DNA of 64,000 nucleotides from Streptomyces sp. NL15-2K. GTDB lineage: Bacteria; Actinomycetota; Actinomycetes; Streptomycetales; Streptomycetaceae. The notes beneath the pieces are model-generated. The model saw only the letters and a list, made by a program, of their open reading frames with translations. It did no database searches and was not told the origin of the DNA. This document shows, one piece after another, positions 1-64,000 of the stretch. A program made the translations under genes and the position numbers. The DNA is taken from the NCBI RefSeq assembly GCF_030551255.1, contig NZ_CP130630.1, positions 4,941,501 through 5,005,500 of the forward strand, given 5' to 3'. Position 1 is the first letter of the stretch, and each line of letters begins with the position of its first letter.

Positions 1-1040
1 TCAACGCGACGGGCAGCGACGACGCGAGCCCGACCAAGGGCAACGACATCACCGTGGGTCTGCTGCTGCCGGAGAAGTCCAACCCTCAGTACGAGCAATT
101 CCACTACCCCGTCATCAAAGCGAATGTCGCATCCCTCACCCACGGCCAGGGCCGGGTCGAGTACGCCAACGCCGAGGCGGACGCGGGCAAGCAGGCCCGG
201 CAACTGCAGCAGATGATCGACGACCGGGTCGACGTGATCCTGCTGGACCCCATCGACACGCACGCCATCGCCAACGAGGTGACGAAGGCCAAGGAGGCCG
301 GTATTCCGGTCATCTCCTACGACCGGCTGGCCGAGGGTCCGATCGACGCGTACATCACCTTCGACAACGAACTCGTCGGCGAGGTGCAGGGCCGCTCCCT
401 GCTGACCGCCCTCGGTAAGGACGCCGGCGTCTCCGACAAGATCGTCATGATGAACGGCATGCCCACCGACCCCAACGCCAAGCAGTTCAAGGCGGGCGCG
501 CTCAACGTGCTCGAAGGCAGGGTGACGATCGCCAAGTCGTTCGACACCGAGGGCTGGAAGCCGGCGAACGCCGAGAAGAACATGACCGTGGCGATCAACG
601 AGATCGGCAAGGACGACATCAAGGCCGTCTACGCCGCCAACGACGGCCTGGCGGGCAGCATCGTCAAGGCACTGAAGGCCGCGGGCGTGACTGACCTGCC
701 GCCGATCACCGGGCAGGACGCGGAACTCTCGGCGGTGCAGCGGATCGTCACCGGCGAGCAGTACATGAGCGTGTACAAGCCGTACCCGCAGGAGGCCGAG
801 AACGCCGCGAGGATGGCTGTGACGAAGGCCCAGGGCAAGAACATCCAGTTCGACGCCCTCACCAGCCAAACGGCCCACAGCCCCACCAACAAGGGCATTC
901 CCACGCAGCTCGTGCCCGTCATCGCCGTGACGAAGGACAACATCAAGGACACGGTCATCAAGGACGGCATGTACAAACTTTCCGACATCTGCACGCCCGA
1001 GCTCACGGCCGACTGCGCGGCGACAGGCCTGAAGAAGTAG
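1..1040 (+). CDS. Sugar ABC transporter substrate-binding protein, XylF-like (5' end outside window)
   Basis: The frame is open from the window edge, so the signal peptide and lipobox are missing. What remains is a type I periplasmic-binding fold: a first strand VGLLLPEKSNPQYEQ, then MIDDRVDVILLDPID, IPVISYDRL and ITFDNELVGEVQ, a pattern typical of xylose/ribose-type binding proteins such as XylF. It should capture a sugar outside the membrane and hand it to permease and ATPase subunits that would lie outside this window. The C-terminal part, with a PPITGQDAELSAVQRI hinge strand, is complete and ends LKK. The family is fairly sure; the sugar is inferred from the XylF resemblance only. Confidence 0.8.
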   Translation, partial: NATGSDDASPTKGNDITVGLLLPEKSNPQYEQFHYPVIKANVASLTHGQGRVEYANAEADAGKQARQLQQMIDDRVDVILLDPIDTHAIANEVTKAKEAGIPVISYDRLAEGPIDAYITFDNELVGEVQGRSLLTALGKDAGVSDKIVMMNGMPTDPNAKQFKAGALNVLEGRVTIAKSFDTEGWKPANAEKNMTVAINEIGKDDIKAVYAANDGLAGSIVKALKAAGVTDLPPITGQDAELSAVQRIVTGEQYMSVYKPYPQEAENAARMAVTKAQGKNIQFDALTSQTAHSPTNKGIPTQLVPVIAVTKDNIKDTVIKDGMYKLSDICTPELTADCAATGLKK

Positions 1041-1059
1041 GTCCGCGGGGGCGAAGGAT

Positions 1060-1200
1060 CAGCAAGGCAACTTCGAAGAACAGCGACGCCTCTCGGACGG
1101 CGGCAACGCAGCGGCCACCGACCAGCTGCTCGAACTCGCCACCGAGCAGGACAACATGGACGAGCTACGACGCCTCGCTGACTTGATCCGGTTGACGTGG
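1060..1200 (+). pseudogene. Relic of a repeat protein (LRRLADGGN-type repeat)
   Basis: Read from 1060, the sequence encodes QQGNFEEQRRLSDGGNAAA followed by TDQLLELATEQ and MDELRRLADLIRL. This is one and a half copies of a helical repeat that I recall from long Streptomyces proteins. There is no start codon or ribosome site, and after 1200 the phase is lost. A second phase near 1236-1320 reads EVLGEPAE, suggesting a frameshifted continuation. It is a decayed fragment with no expected function. The rest of the gap to 1574 holds no gene I can support. Confidence 0.45.
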
Positions 1201-1574
1201 CCCTCCACGACGCCGGAGTTCCGCGGTGCTGAGAGGCCGGCAGTGACGGCGCCGAGGTCGCGTTCGAGGTGCTGGGGGAACCTGCGGAGACTGGGCAGGT
1301 CGGTAGCGGCAGGCGGCTGAGGCCGACGTCGCCCCTGGTCAGCGCACCGCACCGCCGAACGCGAACTCACCCGTGGTTGGCCTGAGGCAAGTTCACTGGC
1401 CGGACCTCTGGCATTCACTCGTGGGTTCAGTCGTCGCTCGAGAACTCGCGTTCGCTGCACAGGAGTTGCGTTTGCCAAGCATGAACGCGCGTTTCGAGCG
1501 CCGTGTCATGTGTGCAACCCAGTGTGTGCAAGTGAGCTGTGCACGCGATGCTCGTCCGCGACCTAGGAGTGCCT

Positions 1575-3173
1575 GTGGCCCTCGTACGCCGTTCGTTCCG
1601 AGTTTCCGTGAAGGCGTCGGCGGTTGCCGTCGCCGCGGCGGGACTTGTCGCCCCCGGAGTCGTCGTCGACCAGTACGACAACACCGCAGCCACTGCTGCC
1701 ACCACAGCCACCGCTTCGACGACCGCCGTTCCTCGGCCGATCGCCGACTGGCAGCACGATCGCCTCGCCTCCGGAGTCGATCTGTACCAGGGGCGGATCT
1801 CGGGCCGTCCCGGTGCGGACCACTGGACGGTCACGGTACGTGCCGGCGGCGCTCACCTCGCCACCGAGCAGGGCGCGGAGGCGCTGGCGGAGCGACTGCG
1901 TGGCGCCGGGTTCAGCGCTCGTGGTGAGCGGGTCGAATGGCCGCGGGGTGCGGACCGCAAGGGGCTGGTGGGTGTGCGGGTCCGGGTGGGGGAGTACGCC
2001 GCCCGGAACGAGGCCGAGGCGCAGCGTCAGGCCCTCGCGGCCGCGGGGTTCGACGCTGTCAGCGAGTGGACCGGCGCGGACGGTGTGCCCGGGACCGGTC
2101 TTGCCCAGGTCAAGGTGGCGATCATCGACCCGAAGCGTTACGGCGGTGCGCTGAAGGCGACGTACGGCATGGGTGTCGCCGGCCGGGAGAAGGTGAGCGA
2201 CATGGCCGTCGGCGACGACGCCCTGCTCGGCGTCAACGCGGGCTTCTTCGTCATGGAGGGCAAGGACGGCGTGCCGGGCGCCTCGGCCGGTATTGCCGCG
2301 TACGACGGGGAGCTGCAGAGCGCGGCGACCAACGGCCGGATCGCGGCGGTGCTGCGCGGCGACGGTCTGCGCCCGGAGTTCAAGAAGCTCCGCACGGAGC
2401 TCAGGGTCGGAGCGGCCGGGGCGTCCGCGATCGTGGATGGTGTCAACCGCGTGCCCGGCCTGGTCCGCAACTGCGGTGGCGTCGGCGGCGACTCCCCGAC
2501 CGAGCGGCCGCAGCACGATGTGACCTGCACCGATCCCGACGAGATCGTCGAGTTCACCGACGAGTTGGGCGCGCGCACCCCGGCCGGTGACGGCGTCGAG
2601 GCGGTGCTCGACGCGAGCGGCCGGGTGCGGGAGGTGCGTCCGCGCGGCGGTGCCGTGCCGGCTGGCGGCAGCGTCCTGGCGGGCGTCGGTGAAGGAGCCT
2701 CCTGGCTGCGTACGCACGCGAAGCCGGGCAGCGAACTGAAGGTGCGGCAGCGGATCCTGGACGAGCGCGGCCGCGAGCTCGAACTCGGCCCGCAGGACGA
2801 CATCGTCAACGGCGGCCCCGAGCTGGTGCGCGACGGAAAGGTCGCGGTGAACTACGGGGCCGACGGCATCGAACGGATCGGCGACCCGTCCTTCGCGTAC
2901 ACCTGGGGCATCAAGCGCAACCCGCGCATGCTCCTGGGCGTCGACCGGCGGGGCCGTGTGCTCCTGGTCGCCGCGGACGGCCGCCAGCCCGGCTACAGCG
3001 ACGGATTGGGGCTCGCCGAAGGGGCGGAGCTGATGAAGTCGCTGGGTGCGGTGCGCGCCATGGCCCTTGACGGCGGTGGTTCGGTCACCACGGTGGTGAA
3101 CGGCAAGGTGATCAACTCGCCGTCGGACGGCACCGAGCGGGCTGTGGGCGACGCGTTGCTGCTCACCCGCTGA
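1575..3173 (+). CDS. Secreted SPOR-domain phosphodiester glycosidase family protein
   Basis: The product is about 532 aa. GTG 1575 is chosen because AGGAG lies 5 bases upstream; an earlier in-frame GTG at 1539 has no such site. The N-terminus is a signal peptide (ALVRRSFRVSVKAS, then an Ala/Val core). Residues of roughly 75-190 resemble a SPOR fold that binds denuded peptidoglycan glycans. The C-terminal half matches the phosphodiester glycosidase domain (DUF2233, relative of the GlcNAc-1-phosphodiester uncovering enzyme): LGVNAGFFVM, DIVNGGPELVRDG, NPRMLLGVD and the closing MALDGGGSVTTVV. It probably acts on cell-wall or polysaccharide phosphodiesters outside the cell; the substrate is unknown. 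It stands alone among relics. Confidence 0.85.
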   Translation: MALVRRSFRVSVKASAVAVAAAGLVAPGVVVDQYDNTAATAATTATASTTAVPRPIADWQHDRLASGVDLYQGRISGRPGADHWTVTVRAGGAHLATEQGAEALAERLRGAGFSARGERVEWPRGADRKGLVGVRVRVGEYAARNEAEAQRQALAAAGFDAVSEWTGADGVPGTGLAQVKVAIIDPKRYGGALKATYGMGVAGREKVSDMAVGDDALLGVNAGFFVMEGKDGVPGASAGIAAYDGELQSAATNGRIAAVLRGDGLRPEFKKLRTELRVGAAGASAIVDGVNRVPGLVRNCGGVGGDSPTERPQHDVTCTDPDEIVEFTDELGARTPAGDGVEAVLDASGRVREVRPRGGAVPAGGSVLAGVGEGASWLRTHAKPGSELKVRQRILDERGRELELGPQDDIVNGGPELVRDGKVAVNYGADGIERIGDPSFAYTWGIKRNPRMLLGVDRRGRVLLVAADGRQPGYSDGLGLAEGAELMKSLGAVRAMALDGGGSVTTVVNGKVINSPSDGTERAVGDALLLTR

Positions 3174-3342
3174 CGGCCGGCGTCATCCAGGTTGTCAGGT
3201 CTCGTGTCCGGCGGTGCGGGCGCAGGGCTGCGTCGGCCGCGCCCTCGCCGAACCAAGCCTCCGCGACCGCGTCCGAGCAGTCGTTCATGCCTACCGCCAA
3301 GGCAGGCCTGGTGACCTGACGCGACACTTGGGCGACGGGTAT

Positions 3343-3401
3343 CACGCCGGGCGCGGCGGCGCCCGCCTACCGCAGCCGCGAGTTGGGCTTGAGCACCGCG
3401 A
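3343..3401. repeat. Dispersed 59-bp repeat with tetraloop hairpin, copy A
   Basis: It matches 30671-30729 at 53 of 59 positions in the same orientation. Each copy carries a perfect 7-bp stem (CGGGCGC/GCGCCCG) with a 4-base loop, here at 3348-3365, just beyond the stop of a minus-strand reading frame ending AVLKPNSR. A shared gene 3' end plus terminator is the simplest reading. Confidence 0.6.
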
Positions 3402-3642
3402 CGGTGACGATACTGCCCGCCCAGCGCGCCGACGACTTCCCCGTCAGCTCCCGCTCGCGCACCGCCCACCCGGCCGCATCATGACCCAGCCCCTGCCGAC
3501 ACCGCACTGCCAGATCACAGGCGGCCAGCGAACTCAGGAACACCCCCACCTCAGCCAGCATTGCCGCATCCGCCTGCGACACCCGCAGCCGGTCCCTGAC
3601 CGCGACCCCGGCGGGGCCTTGCACCACGAACGGCGCCGCCAA
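3367..3642 (-). pseudogene. TnpB (IS605 OrfB) N-terminal fragment
   Basis: The minus strand reads VRDRLRVSQADAAMLAEVG, then AACDLAVRCRQGLGHDAAGW and ELTGKSSARWAGSI, nearly the same as the tnpB relic at 6427-7190. Homology stops abruptly after GSI and is replaced by the short tail VTVAVLKPNSRLR shared with the repeat at 30671. No RuvC residues are present, so it cannot encode a nuclease. It lies in inverted orientation to the 6427 copy, the two bracketing the TetR/serine hydrolase pair. Confidence 0.7.
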
Positions 3643-3900
3643 CCACCGCAGCCCGCCGCCCGTTCACCTCCGCCCGAAGTTCGAAGATCCACCGTCACCG
3701 CACCGTGAGGCGGCAGCCGCCTCCGGACTGGGCGGTGCCGCGCGCGCATCAGGTCCCCGCGAGCGTCCTCGCATGCCCGCACCAGGTCCCGGGCGGCTTC
3801 CTCGGTCTCGCTGGGCACCCGTACAACACGACAGCTCACCGATCCGCAGCAGTCGCGCCAGCCGTTCGGCATCCGACGAGACCGCCCTACCTGCGCCGGC

Positions 3901-4114
3901 TTCCTCGCCCGCGCCGCCGCGTGGTTCGCCGCCCGAGGCGTCACCGTCGAGCGCGTGTTCACCGACAACGCCTGGGCCTACAGCAAGAACACCTGGCGAC
4001 AGACAGCGTTTCCCGGCTGGCTGGACTTGTACAACCAACCACCGACCCCATACCGGAACCAGCGGCCGAACCCCAGCCGGCCGCGTCACCAATCTGCCCG
4101 GACAGCGCAGCTAG
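3901..4114 (+). pseudogene. IS481-type transposase C-terminal relic
   Basis: From 3901 the reading is FLARAAAWFAARGVTVERVF followed by TDNAWAYSKNTWR, the DDE-core strand around the second Asp of IS481/IS3-type integrase cores. An internal deletion then joins it to GWLDLYN. The end of the gene continues in another phase as HRPHTGTSGRTPAGRVTNL. Deletion plus frameshift make it inactive. It abuts the left end of the MITE at 4111. Confidence 0.7.
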
Positions 4115-4312
4115 TGCCCCGGCAGGCAACGTTTGCCCGTTAAGGAGCGGCGTCCGGTGCGTGCTCTCGGCGTGCCGGCCGAAAGCCCTCGTACTGGACG
4201 TACTTGGGCTTTCGGCCGGTGCGGCGAGTGGGGGCACCTCCCACGCCTTTAGGGCAGTGGGGGAGCGTGCCGGGCGTCGCGACGGGGCGAACGTTGCCTG
4301 TCGGGGCACTAG
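4111..4312. mobile_element. 202-bp MITE-like element with ~30-bp terminal inverted repeats and CTAG ends
   Basis: The left end (4111-4140) starts CTAGTGCCCCGGCAGGCAAC. The right end (4282-4312) reads, inverted, CTAGTGCCCCGACAGGCAAC, with two mismatches and one indel over about 30 bases. Both ends are CTAG, which may be part of the terminus or a duplicated target. Inside is no coding capacity, only the strong hairpin at 4175-4219. The right CTAG supplies the TAG stop codon of the TetR gene read from the other strand. A related vestige sits at 8321-8338. Confidence 0.75.
4175..4219. terminator. Perfect 14-bp hairpin inside the MITE
   Basis: CCGGCCGAAAGCCC (4175-4188) pairs perfectly with GGGCTTTCGGCCGG (4206-4219) across a 17-base loop. 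Its strength and its place just past the end of the minus-strand TetR gene fit a transcription terminator carried by the element. It could equally be a structural part of the MITE. Confidence 0.55.
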
Positions 4313-4968
4313 CTCGGGCAGATCGCGGCCTCGATGTGGGCCAGCTGGGCGGCGAGGATCTCTTCGAACGCGGCGCGGCGATCCACCCCAAGGGGGCGGA
4401 CGTCGCGCGCGAAGTGGGCCAGAGCCGGGAAGCGTTCGGGGTCGGCGCCCAGAACCGCCACGCGGAACAGCTCCATGCCCTGTTCGTACTCTCCGGGGGT
4501 GACGGTGCTGACCCCGGCCTCGGAGGCGATCAACGCGGCGATGAGGACCGCAAGCCGGTGGTAGCGCGCCGGGATCTCCTCGTCGGGCAGCCCCGACGTG
4601 CGCAGTGCCTGCAGTACCTCTTCCATGACCAGCCGGGAGCCGGTGCCGCTTGATGCGTAGCGTCCCCAGACCGCGGCGAGCTGGGGCTGCCGTCCGAAGG
4701 CCTCTCTCACACGCATGGCCAAAGACGTGATGCGCTGCTTCCAGTCACCCTCGGGGCGGTAGCCGTCCATCGCGGCCAGAAGAATCCGGTCGGCGACCGC
4801 GCGCAGCAGTTCGGTCTTGCTACGGAAGTGCCGGTAGAGGCTGGAGGAATCGGTCCCGAGAACCGTAGCCAGCTTGCGCACGCTGAACGAATCCGCGTCG
4901 CTCGTGCGCAGCAGTTCCGCCGCCGCGTCCAGGATCTCTTCGGTTGACCAACGCCTTCGACCTGCCAT
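4309..4968 (-). CDS. TetR-family transcriptional regulator
   Basis: The product is 219 aa. The N-terminal helix-turn-helix spans about residues 8-55 (STEEILDAAAELL, FSVRKLATVLGTDSSSLYRH, F-RSKTELL). A ligand-binding TetR C-terminal domain with RVREAFGRQPQLAAVWGRYA follows. ATG 4968 has GGGGAG upstream. It is transcribed divergently from the serine hydrolase at 5142, and a palindrome lies between them at 5014-5030, so it probably represses that gene and itself. The last codons (ICPS, TAG) run into the MITE end, so the native C-terminus may have been altered by the insertion. Confidence 0.85.
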   Translation of the reverse strand: MAGRRRWSTEEILDAAAELLRTSDADSFSVRKLATVLGTDSSSLYRHFRSKTELLRAVADRILLAAMDGYRPEGDWKQRITSLAMRVREAFGRQPQLAAVWGRYASSGTGSRLVMEEVLQALRTSGLPDEEIPARYHRLAVLIAALIASEAGVSTVTPGEYEQGMELFRVAVLGADPERFPALAHFARDVRPLGVDRRAAFEEILAAQLAHIEAAICPS

Positions 4969-5013
4969 CTTGCTCCCCTCAGCAGATCTCAGCCTAACCT
5001 ATGCACTCGGTGT

Positions 5014-5030
5014 TGCACGCACCGCGTGCA
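5014..5030. promoter_or_regulatory. Likely TetR operator between divergent genes
   Basis: TGCACGC-ACC-GCGTGCA is a perfect 7-bp inverted repeat with a 3-base centre. A further half-site TGCAC lies at 5002-5006. It sits in the 173-bp gap between the TetR start (4968) and the hydrolase start (5142), where a divergent repressor would bind. Confidence 0.65.
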
Positions 5031-5141
5031 TAATGGGGGGCATAGGCAGGCCGGGCGGGCCGGCATGCCACTCGTGCCCTGTTGTCCGGGTCAGGCGACC
5101 GATGCGGAGCTCGCCCCGGGGAACACGAAAGGACGCATGAC

Positions 5142-6260
5142 GTGAAGAACCCACTGGATTGCGCGGCACTGAACGCAGCCATCGAAAACGTCCACCGCGC
5201 CGGGATACCGGGACTGTTCGCCGAGGTGCGAGACAGCGACCAGGTCTGGCGCGGCGCCGCCGGGGTCGCCGATGTTGTCACCGGCCGTCCCGTCACCGCC
5301 GACATGCGGCACCGAGTCGGCAGCATCACCAAGACCTTCACCGCCGCCGCAGTTCTGCAGCAAGTCGAGAGCGGTCAGATCGGTCTCGACACACCGATCG
5401 GCCGGTACCTTCCGAAGCTGGTTCCCGGAGAACGCGGTGACGCGATCACGGTCCGGATGCTGATCAACCACACCAGCGGCCTCGCCGAGTATCTCCCGTA
5501 CGCCTACCCCTCCCTCAAGGCGTACCCCGCCCTCGCGGACACCGGGCCCCAGAGCCTGGACGACCACCGGCTCACGCGGTTCGACCCCGCGGAACTGATC
5601 GAGATGGGGGTCACCGCACCTGCCGTCGGCGCCCCGGGCGGTGCTCCGGGGGTGTACTCCAACACCAACTACCTGCTCCTCGGCGAACTCCTGGAACAGG
5701 TGACCGGCACTACGGCCGAGCGGTACATCACCCAGCACGTCATCGAGCGCGCCGGGCTCCGGGACACCGAACTCCCCGCCGGACCGCACGTCAGCGGGCC
5801 GCACTCGCAGCTCTACGAGGCATGGTTCGGCATGATCGACCCACCGCGCGACTACAGCGTCTACGACATGTCATGGGTGGGGCCGTCGGCCTCGCTGATA
5901 TCGACCGTCACGGACCTCAACCGCTTCTTCGGCATGCTGCTGGCCGGGGAGATCGTCAGTCCGTCGTCGCTGGCGCAGATGCAACGTACCGTCCCGGTCG
6001 TCTCCCAAGAGGGAAAGACCATCGACTACGGCCTCGGCCTGCACCCGATGGAGGGGCCCGGCCAGGGCACCTTCTGGGGCCATGGCGGCACGGTATGGGG
6101 CGGTGGAGCGCTGGCCATGACCCGTGCCGACGGCAAACGGCAGATGTCCGTCGCGGTGAACCTGCAGAGGTGGAACAGGCTCGATTCCTCCGGCAAGCCG
6201 CAGCCCCACCCCATCGACGACGCGCTTGTGACTCTGTACCGCGTGGCGATGTACGGCTGA
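5142..6260 (+). CDS. Serine hydrolase, class C beta-lactamase/DD-peptidase fold
   Basis: The product is about 372 aa. GTG 5142 follows AAAGGA at a good distance. The class C/R61-type motifs are all present: the nucleophile SITK at residues 61-64, YSN at 172-174, and HGGTVWGGG near residue 320 for the KTG/HTG position. Relatives are D-Ala-D-Ala carboxypeptidases, esterases and beta-lactamases. I see no signal peptide from this start, so a cytosolic esterase or peptidase is as likely as a wall enzyme. Divergent from the TetR gene and probably controlled by it. Confidence 0.88.
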   Translation: MKNPLDCAALNAAIENVHRAGIPGLFAEVRDSDQVWRGAAGVADVVTGRPVTADMRHRVGSITKTFTAAAVLQQVESGQIGLDTPIGRYLPKLVPGERGDAITVRMLINHTSGLAEYLPYAYPSLKAYPALADTGPQSLDDHRLTRFDPAELIEMGVTAPAVGAPGGAPGVYSNTNYLLLGELLEQVTGTTAERYITQHVIERAGLRDTELPAGPHVSGPHSQLYEAWFGMIDPPRDYSVYDMSWVGPSASLISTVTDLNRFFGMLLAGEIVSPSSLAQMQRTVPVVSQEGKTIDYGLGLHPMEGPGQGTFWGHGGTVWGGGALAMTRADGKRQMSVAVNLQRWNRLDSSGKPQPHPIDDALVTLYRVAMYG

Positions 6261-6426
6261 CCGGGCTGGCGGTCGGTAATGCTCAGCAGCGAGTTGAGTG
6301 AGTGCTGGGGCCGGAGGTGTGGGGCGGGTCGTCCGCGGTGCGCCATGGATGTTCTTCGGCCAGGGGTGCGTGTTCTGGGCTGATTTTCCGGTGGGAACGA
6401 GAGTTCCTGAGTCGAACGGGTGACCT

Positions 6427-7190
6427 TTGCGGGTGGTGCTCGTTGACTGCGGTGACGGGGGTCTTCGAACTCCGGGCGCGGGTGGGCGGGTTGCGGGAGT
6501 TGGCGGCGCCGTTCGTGGTGCCCGGTCCCGCCGGGTGGCCGTCCGGGACCGGCTGCGGGTGTCGAAGGCTGACGCGGCGGTACTGGCTGAGGTGGGGGTG
6601 TTCCTGGGTTCGCTGGCGGCCGGTGATCTCGCCGTGCGGTGTCGGCAGGGGCTGGCGCATGATGCGGCCGGGTGGGCGGTGCGCAAGCGGGAGCTGACGG
6701 GGAAGTCGTCGGCGCGCTGGGCGGGCAGCATCACCAAGGCCACCATGACCAGTGGGCGCTGGCACGGCGCGGGCAGGCAGCACACATGGCCAGGCTGCGC
6801 GGCGAGATCGAACGGGTCGAGGCGCGGCTGGCCCGCCCGCTGGGCGCCAGGGCCGACAAGCGGGAAGGCCTGGCGCGCGGGTACGGCTCGCGGGGTGAGT
6901 GGCATGCCAAGTCCCGCCGCCTGCAGGCCATGAGGGACCGGACGGCGGTGGTGGAGGCGAACTGGGCGGCGGGCCGGGTACGCATGGTGCGCGACGGCAA
7001 ACACCTCGCACGCGCCCGCCACCACCTGGCGGCGGCCGGCATGGACGAAACGGCGTGGCGCCAGCGGTGGCAGGCGGAGCGGATGTTCCTGGCCGCCGAC
7101 GAGGAGTCCGGCAAACGCTTCGGCAAGGACCCCGCGCTCAGCGCCTTTGACCTGGACTTCTTCGACGGCCTACGGCGCTGGCGGCCGGAT
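6427..7190 (+). pseudogene. tnpB: tnpB (IS605 OrfB family), 5' part, frameshifted
   Basis: One frame reads VRDRLRVSKADAAVLAEVG to GKSSARWAGSITKAT. The other resumes DQWALARRGQAAHMARLRG and runs to MFLAADEESGKRFG. The switch occurs near 6742, where family members encode KATNDQW; loss of a single A in ACCAATGAC explains it. Homology ends about 7130-7190, before the RuvC domain. The matching 3' part begins at about 13525, more than 6 kb away. So one gene was first split and then eroded. It is inactive. Confidence 0.8.
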
Positions 7191-7325
7191 GGAGCGTCCG
7201 GTTCGAGGGTGTACCGCCGGTTCGAGGTGTACCGCCGGTTCGCTAGGCTCGGCCTGTTCTCAACGTCCCCAAGTGCATTACCAGTTCGCTGAGGTCCCAC
7301 CCCCCACTTCATGGAGGCCCAGAAC

Positions 7326-8324
7326 ATGTCCCCGAACCAAGCCCGGCCGTCCCGGCGCACCGTTCTCGGCGGGGCCGCCGCCGCCGCGCTCACGCTGGCG
7401 GCCGGTGCCGGCACGGCCAGTGCCGCCGCCGGAACCGTAACGAGTGCGTGGCCGACTGAGTTCCCGCTCCCGGACGGCTGGCTGCCCGAGGGCATCACCA
7501 TCGGCAGAAAGCCGTACGCCTACATGGGCTCCCGCGCGAACGGCGCCGTCTACCGCACCGACCTGCGCACCGGCAAGGGCGGCGTCCTGTTCGAGGGAGC
7601 CACGGGCACGGCATCCATCGGCCTGAAGCTGGACCGCGACGGTCTGCTCTACCTCGCCGGAGGCGCCGGAGGCACCGCGCGCATAGTCGACTCCCGTAGC
7701 GGCAAGCTCAAGGCCACGTACCAACTGACCGACAACGCCGCCCCGTTCATCAATGACGTCATCCTCCTCGGCGACCGCGCCTGGTTCACCGACTCGCGCG
7801 ACGCCGTACTCTACGGCGTACCTCGGGGCCGTGGTGGCGAAGTCCGCAGCCTGCCGCTCGGCGGTGAGTGGACGCAGACGCCCGACGTCAACAACGCCAA
7901 TGGCATCGTCGACACCCCCGACGGCCGCGGCCTGATCGTCGTCAAGAGCACGCCGGGCGAGCTCTACAACGTGAACCTCAAGACCGGTGAGGCGAAGAAG
8001 ATCACACTGAAGGGCCAGGCAAATGTCGCCAACGGTGACGGTCTGCTCCGTATCGGCCGCACCTTGTACGTCGTGCAGAACCCACAGACCCTGATCAGCG
8101 TGTGGGACCTTTACGTCACGCGGAACCGGCAGAGCCTGGTCAGCGTGTGGGACCTCGACGCGAAGGCCACCACCGCCACTCTGAAGCGGACGATCACCGA
8201 TCCCCGGTTCGACGTTCCGACCACTGCCGCCCGCTGGGGGGACCGGTTGTATCTCGTCAACGCCCGGTTCACCAGCCCTCAGAAGCCCGAGACGACGTTC
8301 AACGGCGTCGCCGTTCCTGCCTAG
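7326..8324 (+). CDS. Tat-exported six-bladed beta-propeller (SMP-30-like) protein
   Basis: The product is about 332 aa. ATG 7326 has GGAGG 8 bases upstream. The N-terminus is a twin-arginine signal (SRRTVLGGAAAAALTLA, cleavage near ASA). The mature part has regularly spaced strands such as GAVYRTDLRTGKGGVLFEG, NDVILLGDRAWFTDS and NGIVDTPDGRGLIVV, as in extracellular propellers of the SMP-30/gluconolactonase class. Its ligand is unknown. Two oddities: a 15-residue unit ending SVWDL is tandemly repeated at about 8070-8157, and the stop codon is supplied by CTAG of a MITE footprint, so the C-terminus may be truncated. Confidence 0.75.
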   Translation: MSPNQARPSRRTVLGGAAAAALTLAAGAGTASAAAGTVTSAWPTEFPLPDGWLPEGITIGRKPYAYMGSRANGAVYRTDLRTGKGGVLFEGATGTASIGLKLDRDGLLYLAGGAGGTARIVDSRSGKLKATYQLTDNAAPFINDVILLGDRAWFTDSRDAVLYGVPRGRGGEVRSLPLGGEWTQTPDVNNANGIVDTPDGRGLIVVKSTPGELYNVNLKTGEAKKITLKGQANVANGDGLLRIGRTLYVVQNPQTLISVWDLYVTRNRQSLVSVWDLDAKATTATLKRTITDPRFDVPTTAARWGDRLYLVNARFTSPQKPETTFNGVAVPA

Positions 8325-8338
8325 TGCCGGGGCACTAG
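8321..8338. repeat. MITE footprint: two CTAGTGCC ends joined
   Basis: CTAGTGCC-GG-GGCACTAG consists of the two outermost ends of the 4111-4312 element fused with nothing between. It looks like an excision scar or an extreme internal deletion. Its TAG ends the propeller gene. Confidence 0.6.
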
Positions 8339-8344
8339 CTGCGC

Positions 8345-8365
8345 AAGAAGGCGCGCCTCCGTCAG
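8345..8365. repeat. 21-bp direct repeat, left copy, flanking the Tn7-like element
   Basis: The sequence begins AAGAAGGCGCGCCTCCGT and ends CAG. An identical 21-base copy in the same orientation lies at 13444-13464. The left copy directly abuts the predicted left end (TGTCC at 8366). The right copy is two bases past the right end (GGGACA at 13441). Confidence 0.85.
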
Positions 8366-8533
8366 TGTCCGTTCTCAATGAGGTTGGTGGACTGCCTGGC
8401 TCTGAGCTGGGAGTTGTCATCTTGGAGTGAGACGGTGCCGCACCTTGATGTGTCAGGGGCTGTGCGGCGGGTTCGACCAGGACTTCGTGGGTCAACGAGG
8501 GTGGAAGCGGTAGGACCGCTGACCTGCGGGTTG

Positions 8534-9397
8534 TCAGTCTGATTGAGACAGGGAGAGCCTCGGTCTCAGGGAAGTTGCCAGTTTCTGGAGGGCTGCCAGC
8601 TCGCGGCTCCCTGCCTTGAGCTGGAACCGGCGTGCGATCTCCGGGGCCGATTCCTGGTGATCGCGCCAGTGCGGTGATGAGAGCAGGCTGGTGAGGATGA
8701 CCGTTTCGGGGTAGGTCGCGATCTCGATGCGGTTCGGAGACGGGCGGAGTGGGTCTCCGTAGATGTCTTCGCCGAGGAGATGAATCCGGTCCGTCCACCG
8801 CTGTTGGAGCTGTGTCTCGGCGGCGGTGTGGAACCACTTCAGCAAGCTGTCACGTGCGGTGCGGTAGCTCTGCTCGGGGGCGGAGCCCCTGCGGCGGCTC
8901 GTGAGTCGCCGGTGGCGCTGGTTGGCTCTGCGAACGTCGGGCAGAACGCGGAGGAGATGCTGCTCGTCGCCCAGGAGCCAGCGGTGATGTCGTGGGCAGA
9001 CTGCTTCGTGGGGCAGGGTCTCGCGGACGACGAGGCCGTCGATTCCGCGCCGGGCCATGCAGGGGCGGCATGCCGGACGGTGAAGGGCATCGCCGTGGCC
9101 GGTGCTCGGGCGTGGACCGATTCGTTGGCCCTCGCTGAGTTCGGCGAGAGCTGGCATCGCATGCACGAGTTCGGCGGGTGCCCGGCCGGTCAGGGCGGAT
9201 AGTCCGAGCAGGGCCCGTGGGGTCCAGTGGTCCGTGCGGTTGTCGTCACGGCGGTGATGACGGTTGTGACCGAGAAGACCGGCCAGATAGCGGACCGGCA
9301 GGCGGTTGGCGTCCGCGAGCCGGTTCAGATAGGAGCCGACCGTCTCGCGGTGCACTGGCGAGAGGGGGACAGGCAGTATGCGCGGGTGTGTACTCAA
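8534..9397 (-). CDS. tniQ: TniQ-family target-selection protein
   Basis: The product is about 287 aa from TTG 9397, whose TTGA overlaps the tnsC stop. The N-terminus has the TniQ signature LPVPLSPVHRETVGSYLNRL and ALTGRAPAELVHAMPAL. A Cys/His zinc motif follows (CRPCMARRGI then CPRHHRW). TniQ/TnsD proteins join TnsC and direct insertion. Here the protein is longer than the short CRISPR-associated TniQ forms but much shorter than Tn7 TnsD, so it could either bind DNA itself or act through TnsC. It is the last gene of the transposition operon. Confidence 0.85.
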   Translation of the reverse strand: MSTHPRILPVPLSPVHRETVGSYLNRLADANRLPVRYLAGLLGHNRHHRRDDNRTDHWTPRALLGLSALTGRAPAELVHAMPALAELSEGQRIGPRPSTGHGDALHRPACRPCMARRGIDGLVVRETLPHEAVCPRHHRWLLGDEQHLLRVLPDVRRANQRHRRLTSRRRGSAPEQSYRTARDSLLKWFHTAAETQLQQRWTDRIHLLGEDIYGDPLRPSPNRIEIATYPETVILTSLLSSPHWRDHQESAPEIARRFQLKAGSRELAALQKLATSLRPRLSLSQSD

Positions 9398-10449
9398 CTG
9401 GCCTTCCTCGTCGCGGGAGTCGAGGGACGGCGTCTGGTCTGCTGTGCAACGGCCCGGTCGAGTTCGACTTCATCGAGTCCGGTGCGTGTGATCTTCTCTG
9501 TGCCGCTGATGATGGCGTCCAGTGCGGCTTCGCGGACGAGGTGGGACAGGCTGCCGATCATGCCCCCGGTGCGGTCGTGCAGGTAGGCGCTCAGCTTGAG
9601 GAGGGTCTGCGGGCGGTGGGCATAAAGCCGTAGGGCCTCCTCCAGCGTGGTCACCAAGGACTGCCAGGCTTCTTTGTCCTTGGCCGTCTTGTGGGGGAAG
9701 GGGCGAGTGGTGATCTCGGTGTAGCGGCTGGCGATCTGCCCGCCGCGGCGGCCCGTGAACAGCCCAGTGTCCTCAACATCGACTCCGGCCAAGACGAACG
9801 TCGCCGGGATGCGCTCGGACAGATACTTGATCTGATCGGAGGCTTCGGCGCCGGTCTTGGTGCGGATGTCGAGGTTATGGAGCTCGTCGATCAGCACCAG
9901 GCGGCAGCTCCTGCTGCAGAGCAGGTCGCAGACGCGGTTGGTGATGTCGACCTGGCTGAAACGGCTGGGCAGCGGCAGGCCGATGAAGCGGGCGAGTTCG
10001 ACCGCGAGCATCTTGGGTGTCGCTGCGGGCGGGACGGTGACATAGACGACGGGCAGGGCCTGGTGCCCGACTTCGCCGCGGCGGCGGCCGAGGAGTTCGT
10101 AGTTCTTGCCGAGCTGCGTGATCGCGGTGGTCTTTCCCGTGCCCGCGGGCCCGCTGACGATCAGTCCGCGGCGGGCCGACTGCTGGCGACGGTTGAGGAG
10201 GATCCGCTTGCGGCCGGTGGTGGTGACGTGCTGGATCGTGGGAGTGCGGACGATGACCAACTGCGCGTGATAGTCCTCGCGTTCACGCTCACGGGCAGTC
10301 CGCTGGTCCGGACTCAGACGCTGAATTGCGGCGGGTGAGAGCACCTCGGGAGGCATGGTCTCTTCGGCGACGAAGCATGCCCAGCCCTCCTTCGTGCTCA
10401 GCGGGTGGACGTCCTCTGGTTCCTGCCCGGCGTCCGGGGGCGGGTTCAT
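9394..10449 (-). CDS. tnsC: TnsC-like AAA+ transposition regulator
   Basis: The product is about 351 aa. The ATG at 10449 overlaps the tnsB stop as ATGA, which fixes the start. Walker A is GPAGTGKTTAI, Walker B is LVLIDELHNL, and the sensor-like region reads IPATFVLAGVDVEDTGLF. The AAA+ regulator should form ATP-dependent filaments on target DNA that recruit TnsAB and TniQ. The C-terminus (IGSLSHLVREAALDAI) matches the end of TniB/TnsC proteins. It is translationally coupled to tnsB upstream and tniQ downstream. Confidence 0.9.
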   Translation of the reverse strand: MNPPPDAGQEPEDVHPLSTKEGWACFVAEETMPPEVLSPAAIQRLSPDQRTAREREREDYHAQLVIVRTPTIQHVTTTGRKRILLNRRQQSARRGLIVSGPAGTGKTTAITQLGKNYELLGRRRGEVGHQALPVVYVTVPPAATPKMLAVELARFIGLPLPSRFSQVDITNRVCDLLCSRSCRLVLIDELHNLDIRTKTGAEASDQIKYLSERIPATFVLAGVDVEDTGLFTGRRGGQIASRYTEITTRPFPHKTAKDKEAWQSLVTTLEEALRLYAHRPQTLLKLSAYLHDRTGGMIGSLSHLVREAALDAIISGTEKITRTGLDEVELDRAVAQQTRRRPSTPATRKAS

Positions 10450-12491
10450 GGACGGCTCCCGTCGGTGAAGGCGTCGAAGACCCCGAAGGGAATGACCTTG
10501 CCGACTGGTTGGTCCTCGTCCTCCGGGCCTTCCTGCGGTTCTTCGGGGAGGGCAGGCCGAAGGCCAGGGTGAACGGGGTGGCTGGCTGCCGCGTGGGTGC
10601 GGGCGGCAACTTTGCGGTCCGGGCCGTTCTGAGCCCGGGTGAGCAGGTCTTCCACAACTGCGGCGATCGCGCCTTCGTCGGTGTCGTCGGCGCCCTGGGC
10701 GGCCAGGACAGAACGGGCGTGTCGCCAGGTGAAGTCGGCGAAGGGGGCGGAGACGGAGTCCAGCCGGGTCCAGGGGACGGTGATCCAGCCGCCTGCCCGG
10801 TGATCGCGGATCCAGATGTGGGACAGATCGTAGGGGTCGTAGTGGACTTCCCAGAGGCCGCCCTTGAGGTCGACGCCAGAAGGCTGGCGCCGGTAGGGCG
10901 CCAGGTCGCGGCAGTCGTAGGTGCGGTAGTCCATGACGACGCCGTAGTCGTTGATCTTCCGCCACTCCGCGGGCAGGAGTTCGATGTAGTCGTCGCCGGT
11001 CAGGCAGACCGGCAGGTGTCCGCTGCGGGCCACAAGCATCGCGTAGACGTCGTTCGGGGACAGAGCCTGGCCCGGCAGGAACGGGCTGCGGAGGCTGTCG
11101 TGGGGCCTCGTCTGCCATCGGGCAACGACCCATTCGTCGAAGAGGTCGGCGAGTTCTCGCAGGGTCCAAACAGCCTGGACGTCCTCACCACGCCGGGTGG
11201 GGTTGGAGCCGACGTAGCCGGCGACGTGCTGGCAGAACAGCGTGTTGATCGAGGAAAAGGTGCGTTCCACCACGCCTTTGTCGGTCGGGGTGGCGGGCCG
11301 GGCCGGCTGGACGGAGACGCCCAGGGTCTGGCAGGCCGTCACGAACGTCTCCGAGATGAACACCTTGCCGTGGTCGACCACGATGGTGTCCGGGACGATC
11401 ACCGGTTTCGCGGCGGCGTGTTCCAGGCGGGCATCCACGCTCATCAGCCGCGCGTGCGGGATGAGCGAGACGGACATCCGAAGAGCGTCGTGCCAGCCCG
11501 GCCGCATCGGCTCGGGGACCAGGATGCGGGCCAGTAGTAGAGCCGCATCCACGGCCTTGGTGCCCGCAGGCCGCAGGACGGCCGCGCAGATCGTCCGTGT
11601 TGCGACGTCGACCGCGATGGTCAGCTCGACCCGGCCCGTCACGCCGTCGTCCAGGATCGCCAGCACGTCCAGCGGGGTGGTGTCGATCTGCACGACCTCG
11701 CCGGGCCGGGCGGCCTTCGACGGGGTGAACACCCCTTGCGGGCGGCGGGCTCGTGACCGGCGGGCCGTGGCAGTGCCGAAGGAGTGCATCCCCTCCGACA
11801 GGGACCGCACCAGCCGGTAGAGGGTGGACCGTGAAGGCAGCTCGACGGCTCCCTCACCGTGACGCTCGACGAGGATCCGCTCAGCCTCGCGGAGCACCCG
11901 GCTCCGGGTTCCCGTGGACAGCTTCTCCTGCCCGGCCAGTGCCTCCGTGATGGCGGTGACCAGCCGTTCGTCCGCGTGCCCGGTCGGCTTGGAGACGCGG
12001 GTGGCACGGTGGTCGACCAGCCCCCAAAGTCCCTGCTCGCGCCAGCAGCCCCGCAACCGGAACAGGGTCCGGGCGGTCATCGGCGTCCCGAGAGCGGCCA
12101 GTTCCTCCGCCTTCGCCGCGATCCGTTCGTTCACCGTGCGCCACTTCGGGTCGTACTCGGGCCGGGGCCTGGCGGTCGGCTCCGCGCCGGGCAGCAGTCC
12201 GGTCTCCATCTCGACCATGTGCCGCTCAAGCAACCGGGCCCGCCGCAGGGCGGGCTCGGGAACGGTGTCCAGCAGTCCGAACGACGGCAACCCCGGCGCT
12301 TCGGGCAGGGAGTCGAGCATCTCGAAGCCGTCCGCCGCCAGCAGATGGGAGAACAGCACCAACGATGCTCCGCCGGACTCGCCCTGCAGCCGCACCGTGG
12401 TGCCGGCCAGACCCGCCACGAGGTGGACCTGTCCGTCGAACCGGACCCGGTCACCGACCCGCAGCACTCCACGAGGCCCCGAGGCAGTCAC
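10446..12491 (-). CDS. tnsB: TnsB-like DDE transposase
   Basis: The product is 681 aa. Winged-helix DNA-binding segments fill residues of roughly 100-240. The rve/DDE core follows: first Asp in VVQIDTTPLDVL, second Asp in TIVVDHGKVFIS, Glu in DKGVVERTFSSI. A Mu-transposase-type C-terminal beta domain comes next (YELLPAEWRKINDYGVVMDY, IWIRDH). All three catalytic residues are present. It should cut and join the 3' ends while TnsA cuts the 5' ends. The ATGA overlap with tnsC indicates coupled translation. Confidence 0.92.
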   Translation of the reverse strand: MTASGPRGVLRVGDRVRFDGQVHLVAGLAGTTVRLQGESGGASLVLFSHLLAADGFEMLDSLPEAPGLPSFGLLDTVPEPALRRARLLERHMVEMETGLLPGAEPTARPRPEYDPKWRTVNERIAAKAEELAALGTPMTARTLFRLRGCWREQGLWGLVDHRATRVSKPTGHADERLVTAITEALAGQEKLSTGTRSRVLREAERILVERHGEGAVELPSRSTLYRLVRSLSEGMHSFGTATARRSRARRPQGVFTPSKAARPGEVVQIDTTPLDVLAILDDGVTGRVELTIAVDVATRTICAAVLRPAGTKAVDAALLLARILVPEPMRPGWHDALRMSVSLIPHARLMSVDARLEHAAAKPVIVPDTIVVDHGKVFISETFVTACQTLGVSVQPARPATPTDKGVVERTFSSINTLFCQHVAGYVGSNPTRRGEDVQAVWTLRELADLFDEWVVARWQTRPHDSLRSPFLPGQALSPNDVYAMLVARSGHLPVCLTGDDYIELLPAEWRKINDYGVVMDYRTYDCRDLAPYRRQPSGVDLKGGLWEVHYDPYDLSHIWIRDHRAGGWITVPWTRLDSVSAPFADFTWRHARSVLAAQGADDTDEGAIAAVVEDLLTRAQNGPDRKVAARTHAAASHPVHPGLRPALPEEPQEGPEDEDQPVGKVIPFGVFDAFTDGSRP

Positions 12492-13282
12492 CGGCCCGCC
12501 TCCCCGGTCATCACCACGGTGCGATCACTCAGGCGACGGCCCAGGTCGGCCCGCAGCAGCCCGCGCCAGAGCAGGTGGAAGACCACCGGGAGCACGCCGA
12601 TCGGATCACCCAGCGTTGCAGCCTGCCCGAGCAACGGTGCGGGAGTCGCGAAGGCCGCGCAGACCGCCGCCGTCATCCCCTCCGACACGGCGAAGCGCGG
12701 ATGGCGATAGCCCGCCAGCCAGCGCAGATTCGCCACTCGGACGGGATCGATCTCACTGGCGACACGGTAGGCCCAGCCCACCGCGTCACACGCTTCCCGC
12801 GCCCGCTTGAACGACTCGGCGGCCCTCTGGTCGATCCGGTCCGCCGGACGGCAGTCCACCACCAGGCCACTTCCGTCCGCAGCCCGCGCGAAGTAGTCCG
12901 GAGCGTGTGACCGGCTGCGGCCTGATCCCTCGTCCCGCCAGCTCAGCCAGAACGGCTGCGAGGAGAACCCCGTCACCAGCGGATCGAAGTCGAGCAGCAT
13001 CGCGTGATCCCGCTCCAGCCACGATTCGAACCCCACATGCCGACCGGTCGTCACCGCCCAGTACAGCCCCGGAAAATGGCGCTGGCCGCGGTACGACGGG
13101 AAGTCCCGCACCGGCAGCGCGTCCTCGAAAGCGACATCCCCGGCCTCGGTCAACGGCCGACGTCTCGTCCCGCCGTCCGCTTCAACCCAGCCGATCTCGT
13201 ACCTCGACGCATCCGCGTACACGGAAACGTGCTCAACCCCCTGCGGCCCTTCAGGCACCGCCGTCCCCACACGAACCCTCAT
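12488..13282 (-). CDS. tnsA: TnsA-like endonuclease subunit
   Basis: The product is 264 aa. The PD-(D/E)xK-type core is visible as FESWLERDHAMLLDFDP (Glu), SHAPDYFARAADG (Asp) and LVVDCRPADR. Arg stands where Tn7 TnsA has the catalytic Lys; I recall the same Arg in other actinobacterial TnsA-like proteins, so it is probably a family trait rather than a defect. It would make the 5'-strand cuts that allow cut-and-paste transposition. First gene of the operon; only 159 bp separate its start from the transposon end. Confidence 0.85.
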   Translation of the reverse strand: MRVRVGTAVPEGPQGVEHVSVYADASRYEIGWVEADGGTRRRPLTEAGDVAFEDALPVRDFPSYRGQRHFPGLYWAVTTGRHVGFESWLERDHAMLLDFDPLVTGFSSQPFWLSWRDEGSGRSRSHAPDYFARAADGSGLVVDCRPADRIDQRAAESFKRAREACDAVGWAYRVASEIDPVRVANLRWLAGYRHPRFAVSEGMTAAVCAAFATPAPLLGQAATLGDPIGVLPVVFHLLWRGLLRADLGRRLSDRTVVMTGEAGR

Positions 13283-13443
13283 GGGACGACCATCCAGGGT
13301 TCGATGACACAGACCAGATCAGATGAGACCCAAACCACCCTGAAGTCGGAAAACCGGGCACCGGCTCACATGCACCACCGAGACCAGCCACGCTGAACTG
13401 CCAACTCGTCTGAGAACAGCAGGCTTCACCGATACGGGACAGT

Positions 13444-13464
13444 AAGAAGGCGCGCCTCCGTCAG
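13444..13464. repeat. 21-bp direct repeat, right copy
   Basis: Identical to 8345-8365. Just past it, two imperfect 21-bp units beginning CGCTCAACCTTCG (13496 and 13517) precede the tnpB 3' fragment. Confidence 0.85.
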
Positions 13465-13524
13465 GAGCCCACGAGCGACGGCGTTCAGAAGCACTCGCTC
13501 AACCTTCGGTGAGAACCGCTCAAC

Positions 13525-14230
13525 CTTCGCTGCGACAGGTCAACCGGGCCACCGCCAACCGGGCGGTGGCCTACCGCATCCACCACGACGTGCTGCGCGC
13601 CCGCTGGTATGTGACAGCGTCCTGGCAGCGCGCCGCCGCCCCCATCCTGCCGCTTCAGGCGGCGCTGGCCCGGGGTGTGGTGGGGGTGGACATGAACGAC
13701 GACCACCTCGCCGCCTGGCACCTCGATACGCACGGCAACCCGGTCGGTGAGCCGCGACGGTTCTTCTACGACGTGACCGGCAGCACCGAGCACCGCGATG
13801 CACGGATCCGGCACGTGCTGACCCGGCTGCTGCACTCCCGCCGCTGCGGGGGGCCGCGATCGCCCCCCTCTCGATGGGGGACCTCGACTTCACCGACGGC
13901 ACCAGCCAAGAGAAGCACGGCCGCAACAAACGCTTCCGCCGCCCCATCTCCCGCTTCCCGACCGCGAAGCTCAAGGCCCGGCTGGTGTCGATGGCCGCCG
14001 AACAGGACATCGCCGTCGTCGCGGTCGACCCCACCTACACCAGCCGCTGGGGTGCCCAGCACTGGCAGCAGCCCCTCACCACACCGACTCGCACGATGTC
14101 CCGGCACGATGCGGCAAGTATCGCGATCGGGCGACGCGCCCTCGGACACCCGATCCGGCTGGGGACACCTCCAACACTGAAAGCATCGTCAAACAGCTTG
14201 ACGTCCTTGACGACCGCTGTAAGGTGTTAA
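13525..14230 (+). pseudogene. tnpB: tnpB (IS605 OrfB family), 3' part, frameshifted
   Basis: The first frame reads VNRATANRAVAYRIHHDV, then GVVGVDMNDDHLAAWHLD, the RuvC-I Asp region, up to IRHVLTRLL. After about 13840 it continues in another frame: DLDFTDGTSQEKHGRNKRF and AVVAVDPTYTSRWGAQHW. The usual IAVEDLDF motif is altered to APLSMGDLDF, removing the RuvC-II Glu. About 45 residues are missing relative to the 5' part ending near 7190. It is a dead half-gene. Confidence 0.8.
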
Positions 14231-14274
14231 CCATCCACTATCCGACTGGCCCGAGAGGTGCGGAACCCCACGCC

Positions 14275-16560
14275 ATGCCCGAGCAGCCACCAGCCCAACT
14301 GGCGCCCTCCGCGCACGTGACAGCCGCCGAGATCTCCCGCATCGCAGGGGTCACGCGCGCCACGGTCAGCAACTGGCGGCGCCGCCACGACGACTTCCCG
14401 GCCCCCAGCGCAGGCACGGAAGCCAGCCCGCTCTACGACCTGTCGGCCGTCCAGGCATGGCTGCGGGGACGCGGGCACACCTCCGCCGCCTCGCCGACCG
14501 AGGAGCTGCGTACGGCGCTACGGCTGCTGGGACCCGGCTCGGGAGTGGCCGCGCGACTGTTCCCGCTGGTGGCTGCCGCGTCCCGCCGCACGCCGGAGGA
14601 GCTGGCCGAGCTCGCCGCCGCGCCCGACGACCAGTTGATCGCCCGAGCGGAGAAGACCGCGGGCGAGCTCCCGGCCGCCGTGCCCGAGGCCGAGCCGGTC
14701 CGCTACGGTCCGGACGACGCGGGCGCGGTCCGCGCGCTGCTGGGTTGCGTCCGCGAGGCGGGGGCACAGGCCGCCGTCGACGTCCTCGCCGAACGCGAAC
14801 TGGACGAGGGCGCCGCCTCCGGCGTCTACCGGACCCCGGAAGGCCTGGCCCTGCTCATGGCACGGCTTCTGCCCGCCGGCGCGTCCCGCGTCCTCGACCC
14901 TGCCTGCGGCAGCGGCACGCTCCTCGCCGCCGCAGCCCGGCAGGGCGCACAGGAGCTGTTCGGGCAGGACTCGCTTCCCGTCCAGGGCCGGCGCACCATG
15001 GTCCGGCTGCTGCTCACCGCACCCGAGGCCGGGACGGCGATCCGCGTCGGCGACAGCCTGCGCGCCGACGCCTTCCCCGACGTCACCGTGGACGCCGTCC
15101 TGTGCAACCCGCCGTTCGCCGACCGCGATTGGGGTCACGACGAGCTGGCCTACGACCCGAGGTGGGCGTACGGACTCCCACCGCGCTTCGAATCCGAACT
15201 GGCCTGGGTGCAACACGCCCTCGCGCACCTGGAGCCCGGCGGGCACGCGGTCATGCTGCTGCCGCCCGCGCTCGCCTTCCGCGCCTCCGGCCGCCGCATC
15301 CGCGCGGAACTCATTCGCAGCGGGGCCCTGCGCGCCGTCGTCTCACTTCCCGCACGTGCTGCGTATCCGCTCCACATCGCCCTGCAGATCTGGGTGTTCC
15401 AACGCCCCGAGCCGGGCGGCACGGACCGTACGACGGTGCTGTTCGTCGACGGCGAAGGCGAGCAGCGGGGCGGCGCCACGGGCACGCCGTCCGCCACCGA
15501 TACGGCCACGGCCGGCACCGGCACCCGCGGCGGCTCACGCCCCCGCCGATCCGGCTCCTCCTCTTCCGCCGCCTCCTCCGTCCCCGCCTCGCCCCCCTCT
15601 GCCGCCTCCTTGGACTGGGCGGGGCTGACCGACCGGGTCCTCGCCCAGTGGGCCGCGTTCACCACCGCCCCAGACACCTACACCGACGAGCCCGGTGTCG
15701 CCCGCGCGGTGCCGCTCGTAGACCTCCTCGACGACGTCGTCGACGTCACCCCGGCCCGCCATGTGCGGGCGACCGCGGCCGACATCGACCCGGCCGCCCT
15801 GGCCCGGCGCGTCCACGACCTGCACGAGCAACTGGCCGAGCAGGTCGCCGCCTTGGCGGCCGCCTCCGCGTCCGGCGGATGGCAGCCGTCCGGAGAGGCG
15901 GCCCGCGAGTGGCGTACGGCGACCGTCTCCGACCTGGCACGCGGCGGGGCCCTGACCGTGCTGCGGGCGGCGACGCCCGGGACACGAGGCTCCAAGGGCG
16001 GCGGCACCGCCCCCACCGTGGACCGGCCGGTCCTCACCGCTCAGGACATCTCCGCCGGAAACCCCCCGTCCAGCGGGCCCGTTGACATCCACGCGGACGC
16101 CACGCAACCCGTCGCCGCCGGTGACGTCCTCGTACGCGCCGTCGCCGGCGGCGGCGACGCGCCCGCGATGACCCGGGTCGCCGACGACCAGGACGCCGGA
16201 GCCCTGCTCGGCCCGCACATCCACCTACTGCGCCCCGACCCTGCCCGCCTCGACCCGTGGTTCCTGGCCGGGTTCCTCGGCGCCGAGGACAACATCGCCT
16301 CCGCGTCCACCGGCAGCACCCTCGTGCACGTCACGCCGGGCCGCCTGCGCGTACCGCTGCTGCCCCTGGAGGAACAGCGGCGCTACGGGGAGGCCTTCCG
16401 CCGCGTGTACGAGCTCCGCGCGGCCGTCGGCCGAACCGCCGGCCTCGCCGCCGACACCGCGGCCACCCTCACGACCGGCCTCACCGCAGGCGTACTCCTG
16501 CCACCGGACACCACGGACACCCCGGAGACCCCGGAGACCCCGGACAGTCAATCCGTCTGA
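14275..16560 (+). CDS. HTH-N6-adenine DNA methyltransferase with specificity-like C-terminus
   Basis: The product is about 761 aa from ATG 14275; in-frame GTG at 14224 is an alternative, as neither has a strong ribosome site. Residues of about 10-60 form an AlpA/MerR-like HTH (VTAAEISRIAGVTRATVSNW). The N6-methylase core follows: GVYRTPEGLALLMARLL, motif I VLDPACGSGTLLAAA, catalytic NPPF in VDAVLCNPPFADRDWG. After a Ser/Ala-rich linker the C-terminal ~220 residues look like one type I target-recognition half (LLPLEEQRRYGEAFRRVYEL). So it may recognise and methylate DNA alone. It lies directly before hsdM and could be an accessory or stand-alone methylase. Confidence 0.8.
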   Translation: MPEQPPAQLAPSAHVTAAEISRIAGVTRATVSNWRRRHDDFPAPSAGTEASPLYDLSAVQAWLRGRGHTSAASPTEELRTALRLLGPGSGVAARLFPLVAAASRRTPEELAELAAAPDDQLIARAEKTAGELPAAVPEAEPVRYGPDDAGAVRALLGCVREAGAQAAVDVLAERELDEGAASGVYRTPEGLALLMARLLPAGASRVLDPACGSGTLLAAAARQGAQELFGQDSLPVQGRRTMVRLLLTAPEAGTAIRVGDSLRADAFPDVTVDAVLCNPPFADRDWGHDELAYDPRWAYGLPPRFESELAWVQHALAHLEPGGHAVMLLPPALAFRASGRRIRAELIRSGALRAVVSLPARAAYPLHIALQIWVFQRPEPGGTDRTTVLFVDGEGEQRGGATGTPSATDTATAGTGTRGGSRPRRSGSSSSAASSVPASPPSAASLDWAGLTDRVLAQWAAFTTAPDTYTDEPGVARAVPLVDLLDDVVDVTPARHVRATAADIDPAALARRVHDLHEQLAEQVAALAAASASGGWQPSGEAAREWRTATVSDLARGGALTVLRAATPGTRGSKGGGTAPTVDRPVLTAQDISAGNPPSSGPVDIHADATQPVAAGDVLVRAVAGGGDAPAMTRVADDQDAGALLGPHIHLLRPDPARLDPWFLAGFLGAEDNIASASTGSTLVHVTPGRLRVPLLPLEEQRRYGEAFRRVYELRAAVGRTAGLAADTAATLTTGLTAGVLLPPDTTDTPETPETPDSQSV

Positions 16561-16650
16561 AACGCCCCACACGTCCCACCGCACACGACCACACTGGATC
16601 CCTGCCGTCCCACGCCCGGACGGTGCTCTTCGGAAGGAAGCCGGGACCTC

Positions 16651-18660
16651 TTGAACATCAGCAAGCACACGGAGCTGGCGAACCACGCCTGGTCCGTCGC
16701 CGATCTCCTGCGCGGTGACTACCGACAGTCCGACTACGGCAAGGTCATCCTGCCGTTCACCGTGCTGCGCCGCCTGGAGTGCGTCCTGGAACCCACGCGC
16801 GAGAAGGTCGTCGAGACCGTCGCCAAGTTCGCGGGCCAGGAGATCGACACCGACCACTTCCTGCGCAAGGCCTCGGGCCACTCCTTCTACAACAAGAGCG
16901 ACCTCACGCTGCGGAAGATCGCGGCCGACCCGCAGAACGCCGCGAAGAACCTGCAGATCTACGTCGGCGCCTTCTCCGACAACGCCCGCGAGGTCCTCGA
17001 CAAGTACGAGTTCAACCAGCAGGTCAGGAAGCTCGACGGTGCGAACCTGCTCTACCAGGTCATCGGCAGGTTCACCGGCCTCGACCTGCACCCCGATGTC
17101 GTGCCCAACCACAACATGGGCTACATCTTCGAGGAGTTGATCCGCCGCTTCGCCGAGCAGTCGAACGAGACCGCCGGTGAGCACTTCACCCCGCGCGAGG
17201 TCATCAAGCTGATGGTCAACCTGCTGGTGGCGCCCGACGCGGACGCCCTCAGCCTGCCCGGTGTCGTCCGCACGGTCATGGACCCGGCCTGCGGCACGGG
17301 CGGCATGCTCAGCGCCGCCGACGACCGCATCAAGGCCCTCAACCCGGACGCCACGGTCGAGGTGTACGGGCAGGAGCTCAACCCCGAGTCCTGGGCGATC
17401 TGCCGGTCCGACCTCATGATCAAGGGCCAGGATCCGGAGAACATCCGCTTCGGGAACTCCTTCTCCGACGACGGCCACGCCCGCCGCAGGTTCGACTACA
17501 TCCTCGCCAACCCGCCGTTCGGCGTGGAGTGGAAGAAGGTCAAGGAGGAGGTCGAGTACGAGCACAAGTCGCTCGGCGACGCCGGCCGCTTCGGCGCGGG
17601 TCTGCCGCGCATCAACGACGGCTCGCTGCTCTTCCTCCAGCACATGATCTCGAAGATGAAGCCGGTGGACGTGAACGGCGGGGGCGGCTCCCGCATCGCC
17701 ATCGTCTTCAACGGCTCCCCGCTGTTCACGGGCGCGGCCGAGTCCGGCGAGTCCAACATCCGCCGCTGGATCCTGGAGAACGACTGGCTGGAGGCGATCG
17801 TCGCCCTCCCCGACCAGCTCTTCTACAACACCGGCATCTCCACCTACTTCTGGATCCTCACCAACCGCAAGGACGCCGACCACAAGGGCAAGGTCGTCCT
17901 GCTCGACGCGCGCGACCAGTGGCAGAAGATGCGCAAGTCGCTCGGCGACAAGCGCAAGGAACTCGGCGACGGGACGAACGGCCGCCCCGACCACATCGGC
18001 GACATCACCCGGCTGTACGCGGAGGCCCTCCAGGTCGCCAAGGACCCCGAGCACCCGCTGCGCGGCAAGGTCAAGGTCTTCGCCAACGAGGACTTCGGCT
18101 ACCAGCGCATCACCGTCGAACGCCCCCTGAAGCTGCGCTTCGAGGTCACGGAGGAGACATTGGCGGCGCTGGCGGAGGCCAAGCCGGTGGCCAAGCTGGA
18201 ACGGAGTGAGGAATTCGTCGCGGCGGTGCGTACGTTGCTCGGCTCGTCCTGGACGACGAAGTCCGAGGCGTTCGTCGCGCTCAAGGACGCGGTGGTCGCG
18301 GCCGGCCTGACATGGCCGTCGGGAGCGCCGTTCGCGAAGGCGGTACGGGAGACGATCGGCGTCCCGGACCCGGAGGGCGAGGTCCAGAAGCTCAAGGGTG
18401 CCCCGGAACCGGATACGGACCTGCGGGAATACGAGAACGTCCCGCTCGGCGAGGACGTCGAGGACTACCTCAAGCGCGAGGTGCTGCCGCACGTGCCGGA
18501 TGCGTGGATCGACCACTCGAAGACGAAGATCGGCTACGAGATTCCCTTCACGCGGCACTTCTATGTGCATCAGCCACCGAGGCCGCTGGCGGAGATCGAT
18601 GCGGAGTTGAAGTCGTTGGAGGCGGAGATTCAGGCGCTGCTGGGTGAGGTGACGAAGTGA
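16651..18660 (+). CDS. hsdM: Type I restriction-modification methyltransferase subunit HsdM
   Basis: The product is about 669 aa from TTG 16651 (GGAAGGAAG lies upstream). The N-terminal HsdM helical domain reads YGKVILPFTVLRRLECVLE. SAM motif I is VMDPACGTGGML, and the catalytic motif is ILANPPFGVEWK. The complex HsdM2S methylates adenine at a bipartite site and protects host DNA; with HsdR it restricts. The long C-terminal extension (to about residue 669) matches the large actinobacterial HsdM type. The stop overlaps the hsdS start by 4 bases. Confidence 0.95.
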   Translation: MNISKHTELANHAWSVADLLRGDYRQSDYGKVILPFTVLRRLECVLEPTREKVVETVAKFAGQEIDTDHFLRKASGHSFYNKSDLTLRKIAADPQNAAKNLQIYVGAFSDNAREVLDKYEFNQQVRKLDGANLLYQVIGRFTGLDLHPDVVPNHNMGYIFEELIRRFAEQSNETAGEHFTPREVIKLMVNLLVAPDADALSLPGVVRTVMDPACGTGGMLSAADDRIKALNPDATVEVYGQELNPESWAICRSDLMIKGQDPENIRFGNSFSDDGHARRRFDYILANPPFGVEWKKVKEEVEYEHKSLGDAGRFGAGLPRINDGSLLFLQHMISKMKPVDVNGGGGSRIAIVFNGSPLFTGAAESGESNIRRWILENDWLEAIVALPDQLFYNTGISTYFWILTNRKDADHKGKVVLLDARDQWQKMRKSLGDKRKELGDGTNGRPDHIGDITRLYAEALQVAKDPEHPLRGKVKVFANEDFGYQRITVERPLKLRFEVTEETLAALAEAKPVAKLERSEEFVAAVRTLLGSSWTTKSEAFVALKDAVVAAGLTWPSGAPFAKAVRETIGVPDPEGEVQKLKGAPEPDTDLREYENVPLGEDVEDYLKREVLPHVPDAWIDHSKTKIGYEIPFTRHFYVHQPPRPLAEIDAELKSLEAEIQALLGEVTK

Positions 18661-19823
18661 CGACGCCTGCTGCAACAGAGGTCGCTTTGAAATGGGTCTT
18701 GACCCTGCGGAGCGGGACTTCGTGCTCGGAGCGCACCGAAGACGGCGCCTTCCCTGTAATGGGGGCAGCCGGCCCCATCGGGCGCACCTCCAGGGCAAAC
18801 ACGCGGTCGGGGTCCACCCTCATCGGCCGAGTCGGCACCGTCGGCGCAATCAATCTCGCGCGCGAAGAGTGCTGGGCTTCCGATAACGTCATCGTTGCTT
18901 CCCCTGGCCCGACCCTCGAGAGTACGTACACGTATTACCTGCTGATGAGTGCGCGTCTGCCTGAACTGGCTTCGAAGACGGCTCAACCGCTGCTGACGGC
19001 TTCTGCGGTTGCAGGACTCCGTTTCCCCATCCCTCCGCTGGAGGAGCAGCGCCGCATCGCCGGCTTCCTCGACGCCGAGACCGCCCGCATCGACGCATTG
19101 ACACGAACTTACGTGAAGCTCCGAGAATTGGTGTCCGAGCGGTCTCAGCGCGTGATCGACTCCGAGATCGAGCAGCACCGGAATCTCACCCCCTTCCGCT
19201 ATTTGGTTCGCTTCCGCGAAGGCCCCGGAATCATGGCGGTTGACTTCCACGATGAAGGAATCCCGCTCATTCGGATTTCAGGTCTCCAGCGCGGGGAAGT
19301 CACGTTGAATGGATGCAACTATCTCGACCCTGAGAAGGCAGCCCGCCAGTGGTCACAGTTTCGCCTCAAGTTGGGTGATCGGCTGATCAGCGGAAGCGCC
19401 ACCATGGGCGGAGTTTCCGTCGTGAAAGACCCGTCCGTCGTCGGGGCGATTCCCTACACCGGCTTGATTATTCTGCGCCCCGCTCGGCAGGACGTAGAAA
19501 TGAAGTACGTAGAGGCATTCCTTCGGTCGTCACTCTTCTCCCGTCAAATCGACGTGTTGAAGACGGGGGCCACGATGCAGCACTTCGGCCCCACTCACCT
19601 GTCGCAGATTCAAGCCCCGATGCCGTCGCATCATGAGCAGCTGCGGATCGTGGGGAACGTACAGGCCGCACTCGCACATGCCGACCGATGCGACGATCTT
19701 GTCGATCGACAGTTGGCCTTGCTCACTGAACGCCGCCAGTCCCTCATCGCCGCCGCGGTGACCGGCCAGTTCGACGTCTCCACCGCCGGCGGACGCAACG
19801 TAACGGACGGAGTGAGCGCGTAG
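18657..19823 (+). CDS. hsdS: Type I restriction-modification specificity subunit HsdS
   Basis: The product is about 388 aa. GTG 18657 overlaps the hsdM stop. Two target-recognition domains are each followed by a conserved helix: FPIPPLEEQRRIAGFLDAET near residue 125-145 and APMPSHHEQLRIVGNVQAA near 320-340. Each TRD reads one half of the split recognition site. The TRD stretches are visibly less G+C-rich than hsdM and hsdR, as expected for domains exchanged by recombination. It ends two bases before the hsdR ATG. Confidence 0.93.
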   Translation: MTTPAATEVALKWVLTLRSGTSCSERTEDGAFPVMGAAGPIGRTSRANTRSGSTLIGRVGTVGAINLAREECWASDNVIVASPGPTLESTYTYYLLMSARLPELASKTAQPLLTASAVAGLRFPIPPLEEQRRIAGFLDAETARIDALTRTYVKLRELVSERSQRVIDSEIEQHRNLTPFRYLVRFREGPGIMAVDFHDEGIPLIRISGLQRGEVTLNGCNYLDPEKAARQWSQFRLKLGDRLISGSATMGGVSVVKDPSVVGAIPYTGLIILRPARQDVEMKYVEAFLRSSLFSRQIDVLKTGATMQHFGPTHLSQIQAPMPSHHEQLRIVGNVQAALAHADRCDDLVDRQLALLTERRQSLIAAAVTGQFDVSTAGGRNVTDGVSA

Positions 19824-19825
19824 CC

Positions 19826-22800
19826 ATGAGCCCCATCCACACGGAGTCCGCCTTCGGCGACGCCATCGTCTCCGCCATGGTCGAGCGCGGCTGGCGCGAG
19901 GCACGCCCGCGGGACTACCGGGCCGATCTCGGCCTGGACACCAACGAGTTGTTCACGTTCATCGAGGCGACCCAGCCCGACGAGTGGAGCGAACTGCTCA
20001 CCGTCTACGGCGGCGACCCGAACGAGGCCCAGCGCGGGTTCGCCGGCCGCCTCGACCAGGCCATCGCCACCAACGGCCTCCTCGACGTGCTCCGCAACGG
20101 CGTCAAGGACCGGGGCGTCCTCCTCCGCGTCGCCTACTTCAAACCGAACCTCGTCGCCCACGACTCCGTGCTCGACGGCTACCGGGCCAACCGCCTCACC
20201 GTCGTCCGCGAACTCGAGTACGCGACGAAGCAGGCGGACTGGGGCAACCGGCTCGACCTCACCCTCTTCCTCAACGGAATCCCGGTCGCCACGGCCGAGT
20301 TGAAGAACCCGCTGACCAGGCAAGGGGTGGAGCAGGCCAAGGAGCAGTACCGCACCGACCGCGATCCCACCGAGCTGATCTTCACGCGCCGCGTCGTCGC
20401 GAACTTCGCCGTCGACCCGGACCTCGTCTTCGTCGCCACCCAGCTCAAGGGCAGGAACACCCGCTTCCTCCCCTTCAACACCGGCTCCAACGGCCCCGGT
20501 CAGCCGGGCGGCGCCGGCAACCCGGCCCCCACCGCCTACGGCACGTACGCGACCTCCTACCTCTGGGAGCAGGTCTGGCAGCCGGACAACTGGCTGGACC
20601 TGCTCCAGCGGTTCGTGCACCTGCACAAGAGCAAGACGCCCGGCGGCGGCAGCACGAAGACGTTGGTCTTCCCCCGGTTCCAGCAGTGGGACGCGGTCAA
20701 GAAGCTCACCGCGCACGCCGCCGCCCGCGGCGCCGGCCACGACTACCTGGTCATGGCCTCGGCCGGCTCGGGCAAGTCGAACACCATCGGCTGGCTCGCG
20801 CACCGCCTCAGCGACCTGCACACCCCCACCGACCCGCGCGAACTCGACCCCGAGGCCATCGCCAAGGGCCTCAAGCCGGGCGTGCCGGTCTTCGACAAGG
20901 TCATCGTCATCACCGACCGCCGCAACCTGGACGCGCAACTGCGGGAAACCGTCGGCAATTTCGAGCAGACCGCCGGCCTCGTCGTGAAGATCGACGAGAA
21001 GCACGGGGCGAAGGGCGAGCAGCTCGCCAAGGCCCTCTCCCGCGACACCGGGAAGATCGTCACCGTCACGCTGCACTCCTTCCCGGCGCTGCTGGACTAC
21101 CTCCAGCGCAACCCCACCGAGATCCAGGGCAGCCGCTTCGCGATCATCGTGGACGAGGCGCACTCCTCGCAGTCCGGCGACGCCGCCACCGCCGTACGGT
21201 CGGCCCTGCGCGACCTCGGCCTGGACTCCGACTCGGAGGAGGTGGGCGCGACCACGGTCAAGGCCCCGGCGACCGCCACCCTCGACGAGCAGCTCAAGAA
21301 GAAGGCCGAGCAGCGTTCCCGCGCCGCGAACCTCTCCTACTTCGCGTTCACCGCCACGCCGAAGGCCAAGACCCTCGAACTCTTCGGCACGCTCCAGGAC
21401 ATCGACGGCAAGGCCACGTACCGGCCCTTCCACACGTACTCCATGCGGCAGGCGATCGAGGAGGGCTTCATCCTCGATCCGCTGCGCAACTACGTCACGT
21501 ACAACACGTACTGGAAGCTGGTGAACCAGAACCCCGACGAGCGGGAGGTCGACCCGTCGAAGGCGAACTCCCTGCTCGCCCGGTACGCGCTGACCCATGA
21601 CTCGACGGTCGCCCAGCACGCCCAGGTGATCGTGGAGCACTTCGTGGCGCACAGCCGGGGCCGCCTGGGCGGCCGGGCCAAGTCCATGGTGGTGACCGCC
21701 TCGCGGCAGTCCGCCGTACAGATGGCGCGCGCCATCAAGAGCTACATCAAGGACCGGGACTACGACACCAAGTACCCCGACCTGGGTGTCCTGGTCGCCT
21801 TCTCCGGCTCGCTCACCGTCGACGGCGAGGAGACCACCGAGCCGAAGGAGAACGGCGGGCTGTCGGAGAGCGCGCTGCCGAAGGCGTTCGCGTACACGCG
21901 CGCCGACGACAAGGCCGCCCGAGCGGGCGGCACGGGCCAGCGCGAGTACAGGATCCTGGTCGTGGCGGAGAAGTACCAGACCGGGTTCGACCAGCCGCTG
22001 CTGACGACGATGTACGTCAACAAGCCGCTGACCGGCATCTCCGCCGTCCAGACCCTGTCCCGGCTGAACCGGACCGCGGAGCGCAAGACCCAGGCGGACC
22101 TGGCGGTCCTGGACTTCGTCAACGACGCCAACGACATACAGGACTCATTCCGCCCGTACTTCGAGGAGGCGATGACCCTCCCCTCCGACCCCAACCTGCT
22201 CTACACCGCGCAGAGCCGGGTCATGCGGGCGTCGATCCTCTCGGGGCAGGAGATGGACGAGTTCGCCGCCGCGTACTTCGTGGCCAAGGAGAAGGCGGCA
22301 GGCTCACAACCCAAGTGGGAGAAGCTGCACGCCGAGCTGTACCGGCTGCTCTCCCCCGCCGTAACCCGCTTCACGCACCTGCTCGAAAGCGAGGACGAGG
22401 ACGACCAGGAGACGGCGGAGGGCTTCCGCGCCGACCTCAACGACTACGTCAGGAAGTACGGCTTCCTCGCGCAGATCGTCCCCTACCGGGACGCCGAGCT
22501 GGAGCGGCTGCACCTCTACGGCCGCTACCTCCTCAACCGGCTGCCGCGCCGGGCGGACGGCGGCGTGGACATAGGCGAGGTCGACCTCAGCCATATGCGG
22601 GTGGAGAAGACCGGCGAGTACGACGTCTCCCTCACGGCGGAGGGGCCGACGACGATGCAGGGCTTCGGTGACGGCTCGGGCGGCGCGAAGGAAGCGGAGA
22701 AGTCGCTGCTCTCGCAGCTGATCGACAAGTTCAACGAACGCTTCGGCACCGAGTTCACCGAGCAGGACGTCATCCGCCCGTTCGAGGAGGCCAAGGCCGA

Positions 22801-23026
22801 CCCGAAGGTGCGGGCCGCGGCCGTCGTCAACGACGAGGACAACTTCGGCCTCGTCTTCGACAACGTCTTCGCGGACAAGATGGCCGACCACATCGACACC
22901 ATCGCGGGCATGGGCCGCCAGTATTTCGGCCCCGACAAGGGCTTCAAGTCCAGCCTGGACCGCAGCGCCCGCAAGGCCGCCTGGCGGATGATCCGCCGCG
23001 AGGAGGGCCTGGACGACGACGTTTGA
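19826..23026 (+). CDS. hsdR: Type I restriction endonuclease subunit HsdR
   Basis: The product is 1066 aa. The N-terminal nuclease domain carries the Asp...ExK motif in RLDLTLFLNGIPVATAELKN. The translocase has Walker A MASAGSGKSNTIGW, the DEAH box IIVDEAHSSQSGD, and helicase motif III FAFTATPKAKTLE. Motif VI follows at VQTLSRLNRTAERK. The C-terminal helical region anchors it to HsdM2S. It should translocate DNA and cut unmodified phage or plasmid DNA. All motifs are intact, so the hsdMSR system is predicted functional. Confidence 0.95.
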   Translation: MSPIHTESAFGDAIVSAMVERGWREARPRDYRADLGLDTNELFTFIEATQPDEWSELLTVYGGDPNEAQRGFAGRLDQAIATNGLLDVLRNGVKDRGVLLRVAYFKPNLVAHDSVLDGYRANRLTVVRELEYATKQADWGNRLDLTLFLNGIPVATAELKNPLTRQGVEQAKEQYRTDRDPTELIFTRRVVANFAVDPDLVFVATQLKGRNTRFLPFNTGSNGPGQPGGAGNPAPTAYGTYATSYLWEQVWQPDNWLDLLQRFVHLHKSKTPGGGSTKTLVFPRFQQWDAVKKLTAHAAARGAGHDYLVMASAGSGKSNTIGWLAHRLSDLHTPTDPRELDPEAIAKGLKPGVPVFDKVIVITDRRNLDAQLRETVGNFEQTAGLVVKIDEKHGAKGEQLAKALSRDTGKIVTVTLHSFPALLDYLQRNPTEIQGSRFAIIVDEAHSSQSGDAATAVRSALRDLGLDSDSEEVGATTVKAPATATLDEQLKKKAEQRSRAANLSYFAFTATPKAKTLELFGTLQDIDGKATYRPFHTYSMRQAIEEGFILDPLRNYVTYNTYWKLVNQNPDEREVDPSKANSLLARYALTHDSTVAQHAQVIVEHFVAHSRGRLGGRAKSMVVTASRQSAVQMARAIKSYIKDRDYDTKYPDLGVLVAFSGSLTVDGEETTEPKENGGLSESALPKAFAYTRADDKAARAGGTGQREYRILVVAEKYQTGFDQPLLTTMYVNKPLTGISAVQTLSRLNRTAERKTQADLAVLDFVNDANDIQDSFRPYFEEAMTLPSDPNLLYTAQSRVMRASILSGQEMDEFAAAYFVAKEKAAGSQPKWEKLHAELYRLLSPAVTRFTHLLESEDEDDQETAEGFRADLNDYVRKYGFLAQIVPYRDAELERLHLYGRYLLNRLPRRADGGVDIGEVDLSHMRVEKTGEYDVSLTAEGPTTMQGFGDGSGGAKEAEKSLLSQLIDKFNERFGTEFTEQDVIRPFEEAKADPKVRAAAVVNDEDNFGLVFDNVFADKMADHIDTIAGMGRQYFGPDKGFKSSLDRSARKAAWRMIRREEGLDDDV

Positions 23027-23146
23027 GTCGTACGCCCCGGCTGGATGTGCAGCAGGCTACGGCCGGTGTCGCGGATTTCTGCGTACAAAACTGTGCGCAG
23101 TGCGAGTTGTCCTCTTCATGAGGTGCAACGAATATGGGGGGCAGTA

Positions 23147-23815
23147 ATGAACCACGCGGCGGGCGAGCTCGAAGGATCTCGGCTTCAGAAGGCCGTCGAG
23201 ACAATCGTCATCACACCGGAGGCGGCCACAAAGCTCGTGGGCGGTTACCGTGCGACTTTCGAGACCAAGTTCAAGCGGGAGCCCGATAGCCTGGAGGACA
23301 AGCGCCGGATCGCGGCCAAGATCATTGGCCGGTACTCCAAACTTTCGGCAGCCGCTGGGGCGGTCACCGCAGCCCCGAGCGTGATTCCAGGGATCGGGAC
23401 GGCGGTCGCGGTCTTGGGCGGCGGTGCCACTGATATCGCCGTGGCACTCAAGCTTCAGGTCGACATGTGCATGTGCCTGGTCGAGTTGTACGAGACCGAG
23501 CTGAGCAGTGAGGACAAGAAGCACCTCGCCTTCGTGCTCGCATTGGCGGGTTCAGCAGAACAAATGGCGGCAAAGGGCGGCAAGGCAGCCGTCCTGAAGA
23601 TCGCCGAGAAATTGGTCTACCAGTACCTGCGAGGGCCCGCCTTGATCACGATCAAGCAATTGTTCAAGCGGGTGTCCATCACTTTCACCCAGAAGGCGAT
23701 GGCCAAGGCGATACCAGCCGGCGTAGGTGTCGCTTTCAGTAGCTCAACCAACTACGTCCTGACGACGGTGGTGGGCAAGGTTGCCGTCGCCGTCCTGGCC
23801 AAAGATGTGAAATAG
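23147..23815 (+). CDS. EcsC/DUF697-like membrane protein
   Basis: The product is about 222 aa from ATG 23147, preceded by GGGGGGC. It has hydrophobic segments around VIPGIGTAVAVLGGGATDIA (residues ~85-105) and IPAGVGVAFSSSTNYVLTTV (~190-210). The PGIGT...DI...LQVDMCMCLVELYE layout resembles EcsC or DUF697 proteins, which are membrane-associated and poorly understood. It lies 120 bp after hsdR and 20 bp before the kinase gene, so it is probably co-transcribed with the kinase. A role as membrane effector in a defence unit is possible but is inference. Confidence 0.55.
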   Translation: MNHAAGELEGSRLQKAVETIVITPEAATKLVGGYRATFETKFKREPDSLEDKRRIAAKIIGRYSKLSAAAGAVTAAPSVIPGIGTAVAVLGGGATDIAVALKLQVDMCMCLVELYETELSSEDKKHLAFVLALAGSAEQMAAKGGKAAVLKIAEKLVYQYLRGPALITIKQLFKRVSITFTQKAMAKAIPAGVGVAFSSSTNYVLTTVVGKVAVAVLAKDVK

Positions 23816-23835
23816 CAACGCCGCAAGGGGGCAAG

Positions 23836-25422
23836 GTGCCGCAGGAGGCGATCTCCGACCGTTACGAACTCCTGGAGGAGCTCAGCCACGGCGGCATGGG
23901 CGACGTGTGGCGCGGCTACGACGCCGTGCTCGACCGGCCCGTCGCCGTGAAGCTCATCCGGCAGGCGTCGGTCACCTCCGCGCAGCTGGCCGAGGAGTTC
24001 GCCAAGCGCTTCCGCCGCGAGGCCCGCATCACCGCGCGCATCCAGCACCCCGGCGTGCCGCAGGTGTACGACGCGGTGCTCGACGCGTCGTACGAGCGGC
24101 TGTTCCTGGTGATGGAGCTCGTCGACGGCGTACCGCTGTCCGCCTACCTCGACCCCGGCCGGCCGCTGCCGGTCAGCTGGGCCGCCGCCGTCGCCGCGCA
24201 GGTCGCGACCGTGCTGTCGTACGCCCACGACGTGCCGGTGATCCACCGGGACCTCAAGCCGGGCAACATCCTCGTCGCCCGCGACGGCACCGTGAAGGTC
24301 CTCGACTTCGGCATCGCGGCGATTCTGCGCACCGACGTCACCAAACTGACCGCCACCGGCAGCCCCATCGGCACCCACCAGTACATGTCGCCCGAGCAGG
24401 TCCGCGGCGGACGCATCACCCCGCAGACCGATCTGTACGCGCTGGGCTGTGTGCTGCACGAACTCCTCGGCGGGCGCCTCGTGTTCGAGGCGGAGAGCGA
24501 GTACCTGCTGATGTACCAGCACATCAACGCCGCCCCCACCCCGCTGCGACAGCTGCGGCCCGACGTCCCCGAGGCGCTGGAGGAACTGGTCCTGCACCTG
24601 CTGCGCAAGGCGCCCGAGGCGCGGCCCGCAGACACGCAGGAGGTGTACGCGCGGCTGCTGCCGTTCCTCCCGCCGCCAGGCCAGGAGCCCGGCACGGCGG
24701 ATGCCGGGCCGGCCGGCGCGCCCGACCCGACGGGCGTGTTCCGTCGCCCTTTCGCGCCCCGCGCCCGCGCCCAGGCACCCGCACCCGGTGGTTCGACGCC
24801 GACAGCCGTCCTCTCGGGGGCCCAGCCGGTGCCCGTCCCCGCCCAGCTGCGCGAGGACATCAAGGAGGCGTACGCCCATTCCGACGCCCTGCTGGAGGAG
24901 GAGCGGTTCGCGCAGGCCGCCGAGGTACTCGGCGAGGTCATCGAACCCGCGGCCCTCGCCCTCGGCTCCGAGAGCAAGCAGGTCCTGGCGCTGCGCCGCC
25001 GGCGAGCGGCGATCCGCCTCCTCGGCGGCGACTACCGGGCCGCCCTGCCCGAGTTCGACGCCCTCGCCGACGCGTACGCCCGTATCGCCGGCCCCACCGG
25101 CGAACAGGCCCGCGCCTACCGTGCCCAGGCGGCCCGCTGCCGCGCCGAACTCGGCCAGGTCACCGACGCGCTCGCCGCGCTCCAGGGCGTGCTGAACGTC
25201 GTGCGGGACGTCGACAGCGACGTGAGCGAGGAAGCCGTGGAACTACGGCACAACATCGGGACGCTGCTGCTCGCCCAGGGCCGGGCCACCGAGGCCCGGC
25301 AGGTCCTCGAACCGCTCCACCAGGACATGTGCATGGTGTTCGGCCCCGACGACGAGATGACCGTCGAGATCGCCGAGGCACTCGCCGTGATCCGCCTCGG
25401 CCTCGACGGTTCGGCTTCCTGA
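23836..25422 (+). CDS. Ser/Thr protein kinase with TPR-like C-terminal domain
   Basis: The product is about 528 aa from GTG 23836. The PknB-type kinase domain (residues ~9-270) is complete: Gly loop ELSHGGMGDVW, Lys in PVAVKLIRQ, catalytic loop VIHRDLKPGNIL, DFG in VLDFGIAA, and GTHQYMSPEQVRGG. A Pro/Ala linker follows. Residues ~335-520 are paired helices resembling TPRs (ALLEEERFAQAAEVLGEVIE, ALPEFDALADAYARI, TLLLAQGRATEARQVLEPL). There is no membrane span or PASTA domain, so it is cytosolic. Its neighbours, an EcsC-like protein and hsdMSR, suggest a defence or stress signalling role. Confidence 0.88.
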   Translation: MPQEAISDRYELLEELSHGGMGDVWRGYDAVLDRPVAVKLIRQASVTSAQLAEEFAKRFRREARITARIQHPGVPQVYDAVLDASYERLFLVMELVDGVPLSAYLDPGRPLPVSWAAAVAAQVATVLSYAHDVPVIHRDLKPGNILVARDGTVKVLDFGIAAILRTDVTKLTATGSPIGTHQYMSPEQVRGGRITPQTDLYALGCVLHELLGGRLVFEAESEYLLMYQHINAAPTPLRQLRPDVPEALEELVLHLLRKAPEARPADTQEVYARLLPFLPPPGQEPGTADAGPAGAPDPTGVFRRPFAPRARAQAPAPGGSTPTAVLSGAQPVPVPAQLREDIKEAYAHSDALLEEERFAQAAEVLGEVIEPAALALGSESKQVLALRRRRAAIRLLGGDYRAALPEFDALADAYARIAGPTGEQARAYRAQAARCRAELGQVTDALAALQGVLNVVRDVDSDVSEEAVELRHNIGTLLLAQGRATEARQVLEPLHQDMCMVFGPDDEMTVEIAEALAVIRLGLDGSAS

Positions 25423-25457
25423 CCCGCTTCCTGCTGCTCCAGGTTCGGCGTTCGGCC

Positions 25458-25859
25458 CTACTTACTGCGAAGAAAGCCTTCGATCAACTCGACGTCCGCC
25501 TCGCTGAGCAGAATCCGGACGTCCCCCCTTCCGGGGACGGTGTAGCGCAGGATCGCGAGACCGGGGCGCCAACTCGTTTCCCTGCGAACCCAGTCGCTCC
25601 GAGGCAGGGGCAGACTCACCATGCCACCCCTTCGCCGAGAAAACGCCAATCCCTCGTTCGCAGCCAGAACCTTGCCGTACACAAAGGATTTCTTTCCCGT
25701 CCCAGCCTCCCAGGACAACCGGCACGGGAACTCCGTAGATCTGGATTCGGCCAATTCGGCGCTTCGCCCGGTCGCCCGCCTGCGAGTTGTTGAGCGAACA
25801 ATCATCGCCGCCGCATAAGCAAGAATTCCCAGAAGCAGGAGTTCGATCAGTGTTGACAT
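25458..25859 (-). CDS. Small membrane-anchored protein, unknown function
   Basis: The product is 133 aa. The N-terminus is one transmembrane helix (LIELLLLGILAYAAAMIV) followed by basic residues, then a soluble beta-rich part (CRLSWEAGTGKKSFVYGKVL, ILRYTVPGRGDVRILLS). It loosely recalls DUF2550-type anchored proteins, but I am not confident. It starts one base after the stop of the 25861-26172 gene, so the two form an operon downstream of the truncated secreted-protein gene. The pair could be leftover immunity genes of a lost toxin. Confidence 0.55.
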   Translation of the reverse strand: MSTLIELLLLGILAYAAAMIVRSTTRRRATGRSAELAESRSTEFPCRLSWEAGTGKKSFVYGKVLAANEGLAFSRRRGGMVSLPLPRSDWVRRETSWRPGLAILRYTVPGRGDVRILLSEADVELIEGFLRSK

Positions 25860-25860
25860 T

Positions 25861-26172
25861 TCATATCAACTCACCCAATTGAAGAGGCCAGTGAACGCCA
25901 TACATCAGAGAACATTTGACGGTGTGTCCCATGGCGCGGCGAGCAGCAGCCACACCAAGCATGGAGCCGAGACACGCACCGACGGGAACGCCGAACCACG
26001 CAGGTCCCGCGACGAACAGTACAACGAGACACGCTGCCAGCCATATGAGGATTCCGTACCAAGCGTCGCGCAACACCTCCTTCCACCCCACGCGCAGTCC
26101 TGACTCTCCACGGTCGGTCAGGTAGCTCAGATAGATGTGATCAAGTGTCCCGCACAGGGAATCATTCACCAT
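25861..26172 (-). CDS. Small two-helix membrane protein, unknown function
   Basis: The product is 103 aa. Two hydrophobic spans are visible: AWYGILIWLAACLVVLFVAG and FGVPVGACLGSMLGVAAA. ATG 26172 opens 31 bases downstream of the truncated secreted-protein gene, in the same direction. I do not recognise a family. It is coupled to the following gene at 25859. Confidence 0.55.
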   Translation of the reverse strand: MVNDSLCGTLDHIYLSYLTDRGESGLRVGWKEVLRDAWYGILIWLAACLVVLFVAGPAWFGVPVGACLGSMLGVAAARRAMGHTVKCSLMYGVHWPLQLGELI

Positions 26173-26202
26173 CGCCTCACGCCATGAGTTCCGTATTCGA
26201 CA

Positions 26203-27285
26203 TCATGTGGATAAGTGGCATCCGGGGGCCGGAAGAATTCCCGGCCCTTCTCCGTTCGTCCAGCCGTAGGACTCGTAGCCGTCACTGCGCAGCAAGGTCC
26301 GCTCGGACTCGCCCCAGGTCACCGTCGGGTCGATGTACAGCGGAAACGCCGACGCCTCCGCCCTGGTCAGCATCTCCGCGTCCGGTACGACCGACAGCGC
26401 GTCGTCGGAGACCTTCACGTCCATGGTGGTGACGGTGTCTCCCGCGCCCGGTTCAGCACCCTCCGCGGCAGACGCACCCACCTCGGCGGGATCCGAACCC
26501 TCATCCTCTGCGGCATCCGTCGAGGCGGCCGCCAGGGACATCGGCTGTGCGCCGGATGCCGTACCGGCGGAGTCCCACATCTGCGCGGGCGGGGCCCGGA
26601 AGACCCGGTTGCCATCGTCGTCGATCGCGGTCAGGTTGCCCGCCTTCCCCTTGATCAGGCTCAGGCCGGTCGCCTTCAACGAGTAGTCGATCTCCTTCAG
26701 TTCCTCCTGGGCCGCGGCCTCGGGAGACTTGACCACCAGCACATGGCGGAACCCCTCCACGGACGCCGTGATCCTCAGATCGACACCCGGAAGCACTTCC
26801 GCGTACACCGCGCCGGCCCCGTCCAGCTCCGGTTCGGGAAGCTTGCCGGGCCAGCCCATCTGGAGCGACCGTCCCTTGTCGGAGATCTTCACCAGCGGTT
26901 CGGTCGTCCCTCCCCCGGAGAACTCCCTCTCGACTGCCGCGGCCTTCGGCGCCACCGTCCCGTCCCCGCGGACCTCCAAGGTGGCGTCCGGCGCCTGCCA
27001 GCCCCCGCCGGCCGTGGGCACCCGCACGGGGACCGCGGACTCCTCCAACGTGAAGGTGAAACCGTCCGGGTTGGCGAAAACCGTCGTACGCTCCGACCGC
27101 TCGCCGGTGACCTCGACCCGCTTCCCCGACTCCTGGGCCTCGGCGAGCGCCTTCTGCCCCTCCGACAGCGGTGGCCGAGTCTCAGCCGCCACCGCCTGGG
27201 AAACCGCCCCCCATGCGGGGAGAGTTGCCAGGACAGCCACAACAGTCGCGGCGGAAACCAGAGTCCGCGTCGGTCTTCCGTGCAC
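26203..27285 (-). pseudogene. N-terminal fragment of a large secreted DNRLRE/RHS-type protein
   Basis: Starting from GTG 27285 it encodes a signal peptide (TLVSAATVVAVLATL, AVA) and a region typical of the start of very large secreted Streptomyces proteins: EVTGERSERTTVFANPDG, VLPGVDLRITASVEGFRHVL and PLYIDPTVTWGESERTLLRS. Full-length relatives continue for over 1000 residues after SDGYESYGW with DNRLRE, LamG or RHS modules. Here they are cut after about 340 residues and replaced by a short unrelated tail, so it is a truncated relic. If the parent was a polymorphic toxin, its toxic tip is lost. Confidence 0.7.
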
Positions 27286-27335
27286 GCCGCCGGCGCGCTG
27301 CCTTCAAGGGGCACCAGGCGCAGAGCCGTCGCGAC

Positions 27336-28367
27336 TCACGGGCGAGGTGCCGGACGGGACCGGATGACGACGTCGTCGGAGCCGGCACGGGTTCCGGGCC
27401 ACCCGGGCCGCGTTGTCCGCGTCGCCGGGCTCGGGTTCCGCTTCATGCCCCGTCGATGACTCCATGCGCGGTCGGTACAGCCGCTTCGGTGCTGGATCAT
27501 GCCCAGCGCCACCCCGACGATGATGATCAGGCCGCCCGTCACCTGGGCGAGCCGGATCGACTCCCCGTTGATGACGACGGCGCCGATGACGCCGAAGACC
27601 GGAACCAGGTTGAGGATGTTGACCGCGACGCTCGACGGCATCCTGCGCAGGCCGTAGTTGTAGAGCAGGAAGCCGCCGACCGAGCACGCCACGGCCAGGT
27701 AGACCAGCAGCGACGAGGCGGTCGCGCCCGGCATCCGCCAGTCGTCGGCCTCCAGCAGGGACGCGAGCAGGAAGCCGGCCGCGCCCGCCAGGGTCTGGTA
27801 GTAGGTGACGCTCGCGGCGTCCTGGCCGGCGCTCGCGCGCTTGCCGAGCACGTTGTAGCCGGCCCAGGCCAGCCCGCCGACCAGCAGCAGGACGTCGCCC
27901 AGCCAGCGCGAACTGCCGCCGACCTCGGCCCCGTTGCGTACGACGAGGAAGGCGCCGACGGTGGCCAGCAGCACGCCCGTCACCCTCAGCAGTGGCATCC
28001 GGGTGCGGAGGACGACCAGTTCCACCAGCATCGTCATCAGCGGGTACGTGGCCACGATCAGCGACGCGTCGGACGCCGTGGACAGGTCGACGCCGACGTT
28101 CTCCAGGATGAAGTACACGGTGATGCCGAGGAACCCGCTCAGGTAGAGCTGCCGCCGCTGCCGCGGGTCCGGCCGGGCCGGGCGGTGCCGGCTCAGCCGT
28201 ACCGTCACGGCCAGGAGTAACGCCGCGAGGGTGAACCTGATGGCGCCGATACTGAGCGGGCCGACATCCTCCAGCACCTGCTTGGTCACCGCGTACGAAC
28301 TGCTCCAGAACAGCGCGGCCGCCATGACCGCACACACCGCCCCCACCGTGGGTCCTCGTTCACGCAT
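27336..28367 (-). CDS. EamA/DMT-family exporter
   Basis: The product is about 343 aa. ATG 28367 follows GAGAGGGCGA and is preferred to a longer form from 28406. About ten membrane spans form two EamA repeats (AVMAAALFWSSSYAVTK, LLVGGLAWAGYNVLGKRA, VPVFGVIGAVVINGE). The C-terminus has an unusual polar, basic extension of about 45 residues. It is divergent from the Lrp gene at 28514, the classic arrangement of an amino-acid or metabolite exporter with its regulator. The substrate is unknown. Confidence 0.88.
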   Translation of the reverse strand: MRERGPTVGAVCAVMAAALFWSSSYAVTKQVLEDVGPLSIGAIRFTLAALLLAVTVRLSRHRPARPDPRQRRQLYLSGFLGITVYFILENVGVDLSTASDASLIVATYPLMTMLVELVVLRTRMPLLRVTGVLLATVGAFLVVRNGAEVGGSSRWLGDVLLLVGGLAWAGYNVLGKRASAGQDAASVTYYQTLAGAAGFLLASLLEADDWRMPGATASSLLVYLAVACSVGGFLLYNYGLRRMPSSVAVNILNLVPVFGVIGAVVINGESIRLAQVTGGLIIIVGVALGMIQHRSGCTDRAWSHRRGMKRNPSPATRTTRPGWPGTRAGSDDVVIRSRPAPRP

Positions 28368-28476
28368 ATCAAGTCGCCCTCTCCACCACTCTCCGCCGCT
28401 GACCACACCGCGACCGAACGAACGTCAGTGAACTAGGCTGGAGGCTAACAAGATCATCGAAGGTGATGGGACAAGT

Positions 28477-28498
28477 CCGAATTACCTTCGGAATTCGG
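28477..28498. promoter_or_regulatory. Palindrome upstream of the Lrp gene
   Basis: CCGAATT (28477-28483) and AATTCGG (28492-28498) form a perfect 7-bp inverted repeat with an 8-base centre, 15 bases ahead of GTG 28514 in the exporter/Lrp gap. A likely autoregulatory Lrp site. Confidence 0.55.
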
Positions 28499-28513
28499 CG
28501 GGGTGAGGCAAGC

Positions 28514-28966
28514 GTGGACGAACTAGATTCGGCGTTGGTGCGGATGCTCCAGGAGGACGGTCGGCGCACCAACCGGGACATGGCCCAGGAACTCGGGATC
28601 GCCCCGTCCACGTGTCTGGAGCGAATCCGGTCGCTGCGCAGGAGCGGCATCCTGACGGGATTTCACGCGGAGGCGGACCTCGCGGCGATCGGCCGCGGGC
28701 TGCAGGCGGTGATCGCCGTACGGGTCCGCCCGCCGACACGTGCGGTGATCGAGGCCTTCCAGACCTTCCTGGAGGGGATGCCCGAGGTCATCTCGCTCTT
28801 CGTCCTCACCGGGAACGACGACTTCCTCGTGCATGTCGCCGTACGGGACACCGACCATCTGCACGCGGTGGTCCTGGACAAGCTGACGAAGCGCCCGGAA
28901 CTCGCCGACGTACGGACGTCGGTGGTCTACGGGCACATGCGCAAGAAGGTCATCGGTCCGGCGTGA
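28514..28966 (+). CDS. Lrp/AsnC-family regulator
   Basis: The product is 150 aa. GTG 28514 (VDELDSALVRML) is chosen as the usual family start; the frame is open further up. The HTH reads NRDMAQELGIAPSTCLERI. The RAM effector domain (QAVIAVRVRPPTRAVIEAF, FVLTGNDDFLVHVAV) binds an amino acid. It probably controls the divergent exporter. It is a close relative in layout of the Lrp at 50565-51029, which adjoins an amino-acid dehydrogenase fusion. Confidence 0.92.
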   Translation: MDELDSALVRMLQEDGRRTNRDMAQELGIAPSTCLERIRSLRRSGILTGFHAEADLAAIGRGLQAVIAVRVRPPTRAVIEAFQTFLEGMPEVISLFVLTGNDDFLVHVAVRDTDHLHAVVLDKLTKRPELADVRTSVVYGHMRKKVIGPA

Positions 28967-29042
28967 CGGGTCGTGGGTAGGGATGTACGAACTGTTGTGC
29001 TCGGGCTTGCACCACCCAGAGGCGTTCGGTTACCCGACACAG

Positions 29043-29951
29043 TCAGGCCGTGCGGGCGCGGAGGCGGCGCAGCATGCGCGGGTCCTCGAAACCGACTGCG
29101 CGGGCGGCGGCGTCGATCGTCGCGCCGTGGCTGATGAGGTTCTGGGCGCGTTCGAGGCGGAGGGTCTGCTGGTAGCGCAGTGGGGTGAGCCCGGTGGCGC
29201 GGCTGAAGAGGCGGGTGAGGGTGCGTTCGCTCACGCCGACGGCCGCGGCCAGGGCCGGCAAGGGGAGTGGTTGGTCGAAGCGGGCGTCGATGAGGTCCTG
29301 GGCGCGGTGCACGGTGTCGTCGAGGTGGGACCGATGCCGGAGCATCGCACTGGACTGCGGTTCATGGCCGTTGCGGCGAGCGTAGACGACCATTTCCCGG
29401 GCCACTTGGGCGGCGGCGGCCGGGCCGTGCCGGGTCGCGACCAGGTGCAGGGCCAGATCGATGCCGCTGGCGATGCCGGCCGAGGTGATCACCCGGTCGT
29501 CGGTGGTGAACAGGACGTCGCGGACGACCACCGCCCTGGGGTGGCGCAGGGCCAGCTCGTCCTGCACGTCGTGGTGGGTGGTGCAGTGGCGGCCGTCGAG
29601 CAGGCCGGCCTGCCCGAGCGCCTCGGCTCCGGCGCAGACGCTGGCCACCGTCCCGCCCCTGGCATGGTGGTCCCGGAGGACCTGGAGGGAGGCGTCGCCG
29701 ATGGCGGGGCCGTCGGCCAGGGTGCCTGTCCGCCAGCCGGGCACGACGATCAGATCGTCGGGCCCGAGCTCGGGCCAGTCGAGCCGGGCCACCAGCGGCA
29801 GGCCCTGGGCGGTGGAGACCTGGGGCTGCTCGGCGACGTAGGTGAGCGTGTAGGGGTGCCTGAAGTCGGCGGCCGTGGAGAAGACCTGCGCGGGGCCGGC
29901 CAGGTCCAGCAAGTGGACTCCGGGCACCAGGAAGAAGACGATGTGGCTCAC
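29043..29951 (-). CDS. GlxA-family AraC-type regulator (DJ-1/PfpI + HTH)
   Basis: The product is 302 aa from GTG 29951. The N-terminal class I amidotransferase-like domain (IVFFLVPGVHLLDLAGPAQV, SVCAGAEALGQAGLL) keeps the nucleophile-elbow Cys. The C-terminal AraC domain has two HTHs (LPALAAAVGVSERTLTRLF; TIDAAARAVGFEDPRML). Such proteins usually sense small metabolites or NAD-related ligands. It starts 10 bases after the isochorismatase stop, so the two genes form an operon. Confidence 0.9.
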   Translation of the reverse strand: MSHIVFFLVPGVHLLDLAGPAQVFSTAADFRHPYTLTYVAEQPQVSTAQGLPLVARLDWPELGPDDLIVVPGWRTGTLADGPAIGDASLQVLRDHHARGGTVASVCAGAEALGQAGLLDGRHCTTHHDVQDELALRHPRAVVVRDVLFTTDDRVITSAGIASGIDLALHLVATRHGPAAAAQVAREMVVYARRNGHEPQSSAMLRHRSHLDDTVHRAQDLIDARFDQPLPLPALAAAVGVSERTLTRLFSRATGLTPLRYQQTLRLERAQNLISHGATIDAAARAVGFEDPRMLRRLRARTA

Positions 29952-29961
29952 GATTCGGTCA

Positions 29962-30561
29962 TCATGCCTGAAGCTCTGCTGCGGCCTCCAGCTGGTCGAT
30001 CGTCGCTATGGTGGCGAAGCGTCCGGCGAGGGCGTACTCAGTGCGCCTGATGACGTCTTCGGCAGGCAGCGTGCGGGGGTCGGCCAGGAGATCGGCGACG
30101 CTCTGGTCGGCGGGCGCGTCGCGGTGGGGGATGGGATTGGTCGCGGTCGCGTCGACGACAAAGGTGACCTGGTAGCCGAGGTCGCCGGCGACGCGGGTGG
30201 TCGTCTCCACGCACTGCTCGGTGCGGATGCCGCAGACGGTGAGCTCGCGGATGCCGCGCGCGGTGAGCAGTTGCTGCAGGTTGGTCGTGGTGAAGGCGTT
30301 GTGCGAGGTCTTGTGGATCAGCGGCTCCTCGTCCGCTCGCTCCAGCTCCTCCATCAGCCGGACATGGCCGAGGGACGGGTCGAAGACACCGCCGGAGCCG
30401 GGCTCGGAGTGCAGTACCCACACCACCAGGTCCCCGGCCTGACGGGAGAGCCGGACCAGGCGGTTCACCCGGTCGGCGATCTTCGGGTCGGAGGTGGTTT
30501 CCCACAGCGGACGGGCGCGGAAGGACTCCTGGACATCAATGACGATCAGTGCTCGGGCCAT
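29962..30561 (-). CDS. Isochorismatase-family cysteine hydrolase
   Basis: The product is 199 aa. The catalytic triad is visible: Asp in ALIVIDVQESF, Lys in LIHKTSHNAF, Cys in GIRTEQCVETT. Family members hydrolyse nicotinamide, N-carbamoyl compounds or isochorismate. Co-transcription with the GlxA regulator suggests a small catabolic or detoxifying unit. The substrate cannot be read from sequence. Confidence 0.9.
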   Translation of the reverse strand: MARALIVIDVQESFRARPLWETTSDPKIADRVNRLVRLSRQAGDLVVWVLHSEPGSGGVFDPSLGHVRLMEELERADEEPLIHKTSHNAFTTTNLQQLLTARGIRELTVCGIRTEQCVETTTRVAGDLGYQVTFVVDATATNPIPHRDAPADQSVADLLADPRTLPAEDVIRRTEYALAGRFATIATIDQLEAAAELQA

Positions 30562-30670
30562 GTCCTCAAGTCTGGGCCGCGCGGGCGGGGCGCCGACAGG
30601 CCGGGTCGGGCCCGGCAGCGGACCGATCCGGTCATCAGCAGGTCAGGCAGTTGAGCAACCACAGCAGTGC

Positions 30671-30729
30671 CACGCCGGGCGCGAAGGCGCCCGCCTACCC
30701 CTGCCGCGGGTTGGGCTTGAGCACGGCGA
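30671..30729. repeat. Dispersed 59-bp repeat with tetraloop hairpin, copy B
   Basis: It matches 3343-3401 (53 of 59 bases). The hairpin is CGGGCGC-GAAG-GCGCCCG at 30676-30693. As in copy A, it lies past the stop of a minus-strand frame whose last residues read VFAVLKPNPRQG, suggesting a shared gene tail. Confidence 0.6.
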
Positions 30730-30735
30730 AGACCG

Positions 30736-31625
30736 CACCCGAGGTGTCCGCCAGCCACGCGAGCATGCGCGCCTCCAGGGCTCTGCGGGACCACCGCTCC
30801 GTAGCCCCGTACGAACCCCGCAACGATGCCCACGCCGGCCCGCCCCACCCCGCACACGCGGCGCGGCGGACCGCCGGATTCATACTCCGGGATGATGCGC
30901 TTCTGCCGACCTGATGCAGCGTCAGTCCGATCCCTGCCAGTGCTTGAGCTTCAGCCACGGACCTGCGGCGGTGAAGCCACGCCCCGGCGCCCCACACCGG
31001 TCGAATGGCTGAAAACCATCGGTGGAGAGAGGCCGCGGCTCCGGAGGATCCACTCCGGGAGCAGGGCGAGTGAGGACACATTTCCCCACACCTACCTGGT
31101 CCAGCGCACCGACCGGGCTCAGCGTCACAGTCGCCGTGGTGCGGTGGCCGCCGGTCCGATTCGGACACACCCACGGCATCGGCTGTAGCTACACTCGCCG
31201 CCCATGCACGAGCTCGCCCCCTACACAAATCCGCAGAAAACTCCTCGCCGTTCATCGGGCTCCGACGCCTCCGGCCAGCATGTGAAGACCGCGTGGCGTG
31301 CGACAGCACACGCCCTCCGCGCTGCCGGGCCGACGCCCTCCGCCGATACGCGCGGGCTCGGGTGCGCTCTTGGACGTGGCCTCGGGCACGGACCTGGACA
31401 GAGCCTCGGGCGCGGTGCGGGGGCACGCGGGACGGCGGCCGTTCGGCGAGGCCGTACCGGCAGACCCGCGCAGGTGTCAGCGCGGCCCGGCACCGCAGCG
31501 GCCATCCCCGTCGGCGCCCACCGTTCGCCGGACCGCACCGGGCTCGCAACGGCCACGGCCGTCATCGGCTCCCGCCGAACAAGCCCCAATTCCTCTGTGA
31601 ACAACGTCACTCCGGGGATGGTGAC
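30736..31625. other. Gap without a supported gene
   Basis: Apart from a possible minus-strand gene tail next to repeat B, I find no reading frame with start, ribosome site and recognisable product. Open frames here are G+C-rich artefacts. The last ~400 bases may hold the promoter of the glycosyltransferase operon, but no convincing -35/-10 pair is visible. Confidence 0.5.
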
Positions 31626-33728
31626 GTGAGTCGCTCGGCACGACGTCGGCACGCCCGTTCCCGCGACCCCCGCGGGCACTGGCGGCTACTGGCCCTGACC
31701 CTGCCCGTGATCTTCGCCGCCCTGCTTTTCGAGGGCTGGACCACCCACGAGGTGGACGCTGCCAAGACGCGGCGCCCGTGCACCAGCCCCGTGCCGGGAA
31801 CTGTGGAGCGGAGCGGCCCCGTCCTGCGTCGTATCAGCGGGGACAAGGTGTCGTCCGCCGCGGTGCCCGCGCGCACCGTGGCGCTCACGTTCGACGGCGG
31901 ACCTGACCCGGTGTGGACCCCGCGCCTCCTCGACCTGCTGCGCAAGCATCACGCGCACGCCACCTTCTTCGTGTTCGGCGCCCGGGCGGCACGCCATCCG
32001 GACCTGATCCGGCGGATCCTCGACGAGGGCCACGAGATCGGCTCGAACACGTATACGGGGGCCGACCTCGGCTCCTCGTCGCCTGTCCGCACCGCGATGG
32101 AACTGACGCTCACCCAGCAGACCCTCGCGGGCTCGGCCGGCATCCGCACCGACCTGCTGCGGATGCCGCTGACCACCCAGGTGGACACGCTGTGCGGCGC
32201 CGAGTGGAAGGCGGCCCGGAGCGCCGCCGCGGACGGCTACGTCCTGGTCGCCGCCAACCGGCCGGACCGTGATCCGGCGCACGGCCTGGTCCGGCAGTTC
32301 AGCCAGACGGAACTGGCGTACCAGGAGACGAAGAAGCTCCTCGGCGACCCGCACGCCGACCGGTTCACCACCGTGACGGACGCGGTCGGGATGCCCTCCG
32401 CCGACACCCGGGTGTCCACGGTCGAACGATGGCGAGGCAGGGTACTGAACTGGGCCGTGACCGCCGGTCACGCGTTCACGCAAGCCATGACCTGGGTGCT
32501 GGGCGTGGCCGGAACGCTGGGCGTGCTGCGGCTGGTGCTGCTGACCGTCTTCGCCCGCACCCATGTCCGGCGCCTCACCCGCCTGCGCTCCGGCGCGCCC
32601 TGGCTGCGGGAGGTCAACGCACCCGTGACCGTGCTCGTTCCCGCCTACAACGAAGAGGCCGGCATCGAGTCCACCGTCCATTCGCTGCTCGCCTCCACGC
32701 ACCGGTACCTGGAGGTCATCGTGATCGACGACGGCTCGACGGATCAGACGGCCGACCTCGCCACCTGGATCAACGACCCCCGGGTGCGGGTGATCCGGCA
32801 GCCCAACTCGGGCAAGGCGGCGGCGCTCAACACCGGTCTGGCGAACGCGTCCTACGACATCGTGGTGATGGTCGACGCGGACACGGTCCTCGAGACCGAC
32901 GCCATCCACCGGCTCATCCAGGCCCTCGCGCATCCGGCCGTGGGCGCCGTCAGCGGCAACACCAAGGTGGGCAACCGGCGCGGGCTGCTCGGCAGATGGC
33001 AGCATCTGGAGTACGTCTTCGGCTTCAACCTCGACCGGCGGATGTTCGAGGTGCTGGAGTGCATGCCGACGGTCCCCGGCGCCATCGGCGCCTTCCGCCG
33101 GGACGCGCTCATGGGCGTCGGCGGGGTCAGCGAGGACACCCTCGCCGAGGACACCGACCTCACGATGGCCCTGTGGCGGGCCGGCTGGCGAGTGGTCTAC
33201 GAGGAGTCGGCCGTCGCCTGGACCGAAGTGCCCACCTCACTACGGCAGTTGTGGCGGCAGCGCTACCGCTGGTGCTACGGCACGCTCCAGGCGATGTGGA
33301 AGCACCGCCGAGCCGTCGTCGAACTGGGCCCACCCGGACGCTTCGCCCGCCGTGGGCTGACGTACCTGGCCCTCTTCCAGGTGGCCCTGCCGCTGATCGC
33401 GCCGGTCGTCGACCTCTTCGCGCTGTACGGCGTGCTCTTCCTCGACCCCGTACGGTCGGCCGGCGTGTGGTTCGGCTTCCTCACCGTCCAGCTGATCTGT
33501 GCCGGTTACGCGTTGAGGCTCGACGGCGAGCGCCTGCGGACCCTGTGGTCGATGCCGCTGCAGCTGTTCGTCTACCGGCAGCTGATGTATCTGGTCGTCA
33601 TCCAGTCCGTGGTCGCCCTGCTGCTCGGCACCCGGCTGAGGTGGCAGCGCATGCACCGTTCCGGCACCGCCGCCACCGAGCAGCTCAGGCAACCGGTCGC
33701 CGAACGACAGCTGTCGTCGAGGGGATGA
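31626..33728 (+). CDS. GT2 glycosyltransferase fused to a degenerate polysaccharide-deacetylase domain
   Basis: The product is about 700 aa from GTG 31626; upstream frame is low-complexity and rejected. One N-terminal span (WRLLALTLPVIFAALLF) is followed by a NodB-fold domain at ~85-290. Motif 1 is TFDGGPD instead of TFDDGPD, motif 2 is SNTYTG instead of the two-His form HTYTH, and the MMHD-type motif is absent, so metal binding is lost. The GT2 domain is intact: VLVPAYNEEAG, IDDGSTDQTAD, VMVDADTV, EDTDLTMALW, RQRYRWCYG, plus C-terminal membrane spans. It should polymerise or export a beta-linked polysaccharide. The LCP gene overlaps or follows directly. Confidence 0.88.
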   Translation: MSRSARRRHARSRDPRGHWRLLALTLPVIFAALLFEGWTTHEVDAAKTRRPCTSPVPGTVERSGPVLRRISGDKVSSAAVPARTVALTFDGGPDPVWTPRLLDLLRKHHAHATFFVFGARAARHPDLIRRILDEGHEIGSNTYTGADLGSSSPVRTAMELTLTQQTLAGSAGIRTDLLRMPLTTQVDTLCGAEWKAARSAAADGYVLVAANRPDRDPAHGLVRQFSQTELAYQETKKLLGDPHADRFTTVTDAVGMPSADTRVSTVERWRGRVLNWAVTAGHAFTQAMTWVLGVAGTLGVLRLVLLTVFARTHVRRLTRLRSGAPWLREVNAPVTVLVPAYNEEAGIESTVHSLLASTHRYLEVIVIDDGSTDQTADLATWINDPRVRVIRQPNSGKAAALNTGLANASYDIVVMVDADTVLETDAIHRLIQALAHPAVGAVSGNTKVGNRRGLLGRWQHLEYVFGFNLDRRMFEVLECMPTVPGAIGAFRRDALMGVGGVSEDTLAEDTDLTMALWRAGWRVVYEESAVAWTEVPTSLRQLWRQRYRWCYGTLQAMWKHRRAVVELGPPGRFARRGLTYLALFQVALPLIAPVVDLFALYGVLFLDPVRSAGVWFGFLTVQLICAGYALRLDGERLRTLWSMPLQLFVYRQLMYLVVIQSVVALLLGTRLRWQRMHRSGTAATEQLRQPVAERQLSSRG

Positions 33729-33742
33729 GGGTGGTCAAGCCC

Positions 33743-35080
33743 ATGAGTGACCGACCGGACGCATGGTCCGGCACCAGCCGGCGGCACGCCGACGGGGAGA
33801 CACCGAGGCAACACGTGATCACGGGGCAGGTGTGGCACGGAAGCACAGCTCCACCTCAGACGCCCGCCGGGCCGTACGGCAGCCCTGTCGACGGGCCGTA
33901 CGGCAGCCCTGTCGACATGCCGTACGGCAGCCCTGCCGTCGGGCCGGACGGCAGCCCTGTCGCCTGGCCGGACAGGGGCCCTGTCGCCGGGCCGGACAGC
34001 GGCAGCGGCGTCGGCGGCCCCACCCGGCACCACGGCGGCGGCCACAGCCGCGGTGTCAGACCTCTCTGGGTGCGCCCCAGCCGGCGCCGCCGTATCGCCC
34101 GCCTGTTCGCGGTCCTGCTCTGCGCACTGCTCCTCACCGGCGCGGGTACCTACGCCTGGGCCGACCTCAGGCTCGACAGGGCGGTCGACCTGGGCAAGAT
34201 CGCGGACCGTCCGCCGCAGGGGAAGGGGACCACGTACCTCATCGTGGGCTCCGACAGCCGTGACGGGCTGTCCGAGCAGGCCAGAAAGGAGCTGCACACG
34301 GGCTCGGCCGGAGGCGGACGCACCGACTCGATGATGCTCCTGCACACCGGCGCCCACGGCACCACGATGGTGAGTCTGCCGCGCGACTCCTGGCTGACTC
34401 TGCCGTCGTACGTCGATCCGGACACCGGCAAGCACTACCGGGCGTCGAAGGACAAGCTGAACGCGGCCTACTCCCTGGGCGGGCCCCGACTGCTCATCCG
34501 GACCATCGAGCTGAACACCGGCCTACGCATCGATCACTACACGGAGATCGGCTTCGCTGGGTTCGTCGGCGTCGTGGACGCGGTCGGCGGTGTGGAGATG
34601 TGCCTGGACCGGAACATCAAGGATCCGAAATCGGGAGCCAACCTGACGAAGGGCTGTCACAACCTGAACGGCACCGAGGCTCTGGCGTTCGTCCGCGAGA
34701 GGCACCAGGAGGCACAGGGCGACCTGGGGCGCTCCAGGAACCAGCGGAAGTTCCTGTCCGCCCTCGCCCGCAAGGCCGCGGCACCGGGGACCGCGCTCGA
34801 TCCGTTCCGGACCTACCCCGCCCTGAGCGCGGCGCTGGACACCCTCGTCGTGGACAAGGACATGGAGCTGCCGACCCTCGTGTCGCTGTTCCAGGCGATG
34901 AGGAGCGTCTCGGGCGGCAGCGGCAGGCAGCTCAACGTCCCCGTCTCCGGCCTCGGTTTCAGCACGTCCAAGGGCAGCGCCGTGAAGTGGGACACGGCGA
35001 AGGCGAAGCAGCTCTTCACCGAGCTGAGGAACGACCGGCCGGTGAGCATCGATTCGCCCTCGGATGAAGCGGGGAACTGA
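33743..35080 (+). CDS. LytR-CpsA-Psr (LCP) family cell-wall ligase
   Basis: The product is about 445 aa. ATG 33743 has GAGGGTGG before it; ATG 33725, overlapping the upstream stop as ATGA, is an alternative, so translation may be coupled. A Pro/Gly repeat region (GPYGSPVD) precedes one membrane span (LFAVLLCALLLTGAGTYAW). The LCP domain has TYLIVGSDSRDG, RTDSMMLLHT, SLPRDSWLTLP, KLNAAYSLGG and LAFVRERHQ. LCP enzymes move undecaprenyl-linked polymers onto peptidoglycan. Paired with the GT2 protein, it may attach the polymer that protein makes. Confidence 0.9.
   Translation: MSDRPDAWSGTSRRHADGETPRQHVITGQVWHGSTAPPQTPAGPYGSPVDGPYGSPVDMPYGSPAVGPDGSPVAWPDRGPVAGPDSGSGVGGPTRHHGGGHSRGVRPLWVRPSRRRRIARLFAVLLCALLLTGAGTYAWADLRLDRAVDLGKIADRPPQGKGTTYLIVGSDSRDGLSEQARKELHTGSAGGGRTDSMMLLHTGAHGTTMVSLPRDSWLTLPSYVDPDTGKHYRASKDKLNAAYSLGGPRLLIRTIELNTGLRIDHYTEIGFAGFVGVVDAVGGVEMCLDRNIKDPKSGANLTKGCHNLNGTEALAFVRERHQEAQGDLGRSRNQRKFLSALARKAAAPGTALDPFRTYPALSAALDTLVVDKDMELPTLVSLFQAMRSVSGGSGRQLNVPVSGLGFSTSKGSAVKWDTAKAKQLFTELRNDRPVSIDSPSDEAGN
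33869..33988 (+). repeat. Five 24-bp tandem units in the LCP gene
   Basis: Units of 24 bases encode the octapeptide GPYGSPVD and variants. The first two units are identical, later ones diverge (MPYGSPAV, GPDGSPVA, WPDRGPVA). They form a disordered cytoplasmic N-terminal tail whose length could vary between strains. Confidence 0.85.
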
Positions 35081-35127
35081 GGCACCGGAATATGTGCCGG
35101 CGCGGACATGACCCGTAGGGTTCCCCC

Positions 35128-35352
35128 ATGGTGACTGCGACTGTCCGCGAGTGGAGCGCCGAGGACGGGTGGGGTGTGCTCGACTCGCCCGAGACTCCGG
35201 GCGGGTGCTTCGCTCACTTCTCCGACATCCGGACGACCGGCTTCCGCACGCTGTCGCCCGGACAGCAGGTCGACCTCACATGGGAAGCTCCCGGCTTCAA
35301 GCAGGACGGCTACGACTACCGCGCGGTGAGCGTCGTGCCTCGGGCTGCCTGA
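35128..35352 (+). CDS. Cold-shock domain protein
   Basis: The product is 74 aa from ATG 35128. It has one OB-fold: TVREWSAEDGWGVLDSPETP and CFAHFSDIRTTGFRTL. The RNA-binding aromatic motif is partly retained (GWGVL, CFAHF). It is closer to the shorter divergent Streptomyces CSD proteins than to classic CspA (KGFGFI). It may bind nucleic acid or be a diverged member. It stands alone and converges on the hydrolase gene. Confidence 0.8.
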   Translation: MVTATVREWSAEDGWGVLDSPETPGGCFAHFSDIRTTGFRTLSPGQQVDLTWEAPGFKQDGYDYRAVSVVPRAA

Positions 35353-35487
35353 CATACACAGCCGACATCAGCGACGGGCACGCCCACGGTCTCCAGCAGC
35401 TCACACCAGGTCCTGAGGCGAACGACGGCCTTCGTCACGGAGGTGGCGAGCAGCGTGAAGGACGTCTTGGTGACTCCACAGAGGCCC

Positions 35488-35518
35488 CGGCCCGGCAGAA
35501 CCTGCTCTGGCCGGGCCG
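35488..35518. terminator. Candidate bidirectional terminator hairpin
   Basis: CGGCCCGG (35488-35495) pairs with CCGGGCCG (35511-35518). It lies between the convergent cold-shock gene and alpha/beta hydrolase gene. Confidence 0.55.
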
Positions 35519-35558
35519 TCCCTCGGCACCGTCCTGGCCCCGTCGGCGTGGGCGGTCG

Positions 35559-36470
35559 TCAGTCGACGGAGGCCATGAAGTTCAGCATCCTGCGGTTGAT
35601 CTCCTCCGCGTGGTCGATCTGCGGCCCGTGGCCCGTGTTGGAGATGATCTCGGCTCGGGCGCCGGGGATCAGGCGCGGCACACGCTCCGCCTGCCGTTGC
35701 GGGTGCAGGAGGAGGCTTCGCTTGCCGAGCGCCAGATAGAGCGGAGTCCGGATGGTGGACAGCTCCTCCTCCGACAGGGGAAGCGGCGACGGGCGGCGTA
35801 TGCGGTAGGCACGAACGGCCGTTCTGATCATCGTGCGCAGTTCCGGCACGACAAGGACCGGCTGTTCCAGCCAGGCCGCCAGTCGCGGGCGCAGTGCCTT
35901 GGGCGCGAAGGTCGCGAAGAGGCCGGCGAAGAGCCAGACGAAGAAGCGCAGTCCCACCTTCTCCAGGCCGCCGGGGTCGAGCAAGGTGACCGAGGCGAGG
36001 CGGCCGGGGCTGCGGTGCGCTTGGTTCAGGGCGAGCCATCCGCCGTAGGAGGTGCCGACGAGGTGGACGCGGTCGAGGCCGAGCCCGGCGAGCGTCTCGT
36101 CCAGCCACTGCGCGGCGCGTTCGGGCTGGTGTATGGGTTCGCGCTGCACGCTGCGGCCGGGATCGCCCGGGGTGTCGATCGCGTAGACCGGCCGGTCGGC
36201 GCTGAGGGCCGGGGTGTTCGGGTACCAGATGGCTGAGCAGGAGCCCGCCCCGTGCACCAGGACGACAGGGGTTCGGGACCGGGCGGCCGGGTCCGCGGGG
36301 CCGTAGCGGTAGACGTGCGTGGTGCCGAAGGACGTCTCCACGTCCTGTTCCGCGAGCGCGGGTGCCCCCAGTGCGTAGACCGCATCGCAGGCCGTGAAGT
36401 AGCGCTCCCGCCAGGCATCGCTCACGTAGCGGCCGACATCGGCCTGGGTGCGGGCAGCGGTCTCGGTCAT
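35559..36470 (-). CDS. Alpha/beta hydrolase
   Basis: The product is 303 aa. ATG 36470 follows GGAGGTGG. The fold is clear: oxyanion-hole strand TPVVLVHGAGSCSAIWYPN, nucleophile elbow HLVGTSYGGWLALN (Ser), catalytic His in ISNTGHGPQIDHAEEI. The substrate is unknown; relatives are esterases and C-C hydrolases. It is divergent from a TetR gene with two matching operators between them, so its expression is probably induced by a ligand. Confidence 0.9.
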   Translation of the reverse strand: MTETAARTQADVGRYVSDAWRERYFTACDAVYALGAPALAEQDVETSFGTTHVYRYGPADPAARSRTPVVLVHGAGSCSAIWYPNTPALSADRPVYAIDTPGDPGRSVQREPIHQPERAAQWLDETLAGLGLDRVHLVGTSYGGWLALNQAHRSPGRLASVTLLDPGGLEKVGLRFFVWLFAGLFATFAPKALRPRLAAWLEQPVLVVPELRTMIRTAVRAYRIRRPSPLPLSEEELSTIRTPLYLALGKRSLLLHPQRQAERVPRLIPGARAEIISNTGHGPQIDHAEEINRRMLNFMASVD

Positions 36471-36497
36471 GGCCACCTCCAGCGTCTCGGTTTTCGT

Positions 36498-36534
36498 GAT
36501 ACGAACGTACCACGATTTTTGGTACAGCTGTATC
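36498..36534. promoter_or_regulatory. Duplicated TetR operator GGTAC-N4-GTATC
   Basis: GATACGAACGTACC (36498-36511) is the inverted form of GGTACAGCTGTATC (36521-36534): both fit GGTACNNNNGTATC. Each is a partial palindrome. They lie in the 116-bp gap between the hydrolase and TetR starts, matching two dimers on a divergent promoter. Confidence 0.7.
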
Positions 36535-36586
36535 ATCAAAAGGCCCAACGGGGGCCACAGCAGGAACGACGAGCGGAGACCAGCCG

Positions 36587-37204
36587 ATGCCCAAGCGCGT
36601 GGACCACGCAGAACGGCGCACCGAGATCGCCGAGGCGCTCGTCCGGGTCGCCGGACGACGCGGGCTGCATGCCGTGGGGATGCGCGATGTGGCAGCGGAG
36701 GCGGGCGTATCACTGCGGCTGGTGCAGTACTACTTCCAGACCAAGGAGAAGTTGATGCTCTTCGGGCTCGAGCATCTGGCGCAGAGATTCGGGGAGCGGG
36801 TCTCCGCCCGTGTACGGGCCGCCGGGGACGGCCCTGGTCCGCGCGCGATGGTCGAGGCGCTGCTGATGGCCGCGCTGCCGACAGACGACGAGAGCCGCAC
36901 CTTCCATCACCTCTACACGTCCTACGCCGTTCTGTCCGTGAACGACCGGGCGCTCGCAGCCCAGCCCTTCATCAAGAACCCTGATGCCGCCGAAGACGCC
37001 CTGACCGAACTCCTCCGGCAGGCGCAAGAGGCAGCTCTGCTCGAACCCGGTGTGGACGCACAGTTGGAAGCAGCCGGCCTGCTTGCCATGTCTGCGGGAC
37101 TCGGCACCAGCATCCTCGTCGGCCAGCGCACCCCGGAGTCCGCCACCACCATCCTGGCCCACCATCTGAACCGAATCTTCCGCACCGGTGATGCGGCGAG
37201 TTGA
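36587..37204 (+). CDS. TetR-family regulator
   Basis: The product is 205 aa. The HTH reads GLHAVGMRDVAAEAGVSLRL followed by VQYYFQTKEKLM. The C-terminal domain resembles the BetI-like TetR_C class (DDESRTFHHLYTSYAVLSV). It is divergent from the alpha/beta hydrolase and probably binds the pair of sites at 36498-36534, repressing both genes. Confidence 0.9.
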   Translation: MPKRVDHAERRTEIAEALVRVAGRRGLHAVGMRDVAAEAGVSLRLVQYYFQTKEKLMLFGLEHLAQRFGERVSARVRAAGDGPGPRAMVEALLMAALPTDDESRTFHHLYTSYAVLSVNDRALAAQPFIKNPDAAEDALTELLRQAQEAALLEPGVDAQLEAAGLLAMSAGLGTSILVGQRTPESATTILAHHLNRIFRTGDAAS

Positions 37205-37411
37205 CGGGCGGCCGCCTCACCGCGTGGGAGCCGCTGCCGACGGGGCGGCCGCGCGCCCACGGTCCACTTGGACCGGCCGACCAGACCCTCAGGGCGAAAC
37301 TCACGGGACCGTTGTCACAGCCGTGCGATAGAAAAGCCGTTCGGCCGCGACATCAACCGCAGACACGCGGAGCGATCGCGGCACGGGATTCGACACATCC
37401 CTGGGGGACTG

Positions 37412-38740
37412 ATGTTCAGAAGACGGGCGGCCTGGGCCGCCATCGGCACCGTCGCACTGCTGTTGACCGGCACCCCGGCGGCGAACGCCGTGGAGGGGGA
37501 GGCTCCTGACGTCCGGTGGGCGAGCAGTGTCTCCGACGACCTCGGCACCCTGGCCGTCGGTATCAGTTCCGACAGCGCCATCACGGGAATCACAGCCCAT
37601 ATCGTCTCCGCGGCCACACAGCAGGAAGTCGCCGTCGTGGAGTACGACGCGTTCGGCCTCGTCTCCGGCACACCGGACAACGGCGTGTGGCACACGAAGC
37701 AGCCTCTCGACCTTCCCGACCTGGGCACCTACGACGTCCGCCTCGAGGCCACGGACGCCGACGGCGACCGCACCGTCGACAACTCCGCGGGCTCTCTCGC
37801 CTACTACGTCGCGGCTGTTTTCGAGGACGTGCGCACCGACCGCACGGAGGTCGACACCGACAACCGTCAGGTGCGCGTCGACGGCACCCTGAAGGGACGG
37901 TGGCCGGCGACCCGCGAGCTGAAGCCCCTGGCCGACCACCCGGTGGACCTCGATGTGGACTACTGGACGGAGAACACCGTCCGCACCGACGCGGAGGGCC
38001 GCTTCTCCGGCACGGTCACCGTGAACGACGCGGTGCCGATCCAGGCCGTCTACCGGCACGTCAGCGAGCACCCGTACGTCCTGTACGGCGAGTCCTCGTC
38101 GGTGCGGATCGGCGTCCGGCAGGTGGCCACGCGCTGGACGGTCCAGGCCCCTGCGGAGGCCGGGACGATCGACTTCGGGCAGGAGGTCGCCCTCACCGCG
38201 ACGCTGGAGCGCGAGACCCCGCAGGGCTGGGTTCCCTTCGCGGGCCAGAGCGGTGGGGTGCTGTACGAGTCCTCCTCCGGCGGTCAGTTCGCCAGTGTCG
38301 GCTACTTCACCACCGGTGAGGACGGCAAGGTCAGCTTCACCCACACCCCGTGGGAGACCGGCAGCTTCCGGGTGTCGTCGCGCAGCGACGACCCGTTCAT
38401 CGCCCCCGCCTCCGTGAACAGCGCCCAGATCACCGTGCTGCGTGCCTCGGTCTTCACCTCGTTCTCGGCCACCCGTACGCAGGACCGCAGCGTGCACGTC
38501 GAGGGTGCGATGGACTTCCCCGACGGCTGGACGCCCGCCACCATCCCGGTGCACATCCAGTACTCGCGTGACGGCAAACAGTGGACGGACCTGCTCACGG
38601 CGGAGGCCACCTGGTCCGGCAGCGGCCACGCCTTCTCGGCCGACATCGCCGGTGCGAGGCGCGGTTACTTCCGTGCGCACTTCGAGGGGACGGAGTCGTT
38701 CCGCGCGGCGACTTCGGAGGCCGTGAAGGCGAGCCGGTGA
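37412..38740 (+). CDS. Secreted protein with Ig-like beta-sandwich domains
   Basis: The product is 442 aa. ATG 37412 follows GGGGGA. The signal peptide is MFRRRAAWAAIGTVALLLTG with cleavage near ANA. The mature part is all-beta with repeated Ig-like features: GTYDVRLEATDADGDRT, RVDGTLKGRWPATRELKPLA, KVSFTHTPWETGSFRVSSRS, VEGAMDFPDGWTPATIPVHI. There is no membrane anchor or catalytic motif. I do not recognise a named family; it may bind surface polymers. Confidence 0.75.
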   Translation: MFRRRAAWAAIGTVALLLTGTPAANAVEGEAPDVRWASSVSDDLGTLAVGISSDSAITGITAHIVSAATQQEVAVVEYDAFGLVSGTPDNGVWHTKQPLDLPDLGTYDVRLEATDADGDRTVDNSAGSLAYYVAAVFEDVRTDRTEVDTDNRQVRVDGTLKGRWPATRELKPLADHPVDLDVDYWTENTVRTDAEGRFSGTVTVNDAVPIQAVYRHVSEHPYVLYGESSSVRIGVRQVATRWTVQAPAEAGTIDFGQEVALTATLERETPQGWVPFAGQSGGVLYESSSGGQFASVGYFTTGEDGKVSFTHTPWETGSFRVSSRSDDPFIAPASVNSAQITVLRASVFTSFSATRTQDRSVHVEGAMDFPDGWTPATIPVHIQYSRDGKQWTDLLTAEATWSGSGHAFSADIAGARRGYFRAHFEGTESFRAATSEAVKASR

Positions 38741-39084
38741 ACATCCACGGCTGACATCGACGCCGCCGGGCAGCGACACCTTCAGGTGGTCCTGAACGGC
38801 GTCGGGACCGTCACGTCCAGCCCGTTCCCGTCACTTGGCTGCGGTGCCCCGTACCAAGACGTGCCCGTGCCGCCGCCTCGAGGGGTGGCGGCACGTTCAG
38901 GCCGGTGAGCACACCGCGCAGGACGTGGCGGAGTTCGCGGGTGAGCTGTAGAACTCCGGGTTCTCCCTGACCGTACGTTCCAAGCGGTAAGGCGACCGGG
39001 CGCTCTCCTGGACGGACACTCCTTCGGGCACCAGCAGAGCCGTGCCCTCCAGCTGTTCGTCGTCGATGGTGGCGGGCGTGGCCT
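38741..39084. other. Gap without a supported gene
   Basis: I see no reading frame with recognisable product in these 344 bases. The end borders the integrase-like relic, so it may be part of the same decayed region. Confidence 0.45.
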
Positions 39085-39213
39085 TTGACGCCGTACGCGG
39101 CGCGGGTCTCCGGCGACCTCTTCGGTGTCCACAGGAACACCGCGACCCAGTGGGCGGCGCTCGCCCAGGACAGCTGGGCCGGCTACCTCGCGGCCCTCAG
39201 AACTACCGAATAG
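39085..39213 (+). pseudogene. Possible integrase C-terminal relic
   Basis: The frame reads YAARVSGDLFGVHRNTATQW followed by AALAQDSWAGYLAALRT and a stop. It resembles the closing helices of Streptomyces phage-type integrase proteins, where a short HTH-like stretch (L-G-I-H-T-A) precedes the end. No start and no upstream domain are found. Confidence 0.4.
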
Positions 39214-39424
39214 GCACTTCACTTCAGACCGAAAGCCGACGGCGCGCCCCCACCATCATGCAGGCCTGCTCCTGCTCTCGACGAGAGTCGTCCGGCGGTA
39301 GCTGGAGTTCTGTCGGTATCTCGGCGAGACGGCTGCCTTTCGTCTGCCGAACCCTTTCTCCAGTTGGCGGGCGCGACAGGCCCCTGCGACCAGCGGACTT
39401 CCCGATTCGCCGGTCACGAACTTG

Positions 39425-39445
39425 ACCTTGACACGGTGACAAGGT
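39425..39445 (+). promoter_or_regulatory. MerR-type operator, near-perfect 21-bp palindrome
   Basis: ACCTTGACACGGTGACAAGG plus T: outer arms ACCTTG/CAAGGT and inner CAC/GTG are symmetric, 18 of 21 positions. A TTGACA (39428-39433) inside it could be the -35 element. MerR regulators bind such sites within the promoter spacer. It lies ahead of the HEAT/MerR gene pair. Confidence 0.7.
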
Positions 39446-39464
39446 TTTCGATTGGGCGCAGGAG

Positions 39465-40235
39465 GTGGTCCCGATCGACACGACCGACGTAACCCCGCAG
39501 AACACCCGTGTGACCAACGCCCTGGGCGCCGAGGACTCGTCGGTCCGGCTTCGGACGGCCCTGGCGGTCGGCTCGAACCCCGACCCTGTGTTCTTGGAGA
39601 TGCTCGTCGAGCGGTGCGCGGTCGAGCCGGACTTCTTCGTACGAGACATGCTGTCCTGGGCGCTGACCCGTCTCCCGCCGGAGATCGGTCTGCCCCGGAT
39701 CCGCCAGGAGCTCGACTCCGAGCGTACCCAGGCCCGCAGCCAGGCGCTGCACACACTCTCCAAGATCGGCGACAAGAGCACGTGGGCCTGGATCACCCGC
39801 GACATGCTGCGGGACGCCGACGACGAGGTCGCGCGGACTGCGTGGCGCGTCGCGGTCGTCCTCGTGCCTGAGGACGAGGAGAAGGACCTGGCCGACGAAC
39901 TGGTTCTGCAGCTCGGCCGTGGCGACCGCCATGTGCAGCTGAGTCTGAGCCGGGCCTTGGTCGACCTCGGTGACGTGATCAAGCCCGCGCTGGAGAGGGC
40001 CGCGGAGAGTTCCGACCCGGCGGTGGCCGCGCACGCCCGTGCCACCGAGCTGCTCTGGCAGAACCCGGGGACCGGTTTCGACGTGGCCCTCGACGAGGCG
40101 AAGCGCGTGGTCGCACTCGGCCCGGAACGAGCCGCTGCCGCCGCGGCTGCGTCAGCAGGCACCGAGACCTCGGAGACCGCCGAGCCCGCGGAGACGACCG
40201 AGCCGATGGAGGCCGCGAAGGCAGCAGAGGCCTAG
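39465..40235 (+). CDS. HEAT-repeat protein, partner of MerR-HEAT regulator
   Basis: The product is up to 256 aa. HEAT-like helix pairs fill residues 15-205 (ARSQALHTLSKIGDKSTWAW, DADDEVARTAWRVAVVLVP, HVQLSLSRALVDLGDVIKPA), followed by an Ala/Glu-rich tail. The start is odd: GTG 39465 overlaps its own AGGAGG, so it cannot use that site; ATC at 39474 (IDTTDVTPQN) has ideal spacing and matches how I recall homologues beginning. It ends 11 bases before the MerR start and probably works with it. Confidence 0.75.
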   Translation: MVPIDTTDVTPQNTRVTNALGAEDSSVRLRTALAVGSNPDPVFLEMLVERCAVEPDFFVRDMLSWALTRLPPEIGLPRIRQELDSERTQARSQALHTLSKIGDKSTWAWITRDMLRDADDEVARTAWRVAVVLVPEDEEKDLADELVLQLGRGDRHVQLSLSRALVDLGDVIKPALERAAESSDPAVAAHARATELLWQNPGTGFDVALDEAKRVVALGPERAAAAAAASAGTETSETAEPAETTEPMEAAKAAEA

Positions 40236-40246
40236 GAGTGCGCGGA

Positions 40247-41323
40247 TTGCTGATCGGCGATGTGGCCCGCCGCTCCGGGGTGAGCACCCGGATGCTGCGG
40301 CACTATGACGCCCTGGGGTTGGTGCGGCCCACGGGCCGCACTGTCGGTGGCTACCGCGAGTACTCCGCCGAGGATGTCCGCAGGATCTTCCACGTGGAGA
40401 GCCTGCGGTCCCTCGGGCTCTCGCTCAAGCAGATCGGGCGCGCGCTGGAGGACCCGGCCTTCACACCGTCCGCCCTGGTCAGCGACCTCATCCGGCGGAC
40501 TGAGGACCGCCTGGCGCGGGAACGGGAGCTGCTCGAGCGGCTCCGTGCGATCGACGCGTCGGCGCCCACCGACTGGCAGGGAGTACTGCGCATCGTCGAA
40601 CTCATGCGGGAACTCAACTCGACCAGCGCCGCGCGCAGACAGCAGGCCGTCCTGGCCCGCCCGGAGGACGTGTCGGTACCCGCCGAACTGCTGGCCGGGG
40701 CGGTCCTGACCGAATCCGACCCGCACGTCGCAGGCGCCCTGCGCTGGGCGCTCGCCCGAGCGGGCGGCGACGGCGTGGCGACGCTGACCGCCGGCACGCA
40801 CTCGGAGGATGCCGACATCCGGCGGCGCGCGGTGCTGGCAATCGCCGAGATGTCTGAGGCTCCGGGTGCTGTCGAGGTGCTCGCGAACGCCCTCGGTGAC
40901 GCGGACACGACGGTGCGCAGGCACGCTGCTCTGGCTCTGGGCAGGCAGGGCGTGGCCGCGGCCGTGCCCACACTCGTCAGCATGGTGGTGGAGGGCTCCA
41001 ACGACGTGGACGCGGCGGAGGTTCTGGGAACGCTGTCCCTGGACCCCGCGTGCACGGATCGGATCACGACCGCCCTGGTCGACGAACTGGCCGCGCCCAC
41101 CGCGGACTCCGCGACGCGGATCCGCCTTACCCAGGCGCTGGTCGAGCTCGCGGGAACCACCGCGCAGGAGGTCCTGCGCCGACTGGCCCACGACGACGAC
41201 AGCGCTGTCGCCCTCGTCGCCTCGTCCCTTGTCGGAGTTCTCAAGGACCAGTCCCTCGAAGACCGAGCTGACGAGCATTCGTGCACACCGCAGGTGCGTC
41301 TCGGACCGGGAATCGCCGGGTGA
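40247..41323 (+). CDS. MerR-family regulator with C-terminal HEAT repeats
   Basis: The product is about 358 aa. I prefer TTG 40247 (LLIGDVARRSGVS), 8 bases after AGGAG, over GTG 40238, which overlaps that site. The MerR HTH (VSTRMLRHYDALGLVRPTGR, GGYREYSAEDVRRIFHVESL) is followed by a dimer coiled coil. Residues ~140-345 are HEAT repeats (AVLAIAEMSEAPGAVEVLA, RRHAALALGRQGVAAAVPTL). MerR proteins with HEAT tails are uncommon outside actinomycetes. It probably binds the palindrome at 39425 and may interact with the HEAT protein upstream. Confidence 0.88.
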   Translation: MLIGDVARRSGVSTRMLRHYDALGLVRPTGRTVGGYREYSAEDVRRIFHVESLRSLGLSLKQIGRALEDPAFTPSALVSDLIRRTEDRLARERELLERLRAIDASAPTDWQGVLRIVELMRELNSTSAARRQQAVLARPEDVSVPAELLAGAVLTESDPHVAGALRWALARAGGDGVATLTAGTHSEDADIRRRAVLAIAEMSEAPGAVEVLANALGDADTTVRRHAALALGRQGVAAAVPTLVSMVVEGSNDVDAAEVLGTLSLDPACTDRITTALVDELAAPTADSATRIRLTQALVELAGTTAQEVLRRLAHDDDSAVALVASSLVGVLKDQSLEDRADEHSCTPQVRLGPGIAG

Positions 41324-41439
41324 GCGCCTCGGCCCCCCGGACGCAGGCAGCGGGTCGGTGCTCATACGTCGATCCTCCAGGCAGCGGAATGGCGCAGCCC
41401 TGGAACACTGCCCCTTCACCAGTAGGACATGCTGTTGCG

Positions 41440-41688
41440 TTTCGAGGATGGCTGGTCGGCGCTCGGGAGCGACAGGCCGGCCACCGTGTTGCGATGGCAC
41501 GAGCTTCGCTCCTGACTCGACGTAAGGACGACGCGGCGCGAGCCCTGTTGGAGGCCGACGAGCTGGCGCCGGAGGAGGTGCGAAACACGCCGAGCACGGT
41601 GAACCTGGCCAAGGACGTCGTGGGCGCAACCCCCAACCCTGGGGGCGAGTTGCGTGCGCTGGCCGAGCGCTGTGGACTGCGCGCATGA
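41440..41688 (+). pseudogene. C-terminal remnant of an XRE-type regulator
   Basis: The frame reads MARASLLTRRKDDAARALLE, then APEEVRNTPSTVNLAKDVVG and LRALAERCGLRA. This is the tail of the long XRE regulators that often sit ahead of a flavoprotein gene in Streptomyces. The HTH and TPR-like body are missing. Its stop overlaps the ATG of the flavoprotein relic, preserving the ancestral gene order. Confidence 0.6.
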
Positions 41689-42008
41689 CTCGCGTGCTCT
41701 ACTTCATCGCCTGCCGTGGGAGTCTGACGTGCTACCGAAGGCGGACGCGATGCTGGTGGAGCCGATGTCGTGCACGACGCTGAACAAGTGGGGCGCGGGG
41801 ATCGCGGACACCGTGGCGATCGGTATCCCGTCGGAGGCGGTGCACATGGGTGTGCCTGTGGTGGCGATGCCGTACTTCAACCAGGCGCAAGGTGCGCAGC
41901 CGGCGGTAGCGCGGTCGATCGCCGTGCTGCGGGACCAGGGCGTTCTCGTTCTCGACGGTCCGGACGGGTACGAGTCGGAACTCTGGGAAAGCCAGGGCCG
42001 CCATGAGT
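41684..42008 (+). pseudogene. Flavoprotein (PPC decarboxylase-like) remnant
   Basis: From ATG 41684 it starts MTRVLYFIAC, the usual N-terminus. After about 30 bases the frame breaks and homology resumes much further along as SDVLPKADAMLVEPMSCTTL, then NKWGAGIADTVAIGI and GVPVVAMPYFNQAQ. Roughly 70-80 residues are deleted. The end is replaced by the IS481 fragment. It cannot make an active flavoprotein. Confidence 0.65.
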
Positions 42009-42013
42009 GAACT

Positions 42014-42263
42014 GCATCGCAGGGTCCCGCTGCGAGCGCTTGTAATCCGGCCGCTTCCGCCGCCGTACTCCCGGCTCCACCAGGCCATGCCGGACCAGGA
42101 TCCGATACACCATCATCCGCGACGGCACCGGGCTCACCGGCCCGGACCGCTCCAGCACAGGAGCGATCCGCCGCGGACCCCACCGGGGATGCTTGCGCCG
42201 CAGCTCACACACAGCCGCCTCCACCTCGGCAGAAGCCTGATGCGGACTGAAACTCGCAGCCAC
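42014..42263 (-). pseudogene. IS481-type transposase N-terminal relic
   Basis: The minus strand reads SAEVEAAVCELRRKHPRWGP, RRIAPVLERSG, MMVYRILVRHGLVEPGVRRR and KRPDYKRSQRDPAMQ, the N-terminal HTH region of IS481 transposases. The DDE core is absent. It adjoins the broken flavoprotein and probably caused its truncation. Confidence 0.7.
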
Positions 42264-42319
42264 GGAGCGTCACGGAGTCCACGTAGGTTTCCGAAGCTCG
42301 ATCGCCGTTTACCGGAAAG

Positions 42320-42883
42320 TCATATTCGGTGCGGTACGGCTCCGTCCTGCCAGCGGTAGAGGTCGCGCAGCAGGGAAATCTCGGCGCCGTGATGGATCAG
42401 CTCCCTGTTGACGTGCAGGACGATGCCCTCCATGGGAAACCGCTCGGGACCCACCGTGGGCGGATTCTCCAGGTCAGTGTCCGAGAGCTCGCGGACCCCA
42501 GCGTTCCATCTCCCATACATCTCATCGAGCTGTTTCAGCGCCTCGTCAGCGGTCCCCGCGTAGGCGAATGTCTGGGAGTCGACGTCCTGGCCGCCGAAGT
42601 GCCAGCCGACCCGATAGCCCAGGCAGGAGACGATGATGTGCGCCAGCCGCCAGGCAATCGTGGTCACCGGTGCCGGCACCGGGTCAGGGGACGCGAAGTC
42701 CATCGTCCATTCCCCCGAACCTGCCGACATCGGTGCGGCCGCCGTGCCACGTGGGCGGATGCTCCAGCAGCCGCGCACCGGCTCCCAGAAGTACTCCTCA
42801 TCGGCAAGACCGTGCAGCCGCGGCCGCAGGTTCTTGTGCCAGTGCCGGTCCAGCTGGTCCGCGAGTCGCTCGCTTCTTGTCAT
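42320..42883 (-). CDS. DinB-superfamily protein
   Basis: The product is 187 aa. A four-helix DinB fold is indicated by ERLADQLDRHWHKNLRPRLH, TTIAWRLAHIIVSCLGYRVG, LDEMYGRWNAGVRELSD and HVNRELIHHGAEISLLRDLY. The His residues in LAHI and ELIHHGAE are the expected metal ligands. Family members are thiol-dependent transferases (mycothiol in actinomycetes) or damage-induced proteins. It stands alone among relics. Confidence 0.85.
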   Translation of the reverse strand: MTRSERLADQLDRHWHKNLRPRLHGLADEEYFWEPVRGCWSIRPRGTAAAPMSAGSGEWTMDFASPDPVPAPVTTIAWRLAHIIVSCLGYRVGWHFGGQDVDSQTFAYAGTADEALKQLDEMYGRWNAGVRELSDTDLENPPTVGPERFPMEGIVLHVNRELIHHGAEISLLRDLYRWQDGAVPHRI

Positions 42884-43225
42884 TTCCGCACCCTACGTAC
42901 AACGGAGATCTGACTGCGACCCTCGCGGGCACCGTCGCCGGCCGTGGGTCTCGGTTTCCGTCTCATTCAGCCCCGTTCACGACCGTCCAAACGGGACCAG
43001 GAGCAGGGCGCGGCCAGTGAGCTGGCCGCCCTTGAACGCAGGTGAACTACCGGGGGTGGACGGTGGACGGTGGGCGAGTGGAAGCAGGGGAAGTGCGGTT
43101 GGCCAACGGCGGCCGGCGGTCGTTGCCAGAACAAGACAGTCAAGGGCACATCGCGCTGCTACCTCCACCAGGACTGACGAACTCCGCATGATCGCCACGA
43201 ATCCGACGACCGGGATCAAGGGGAA

Positions 43226-43301
43226 ATTGGCAGATCTGTTCCACCCCCGCGAAGGAAAACCCCAGGTGAGGTGGCCGTGCCGGTGGAACAGATCTGCCAA
43301 T
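43226..43301. repeat. Perfect 20-bp inverted repeat
   Basis: ATTGGCAGATCTGTTCCACC (43226-43245) is exactly reverse-complemented at 43282-43301, leaving a 36-base loop. No gene overlaps it convincingly. Stem length and lack of a U-tract argue against a simple terminator; it may be a recombination site, a tiny MITE or RNA structure. Confidence 0.85.
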
Positions 43302-43372
43302 AACTGGGTGAGCGTCCGGGCCCGCGCGCAGATCGCGTCGTGACCCGGGGTGGTGGCCTCGGGCAGTCGCCC

Positions 43373-43420
43373 GGAGTCCGGCAGTCCGGCAGTCCGGCAG
43401 TCCGGCAGTCCGGCAGTCCG
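43373..43420. repeat. Tandem octamer GCAGTCCG, six units
   Basis: One imperfect (GGAGTCCG) and five perfect copies of GCAGTCCG follow each other. Such simple repeats vary in number between strains. Confidence 0.9.
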
Positions 43421-43655
43421 GATGGCTACACCACGCGGTGGGACGCCACCCCGGCCGGCCGCTGTGTCTTGCTCTGGTCGAGGGCACCGCCGTCAGTCGA
43501 CCGCGGCCCTGCACCCGGCAAGGCTGGACCGCTTCTGGGCCTCCGGCGCCGCACGGATCGCCGAGGTTCGCGACGGGCGCGGGCGCGGGGCAGGGCAGTA
43601 CCGGGCAGGGCTCATGGTCGTGCGGCGCTCGGGTGCACAACGGTCTCCCCGAGCC

Positions 43656-44675
43656 TCACCGCACCGCCAGCGTCACCGGCTGTCCCGTGCGCAGTGACTC
43701 GTACGCGGCCAGCACGATCCGCAGGGTACGCAGGCCCGACGCGCCGTCCGGAGACGGTCGCCGTCCGGTGCGGGCCGCGTCGAGGAACTCGTCGAGCATG
43801 GCGGCGTCCAGGTCCGTCCCGCCTGCCTCCCAGCGGTCGCGGCCGGTGGTGGAGTCGAAGCCGCCGAGCAGCGGGGGGAAGGCGTCGAACTCCACGATCG
43901 CCTTCTCGCCGACGCAGGTCATGGCGAGTCCGCCCCAGGTCGGGTGGTCCGGCGGGTGGCTCCAGCTGGCGTCCACGGCGGCGACCAGCCCGCCGGGGTA
44001 GCGGATGGTGACCAGGCCCGCGGTCTCGACGTGCTGTGTGGGGCCGCCATCGTCCAGGATGCTGTTCGCCTGGGCGTACACCTCCGCCGCCTGCTCGCCG
44101 TCCAGCAGCGCGTCCACGAGGTCGGCGATGTGGACGGTGTGGTCGGCCAGTGCTCCGCCGCCCGACAGTTCCGGGTCGGCGAACCAAGGGTGCGAACGGG
44201 CCGGGTTCGAGCCGTTGTTGGCTCCGTGGACACTGACGAGCCCGCCGAGCGAGCCGTCGGCGAGGGCGCGGCGCAGGGCGGTGAACACGGGGCTGAACCG
44301 TACGGGATAGGCGGTCATCAGCCCGACCCCGGCCGTTTCGCAAGCGTCGATCATGGCTTGTGCGTCCGCTTCCGTCGTCGCGAGTGGCTTCTCGCAGAGC
44401 ACGTGTGCTCCGGTCGCGGCGGCCCGTTCGACCAGGTGCCGGTGGCGGGCGTTCTCGCTGGTGACCACCACGGCGTCGGGGCGCAGGGCGAATATCTCGT
44501 CCCAGCTGTCGGCGTAGGCGGCGCCGAGCTCTTCGGCGAGGGCCCGGCCGCGGGTGGGGTCGTCCGGCGGGGCTTCGGGGTCGGCGGTGATCAGTTCGAT
44601 GCCGTCGCGGTCGCGCAGCAGCCTGATGTAGGTCGCCGCGTGCACATGGGCGAAGGACAGTACGGCGACTCTCAC
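43656..44675 (-). CDS. Gfo/Idh/MocA-family oxidoreductase
   Basis: The product is 339 aa from GTG 44675, overlapping the preceding gene by 4 bases. The N-terminal Rossmann domain begins RVAVLSFAHVHAATYIRLL, a less usual glycine region (SFAHVHA in place of GxGxxG). The CEKPLATT motif with the catalytic Lys is intact. The C-terminal alpha/beta domain (FADPELSGGGALADHTVHIADL) is also typical. It should oxidise or reduce a sugar or cyclitol with NAD(P). It is the last gene of the sugar operon. Confidence 0.88.
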   Translation of the reverse strand: MRVAVLSFAHVHAATYIRLLRDRDGIELITADPEAPPDDPTRGRALAEELGAAYADSWDEIFALRPDAVVVTSENARHRHLVERAAATGAHVLCEKPLATTEADAQAMIDACETAGVGLMTAYPVRFSPVFTALRRALADGSLGGLVSVHGANNGSNPARSHPWFADPELSGGGALADHTVHIADLVDALLDGEQAAEVYAQANSILDDGGPTQHVETAGLVTIRYPGGLVAAVDASWSHPPDHPTWGGLAMTCVGEKAIVEFDAFPPLLGGFDSTTGRDRWEAGGTDLDAAMLDEFLDAARTGRRPSPDGASGLRTLRIVLAAYESLRTGQPVTLAVR

Positions 44676-45715
44676 TGGTCAATTCCCCCTGTGGGTACGG
44701 TGGTTGCCTGTGCTGTGAGTTCGACGGTCCGGCCGGTGCGGGCCGACTCCGCCGCGGCCTCCGCGATGCGGACGGCCGCCACGCCGTCCCGGGCGCTCAC
44801 CCGGGGTTCCGGACCTCCCGCGAACGCCTCTGCGAACTCGCGGATCTGGATGAGGTAGGGCGACTCCCCGAGGTCCCCGAAGCCCCCGAGGTCCCCAGCC
44901 GGTATGCCGTCCGCCGGTCCGCCGGACGCGGCACCGGTGATCCGCAGATCGAGGTGCGCCCGCGAGTCGTGCTGGACGGTACCGCCGGTGCCCGACACGT
45001 GGAACGTGGTGCGGAACGGTGTCGCCGTAGGTCCCCACACCCCTACGACCTGCGTGATGGCGCCTCCGGCGTGGGTGAGTACGGCGGTACCGGTGGCGAC
45101 CGCACCTTCCGGGGCCGGGGCGGTGAGATGCCCCTGCTGGCGGGCGTGGACCCGGACGACGTCGCCGAAGAGCCAGCGGGCGATGTCCATGTCGTGGATC
45201 ATCTGGTCCGTCAGGATCCCGCCCGAGCGGGCCGGGTCGGCGAACCAGCCGCTCCACGTGGGATAGCGGCCGGTGCGGGTGAACCGGGCGACCGCCACCC
45301 GGCCCAGCCCGCCCCCGGCGACCAGGTCGCGCAGGCGGGCGTAGGCGGGGAAGAAGCGCACGACGTGTCCCGGATACAGCCTCACCCCGGCCGCTTCGGC
45401 CGCGTCGGCCATGTCCCCGGCCTCGGTCGCGTTGAGCGCCAGCGGTTTCTCGCACAGGACATGGGCACCTGCCGCGACGGCGGTCAAAGTGATCTCCCGG
45501 TGGGTGTCGGTCGGCGTGCATACGTCCACCACGTGGGCCCCGGCGATCGCCTCGCCCAGGGAGCCCACGGAGGTCGCGCCGAACTCCCGGGCGAGCGCGG
45601 GGGCGCGGCCGTCGGGGGCGTAGACGCGTACGCGCGCGCCGAGGGCGGCCCACGCGGGCAGATGGGCGCGGGCGATGCCACCCGCGCCGATCAGCGCGAC
45701 TTCGAGTTCTGCCAT
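44672..45715 (-). CDS. Gfo/Idh/MocA-family oxidoreductase
   Basis: The product is 347 aa. ATG 45715 has AGGAGG upstream. The nucleotide-binding loop is classic (VALIGAGGIARAHLPAWAAL), and the catalytic-lysine motif CEKPLALN and the GGILTDQMIHDMDIARWLFG segment are present. Two such paralogues in series with an ABC importer are typical of inositol or rare-sugar catabolic loci, where they act in successive steps. Confidence 0.9.
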   Translation of the reverse strand: MAELEVALIGAGGIARAHLPAWAALGARVRVYAPDGRAPALAREFGATSVGSLGEAIAGAHVVDVCTPTDTHREITLTAVAAGAHVLCEKPLALNATEAGDMADAAEAAGVRLYPGHVVRFFPAYARLRDLVAGGGLGRVAVARFTRTGRYPTWSGWFADPARSGGILTDQMIHDMDIARWLFGDVVRVHARQQGHLTAPAPEGAVATGTAVLTHAGGAITQVVGVWGPTATPFRTTFHVSGTGGTVQHDSRAHLDLRITGAASGGPADGIPAGDLGGFGDLGESPYLIQIREFAEAFAGGPEPRVSARDGVAAVRIAEAAAESARTGRTVELTAQATTVPTGGIDQ

Positions 45716-45779
45716 GGAATTCTCCGACCTCCTGTGTGGTCAGCCTTTGTCAGCCTCTGTGTGGTGGGCCCATGCGCGT

Positions 45780-46628
45780 TCAGCCCTTGAGCGCGCCGCT
45801 GAGCACGCCGCTGATGAAGTGCCGCTGGAAGAACAGGTAGACGAGCACCACCGGGGCGATCACGATCAGGGTGGCCGCGGCGAGCAGTGGTACGTCGACG
45901 CCGAACTGCCCGGTGAAGAAACCCAGTCCGGCGGGGGCCGTACGGCGGGCCGGGTCCTGGATGAGGATCAGCGGGAGCAGGAACTGGTTCCAGCTCCAGA
46001 CGAAGTACAGAACGCCCAACGTGGTCACCGCGGGGCGGGAGTTGGGCAGGAGGATCCGCCAGAGCGTCACCCAGGACGAGGCGCCGTCCAGCCGTGCGGC
46101 TTCCATCAGGCTGCGCGGCATGGTCGCGAAGTGGGCGCGCATCCAGAAGACCCCGAACGGCATGAACGCGCCGATCTCCGCGAGCGCCAGCCCCGGCACC
46201 GTGTTCGTCAGACCGACGGCGCGCAGGTCGTAGTAGAGCGGGATGATCGTGCCCTCGGTGGGGATGGACAGGCCGAGCAGCAGGTACGCGTAGAGCCTTC
46301 CGCGGCCGGGGACGTCCAGGGTCGCCAGCGCGTATCCGGCCAGGGTCGCGCACAGCACCGCGGCCGGCACCACGCACAGCGCGATCACCACGCTCGACCG
46401 CAGCAAGGTGCCGAACCCCGCGGCGGACCAGGCGCGGGAGAAGTTCTCCAGATGCAGCCCGTCCGGCAGGGCGAAGCCGGTCAGGGGAGCGCCCGCGGGC
46501 TGGAGTGACGCCAGCAGCAGGGAGGCGAACGGCACGAGTACGGCGGCCATGAAGAGCGTGAGCAGGACGGGTGCCGCCAGTCGCCCGGTGAGCGCCTTTG
46601 TGCCGGTGGGTGAGGTCACGGTGGTCAC
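45780..46628 (-). CDS. Sugar ABC transporter permease, MalG type
   Basis: The product is 282 aa. GTG 46628 overlaps the upstream permease stop and has GGGAGG before it; longer upstream frame is rejected. Six membrane spans and the EAA loop (SLMEAARLDGASSWVTLWRI) that docks the ATPase are visible. The end (FFQRHFISGVLSGALKG) is the standard CUT1 permease tail. No ATPase gene is nearby, so a shared MsiK-type ATPase probably energises it. Confidence 0.92.
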   Translation of the reverse strand: MTTVTSPTGTKALTGRLAAPVLLTLFMAAVLVPFASLLLASLQPAGAPLTGFALPDGLHLENFSRAWSAAGFGTLLRSSVVIALCVVPAAVLCATLAGYALATLDVPGRGRLYAYLLLGLSIPTEGTIIPLYYDLRAVGLTNTVPGLALAEIGAFMPFGVFWMRAHFATMPRSLMEAARLDGASSWVTLWRILLPNSRPAVTTLGVLYFVWSWNQFLLPLILIQDPARRTAPAGLGFFTGQFGVDVPLLAAATLIVIAPVVLVYLFFQRHFISGVLSGALKG

Positions 46629-47632
46629 GGTGCCTCCCTGGACAGCCTGTTGATCACCAGGACGGCGAGGGAGATGACCGCCGTCAGCGCGATCGCCAGG
46701 GCGCTGGCCACACCGACCGCTCCGCCCCCGAAGGCCAGGCGGTAGATGAGGATTCCGGGCACGACGGTGCTGTTGCCCGGGCCTCCCCCGGTGGTGATGT
46801 AGATGAGGTCGAAACTGGACAGGGCGGCGATGACGGTGATGGACAGCGCCACCGCGAACTCCGGTCGCAGCAGCGGGACGGTGATCGCGGTGAACTCGCG
46901 TACCGGGCCTGCCCCGTCCATCCGTGCCGCCTCGTAGATCTCCTGGTCGATGCGCTGGGTCCCGGACAGGAACAGCACCATGCACAGGCCCGAGACGACC
47001 CAGGTCCCGATCAGTCCTACGGCCGGCAGGGCCCAGGTGAAGCTGCCGAGCCAGGCGTCGGCGAGGCCGCCCAGGCCGATCGCCCGCAGCGCCTGGTTGA
47101 GGATGCCGTCCTCGGCGTACACCCAGCGCCAGAGGATGCCGACCGCGACCAGCGGGATGACCTGGGGCAGGAACAGCACGGTGCGGACCAGGCCGGTGCC
47201 CCGGCGCCCGGCACGCCGGGACACGATCGCCGCCGAGACCAGGCCAACGCAGATCGGCAGCACGGAGAAGAACAGGATCAGTGCGCCTGCGTGCCAGGCG
47301 GCGGCGCGCAGTTGCGGGTCGTCGGCGATACGGCGGTAGTTGTCGAGGCCGACGAAGGACGGGAGGGTCACGCCGTCCCAGTCGAACAGCGAGAGGTAGG
47401 CGGTGTGCAGCAGCGGCAGTACGGCGAAGAGCGTGTAGGGCAGAAGGGCAGGCAACAGGTACAGCAACGCCACGGCACGCCTGCCGCGGCGGCCGGACCG
47501 TGCCGTGCGGGGGCGTCGGCGCACGGCACGGTGCTCCCCGTGCTCCCCGTGCTCCCCGTGCTTCGCCGGGCGCGGGGCGCCGGGTGTGCCGGGAGCGCGG
47601 GCGGGATCGGTCAGTCGGTCGGCAGTGGTCAT
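46625..47632 (-). CDS. Sugar ABC transporter permease, MalF type
   Basis: The product is 335 aa from ATG 47632. A basic N-terminus with a short GEHGEHGEH repeat precedes six membrane spans (AVALLYLLPALLPYTLFAVL). The EAA loop is EIYEAARMDGAGPVREFTAI. It pairs with the MalG-type permease. Start and stop overlap the neighbouring genes by 4 bases, so the three transport genes are translated together. Confidence 0.92.
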   Translation of the reverse strand: MTTADRLTDPARAPGTPGAPRPAKHGEHGEHGEHRAVRRRPRTARSGRRGRRAVALLYLLPALLPYTLFAVLPLLHTAYLSLFDWDGVTLPSFVGLDNYRRIADDPQLRAAAWHAGALILFFSVLPICVGLVSAAIVSRRAGRRGTGLVRTVLFLPQVIPLVAVGILWRWVYAEDGILNQALRAIGLGGLADAWLGSFTWALPAVGLIGTWVVSGLCMVLFLSGTQRIDQEIYEAARMDGAGPVREFTAITVPLLRPEFAVALSITVIAALSSFDLIYITTGGGPGNSTVVPGILIYRLAFGGGAVGVASALAIALTAVISLAVLVINRLSREAP

Positions 47633-49014
47633 TGGTGGTAGTTCTCGAAGTCCGTCTGCAGACCGGCCAGAAACTTCTCGGGGGTGGCTTTGCCTCCGGC
47701 GAGGAGTTGCAGCTGAGTGGTGAGGGTGTCGCCCATCGTCGGGCTGGAGGAGTTCTGGATGAACGGCTGCAGGCCGGCGTCCTTGACGATCGTCTGCCAG
47801 CCCGTCCGGACATCGCCCAGCAGTCCGGTCTGGCTCGGCATGGCGCCCGCGTCCGGAGCCATGAAACCCCCCTTGGCGATGATGGCGGCGGCCTGCGCTT
47901 CGGCGGCGAAGTCGAGGAACGCGGCGGCCGCGGCCGCGTTCTTCGACTTGCTGGAGACGCAGTAGTACACGCCGGCGCCGGTGGTGCGTACCTTCCCGCC
48001 GGAGGTGACGGGCGGCATGTTGAAGTAGCCGGCCCGCTCGCCCAGGCCCTTGGCCACCGCGGCCGCCGCCCAGTTGCCGCTGATCCGGAAGACGCCGTCG
48101 CCCTTGGCGAAGGCGGCGGTGGCGTCGTTGTCACTGACGCCGTTGACCTTGGGGGTGACGTACCCCTTGTCCACCCAGCGCTTGAGGGTCTCGGCCGCCT
48201 GCTCGGCCTCCGGCAGCACGATGGTGGCGCCCTTGTGTCCGTAGGCCCACGCTTCGCGGTCCCGGGGCGTCAGGTAGGCCGAAAGCAGCACGTTGAAGGG
48301 GTGGTTGAGACCGCCGTCGAGGTTTCCGGCGACGAGTGCGGTCTCACCGGCCGCCTTGGCCTTGGCGAACAGGGCCTCCAGCTCGTCCAAAGTGGCCGGG
48401 GGGACGGTCAGGCCCAGCTTCTGGGCCTTGGCCTTGTTGTAGTAGACGCCCTCGAACGACAGGCCCGCCCCCACCCCGTACAGGTCACCGGTGCCTACGG
48501 TCTTGCCGTCGGCGGTGAGGGTGATCTGGTCCAGGCCGGGGAACTTCTCCGCCCAGCCGTACGCCTTGCCGTACTCGCCGACCTTGAGCAGCAGCCGTCC
48601 GGGGATGAGGTTCTGCATGCCGGAGGTGAACTGGGCGATGTCGGGGGCGCTGTCGGCCGACATGGTGGTGTTGATGCTCTTGAGGTAGTCGTCCCAGCCC
48701 GTGTACTGGCGCTTGACGGTGATGTTGGGGTGCTTCTCGCGGAAGGCCGCGATGAGGCCCGGGGTCATGGTGGTGTCGTCGGCGTCGGCGACCACCAGCG
48801 TGATCTTCTTGTCGGCCGGTACCGCCGTGGAGACCGGGCCGGTGCTGCTCTTCTCGGACGACGAGGCACCCGGGGTCAGATCGCTGCACGCGGTGAGTGC
48901 CGCGGCGCCGATCGCGCCGGTGGCCGTGAGGAAGGTACGTCTCGAGAAGGTACGTCTCGAGGCGGTATGTCTAGAGACGGCAGGTCTCGAAAGGGGCGAC
49001 GGGCTGGGGCTCAT
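47629..49014 (-). CDS. Sugar-binding lipoprotein of ABC transporter (CUT1 family)
   Basis: The product is 461 aa from ATG 49014 with GGGAG upstream. The signal has twin arginines and a lipobox (LTAC), so it is a Tat-exported lipoprotein. The Arg-Arg motif is duplicated (SRRTFSRRTFL) by a short DNA repeat. The mature protein follows the family-1 binding-protein pattern: KITLVVADADDTTMTPGLIA, YTGWDDYLKSINTTMSADSA, PDIAQFTSGM. First gene of an operon that also encodes two permeases and two Gfo/Idh enzymes. The sugar is unknown. Confidence 0.92.
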   Translation of the reverse strand: MSPSPSPLSRPAVSRHTASRRTFSRRTFLTATGAIGAAALTACSDLTPGASSSEKSSTGPVSTAVPADKKITLVVADADDTTMTPGLIAAFREKHPNITVKRQYTGWDDYLKSINTTMSADSAPDIAQFTSGMQNLIPGRLLLKVGEYGKAYGWAEKFPGLDQITLTADGKTVGTGDLYGVGAGLSFEGVYYNKAKAQKLGLTVPPATLDELEALFAKAKAAGETALVAGNLDGGLNHPFNVLLSAYLTPRDREAWAYGHKGATIVLPEAEQAAETLKRWVDKGYVTPKVNGVSDNDATAAFAKGDGVFRISGNWAAAAVAKGLGERAGYFNMPPVTSGGKVRTTGAGVYYCVSSKSKNAAAAAAFLDFAAEAQAAAIIAKGGFMAPDAGAMPSQTGLLGDVRTGWQTIVKDAGLQPFIQNSSSPTMGDTLTTQLQLLAGGKATPEKFLAGLQTDFENYHQ

Positions 49015-49150
49015 GAGGTCTCCCGGGCGTGGCGCGACAGAGGGAGCCGACGGCGGGGACGCCGGCGGGGGCGTGATGCATGAGGCCGCGGGGGTGTGCG
49101 GCGCGGAGGGCGCGAGGAGGTCGGAAGGCGCCGTGGAACGGCAGCTCGAC

Positions 49151-49213
49151 AGTTCGACTGCCGCTTGGGTAGTTCGATAAAGCAGTTGCGTTTTATAATC
49201 GGAGGCAGTTCGA
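49151..49213. promoter_or_regulatory. Regulatory region between sugar operon and ROK gene
   Basis: AGTTCGA occurs three times (49151, 49171, 49207). Between the last two, CGATAAA and TTTTATAATCG (49175-49201) form an imperfect A+T-rich inverted repeat. It is the only A+T-rich patch in the divergent gap and is the likely ROK operator and promoter. Confidence 0.55.
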
Positions 49214-49297
49214 CCCGCGTCAAGGACTCACGGCTGGATTGTTATCGTCGGTGCGGCCGCGCCGGTCCCCGCCGCACCACTCCCCAGGAGGTTGATC

Positions 49298-50548
49298 ATG
49301 CAGGCGCTGTGGCCGCTCGGAGGGCCGGCGGAGCCGAACGCTCCCGGGCACGAACTGCCCGCGGTGGTGGGCGTCGCGGACCTGCGTGCCACGAACGCCG
49401 CGGCCATCCTCGCCGCCGTCCGCTCGACGGACCCGCACCCCCGGCTGTCCACACTGGCCGAGGCGACCAAGCTCTCCCGGCCCACAGTCGAAGCGATCGT
49501 CGAGGAACTGACCGACTGCGGCCTCATCGAGGTCGCCCCGGCCGTCTCCGCCCGTGGCCAGCGGTCGCCCGGTCGCCCGGCCCGCCGGTTCCGGTTCCGC
49601 CCGCACGCGGGCTTCGTCGTCGGCGTGGACGTACGGCCCCGATCGGTGAGTGCCTGCCTCGCCGACCTCGACGGCCGGGTGGTGGCCGTCGAACGCAGGT
49701 CGGTGCGCGCCGATCTGGGCGGCCAGGCCCGTGCCCGCGCCGTCACCGCGGTGGTGCGGCGCGCGATCGACAGTTCCGGAGCCGATGCCCGGAGAGTGTG
49801 GGCCGCGACGATAGGCACCCCCGGTCTGGTGAACCGGAGCAACACCCGTATCCGGCAGGCCGACAACCTCAAGGGCTGGGCCGAGGCGGACGTCGTCACC
49901 ACCCTCCGCGACGCCCTCGGCTGCCCGGTCGCCGTGGAGAACGACGCCAACCTCGCCGCGCTGGGCGAGCAGTGGCGCGGGGTCGGCGGCTCGGCCGACG
50001 AGATGGTCTTCGTCCTGCTCGGTGAACGCCTCGGTGCCGGCATCATCACCGGCGGACGCCTGCTGCGCGGGCACCGCGGCGCGGCCGGTGAGATCGGATT
50101 CATCCGCTTCCCCGGCAGCACCTCGTCGCAGCCGGGCCTCGAACCCCTGGTCGAGAACGTCGAGAACCATGGCGCGGACCTGGTACGTAGCGCAGGCGCC
50201 GACATCGTCCGTGGCGCCGCCTCGGGGGATCCGGAAGCGGTCGCGGCCATCACGTCGTACGGGAGGAGACTGGCCGCCGGGATCGCCCCCGTGCTGCTCG
50301 CGCTCGACCCGGCCCTGGTCGTGCTCGGCACCAGCCTGTTCGCCGCTCCCGACCTGCTCCCGGCGGGGGAACTCCTCCTGAGTGCCGCCGAGGAGGAAGC
50401 CGGCAGCCTCCTCGTCGACCTGCCGCAGTGGCGGCTGTCCTCCCTGGGTGACGAGGCCGTGATCACCGGCGCGGTACGTTTCGCCCTCTCCTCCGTCGAA
50501 GAGGTGCTGCGCACCCGGCCCACGCTCCTTCCGGCCCGGGGGCGGTGA
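49298..50548 (+). CDS. ROK-family transcriptional regulator
   Basis: The product is 416 aa. ATG 49298 follows CAGGAGG. The N-terminal winged helix reads LSTLAEATKLSRPTVEAIVE. The ROK domain has GVDVRPRSVSACLADLDGR, ATIGTPGLVN and VENDANLAALGEQWRG. The zinc-binding Cys cluster of typical ROK proteins is missing after GHRGAAGEIGF. It probably represses the divergent sugar operon and senses a sugar. Its last 46 codons are repeated at 60739-60876. Confidence 0.9.
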   Translation: MQALWPLGGPAEPNAPGHELPAVVGVADLRATNAAAILAAVRSTDPHPRLSTLAEATKLSRPTVEAIVEELTDCGLIEVAPAVSARGQRSPGRPARRFRFRPHAGFVVGVDVRPRSVSACLADLDGRVVAVERRSVRADLGGQARARAVTAVVRRAIDSSGADARRVWAATIGTPGLVNRSNTRIRQADNLKGWAEADVVTTLRDALGCPVAVENDANLAALGEQWRGVGGSADEMVFVLLGERLGAGIITGGRLLRGHRGAAGEIGFIRFPGSTSSQPGLEPLVENVENHGADLVRSAGADIVRGAASGDPEAVAAITSYGRRLAAGIAPVLLALDPALVVLGTSLFAAPDLLPAGELLLSAAEEEAGSLLVDLPQWRLSSLGDEAVITGAVRFALSSVEEVLRTRPTLLPARGR

Positions 50549-50562
50549 CGCGCTCGGCTCGC
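50411..50562 (+). repeat. Direct repeat, ROK 3' end, copy 1
   Basis: This stretch matches 60739-60890 without gaps and with few mismatches (offset 10328). It covers the last 46 ROK codons and about 14 bases beyond. Confidence 0.85.
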
Positions 50563-50564
50563 GC

Positions 50565-51029
50565 CTAGTCCCGTGAGGGAAGGCGTGCGGGGGCCGTGTT
50601 GCTCACCTGCTGAAAGATGACCGACGTGCGGAAGCCGGTGATTTCGCCGCGCTTGCTGAGCCGGTCGGTGAGGAAGGCGTGCAGGTGGTCCAGGTCCTGG
50701 ACGGCGACGTGGAGGAGGAAGTCGTCGCCCCCGGAGAGGACGAAGACGTGGAGGACTTCCGGCAGGCCGCCGGCGAAGGCCTTGAAGGTGTCGATGACGG
50801 CGCGGCTGAGCGGGCGTACCTGAACCGACACGAGCGCCTGAACGCCGCGGTTGAGGGCCGCGGGATCGATGTCGGCGTGGTAGCCGCGGATGACGCCCCG
50901 GCGGTGGAGCGCCCGGACCCGCTCCAGGCAGGTCGACGGGGCGATGCCGAGCTGTCGGGCGAGTTCGCGGTTGGACTGCCGGGCATCTGTCTGGAGAAGC
51001 CGGACGATCTCCGAATCAAGTTCATCCAT
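50565..51029 (-). CDS. Lrp/AsnC-family regulator
   Basis: The product is 154 aa. ATG 51029 (DELDSEIVRLLQTDAR) is the natural family start; longer upstream frame is an artefact. The HTH is NRELARQLGIAPSTCLERV and the RAM domain is QALVSVQVRPLSRAVIDTF. It is divergent from the amino-acid dehydrogenase fusion and probably regulates it in response to an amino acid. A 13-bp palindrome sits just before its start codon. Confidence 0.92.
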   Translation of the reverse strand: MDELDSEIVRLLQTDARQSNRELARQLGIAPSTCLERVRALHRRGVIRGYHADIDPAALNRGVQALVSVQVRPLSRAVIDTFKAFAGGLPEVLHVFVLSGGDDFLLHVAVQDLDHLHAFLTDRLSKRGEITGFRTSVIFQQVSNTAPARLPSRD

Positions 51030-51033
51030 GGCC

Positions 51034-51046
51034 GGGTACGGTACCC
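51034..51046. promoter_or_regulatory. 13-bp palindrome GGGTACGGTACCC
   Basis: The palindrome is perfect around a central G and overlaps the place where the ribosome site of the minus-strand Lrp gene should be. A likely autoregulatory site. CGGACGAACGA also occurs twice in this gap (51116, 51142). Confidence 0.55.
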
Positions 51047-51167
51047 AATCTTCAGCCAAACGTTCGGTCGAGCCCCTGAGTGATGAGTCGGTCGTCCAGT
51101 ATGGCGTCGTCGAAGCGGACGAACGAGAAGCATATGAAAGACGGACGAACGAAGGGGCTGCGGACTC

Positions 51168-52793
51168 ATGCTCGATCACGAGCAGGTCGCGATCCACACC
51201 GGTCGGCGTTCCCGGCTGCCGGTGATCGTGGCTGTTCACTCGACGGCACTCGGCCCGGCGGCCGGCGGCCTGCGGCTCTGGCACTACCCCGACTGGCGGG
51301 ACGGCCTCACCGACGCCCTTCGGCTGTCGGCGGCGATGACCTCGAAGTTCGCCGTGGCCGGGCTGCCCAGCGGGGGCGGGAAGGCCGTCGTGGTCCTGCC
51401 GGAGGGGACGGAGCTCGATGACGGGCGGCGCCGCGACGTGCTGCATGACGTGGCGGACGTCATCGCGTCGCTGGGCGGTGTGTACGCCACCGGGCCGGAT
51501 GTCGGGACCGGGCCCGAGGACATGGCTTTGATCGGGGAAATCACTCCTCATGTGTTCTGCCGGCCGGCCCGTCTGGGCGGCAGCGGCGACTCGTCCCCGC
51601 ACACCGCGCAGGGAACCCTCGCCGCACTGCGGGCCGTCGGCCGACGGCTGTACGGCAGCTCGAGTCCGGTCGGCCGCCGTCTCGCCGTGGTCGGTCTGGG
51701 CCGTGTCGGCGCCGGGCTCGCCCGTCTGCTCGCCGCCGAGGGAGCCGCTCTGACGGTGACCGACATCGATCCGGACAAGCGGAAGATCAGCGACGAGCTC
51801 GGCGCTGTCTGGCGGTCGCCCGAGGAGATCCTCGCCGCGGACGTGGACATCGTGGTCCCCGCGGCTCTCGGCTCCGTCCTGACCAGGCGGTCCGTGGCGG
51901 ATCTCCGCTGCCGAGCCGTGGTCGGACCGGCGAACAACCAGCTCGCCACGCCGGATGTGGCGGACCTGCTGCACCAGCGCGGCATCATCTGGGTGCCGGA
52001 CTATGTCGCGAGCGCGGGAGGAGTCATCAACGCCGTCAGCACCGAGCTCCACCGCGTCGGTGCCGACGACGCCCGTGCACGAGTCCGCGCCATCGAGGAC
52101 ACCGTCGACGACCTGCTGGACACCGCGCGGCGCAGCGGCCAGACCCCGGCGCGGGCGGCGAGCGAGCTGGCCCGGCGTCGGCTGGGTGCCGCCGGCTCGC
52201 CCACGGCGTCGTCACGGTTGCGGGCCGCGGGGCCTGGTGACGCCGAGAGCGTGGCACTGCTGCACGCCGACAGCTGGCGTCGGCACTACCGCGGCGCGTA
52301 CTCCGACGCGTTCCTGGACGGCGATGTGGTGGCCGACCGGCGGTCCGTCTGGTCCGCGCGCCTGTCCGCCCCGGGCAGCAGTGCGACGGTCGTGGCCGAG
52401 GACGACACCGGGCTTACGGGGTTCGTCCACGTCGTCTTCGACGAGGACGGCCGCTGGGGCAGCCGCGTCGACAATCTGCACGTCACCCAGCACCGCCGGC
52501 GATCGGGCCTCGGCACCGCGCTGCTCTCCCGCGCCGCCAAGGCCGTTACCGAGCGCGCGAGGGGCGACGGCATGTACCTGTGGGTGCTCGAACAGAACAC
52601 GGCGGCACAGGCGTTCTACCAGGCCATGGGCGGCACCCGCGTCGAGAAGGCGCCGGTCCCAGCCCCCGGCGGCGTGGCGTCCCGGCTCGCCGGCTCCCCC
52701 GCCATGCTTCGCTTCACCTGGCCCGACGCCTCACTGCTCGCGCAGACAGGCGGACCGCAAGGCGTACAGACAACCCGGAGGACTACGCCATGA
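51168..52793 (+). CDS. Leucine-dehydrogenase-type amino-acid dehydrogenase fused to GNAT acetyltransferase
   Basis: The product is 541 aa. Residues 1-~345 are a Glu/Leu/Phe/Val dehydrogenase: GPAAGGLRLWHYPDWRDGL, catalytic and substrate lysines in AMTSKFAVAG and PSGGGKAVVV (12 residues apart, as in leucine dehydrogenase), Rossmann VVGLGRVGAGLARLLA, and PDYVASAGGVINAV. Residues ~350-525 are a GNAT domain: VALLHADSWRRHYRGAYSDA, NLHVTQHRRRSGLGTALLSR, WVLEQNTAAQAFYQAMGG. Both parts look intact. Such a fusion is unusual. It may deaminate an amino acid and acetylate a related amine. The stop overlaps the methyltransferase start. Confidence 0.88.
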   Translation: MLDHEQVAIHTGRRSRLPVIVAVHSTALGPAAGGLRLWHYPDWRDGLTDALRLSAAMTSKFAVAGLPSGGGKAVVVLPEGTELDDGRRRDVLHDVADVIASLGGVYATGPDVGTGPEDMALIGEITPHVFCRPARLGGSGDSSPHTAQGTLAALRAVGRRLYGSSSPVGRRLAVVGLGRVGAGLARLLAAEGAALTVTDIDPDKRKISDELGAVWRSPEEILAADVDIVVPAALGSVLTRRSVADLRCRAVVGPANNQLATPDVADLLHQRGIIWVPDYVASAGGVINAVSTELHRVGADDARARVRAIEDTVDDLLDTARRSGQTPARAASELARRRLGAAGSPTASSRLRAAGPGDAESVALLHADSWRRHYRGAYSDAFLDGDVVADRRSVWSARLSAPGSSATVVAEDDTGLTGFVHVVFDEDGRWGSRVDNLHVTQHRRRSGLGTALLSRAAKAVTERARGDGMYLWVLEQNTAAQAFYQAMGGTRVEKAPVPAPGGVASRLAGSPAMLRFTWPDASLLAQTGGPQGVQTTRRTTP

Positions 52794-53572
52794 CCCCCGA
52801 CGCGGGTACCGCCGTCGACCACTACGACCGCCTCCTCGCCGAGCACTACACCTGGATGCTGGGCGGTGACGTCCACGAGGTCGCCGACCGCCAGGCCGCG
52901 CTGCTCGCTGAACTCGGCTTGGCGGGGGCCGAAGCCGACGGGACGGCCGTCGACCTGGGCTGCGGCTCCGGTGCCCAGACGCTGGCGCTGGTCCGCCTCG
53001 GCTTCTCCCCCGTGATCGCCGTGGACACCAGCCGCCTGCTGCTCGACGAGCTCGTCTCGTACGTCCGGGGCGACGAAAACCTCCGGAGCGCCGAGGTGGT
53101 ACGGCCGGTGCATGGCGACATCCGTACCGTGCTGCCCGCGGCGGCCGGGCCGGGCACGGTCGCGGCCGTCGTCTGCATGGGTGACACGCTTCCCCACCTC
53201 CCGTCCAAGGCGGACGTCCCCGTGTTGCTCGGCCACATCAGCCGCGCGCTCGCCTCGGGCGGGCACCTCGTCGTCACTTACCGCGATCTCACAGCGGAGC
53301 TGCGCGGCACGGACCGCTTCGTCCCGGTCCGCAGCAGCGACGACCGGCTGCTCACCTGCTTCCTCGAATACCGTGACGAGGACACGGTGATCGTCCACGA
53401 CCTGCTCCACACCCGGACCAACGGCTCCTGGCGCCAACGGACAAGCAGCTACCCCAAGCTGCGGATCGCGTCCTCCTGGCTGGTCGAACAGTGCCGGGCG
53501 GCCGGACTGGACGTCCGCCACGATGCCGCGGACTCCAGGGGGATGCGGATCCTCCACGCCGTAAAGCCCTGA
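52790..53572 (+). CDS. Class I SAM-dependent methyltransferase
   Basis: The product is 260 aa. ATG 52790 overlaps the fusion-gene stop and has CGGAGGA upstream. Motif I is AVDLGCGSGAQTLALVRLG, motif II IAVDTSRLLLDELV, and VVCMGDTLPHL follows. The layout is of a small-molecule methyltransferase; the substrate may be the product of the upstream fusion enzyme. It is followed after 53 bases by a DinB-type gene in the same direction. Confidence 0.9.
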   Translation: MTPDAGTAVDHYDRLLAEHYTWMLGGDVHEVADRQAALLAELGLAGAEADGTAVDLGCGSGAQTLALVRLGFSPVIAVDTSRLLLDELVSYVRGDENLRSAEVVRPVHGDIRTVLPAAAGPGTVAAVVCMGDTLPHLPSKADVPVLLGHISRALASGGHLVVTYRDLTAELRGTDRFVPVRSSDDRLLTCFLEYRDEDTVIVHDLLHTRTNGSWRQRTSSYPKLRIASSWLVEQCRAAGLDVRHDAADSRGMRILHAVKP

Positions 53573-53625
53573 CGGGCATGCGTGACTCCGACTACCGTGC
53601 GCACCGCGCGAACCGAAGGGCGGAC

Positions 53626-54177
53626 ATGAGCGATCCCACCAGAAGAGCCGAACTGTTCGGCGGCGCCGACAGCGGTCGCCGGTTCACCGGCCCGACGACC
53701 GGCGACGAAGGGCGGATGCTCATCGATGTCCTGAGTGCCCAGCGGGCCACGCTGCGGTTGAAGTGCTCCGGCCTGGGCCGGGAGTTGTCCCTGCGGTCCG
53801 TGGAGCCGTCCACGCTCTCGCTGCTCGGCCTGGTCCGACACCTCGCCGATGTGGAACGCCGCTGGTTCCGGCGGGTCCTGGCCGGGCAGGACGCGCCGAC
53901 CCTTTTCTCCTCGACTACCGACCCCGACGAGGACTTCAACGGTGCCACGGACGACCCCGGAGTCGTCGCCGCGGCGTGGGAGGCGTGGCGGGCCGAGGTG
54001 GCCTTCGCCGAACAGTTCGTCACCGAGGCCCCCGACCTCGACGTCGAGGGCGACGACTCCTGGCGCGGAACGGTGTCGCTGCGCTGGGTACTCATCCACG
54101 TGATCGAGGAGTACGCCCGCCACAATGGCCATGCCGACCTGCTCCGCGAGCGCATCGACGGAGCGGTCGGCGTGTGA
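53626..54177 (+). CDS. DinB-family (DUF664) protein
   Basis: The product is 183 aa from ATG 53626 with GAAGGG upstream. The signature LSLLGLVRHLADVERRWFRR and the close VLIHVIEEYARHNGHADLLR with metal-ligand His residues are clear. In actinomycetes such proteins include mycothiol-dependent enzymes. It ends the small operon with the fusion dehydrogenase and methyltransferase. A 6-bp GGCCGG/CCGGCC hairpin follows at 54178-54200. Confidence 0.88.
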   Translation: MSDPTRRAELFGGADSGRRFTGPTTGDEGRMLIDVLSAQRATLRLKCSGLGRELSLRSVEPSTLSLLGLVRHLADVERRWFRRVLAGQDAPTLFSSTTDPDEDFNGATDDPGVVAAAWEAWRAEVAFAEQFVTEAPDLDVEGDDSWRGTVSLRWVLIHVIEEYARHNGHADLLRERIDGAVGV

Positions 54178-54457
54178 GGCCGGATCCACTTCGACCGGCC
54201 GTCGATGCCGAGCGGCCTTCCGTTCGGCCACCGTAGCCGTCCGGAGCAGGCCGCCACGATGCCAAGAGCGTCCTCGTATCGGGCTCCCCTGGCTGCAGGA
54301 CAGTAGCGAAGGGCAGCAATCGCTACCTACAACCGCCGGCGGCGGGCTGACCATCTCGCTGAACGTCTACAACCGCCCAGCCGGCACGCCCGAGATGGAC
54401 GAGGCCCCGCGCAACGCCCGGTGGGTCGCGCAGAGCCTCGTGCAGGCGGGTTGGTGC

Positions 54458-55564
54458 TCAGTCCGTCGCGGCGGCCCGAGGCACCGGCCGACTCGGGGTA
54501 TCGAGCCAGATGCGCTGTCCCTCGGCGGTCACGGTCACCCCGAAGCGCTCACGGCCCGGCCGGCCGTGCTCGACGTACAGCTCGTGCGCGGCCTCCACCG
54601 CATCCCACAGCAGGCGCGGCCCGGCCTGCCGTACGGTGCCGTCCTCGGCGCGCGCCCACGCGCCGTCAGCGCCCCACAGCTCCACGGCCGTCACGCGGCC
54701 ATCGTCGCCGCGCTCGAAGGCGAACGCGGTGTCGGGGGCGACGAGGGACAGCACGAACCGGAACGCCTCGTCCTCGGCGACGACGTTCAGGTCCAAGCCC
54801 GTGAGCCGGCCGCTTGTCGCGTCCGGCCTGCCGGGGTGGGCCGGGGCGCCGGTGGTGCCGGCGTCGCGTACGGCCATGAAGTACGAGCCGACGGGCAGGA
54901 ACCTGCCCTCGGCGCGGCCGTCGTCGGCGACGACCAGGCGCACCGTGCCCCAGCCCACCGGGCACACGATCAGGCCCGCGGGCTTCACCTGCTCCAGCCA
55001 CGCGGCCGGGACCGTGCTGAACCCACAGGTCGCGATCAGCCGGTCGTACGGGGCACGGGCCGCGTACCCCTCGCGCCCGTCCCCGGTGATGACGAGCGGG
55101 GTGTATCCGGAGCACCGCAGCCGCGATCCCGCCAGCCGCGCCAGCACCGGGTCAACCTCCACCGTCACCACCTGGTGGCTGCCCAGTCGCTCGGACAGCA
55201 GCGCGGCGTTGTAGCCGGTGCCGGTCGCGATCTCCAGCACGCGGTGACCGTCGGCGACGTCGAGGGCCTGGAGCATGACGAGCATCAGCCCAGGGGCCGT
55301 CGACGACGAGGTGGCCACGCCGTCCGTGAGCTGCGTGGCCAGCGCGTCATCCGCGTAGACCAGGTCAAGCCAGTCCGGATCGGCGGACGTCACTCGCCGC
55401 TGCCCCTCGCTGGTCAGGGTCCAGAACTCCGGCACGTACGGGTGGCGCGGAACGGTCTCGAACACCTTCCGCCATGTCGGGTCGGTCAGTTGGCCGCTGG
55501 CCTCCAGACCGTCAGCCAGCGCCGAGCGCAGCTCCTCGGCGCGCTCTTCGGTGTGCGTCGTCAT
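54458..55564 (-). CDS. tgmC: PIMT-like methyltransferase of graspetide cluster
   Basis: The product is 368 aa from ATG 55564, overlapping the ATP-grasp stop by 4 bases. The N-terminal half is a protein-isoaspartate methyltransferase fold: VPRHPYVPEFWTL, QLTDGVATSSSTAPGLMLVM, motif I VLEIATGTGYNAALLSERLG. The extra C-terminal ~150 residues are typical of the methyltransferase linked to TgmA/TgmB. In the characterised relative (fuscimiditide) this enzyme methylates an Asp that then closes to an aspartimide. Confidence 0.9.
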   Translation of the reverse strand: MTTHTEERAEELRSALADGLEASGQLTDPTWRKVFETVPRHPYVPEFWTLTSEGQRRVTSADPDWLDLVYADDALATQLTDGVATSSSTAPGLMLVMLQALDVADGHRVLEIATGTGYNAALLSERLGSHQVVTVEVDPVLARLAGSRLRCSGYTPLVITGDGREGYAARAPYDRLIATCGFSTVPAAWLEQVKPAGLIVCPVGWGTVRLVVADDGRAEGRFLPVGSYFMAVRDAGTTGAPAHPGRPDATSGRLTGLDLNVVAEDEAFRFVLSLVAPDTAFAFERGDDGRVTAVELWGADGAWARAEDGTVRQAGPRLLWDAVEAAHELYVEHGRPGRERFGVTVTAEGQRIWLDTPSRPVPRAAATD

Positions 55565-56538
55565 GGTCGTCCCTTGGCGAGTAGGTCAGCGATGTGCGCG
55601 GCGATGGGCAGGCCGGTGCGGTTCTGGATCCAGGACCACTCTCCGGACGGGTTGCATTCGAACATCACCCAGTCCCCGGACGGGGTGACGGCGAAGTCGA
55701 ACGCGCCGAAGTTGAGCCGGAAGTGCTCCAGCCAGCCCAGCACGCCCGCCCTCACGTCGTCCGGCACTTTGCACACGTCGTAGGTGAGCGCGTCGTAGTC
55801 GCTGCGCCAGTCCACGCGGGCCGCGTCGCTGCCCGCGTGGATCTCGGCCGCGAACATCTCCGTGCCCACGACGGTCAGCCGCACCTCGTGCGACTTGGGC
55901 ACCCACTCCTGGAACAGGTGCGCCGTCAGGGACACGGAGTCGTCGATGGCGTCGGGGTCGACCACGTGTGTGGGGACCCCGGTGCGACGGCCGTCCGGGT
56001 ACTCCAGCGGGCCGCCCATGAGCGGCTTGCAGATCACCCGGCCGCCCACTTGGTGGCAGAACTTGCGGACCGCCTCCGGGTCGGTGGTGATCAGCGAGCG
56101 GGGCGTACGGAGCCCGTGGGCCGCCGCCACCGGGAGTTGTCCGGGCTTGTGGGAGGCGATGCCGTCCGCCTCGGGCCGGTTGACCCATGTCACCGGCAGC
56201 GCGTACAGCGTGCCGAGCAGGCCGGCCAACGCCTGTTCGTTCGCCCACGAGCGGTGGGGCTCCTCCATGTGCTCGGAGACGGCGGGAAGGCGGGGCCGCC
56301 TGTAGTAGACGGCCCTCACCTCCTCCAGCCGCACGGAGCGATACTCGTCAGCCAGGATCCCCGCCCAGGGTGCTGCAGCGTGTGCGACGGACAGGGAGAT
56401 GGTCTGTGGGAAGTCGCCCATGTCGAACCTCATGACCGGCACGTGCCGGATCGTCAGCTCGTCGACCACCAGGTCCGCCGCGGGGTCCAGTTCCTTGGTG
56501 ACGACCAGCACCGGGCCGCCGGACAGGTGCTGCGTCAC
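55561..56538 (-). CDS. tgmB: ATP-grasp ribosomal peptide maturase
   Basis: The product is 325 aa. GTG 56538 overlaps the precursor stop. The N-terminus (VLVVTKELDPAADLVVDEL) is the pre-ATP-grasp domain. The ATP-grasp core has GGRVICKPLMGG, HLFQEWVPKSHEVRLTVVG, NFGAFDFAVTP and the metal-binding VMFECNPSGEWSW. It should activate Asp/Glu side chains of the precursor with ATP and join them to Ser/Thr/Lys side chains, forming ester or amide crosslinks. Confidence 0.92.
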   Translation of the reverse strand: MTQHLSGGPVLVVTKELDPAADLVVDELTIRHVPVMRFDMGDFPQTISLSVAHAAAPWAGILADEYRSVRLEEVRAVYYRRPRLPAVSEHMEEPHRSWANEQALAGLLGTLYALPVTWVNRPEADGIASHKPGQLPVAAAHGLRTPRSLITTDPEAVRKFCHQVGGRVICKPLMGGPLEYPDGRRTGVPTHVVDPDAIDDSVSLTAHLFQEWVPKSHEVRLTVVGTEMFAAEIHAGSDAARVDWRSDYDALTYDVCKVPDDVRAGVLGWLEHFRLNFGAFDFAVTPSGDWVMFECNPSGEWSWIQNRTGLPIAAHIADLLAKGRP

Positions 56539-56765
56539 CGCATCAGGTACGGGTCGGCGGTGTCGTCGTTCTTGCTGTCCCAGTTGGTGTTCGTGCAGCT
56601 TCCGGCCAGGTTGGCGGACCGGCTCCACAGGGCGCCGGTGCCCTCGGTCATGACGTTGACCTGCCGGACCGGGTCGTACGTGAACGAGCCCGCCTCCAGG
56701 GTCACGGTGTACGGGGTGCGTTCGGCGCGGGCGCCGAACGGGACGAGTGCTGCTGCTGTGGGCAT
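56535..56765 (-). CDS. tgmA: Graspetide (ATP-grasp-modified RiPP) precursor peptide
   Basis: The product is 76 aa. ATG 56765 has AGGAGG upstream. The leader carries VPFGARAERTPYTVTLEAGS and the FTYDPVRQVNVMTEG stretch typical of tgmA precursors. The presumed core (about residues 50-76) is SANLAGSCTNTNWDSK followed by NDDTADPYLMR: Ser/Thr/Lys donors beside Asp acceptors, as crosslinking needs. It is the first of three coupled genes tgmA-tgmB-tgmC. The exact core boundary and links are unknown. Confidence 0.88.
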   Translation of the reverse strand: MPTAAALVPFGARAERTPYTVTLEAGSFTYDPVRQVNVMTEGTGALWSRSANLAGSCTNTNWDSKNDDTADPYLMR

Positions 56766-56811
56766 GCGTGCCTCCTGTCGTTGATGCTGCTCGGACTGTT
56801 CTCCGCCCCAC

Positions 56812-57147
56812 CTACGTCCGAGGACGGTGGCGAGGGTCTTGCAGGGCCCGTTCCGCCCCGGTGGGGAGCCCGCTGTGTGGGGGCGGAGCGGGGGTCGTAC
56901 ACCGCCCGGTGCCAGGCGCTCGGTCTCCGGCACCAGGCGGCGGCTTGAGGGGCACCGCCAGTGACAGGCGGGGAGCGCAGAACTCGCAGACCCACAGCTG
57001 GAACAACCAGCCGCGGTGACGCGCCTCACCCCACACAAGGCCGGCCATCCCCAACCGGCGAGCGCAGCGCGCGCAGTCGATGGCCATCTGCTGGCGCGGG
57101 CTGAGCTGGTCGACGCGCGGCAGCTCGGCCACAGGTGCCGCACTCAC
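56812..57147 (-). CDS. Small protein with zinc-ribbon-like CxxC pairs
   Basis: The product is about 111 aa. GTG 57147 overlaps the upstream ATPase stop. Two CxxC pairs (DCARCARRLG; WVCEFCAPRL) could bind one zinc. The C-terminal 45 residues are Pro/Gly/Arg-rich and look disordered. It lies 46 bases ahead of tgmA in the same direction, so it may be part of the RiPP operon or its control. Confidence 0.6.
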   Translation of the reverse strand: MSAAPVAELPRVDQLSPRQQMAIDCARCARRLGMAGLVWGEARHRGWLFQLWVCEFCAPRLSLAVPLKPPPGAGDRAPGTGRCTTPAPPPHSGLPTGAERALQDPRHRPRT

Positions 57148-57557
57148 TGTTCGCCGTCCGCGCGCAGCTCGGCCCACACCCGTTTCCCGCCGTGCACCAG
57201 CTCGCTGCCCCAGGCGTGCGCGAGGACGTCGACCAGGAGGAGGCCGCGGCCGTGCTCGTCGTCAGGGGACGGCGTGCCCGGGGCGGGCCTGGCGCGCGAG
57301 GTGTCCGTCACGACGATTCGCGTGGAGTCCTCGCCGGTCCGGGTGATCGAGACGCCGACCGTCGCCGCGTCGGTGTGCTCCACCGCGTTGGCCACCAGCT
57401 CCGTGACGACCTGCTCGGCGGCCTCCACCAGACGGTGCAGCCCCCAAGTCTCCAGCGCCAGCGCTATGTCCCGACGGGCTTGAACAGCGGCCTCCAGCCT
57501 CGCCGCGTACCGCTCCTGGTAACGCTGTGGCCCCACCGTTGCAGCTGTCATGGTCAT
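57144..57557 (-). CDS. Anti-sigma-factor-like HATPase (RsbW type)
   Basis: The product is 137 aa from ATG 57557 with AGGGACG upstream. The GHKL ATP-binding N-box (VVTELVANAVEHTDAATVGV) and the G1/G2 region (DDEHGRGLLLVDVLAHAWGS) are intact. Such small ATPases bind sigma or anti-sigma-antagonist proteins in Streptomyces. It is the first gene of the leftward run that leads into tgmABC and is divergent from an XRE regulator. Confidence 0.85.
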   Translation of the reverse strand: MTMTAATVGPQRYQERYAARLEAAVQARRDIALALETWGLHRLVEAAEQVVTELVANAVEHTDAATVGVSITRTGEDSTRIVVTDTSRARPAPGTPSPDDEHGRGLLLVDVLAHAWGSELVHGGKRVWAELRADGEQ

Positions 57558-57759
57558 CGTCGCGTCCCTGGGGGTGCTCGTGTTCCGTGTAGCCCGACCA
57601 CCGGCCGCCAGGCTGGGAGCGTCAGCAACGTCACCCACGGTGACAGCCTCCCTACTAGGCTGGTCCAGTGATGCCTACGACGGTAGGGCGCTGTGATCAG
57701 CGCTTGAAGTGACCGTGAGTACAAGTGGTTCGCCGCGATTGCGCGGGAGTGAGGCTGTC

Positions 57760-58875
57760 ATGCGATCAAGTTCGCGACGAACCCTGACTGACAGTCAGGG
57801 TTCACCTGGACGCCCCCGCGCGGGCGTCATCTCCGGCTACGTCTTCCGGCTCGTCCGAGAGCAGCAGAGACACACCCAAGAGGAAGCAGCCGAACAGCTG
57901 CGCGTATCGCCGGACACGATCGCCGGGTGGGAGTCCGGCCGCCGCCCCCTGACCGCCGTACCGGTCGGGCAGATGCTTGTGCACCGTCATCGGCTGATGC
58001 GGATGGGCACCGCCCCCGCGCTCCTGCAAGCCCTGGACCTCGCCCTGGAGGCGGACGTCCTCATCGCCGGCGCCCTCGACGACAAGGCCGCAGCCGAGGA
58101 AAGCCCGCTCGGAGCCTGGGTAATGCAGCGCGACCTCGTCGAAGTCCTCGCCTGGCCCCTCAACCATGTACCACCCCAGTCCGTCCGCGACCTGCCCGAT
58201 CCGCCCCGGAAGCGCCGAGGACCCGCGCCGACCGGACCAGAGCTGTCGGTCTCCGACCGGGCACGGTTCTTCACGCAGATCCGGCGTACCGCGGAGCAGG
58301 CTCGCGGCGAGGACCAGTTCCTGCTCCGCCGCCAGGCCCTCTACCTCTCCGGGTACGACGGCCAGGCCGACACATCGGAGTGGCTGGCCCACCAGCAGGC
58401 CACGGAACGTCCCGGTGACTGGCTCACGCGCTGGCTCAACTCCCGGTCCGTCGCCGCTGTATCGGCCCGGAGAGGTGACCGAGACCGTATGAACTACTTC
58501 ATCGACACCTCTCTCATCGACGACGACGCAGGCGAGGCCGCGAACCTGAACTACTGGGCGTACTGGGTCGGCGAGACCGCTCACCTGGAGTTGAGCGACG
58601 ACTTCATCGCCGCCCGCATGCCCGGACCGTGGCCGGGTGACAGGCTCCTCGCCCACCTCGCTCAGGGGCTCGCGCCGCATCACGGCTACGTGGACCTCAA
58701 CATCCACTCCGTCTGGTCCCTGCTCCAGGTCCGGCCCAGCCTGCTGCGATCCGGCGCAGCAGGCCGCACCCTGCGCGACCGGCTGCCCGTGATGTTGGAT
58801 AGCCGGGAGCTGACGGCGCGCGGGCGCCGGGAGCTGGAGAGCATCCGGTATGCGATCGGCCTCGCCGAGGCGTGA
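57760..58875 (+). CDS. XRE-family regulator with long C-terminal domain
   Basis: The product is about 371 aa from ATG 57760; GTG 57709 is an alternative. The HTH is [20 protein letters not shown], then [15 protein letters not shown]. The rest is helical ([40 protein letters not shown]) without a named domain. A perfect 23-bp palindrome overlaps its first codons (57780-57802). It is followed after 13 bases by an HD-domain gene, and divergent from the ATPase-RiPP run. Confidence 0.82.
57780..57802. promoter_or_regulatory. Perfect 23-bp palindrome in the 5' coding region of the XRE gene
   Basis: AACCCTGACTG-A-CAGTCAGGGTT: two perfect 11-bp arms around one base. It encodes TLTDSQG in the XRE frame, yet its symmetry strongly suggests a protein-binding site, perhaps for the XRE protein itself. 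Confidence 0.65.
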
Positions 58876-58888
58876 GAGGAGTCCGACG

Positions 58889-59470
58889 GTGACTGAAGAC
58901 CTGTCAACGGTAGCGCGGTTTCTGTACGAGGCGGGGACGTTGAAGCAGACCAGGCGCACCGGCTGGTGGATGGCCGGCGTACGCGACCCAGAGTCGGTGG
59001 CGGAGCACTCCTGGCGTACCGCGCTCATCGCGACCATCATCGCGAAGCTCGAAGGAGCGGATCCCGCCCGGGCCGCGTTCCTCGCGGTGTGGCACGACTC
59101 GCAGGAGACCCGCACCGGCGACGTGAACCATCTGGGCAAGAAGTACGCCCCGGGAGCGGACCCGCGCGCGGTCACGGACGACCAGGTCGCGGGCATGCCC
59201 GAAGTCCTCGCCTCCGCGGTGCGCGAACTCGTGGCCGAGTACGAGTCGAAGGAGTCCCCCGAAGCCGTCTGCGCCCGGGACGCCGACAAGCTGGAGTGCA
59301 TGATCCAGGGCATCGAGTACAAAGCCCAGGGCTACGAGAACGCCCAGCGGTGGATCGACAACAGCCGCGGCCGCCTCACCACGAAGTCGGCCAACGAACT
59401 CGCCGACGCGGTAATGGCGACCGGATCCCTGGACTGGCTGCGCGCTGCCCTCGGAGAGAAGCAGGACTGA
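58889..59470 (+). CDS. HD-domain phosphohydrolase (YfbR-like)
   Basis: The product is 193 aa from GTG 58889 with GAGAGGAG upstream. The HD motif set is present: AEHSWRTALIATII, VWHDSQETRTGD, ARDADKLECMIQG. YfbR-type enzymes dephosphorylate deoxynucleoside monophosphates. It is probably co-transcribed with the XRE gene, a pair I recall from other Streptomyces. Confidence 0.85.
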   Translation: MTEDLSTVARFLYEAGTLKQTRRTGWWMAGVRDPESVAEHSWRTALIATIIAKLEGADPARAAFLAVWHDSQETRTGDVNHLGKKYAPGADPRAVTDDQVAGMPEVLASAVRELVAEYESKESPEAVCARDADKLECMIQGIEYKAQGYENAQRWIDNSRGRLTTKSANELADAVMATGSLDWLRAALGEKQD

Positions 59471-59567
59471 CCTCGGTCCGCTGCCGCTGGACCATGCCAC
59501 GCGAGAGCCGGACGGGCCGCCGGCTCCTCCCCGAGTCGAGCGCGTCCACTGGCGGACGGGCTACGGC

Positions 59568-59994
59568 ATGCGCACCATGGGTGAGTTGGGGTTCCGCCTC
59601 AGTAGTCCGGCGCGGCCGGTCGCGTCGGCATCCGTGGCGGACGTGCCAGAACAAGAGCTGGGCGTGGACCGCCCTGCCTTCGTGATGGACGGCGCGGGTG
59701 CTGCCCTGTCGGTCATCCCGCTCGGGGCCGCCACGGCGAACCCGCCAGTCCGGATCGGCATCGGTGACGTGCGGGCCATCGACCGAGCCGTCAGCCAGAT
59801 CTACGCACACGGCTACGACCACGGCTCCGCCACCCTGCGCCGCGCTGCCTCCGAGGCGCTGCACACCGCCTATCAATGGCTCAAAGAGGGGACGTACACG
59901 GCACAACGTCGAGAGCGCGCTTCAGCGGCACGCCGCCGTCCCGGCGGTTGCTGACTGGCTGGAGGAGTACCGCACCATCACCGGTGTCAGCTGA
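59568..59994 (+). pseudogene. Regulator-like C-terminal remnant, frameshifted
   Basis: The first frame reads VRIGIGDVRAIDRAVSQIYA, HGYDHGSATLRRAASEALHT and AYQWLKEGTYT, like the C-terminal half of XRE-type regulators. After about 59900 the likely continuation is in another frame (VADWLEEYRTITGVS). No HTH is present upstream. It ends 10 bases before the GNAT start. Confidence 0.45.
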
Positions 59995-60004
59995 GGAGGA
60001 GACG

Positions 60005-60577
60005 GTGACCACCCCGAGCACGCGTACCAACGTGGTGATCCGCACCTACGGGCCCGGCAAGGTGCCGCCGATGCTCGACGTGCTCGCCGACATCTGGGCC
60101 GACGCTCACCCCGAACTCGTCGACAATCCGAGCGCGGAGGCACTCGGCCTGTCCGTGCCCGCCTTGCGCCGCCAGGTCGAAAGCCACCTCAAGCACCCCG
60201 GCTTCACTCTGGTCGTCGCGTACGCGGGCGGCACTCCCGTGGGCTTCGGCTACGGCTTCCCCTGCTCCGCCGACTACTGGTTCGGCTCCGGCCTTGTCGA
60301 CCAGGTCCCCGAGGGCGCCCGCACGGAGCGCCTGATGGGGCTGTGCGAACTGGCCGTGCGCCCACCGTGGCAGTCCCAGGGCATCGGCACACGGCTGCAC
60401 ACCGCGCTGCTCCAGGCCATCAATCCGAAGTGGTCCTCACTGCTCGCACTGCCCTCCAACCAGCGCGGCCAGGATCTCTACGCGCGGCTGGGCTACAGGT
60501 ATGCGGGCGAGTACAGGAACACACCCGACGGCCCGGCCTTCGATCTGCTGCTTCTCCGTGTCGAGGACGTGGACTGA
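60005..60577 (+). CDS. GNAT-family N-acetyltransferase
   Basis: The product is 190 aa from GTG 60005 with GGAGGAG upstream. The acetyl-CoA site is visible: LCELAVRPPWQSQGIGTRLH, then LLALPSNQRGQDLYARLGYR. The acceptor region (PVGFGYGFPCSADYWFGSG) suggests a small substrate. It follows the XRE-HD genes in the same direction. Confidence 0.9.
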   Translation: MTTPSTRTNVVIRTYGPGKVPPMLDVLADIWADAHPELVDNPSAEALGLSVPALRRQVESHLKHPGFTLVVAYAGGTPVGFGYGFPCSADYWFGSGLVDQVPEGARTERLMGLCELAVRPPWQSQGIGTRLHTALLQAINPKWSSLLALPSNQRGQDLYARLGYRYAGEYRNTPDGPAFDLLLLRVEDVD

Positions 60578-60700
60578 CGAAGGAGCGTGGCTCGCCCTCG
60601 GCTACAGCGTCTCGGGGGATCTGGAACGCTCATGCGAGGTCGGTGAGACCGCTGCTGCCCGCCTCAGCACGGTGCGGTCGCCGAGAAGCGTGGGTCTCCT

Positions 60701-60876
60701 GCGCGGATTTGGTACGTCGCGCAGGTGCCGACATCGTCCTCGTCGACCTGCCGCAGTGGCGGCTGTCCTCCCTGGGCGACGAGGCCGTGATCACCGGCGC
60801 GGTACGTTTCGCCCTCTCCTCCGTCGAAGAGGTGCTCCGAACCCGGCCCACCCTCCTTCCGGCCCGGGGGCGGTAA
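60701..60876 (+). pseudogene. ROK regulator 3'-end duplicate with internal deletion
   Basis: 60701-60738 matches 50172-50209 of the ROK gene. 60739-60876 matches 50411-50548 base for base with few differences. A 201-bp in-frame piece (67 codons) present in the ROK gene is missing between them. No HTH or start remains. Homology continues about 14 bases past the stop. Confidence 0.85.
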
Positions 60877-60901
60877 CTCGCTTGGCTCGCCGGGAGCGCG
60901 A

Positions 60902-61618
60902 TCAGTCGGTGCGGAGGCCGTCGATCAGACGGTTGAGGAACCGGGTGAACGTGGCTTCGGGCGTGACGGCGCGTGCGGGGGCGGAGAGCGCTTCGGCGAG
61001 TTCCGGGTGGCGGCCGTCCGCGGCGACAGCGGCGAGGTAGCGGGCTTCGGCTGCGACCCGGTCGGGGGACTGGGTGGCTGCCGCCTGCGTGATCTCGTGG
61101 GTGACGTGCCCGGCGACGAATGCGGTGAGCTGGGCGAACACCTCCAGCTTCGCCGCGCCGTCCAGCCCGGTGGGCCGCAAGGCGGCGAGTGCGTGTTCCA
61201 GGAACGCCAGGGTGTTGGGCCCGAGGCTGCGGCGGGTGGACAAGGCGGCGGGCAGCCAGGGGTGGCGCAGCATGAGGCCACGCTGGAGGTGGGCGATGGC
61301 CTTCAGGTCGGCGCGCCAGTCGCCGGTGAGCGCACCCGACGTCGGCAGTTCGCCGCTGACGTGGTCGACCATCAGTTCCAGCAGTGTTTCCTTGTCGGAG
61401 GCGTAGCTGTAGAGCGACATGACTCCGGCTCCGACCTGTGCGGCGACCCGCCGCATGGTGACCGCTTCGAGCCCTTCCGCATCCGCCAGCGCGACGGCGG
61501 CCGCCGTGATCGCTTCGCGGCTGAAGGCGGGCCGGCGGCCCCTGCGGGACTGAGCGGGGCTCAGCCACAGCTGCTCGGGGTCGACACCCGTGGTGCCGGA
61601 CCCGCCATCACGCGTCAC
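60902..61618 (-). CDS. TetR-family regulator
   Basis: The product is about 238 aa from GTG 61618 (AAGGAG upstream); ATG 61675 would add 19 residues. The HTH is AEGLEAVTMRRVAAQVGAGV, then MSLYSYASDKETLLELMVDH. The C-terminal domain is of the TetR/AcrR AefR-like type (LQRGLMLRHPWLPAALSTRR). It is divergent from the CocE-type hydrolase and probably controls it through the palindrome at 61742. Confidence 0.9.
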   Translation of the reverse strand: MTRDGGSGTTGVDPEQLWLSPAQSRRGRRPAFSREAITAAAVALADAEGLEAVTMRRVAAQVGAGVMSLYSYASDKETLLELMVDHVSGELPTSGALTGDWRADLKAIAHLQRGLMLRHPWLPAALSTRRSLGPNTLAFLEHALAALRPTGLDGAAKLEVFAQLTAFVAGHVTHEITQAAATQSPDRVAAEARYLAAVAADGRHPELAEALSAPARAVTPEATFTRFLNRLIDGLRTD

Positions 61619-61659
61619 GGTCTTCGCACTCCTTCTGCCGATCACTGATGACTCATCAC

Positions 61660-61754
61660 GAGGCGTCATCACCACGAGGCCTCTTCACTGAGGCCTCATC
61701 ACCGAGGCCGTTGTCGGGCCCATCCAAGCATCCTCTATTCTCGTACAACGTACG
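61660..61754. promoter_or_regulatory. Control region: tandem GAGGCNTC repeats and CGTACAACGTACG palindrome
   Basis: Three tandem 14-16-bp units start at 61660, 61676 and 61690 (GAGGCGTCATCACC and variants). CGTAC-AAC-GTACG (61742-61754) is a perfect palindrome 20 bases ahead of the hydrolase ATG, a good TetR operator candidate. Confidence 0.6.
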
Positions 61755-61774
61755 GGAAATCGAGGAGGGGAACC

Positions 61775-63487
61775 ATGGCATCACACACCCACGACGCCGG
61801 GCCCAGGCCGGCCTGGACACCGCCCGCCCGGAAGCCGCCGCTGTCCTCACGGATGTTGAGGGCGATCTGGCGCAGTCTCCCGGCCAAGCGGCACGACGTC
61901 GGATGGGAGCCGGGGCTGGCGGTACCGGCCGCCGACGGCAGCCCGTTGATCACGGACCACTACTTCCCGCGCGCCGACGGCGATTTCCCCACCCTGCTGG
62001 TGCGCTCGCCGTACGGCAGGGGCCTGCCATGGTCGCCCATGTACGGCATGCTCTTCGCCGAACAGGGCTTCCACGTGGTCCTGCAGAGCTGCCGCGGCAC
62101 CGGCGGCTCAGGCGGTGAGTTCGACCTGTGGCGCAACGAGGCCGCCGACGGCCGGGCCACGGTGTCCTGGCTGCGCGAACAGCCGTGGTTCAACGGGACC
62201 CTGGGGACGGTCGGCCCCAGCTACCTGGGGTACGTACAGTGGGCGCTCGCCCTGGACCCCCCACCGGAGCTGAAGGCGATGGTGGTGCAGGTGGGTCTGC
62301 ACGACCCCTACGCCTTGTTCCACACTGACGGGGTCCTCCAACTGGAGAACGCCCTCCTCGTCGGCGCGGGCATGACGCACCAGCATCGGGGGATCGCACC
62401 CTTCGCGAGGGCGACGCTGCGCCTGCAGCGCCGACTGCGCGCCATCATCACCGCACGGCCGCTGCGCGGGGCGTACGCGTCCGCCCTCGGCGACATACCG
62501 TGGCTGGACGACGTGATGACGCACCAGGACGCCGGCGACCCCTACTGGAACGGCGCCTCCCTGGCACGGGCGGCCGAGCGGATGAGCGTCCCCACGAGCC
62601 TGATCACCGGATGGTACGACGCCCTGGTCGACCAGAGCTTCGAGCAGTACGCCCGCCTGCGTCAGGCCGGCTGCGACACCGCCCTGCTCGTCGGCCCCTG
62701 GACCCATGCGTCCGCACTGCAGCAGGGCTGGCCCGAGGTGTTCGCCGAGAGCCTCGCCTGGCTGCGCGCCCACCTGTGCGCCGAGCCCTCCGGCCTGCGC
62801 CCCACCGCCGTGCGCGTGCACGTCGGCGGCGAAGACGCGTGGCGGGACCTCGACGACTGGCCGCTCTCCCCCGGCACCACCTCATGGTTCCCCACCCCGG
62901 ACGGGCATCTCACCCAGCAGGCCCCCGCGGACTCCGTACCACTGACGTCCTTTCGCTACGACCCGGCCGACCCCACGCCCTCCATCGGCGGCCCCCTGCT
63001 CTCCCGCACGGCCGGTCCCCGCGACAACAGCGCCCTGGAGGCCCGAGAGGACGTCCTGACGTTCACCGGCCCACAGCTGGCCGAACCCGTGGACATCCTC
63101 GGCCCGGTCGCCGCGCGGCTGAGTATCTCCACGGACACCGGATACACCGACGTCTTCGCCCGCCTGTGCGATGTGGACGCGCAGGGCCGCTCCACCAATG
63201 TCTGTGACGGACTGGCACGGCTTCGGACGGTGGGACAGGCACCCTCGGAGGTCACCGTACCGATGAGCACCACCGCCTACCGCTTCTCGGCCGGCCACCG
63301 TATTCGCTGGCAGATCAGCGGGGGTGCCCATCCGCGCTACGCCCGCAATCCCGGCACCGGAAAGTCTCCGGCGGACGCCGTCGACTTCATACCGACACGC
63401 ATCACGCTCCACACCGACTCCGCGCTGATACTCCCCCACGGTTCCCGGACCACGGGGCCCTCCGGAGCTGGACACCCCGACGCGTAG
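61775..63487 (+). CDS. CocE/NonD-family hydrolase (X-Pro dipeptidyl-peptidase fold)
   Basis: The product is 570 aa from ATG 61775, preceded by GAGGAGGGG. The alpha/beta core has VVLQSCRGTGGSGGEFDLWR, the nucleophile elbow TVGPSYLGYVQWALA and TSLITGWYDALVDQSFEQYA, and His in VGPWTHAS. A C-terminal jelly-roll domain follows (LTFTGPQLAEPVDILGPVAA). Relatives hydrolyse cocaine, alpha-amino esters or acyl peptides. There is no signal peptide. Expression is probably derepressed by a ligand of the divergent TetR. Confidence 0.92.
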   Translation: MASHTHDAGPRPAWTPPARKPPLSSRMLRAIWRSLPAKRHDVGWEPGLAVPAADGSPLITDHYFPRADGDFPTLLVRSPYGRGLPWSPMYGMLFAEQGFHVVLQSCRGTGGSGGEFDLWRNEAADGRATVSWLREQPWFNGTLGTVGPSYLGYVQWALALDPPPELKAMVVQVGLHDPYALFHTDGVLQLENALLVGAGMTHQHRGIAPFARATLRLQRRLRAIITARPLRGAYASALGDIPWLDDVMTHQDAGDPYWNGASLARAAERMSVPTSLITGWYDALVDQSFEQYARLRQAGCDTALLVGPWTHASALQQGWPEVFAESLAWLRAHLCAEPSGLRPTAVRVHVGGEDAWRDLDDWPLSPGTTSWFPTPDGHLTQQAPADSVPLTSFRYDPADPTPSIGGPLLSRTAGPRDNSALEAREDVLTFTGPQLAEPVDILGPVAARLSISTDTGYTDVFARLCDVDAQGRSTNVCDGLARLRTVGQAPSEVTVPMSTTAYRFSAGHRIRWQISGGAHPRYARNPGTGKSPADAVDFIPTRITLHTDSALILPHGSRTTGPSGAGHPDA

Positions 63488-63570
63488 ACACCGTGGCGAA
63501 CAGCAAGGGCCCGGGCCCGCCGACCTCGACGCACCCGGGCACCTTCCTACGGCACTGGCACCGGCACTGG

Positions 63571-63607
63571 CACCGGCGGCGGTCGCCGCCGGAGGTCGCC
63601 GCCGGTG
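63571..63607. terminator. Terminator hairpin between convergent genes
   Basis: CACCGGCGGCG (63571-63581) pairs perfectly with CGCCGCCGGTG (63597-63607) over a 15-base loop, between the hydrolase stop and the stop of the convergent gene. Confidence 0.65.
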
Positions 63608-63616
63608 GTCAGTGGC

Positions 63617-64000
63617 TCATCGCACCTCCTTCGCGTACGGCGCGACGGTGAGCCGGTCGATCAACGGCGCGTAGCGGGACCGGAGCAGGACGCCCGGGAA
63701 GGTGTCCGAGGCGTACGTCGTGCCGTCGAAGTTCGGCAGTTCCTCGGAGCGGAAGACGATCGTGTTCTGGCCCTTCTTCAGGTGGACCGGGACGGTCAGC
63801 TCCCAGAAGTTGTTCTGGTGGAAGCTGTGCGGGAAGCCGACGCGTCGCACCTCGCCGCCGTTGACGCTGATGTCGGCGTGGCGGGCGAGTGGGTCCGGGT
63901 TGTAGTGGGTGGCCTCGGACTGTTCCGGGTTGGAGTAGCGGACGCGGAGCGCGTAGAGGCCGTCGCGGTCGGCGGTGACGGTGAACGTCGCGGTGTTGCC
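63617..64000 (-). CDS. C-terminal carbohydrate-binding domain of a larger protein (5' end outside window)
   Basis: The frame is open to the window edge. It encodes FTVTADRDGLYALRVRYSNP, HADISVNGGEVRRVGFPHS and VPVHLKKGQNTIVFRSEEL, ending LIDRLTVAPYAKEVR. The beta-sandwich pattern is that of CBM6/CBM35-like modules found at the end of secreted glycosidases. The catalytic part lies beyond the window. Confidence 0.7.
   Translation of the reverse strand, partial: GNTATFTVTADRDGLYALRVRYSNPEQSEATHYNPDPLARHADISVNGGEVRRVGFPHSFHQNNFWELTVPVHLKKGQNTIVFRSEELPNFDGTTYASDTFPGVLLRSRYAPLIDRLTVAPYAKEVR

What the first reader, a model, noticed from the sequence alone, without database searches (positions are those of the whole stretch)
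54458..57557. Graspetide cluster (tgmABC) with a distinctive precursor and a regulatory pair upstream
TgmA, TgmB and TgmC are coupled by 4-bp overlaps. The 76-aa precursor has a short core dense in Ser/Thr/Lys and Asp, ending PYLMR, and one Cys (C57), which is not typical of ester/amide graspetides. A PIMT-like enzyme predicts an aspartimide. An RsbW-type ATPase and a CxxC protein lie directly upstream and may control it.
Basis: partly seen in the sequence, partly recalled or inferred. Interest (0 to 1): 0.75.

Follow-up and report, generated by a model that had tools for sequence, protein, structure and literature searches.

The report
Graspetide cluster with a conserved cysteine
This is a small Streptomyces gene cluster of a known kind that makes a ring-linked peptide; its unusual feature, a cysteine where other relatives have serine or threonine, is kept in its closest relatives and raises a testable question about a type of link not yet seen in nature.

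Summary
Window 54458-56765 (minus strand) encodes a 76-aa precursor (A), an ATP-grasp ligase (B) and a PIMT-like methyltransferase (C), joined by 4-bp overlaps, with an RsbW-type ATPase and a CxxC protein upstream. A and B pass the NCBIfam cut-offs for TIGR04186 and TIGR04187; C matches TIGR04188 below its cut-off. This is the published class of group 13 graspetides (graspimiditides).

In related cores this place is Thr or Ser, so a natural thioester is possible but unproven. Asp63, followed by Ser, is the likely aspartimide site; the four characterised peptides have Gly there.

RsbW sits upstream of A in 17 of 27 loci. Regulation is inferred only. The genome holds a second, broken copy with an intact, 97% identical precursor.

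Verdict: a real member of a known class with a distinctive Cys-bearing core.

The parts
56535..56765 (-). tgmA precursor, 76 aa plus stop. Core residues S56 C57 T58 T60 (possible nucleophiles), D63 (predicted aspartimide site, D63-S64), D67 D68 D71 (possible acceptors)
   Evidence: TIGR04186 30.6 bits, cut-off 25; core conserved in relatives
55561..56538 (-). tgmB ATP-grasp ligase, GTG start, 325 aa
   Evidence: TIGR04187 382.5 bits, cut-off 350 (run with one extra codon at the start); matches six solved ATP-grasp ligases in PDB, among them an MvdD-like protein, AMdnB and CdnC
54458..55564 (-). tgmC PIMT-like O-methyltransferase, 368 aa with C-terminal extension
   Evidence: PF01135 101.2 bits; TIGR04188 343.3 bits, below cut-off 380; TGTGYN in the SAM-binding motif
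56812..57147 (-). small protein with two CxxC pairs, 111 aa, overlapping the RsbW gene by 4 bp
   Evidence: No Pfam or NCBIfam match; found in 11 of 27 loci, one of them partial
57144..57551 (-). RsbW-type (HATPase_c_2) protein, 135 aa
   Evidence: PF13581 36.3 bits; upstream of A in 17 of 27 loci
57760..58875 (+). divergent XRE-type regulator, 371 aa
   Evidence: PF01381 and PF13560 at the N-terminus; in 12 of 27 loci, but also in 89 of 392 genus genomes at E<=1e-30
58850..59470 (+). HD-domain protein (YfbR-like), overlaps the XRE gene
   Evidence: PF13023 98.1 bits; in 13 of 27 loci and next to XRE in the 20 further XRE loci read
57651..57738 (.). conserved non-coding block between the RsbW and XRE genes, possible shared promoter/operator region
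   Evidence: DNA alignment of 7 loci chosen by me; no sigma-70-type site found by the scan

Best explanation
A group 13 graspetide (graspimiditide) cluster. Shown: gene order, families, conserved core. Inferred: B binds the leader of A, phosphorylates Asp67, Asp68 and Asp71 and lets hydroxyls (or the thiol) of the Ser56-Cys57-Thr58-Asn59-Thr60 block attack them, giving up to three side-chain links around a loop (minus 18 Da each). C then methylates Asp63 in the loop (+14), and attack by the Ser64 backbone amide gives an aspartimide (-32). Position 57 is Cys, Thr or Ser in the aligned relatives, so Cys57 is probably placed as one of four possible nucleophiles for three acceptors; whether it is linked or left as a free thiol is open. 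RsbW-CxxC-A-B-C probably form one transcription unit. The protease, exporter and biological role are unknown.
For: Family matches and 4-bp overlaps. The published class almost always pairs ATP-grasp and PIMT (passage), with Thr-Asp esters around a loop holding the methylated Asp. In 16 precursors that I chose from the Cys, Thr and Ser subfamilies S56, T58, T60, N61, D63, D67, D71, P72, Y73 are invariant, position 57 is C/T/S and 68 is D/E. In 23 of the 27 loci read codon by codon, changes at an acceptor occur only in L078 (D68N) and L094 (D71A), where B (L078) or A and B (L094) are also damaged. B aligns with solved ATP-grasp ligases.
Against: C scores below the TIGR04188 cut-off, and the WxxxGxP motif reported for such enzymes reads YVEHGRP here and is variable in relatives. 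Pairing T60 with D67 would leave a 6-residue inner loop, shorter than the 10-12 of known graspimiditides. No characterised member has Asp-Ser. No product, transcript or protease is known to me.
Confidence: 0.82

Rival explanations
1. Cys57 is linked natively: B joins the Cys57 thiol to Asp68 or Asp71 as a side-chain thioester, so this family makes mixed ester-thioester graspetides.
For: The same position is Cys, Thr or Ser in the 16 aligned precursors of three subfamilies. On the TgmB tree Cys and Thr members are interleaved: L067 and L095/L098 (Cys) sit with the Thr clade. Graspetide synthetases can form non-native thioesters (passages).
Against: Only two changes of state are needed on the tree, so the C/T/S pattern is weak. 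There are four nucleophiles for three Asp acceptors, so one can stay free. In an engineered peptide with ThfB, cysteines were not used (passage). Thioesters are labile in a cell (general knowledge).
Confidence: 0.2
2. Cys57 stays a free thiol that serves the finished peptide, by a disulfide dimer, metal binding or reaction with a target or a thiol such as mycothiol.
For: Cys57 and Trp62 are fixed in this clade (23 of 23 loci read, loci picked by the SCTNTNWDS string). S56, T58 and T60 alone would suffice for three acceptors. A mycothiol-S-transferase-type gene lies convergent at 53626-54177 (PF04978).
Against: Thr or Ser replaces Cys in related subfamilies, which could not do this. The MST-type gene was found in only one other of the fetched loci searched (L095, 37% identity).
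Confidence: 0.35
3. RsbW, CxxC, XRE and HD are unrelated neighbours and do not control tgmABC.
For: XRE is present in 89 of 392 genus genomes, far more than the 19 of 392 with this precursor superfamily at E<=1e-6. RsbW is absent from 10 of 27 loci, five of them with open A, B, C frames by my 85% cut, and a sixth (L082) as well.
Against: RsbW overlaps CxxC and runs towards A with 46 nt between. HD-XRE-RsbW-A-B-C recurs in Actinacidiphila soli (L095) at 34-52% protein identity. The XRE-HD pair is also next to other graspetide or radical-SAM genes (L159, L161, L165, L169).
Confidence: 0.25
4. The cluster is decaying and silent in this genome, like its second copy.
For: Broken relatives are common: B, A or C is incomplete in 11 of 27 loci if L078 is counted as broken and L095 as whole. 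In the own second copy B stops after about 111 residues.
Against: All three frames here are open and full length.
Confidence: 0.15

Closest known systems
Group 13 graspetides / graspimiditides (fuscimiditide, amycolimiditide, albusimiditide, SsfA)
   Same: Precursor + ATP-grasp ligase + PIMT-like methyltransferase; Thr/Ser block, loop Asp, C-terminal Asp block; 962 to 1432 clusters reported in three surveys
   Different: Cys57 in the nucleophile block; Asp63 followed by Ser, whereas the four characterised members have Asp-Gly; possibly a shorter loop
STTDTN-type subfamily of Streptomyces precursors (L070, L073, L076, L047-L049)
   Same: Same core frame, acceptors D67 D68 D71, DPY; on the TgmB tree it groups with L067 and L095/L098, beside the main Cys clade
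   Different: Thr instead of Cys57; Asp-Gly instead of Asp-Ser; ending FAPAS or FASAS
Imiditides / pamtides and cysimiditides
   Same: PIMT homologue making aspartimide; cysimiditides carry Cys
   Different: Aspartimide is the class-defining change, without the ATP-grasp step; cysimiditides have a zinc tetracysteine motif, here a single core Cys

Membership tests
Group 13 graspetide (graspimiditide) | ATP-grasp ligase of the SAV_5884/TgmB family | tested here: met
   TIGR04187 382.5 bits, cut-off 350
Group 13 graspetide (graspimiditide) | Precursor of the TgmA family upstream of the ligase | tested here: met
   TIGR04186 30.6 bits, cut-off 25; 4-bp overlap with B
Group 13 graspetide (graspimiditide) | PIMT-like methyltransferase in the cluster | tested here: met
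   PF01135 101.2 bits, cut-off 20.3; TIGR04188 343.3, below its cut-off 380
Group 13 graspetide (graspimiditide) | WxxxGxP motif in the C-terminal extension of the methyltransferase | tested here: not met
   YVEHGRP here; exact motif in 2 of 26 aligned sequences (L064, L066). The review calls it conserved; I do not take it as defining, since the other group 13 relatives aligned here lack it too
Group 13 graspetide (graspimiditide) | Nucleophile block, loop Asp, acceptor Asp block in the core | tested here: met
   Alignment of 16 precursors
[quoted passage not shown]
   Needs mass spectrometry
Native thioester graspetide (hypothetical) | Cys at a linking position, linked in the native product | tested here: inconclusive
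XRE-DUF397/DUF5753 regulator pair reported for groups 11 and 13 (passage) | DUF397 and DUF5753 domains | tested here: not met
   XRE protein shows only HTH_3/HTH_31; neither domain in the nine window proteins scanned

The most novel reading that the evidence does not exclude
A clade of graspimiditides, spread over Streptomyces and Actinacidiphila, naturally uses Cys57 as a nucleophile, so that the ATP-grasp ligase makes a native side-chain thioester beside ester links, and evolution has swapped thioester and ester by Cys-Thr exchange at this place.
Probability: 0.18. Interest if true: 0.72.

Novelty: new member of a known kind. Interest (0 to 1): 0.38.

Why it matters
The passages seen here speak of thioester links by graspetide synthetases only as non-native or from substituted precursors. 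A natural precursor family with a fixed Cys in the nucleophile block gives ready enzyme-substrate pairs (A, B and C complete in 16 of 27 loci) to test whether nature uses that link. It also supplies an Asp-Ser aspartimide site, which has been predicted but is not among the four characterised products. If neither holds, this remains one more member of a class with over 1000 reported clusters.

Tried and rejected
Protein database search for the precursor was not available. PDB searches for the precursor and for a Thr-type relative gave nothing, so the linking residues of amycolimiditide could not be mapped by sequence. The AlphaFold model of the XRE protein was poor (mean pLDDT 52), and I did not run a fold search on it. 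Rfam found no family at the gathering score in 49000-62000; the promoter scan of 54200-57900 found no sigma-70-type site. I considered that the XRE protein is specific for this cluster and rejected it. I considered a plasmid origin: 78 plasmid records have a TgmB relative, none at 60% identity or more. Paper searches: the core string SCTNTNWD is in no held paper; XRE + DUF397 + RsbW + Streptomyces together: none; graspetide + thioester + cysteine: two papers hold the terms, one listed, on chemical protein synthesis. Three main papers on this class are not held, so this core may already be listed there. Papers seen: PMC13001092 abstract, sections 9 and 11, passages; PMC12291112 abstract, section 7, passages; PMC10787088 section 6 and passages; PMC13003496 and PMC13097080 passages only; the others as search listings.

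Full report
The observation. The minus strand of 54458-56765 carries three overlapping genes: A (76 aa), B (325 aa, GTG start at 56538) and C (368 aa). A and B share GTGA; B and C share ATGA. Upstream on the same strand lie an RsbW-type ATPase gene (57144-57551) and a gene for a 111-aa protein with two CxxC pairs (56812-57147), which also overlap by 4 bp; 46 nt separate the CxxC gene from A. Divergent on the plus strand are an XRE-type regulator (57760-58875) and an HD-domain gene (58850-59470). NCBIfam gives A TIGR04186 (30.6 bits, cut-off 25), B TIGR04187 (382.5, cut-off 350) and C TIGR04188 (343.3, cut-off 380, so not reached). Pfam gives C PF01135, RsbW PF13581, XRE HTH_3 and HTH_31, HD PF13023.

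The class. ATP-grasp + PIMT clusters are the published group 13 graspetides or graspimiditides; three surveys count 962, 1326 and 1432 clusters, with four characterised products, all with Thr-Asp esters around a loop whose Asp, followed by Gly, is the methylation site; Ser is listed among predicted followers. So the cluster is a member of a known kind, and plasmid records use the same tgmA and tgmB labels.

Relatives. A search of 392 genomes of the genus with A alone found matches in 25. Nineteen have E<=1e-6: reading the cores, 8 genomes carry SCTNTNWDS, 1 (G021) SCTDTNQDG, 6 STTDTN and 4 SSTATN or SSTGTN. The other 6 are weak; five were read and have other core types, G141 was not read. With the 16-row alignment, 48 of 392 genomes match at E<=1e-3, and of 396 genomes drawn from the phylum only the window's own matches. 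A scan of the species genomes by two short core patterns gave 70 stretches, of which 23 encode a relative. The core is near invariant in them, with departures in L078, L088 and L094, but most were found by that very core, so only the unselected genus search speaks to frequency.

The core. In 16 precursors that I chose from the Cys, Thr and Ser subfamilies, S56, T58, T60, N61, D63, D67, D71, P72 and Y73 are invariant; position 57 is C, T or S; position 68 is D or E; and the Ser-type rows have four extra residues in the loop. In 23 of the 27 loci read by codon, C57 and D63 never change; D68N is seen once (L078) and D71A once (L094), both in clusters with damaged genes. Across 17 of the 27 precursors pN/pS is 0.148/0.321 in the leader, 0.259/0.447 in the linker and 0.042/0.266 in the core, with the selection bias just named. 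A TgmB tree of 40 rows (7 of them outgroup; 7 of the 47 extracted relatives were left out; three rows are partial) needs two changes among C, T and S: Cys members L067, L095 and L098 group with the Thr clade. This fits interchangeable nucleophiles but is only two events.

What C57 does. There are four nucleophile positions (56, 57, 58, 60) and three acceptors (67, 68, 71). A thioester is possible for graspetide synthetases as a non-native link (passages), and in one engineered case cysteines were left out of the link (passage). I judge a native thioester at about one in five.

Regulation. Among the 27 loci RsbW is beside A in 17, the HD gene in 13, XRE in 12 (in L080, L081 and L086 not as one full-length frame) and CxxC in 11 (L094 partial). 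Actinacidiphila soli (L095) keeps HD, XRE, RsbW, A, B and C at 34-52% protein identity. XRE itself is in 89 of 392 genus genomes at E<=1e-30. I fetched 20 such loci: 15 of the 17 best matches outside this core family (G397 and G065 were left out) and 5 lower ones picked by me, some because an ATP-grasp match lay near. In the 15: two stand beside another ATP-grasp + precursor + PIMT set (L159, L161), one beside a PIMT-like gene (L171), two beside radical SAM genes (L165, L169), one beside a gene with a weak HprK-related match (L166, 22 bits against a cut-off of 200), and nine had nothing I could assign; six of those nine (L163, L164, L167, L170, L172, L173) were searched only with my own models, not with the family libraries, and one (L168) has a CU044_5270-family gene. 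So XRE-HD may be a shared regulator of several peptide systems, not specific to this one. An alignment of 7 loci shows a conserved non-coding block at 57651-57738. I have no expression data.

Copies. The own genome has a second locus (G000:C1:4216585-4216812, L059) with RsbW, CxxC and a 97% identical A, but B stops after about 111 residues and no C was found in the 15 kb read. Counting L078 as broken and L095 as whole, A, B and C are all complete (85% of the query in one frame) in 16 of 27 loci.

Verdict. Confirmed observation; known class; a distinctive and conserved Cys-bearing core; regulation plausible but not shown.

Noticed in passing
window 50399-50562 and 60727-60890: A 164-bp direct repeat (94% identical), copies 10,328 bp apart, encloses the whole region with the cluster. 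The first copy is the 3' end of the gene at 49292-50548 (ROK-type by my reading, not scanned); the second abuts the gene at 60902-61675 (TetR-type by my reading), whose matches in the closest-matching relatives begin just after the repeat. It may mark an inserted or duplicated segment.
   Followed up: partly
L059 (G000:C1:4209000-4224000), 7586-7813: Second copy of RsbW-CxxC-A in the same genome with a truncated B and no C found; its intact precursor is 97% identical and could be modified in trans.
   Followed up: partly
L159, L161, L165, L166, L169, L171: The XRE-HD gene pair stands beside other peptide-modification-type genes (ATP-grasp, PIMT, radical SAM, a weak HprK-like match), which suggests a shared regulator that could serve genome mining.
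   Followed up: partly
window 53626-54177: Mycothiol-S-transferase-type gene (PF04978) convergent with C; a 37% identical one lies in a like place in L095.
   Followed up: no
window 52787-53572: Class I methyltransferase with a weak match to the daptide methyltransferase model NF041820 (49.5 bits, cut-off 175).
   Followed up: no
G000:C1:585152-586081: A third, more distant TgmB relative (38% identity) in the same genome.
   Followed up: no
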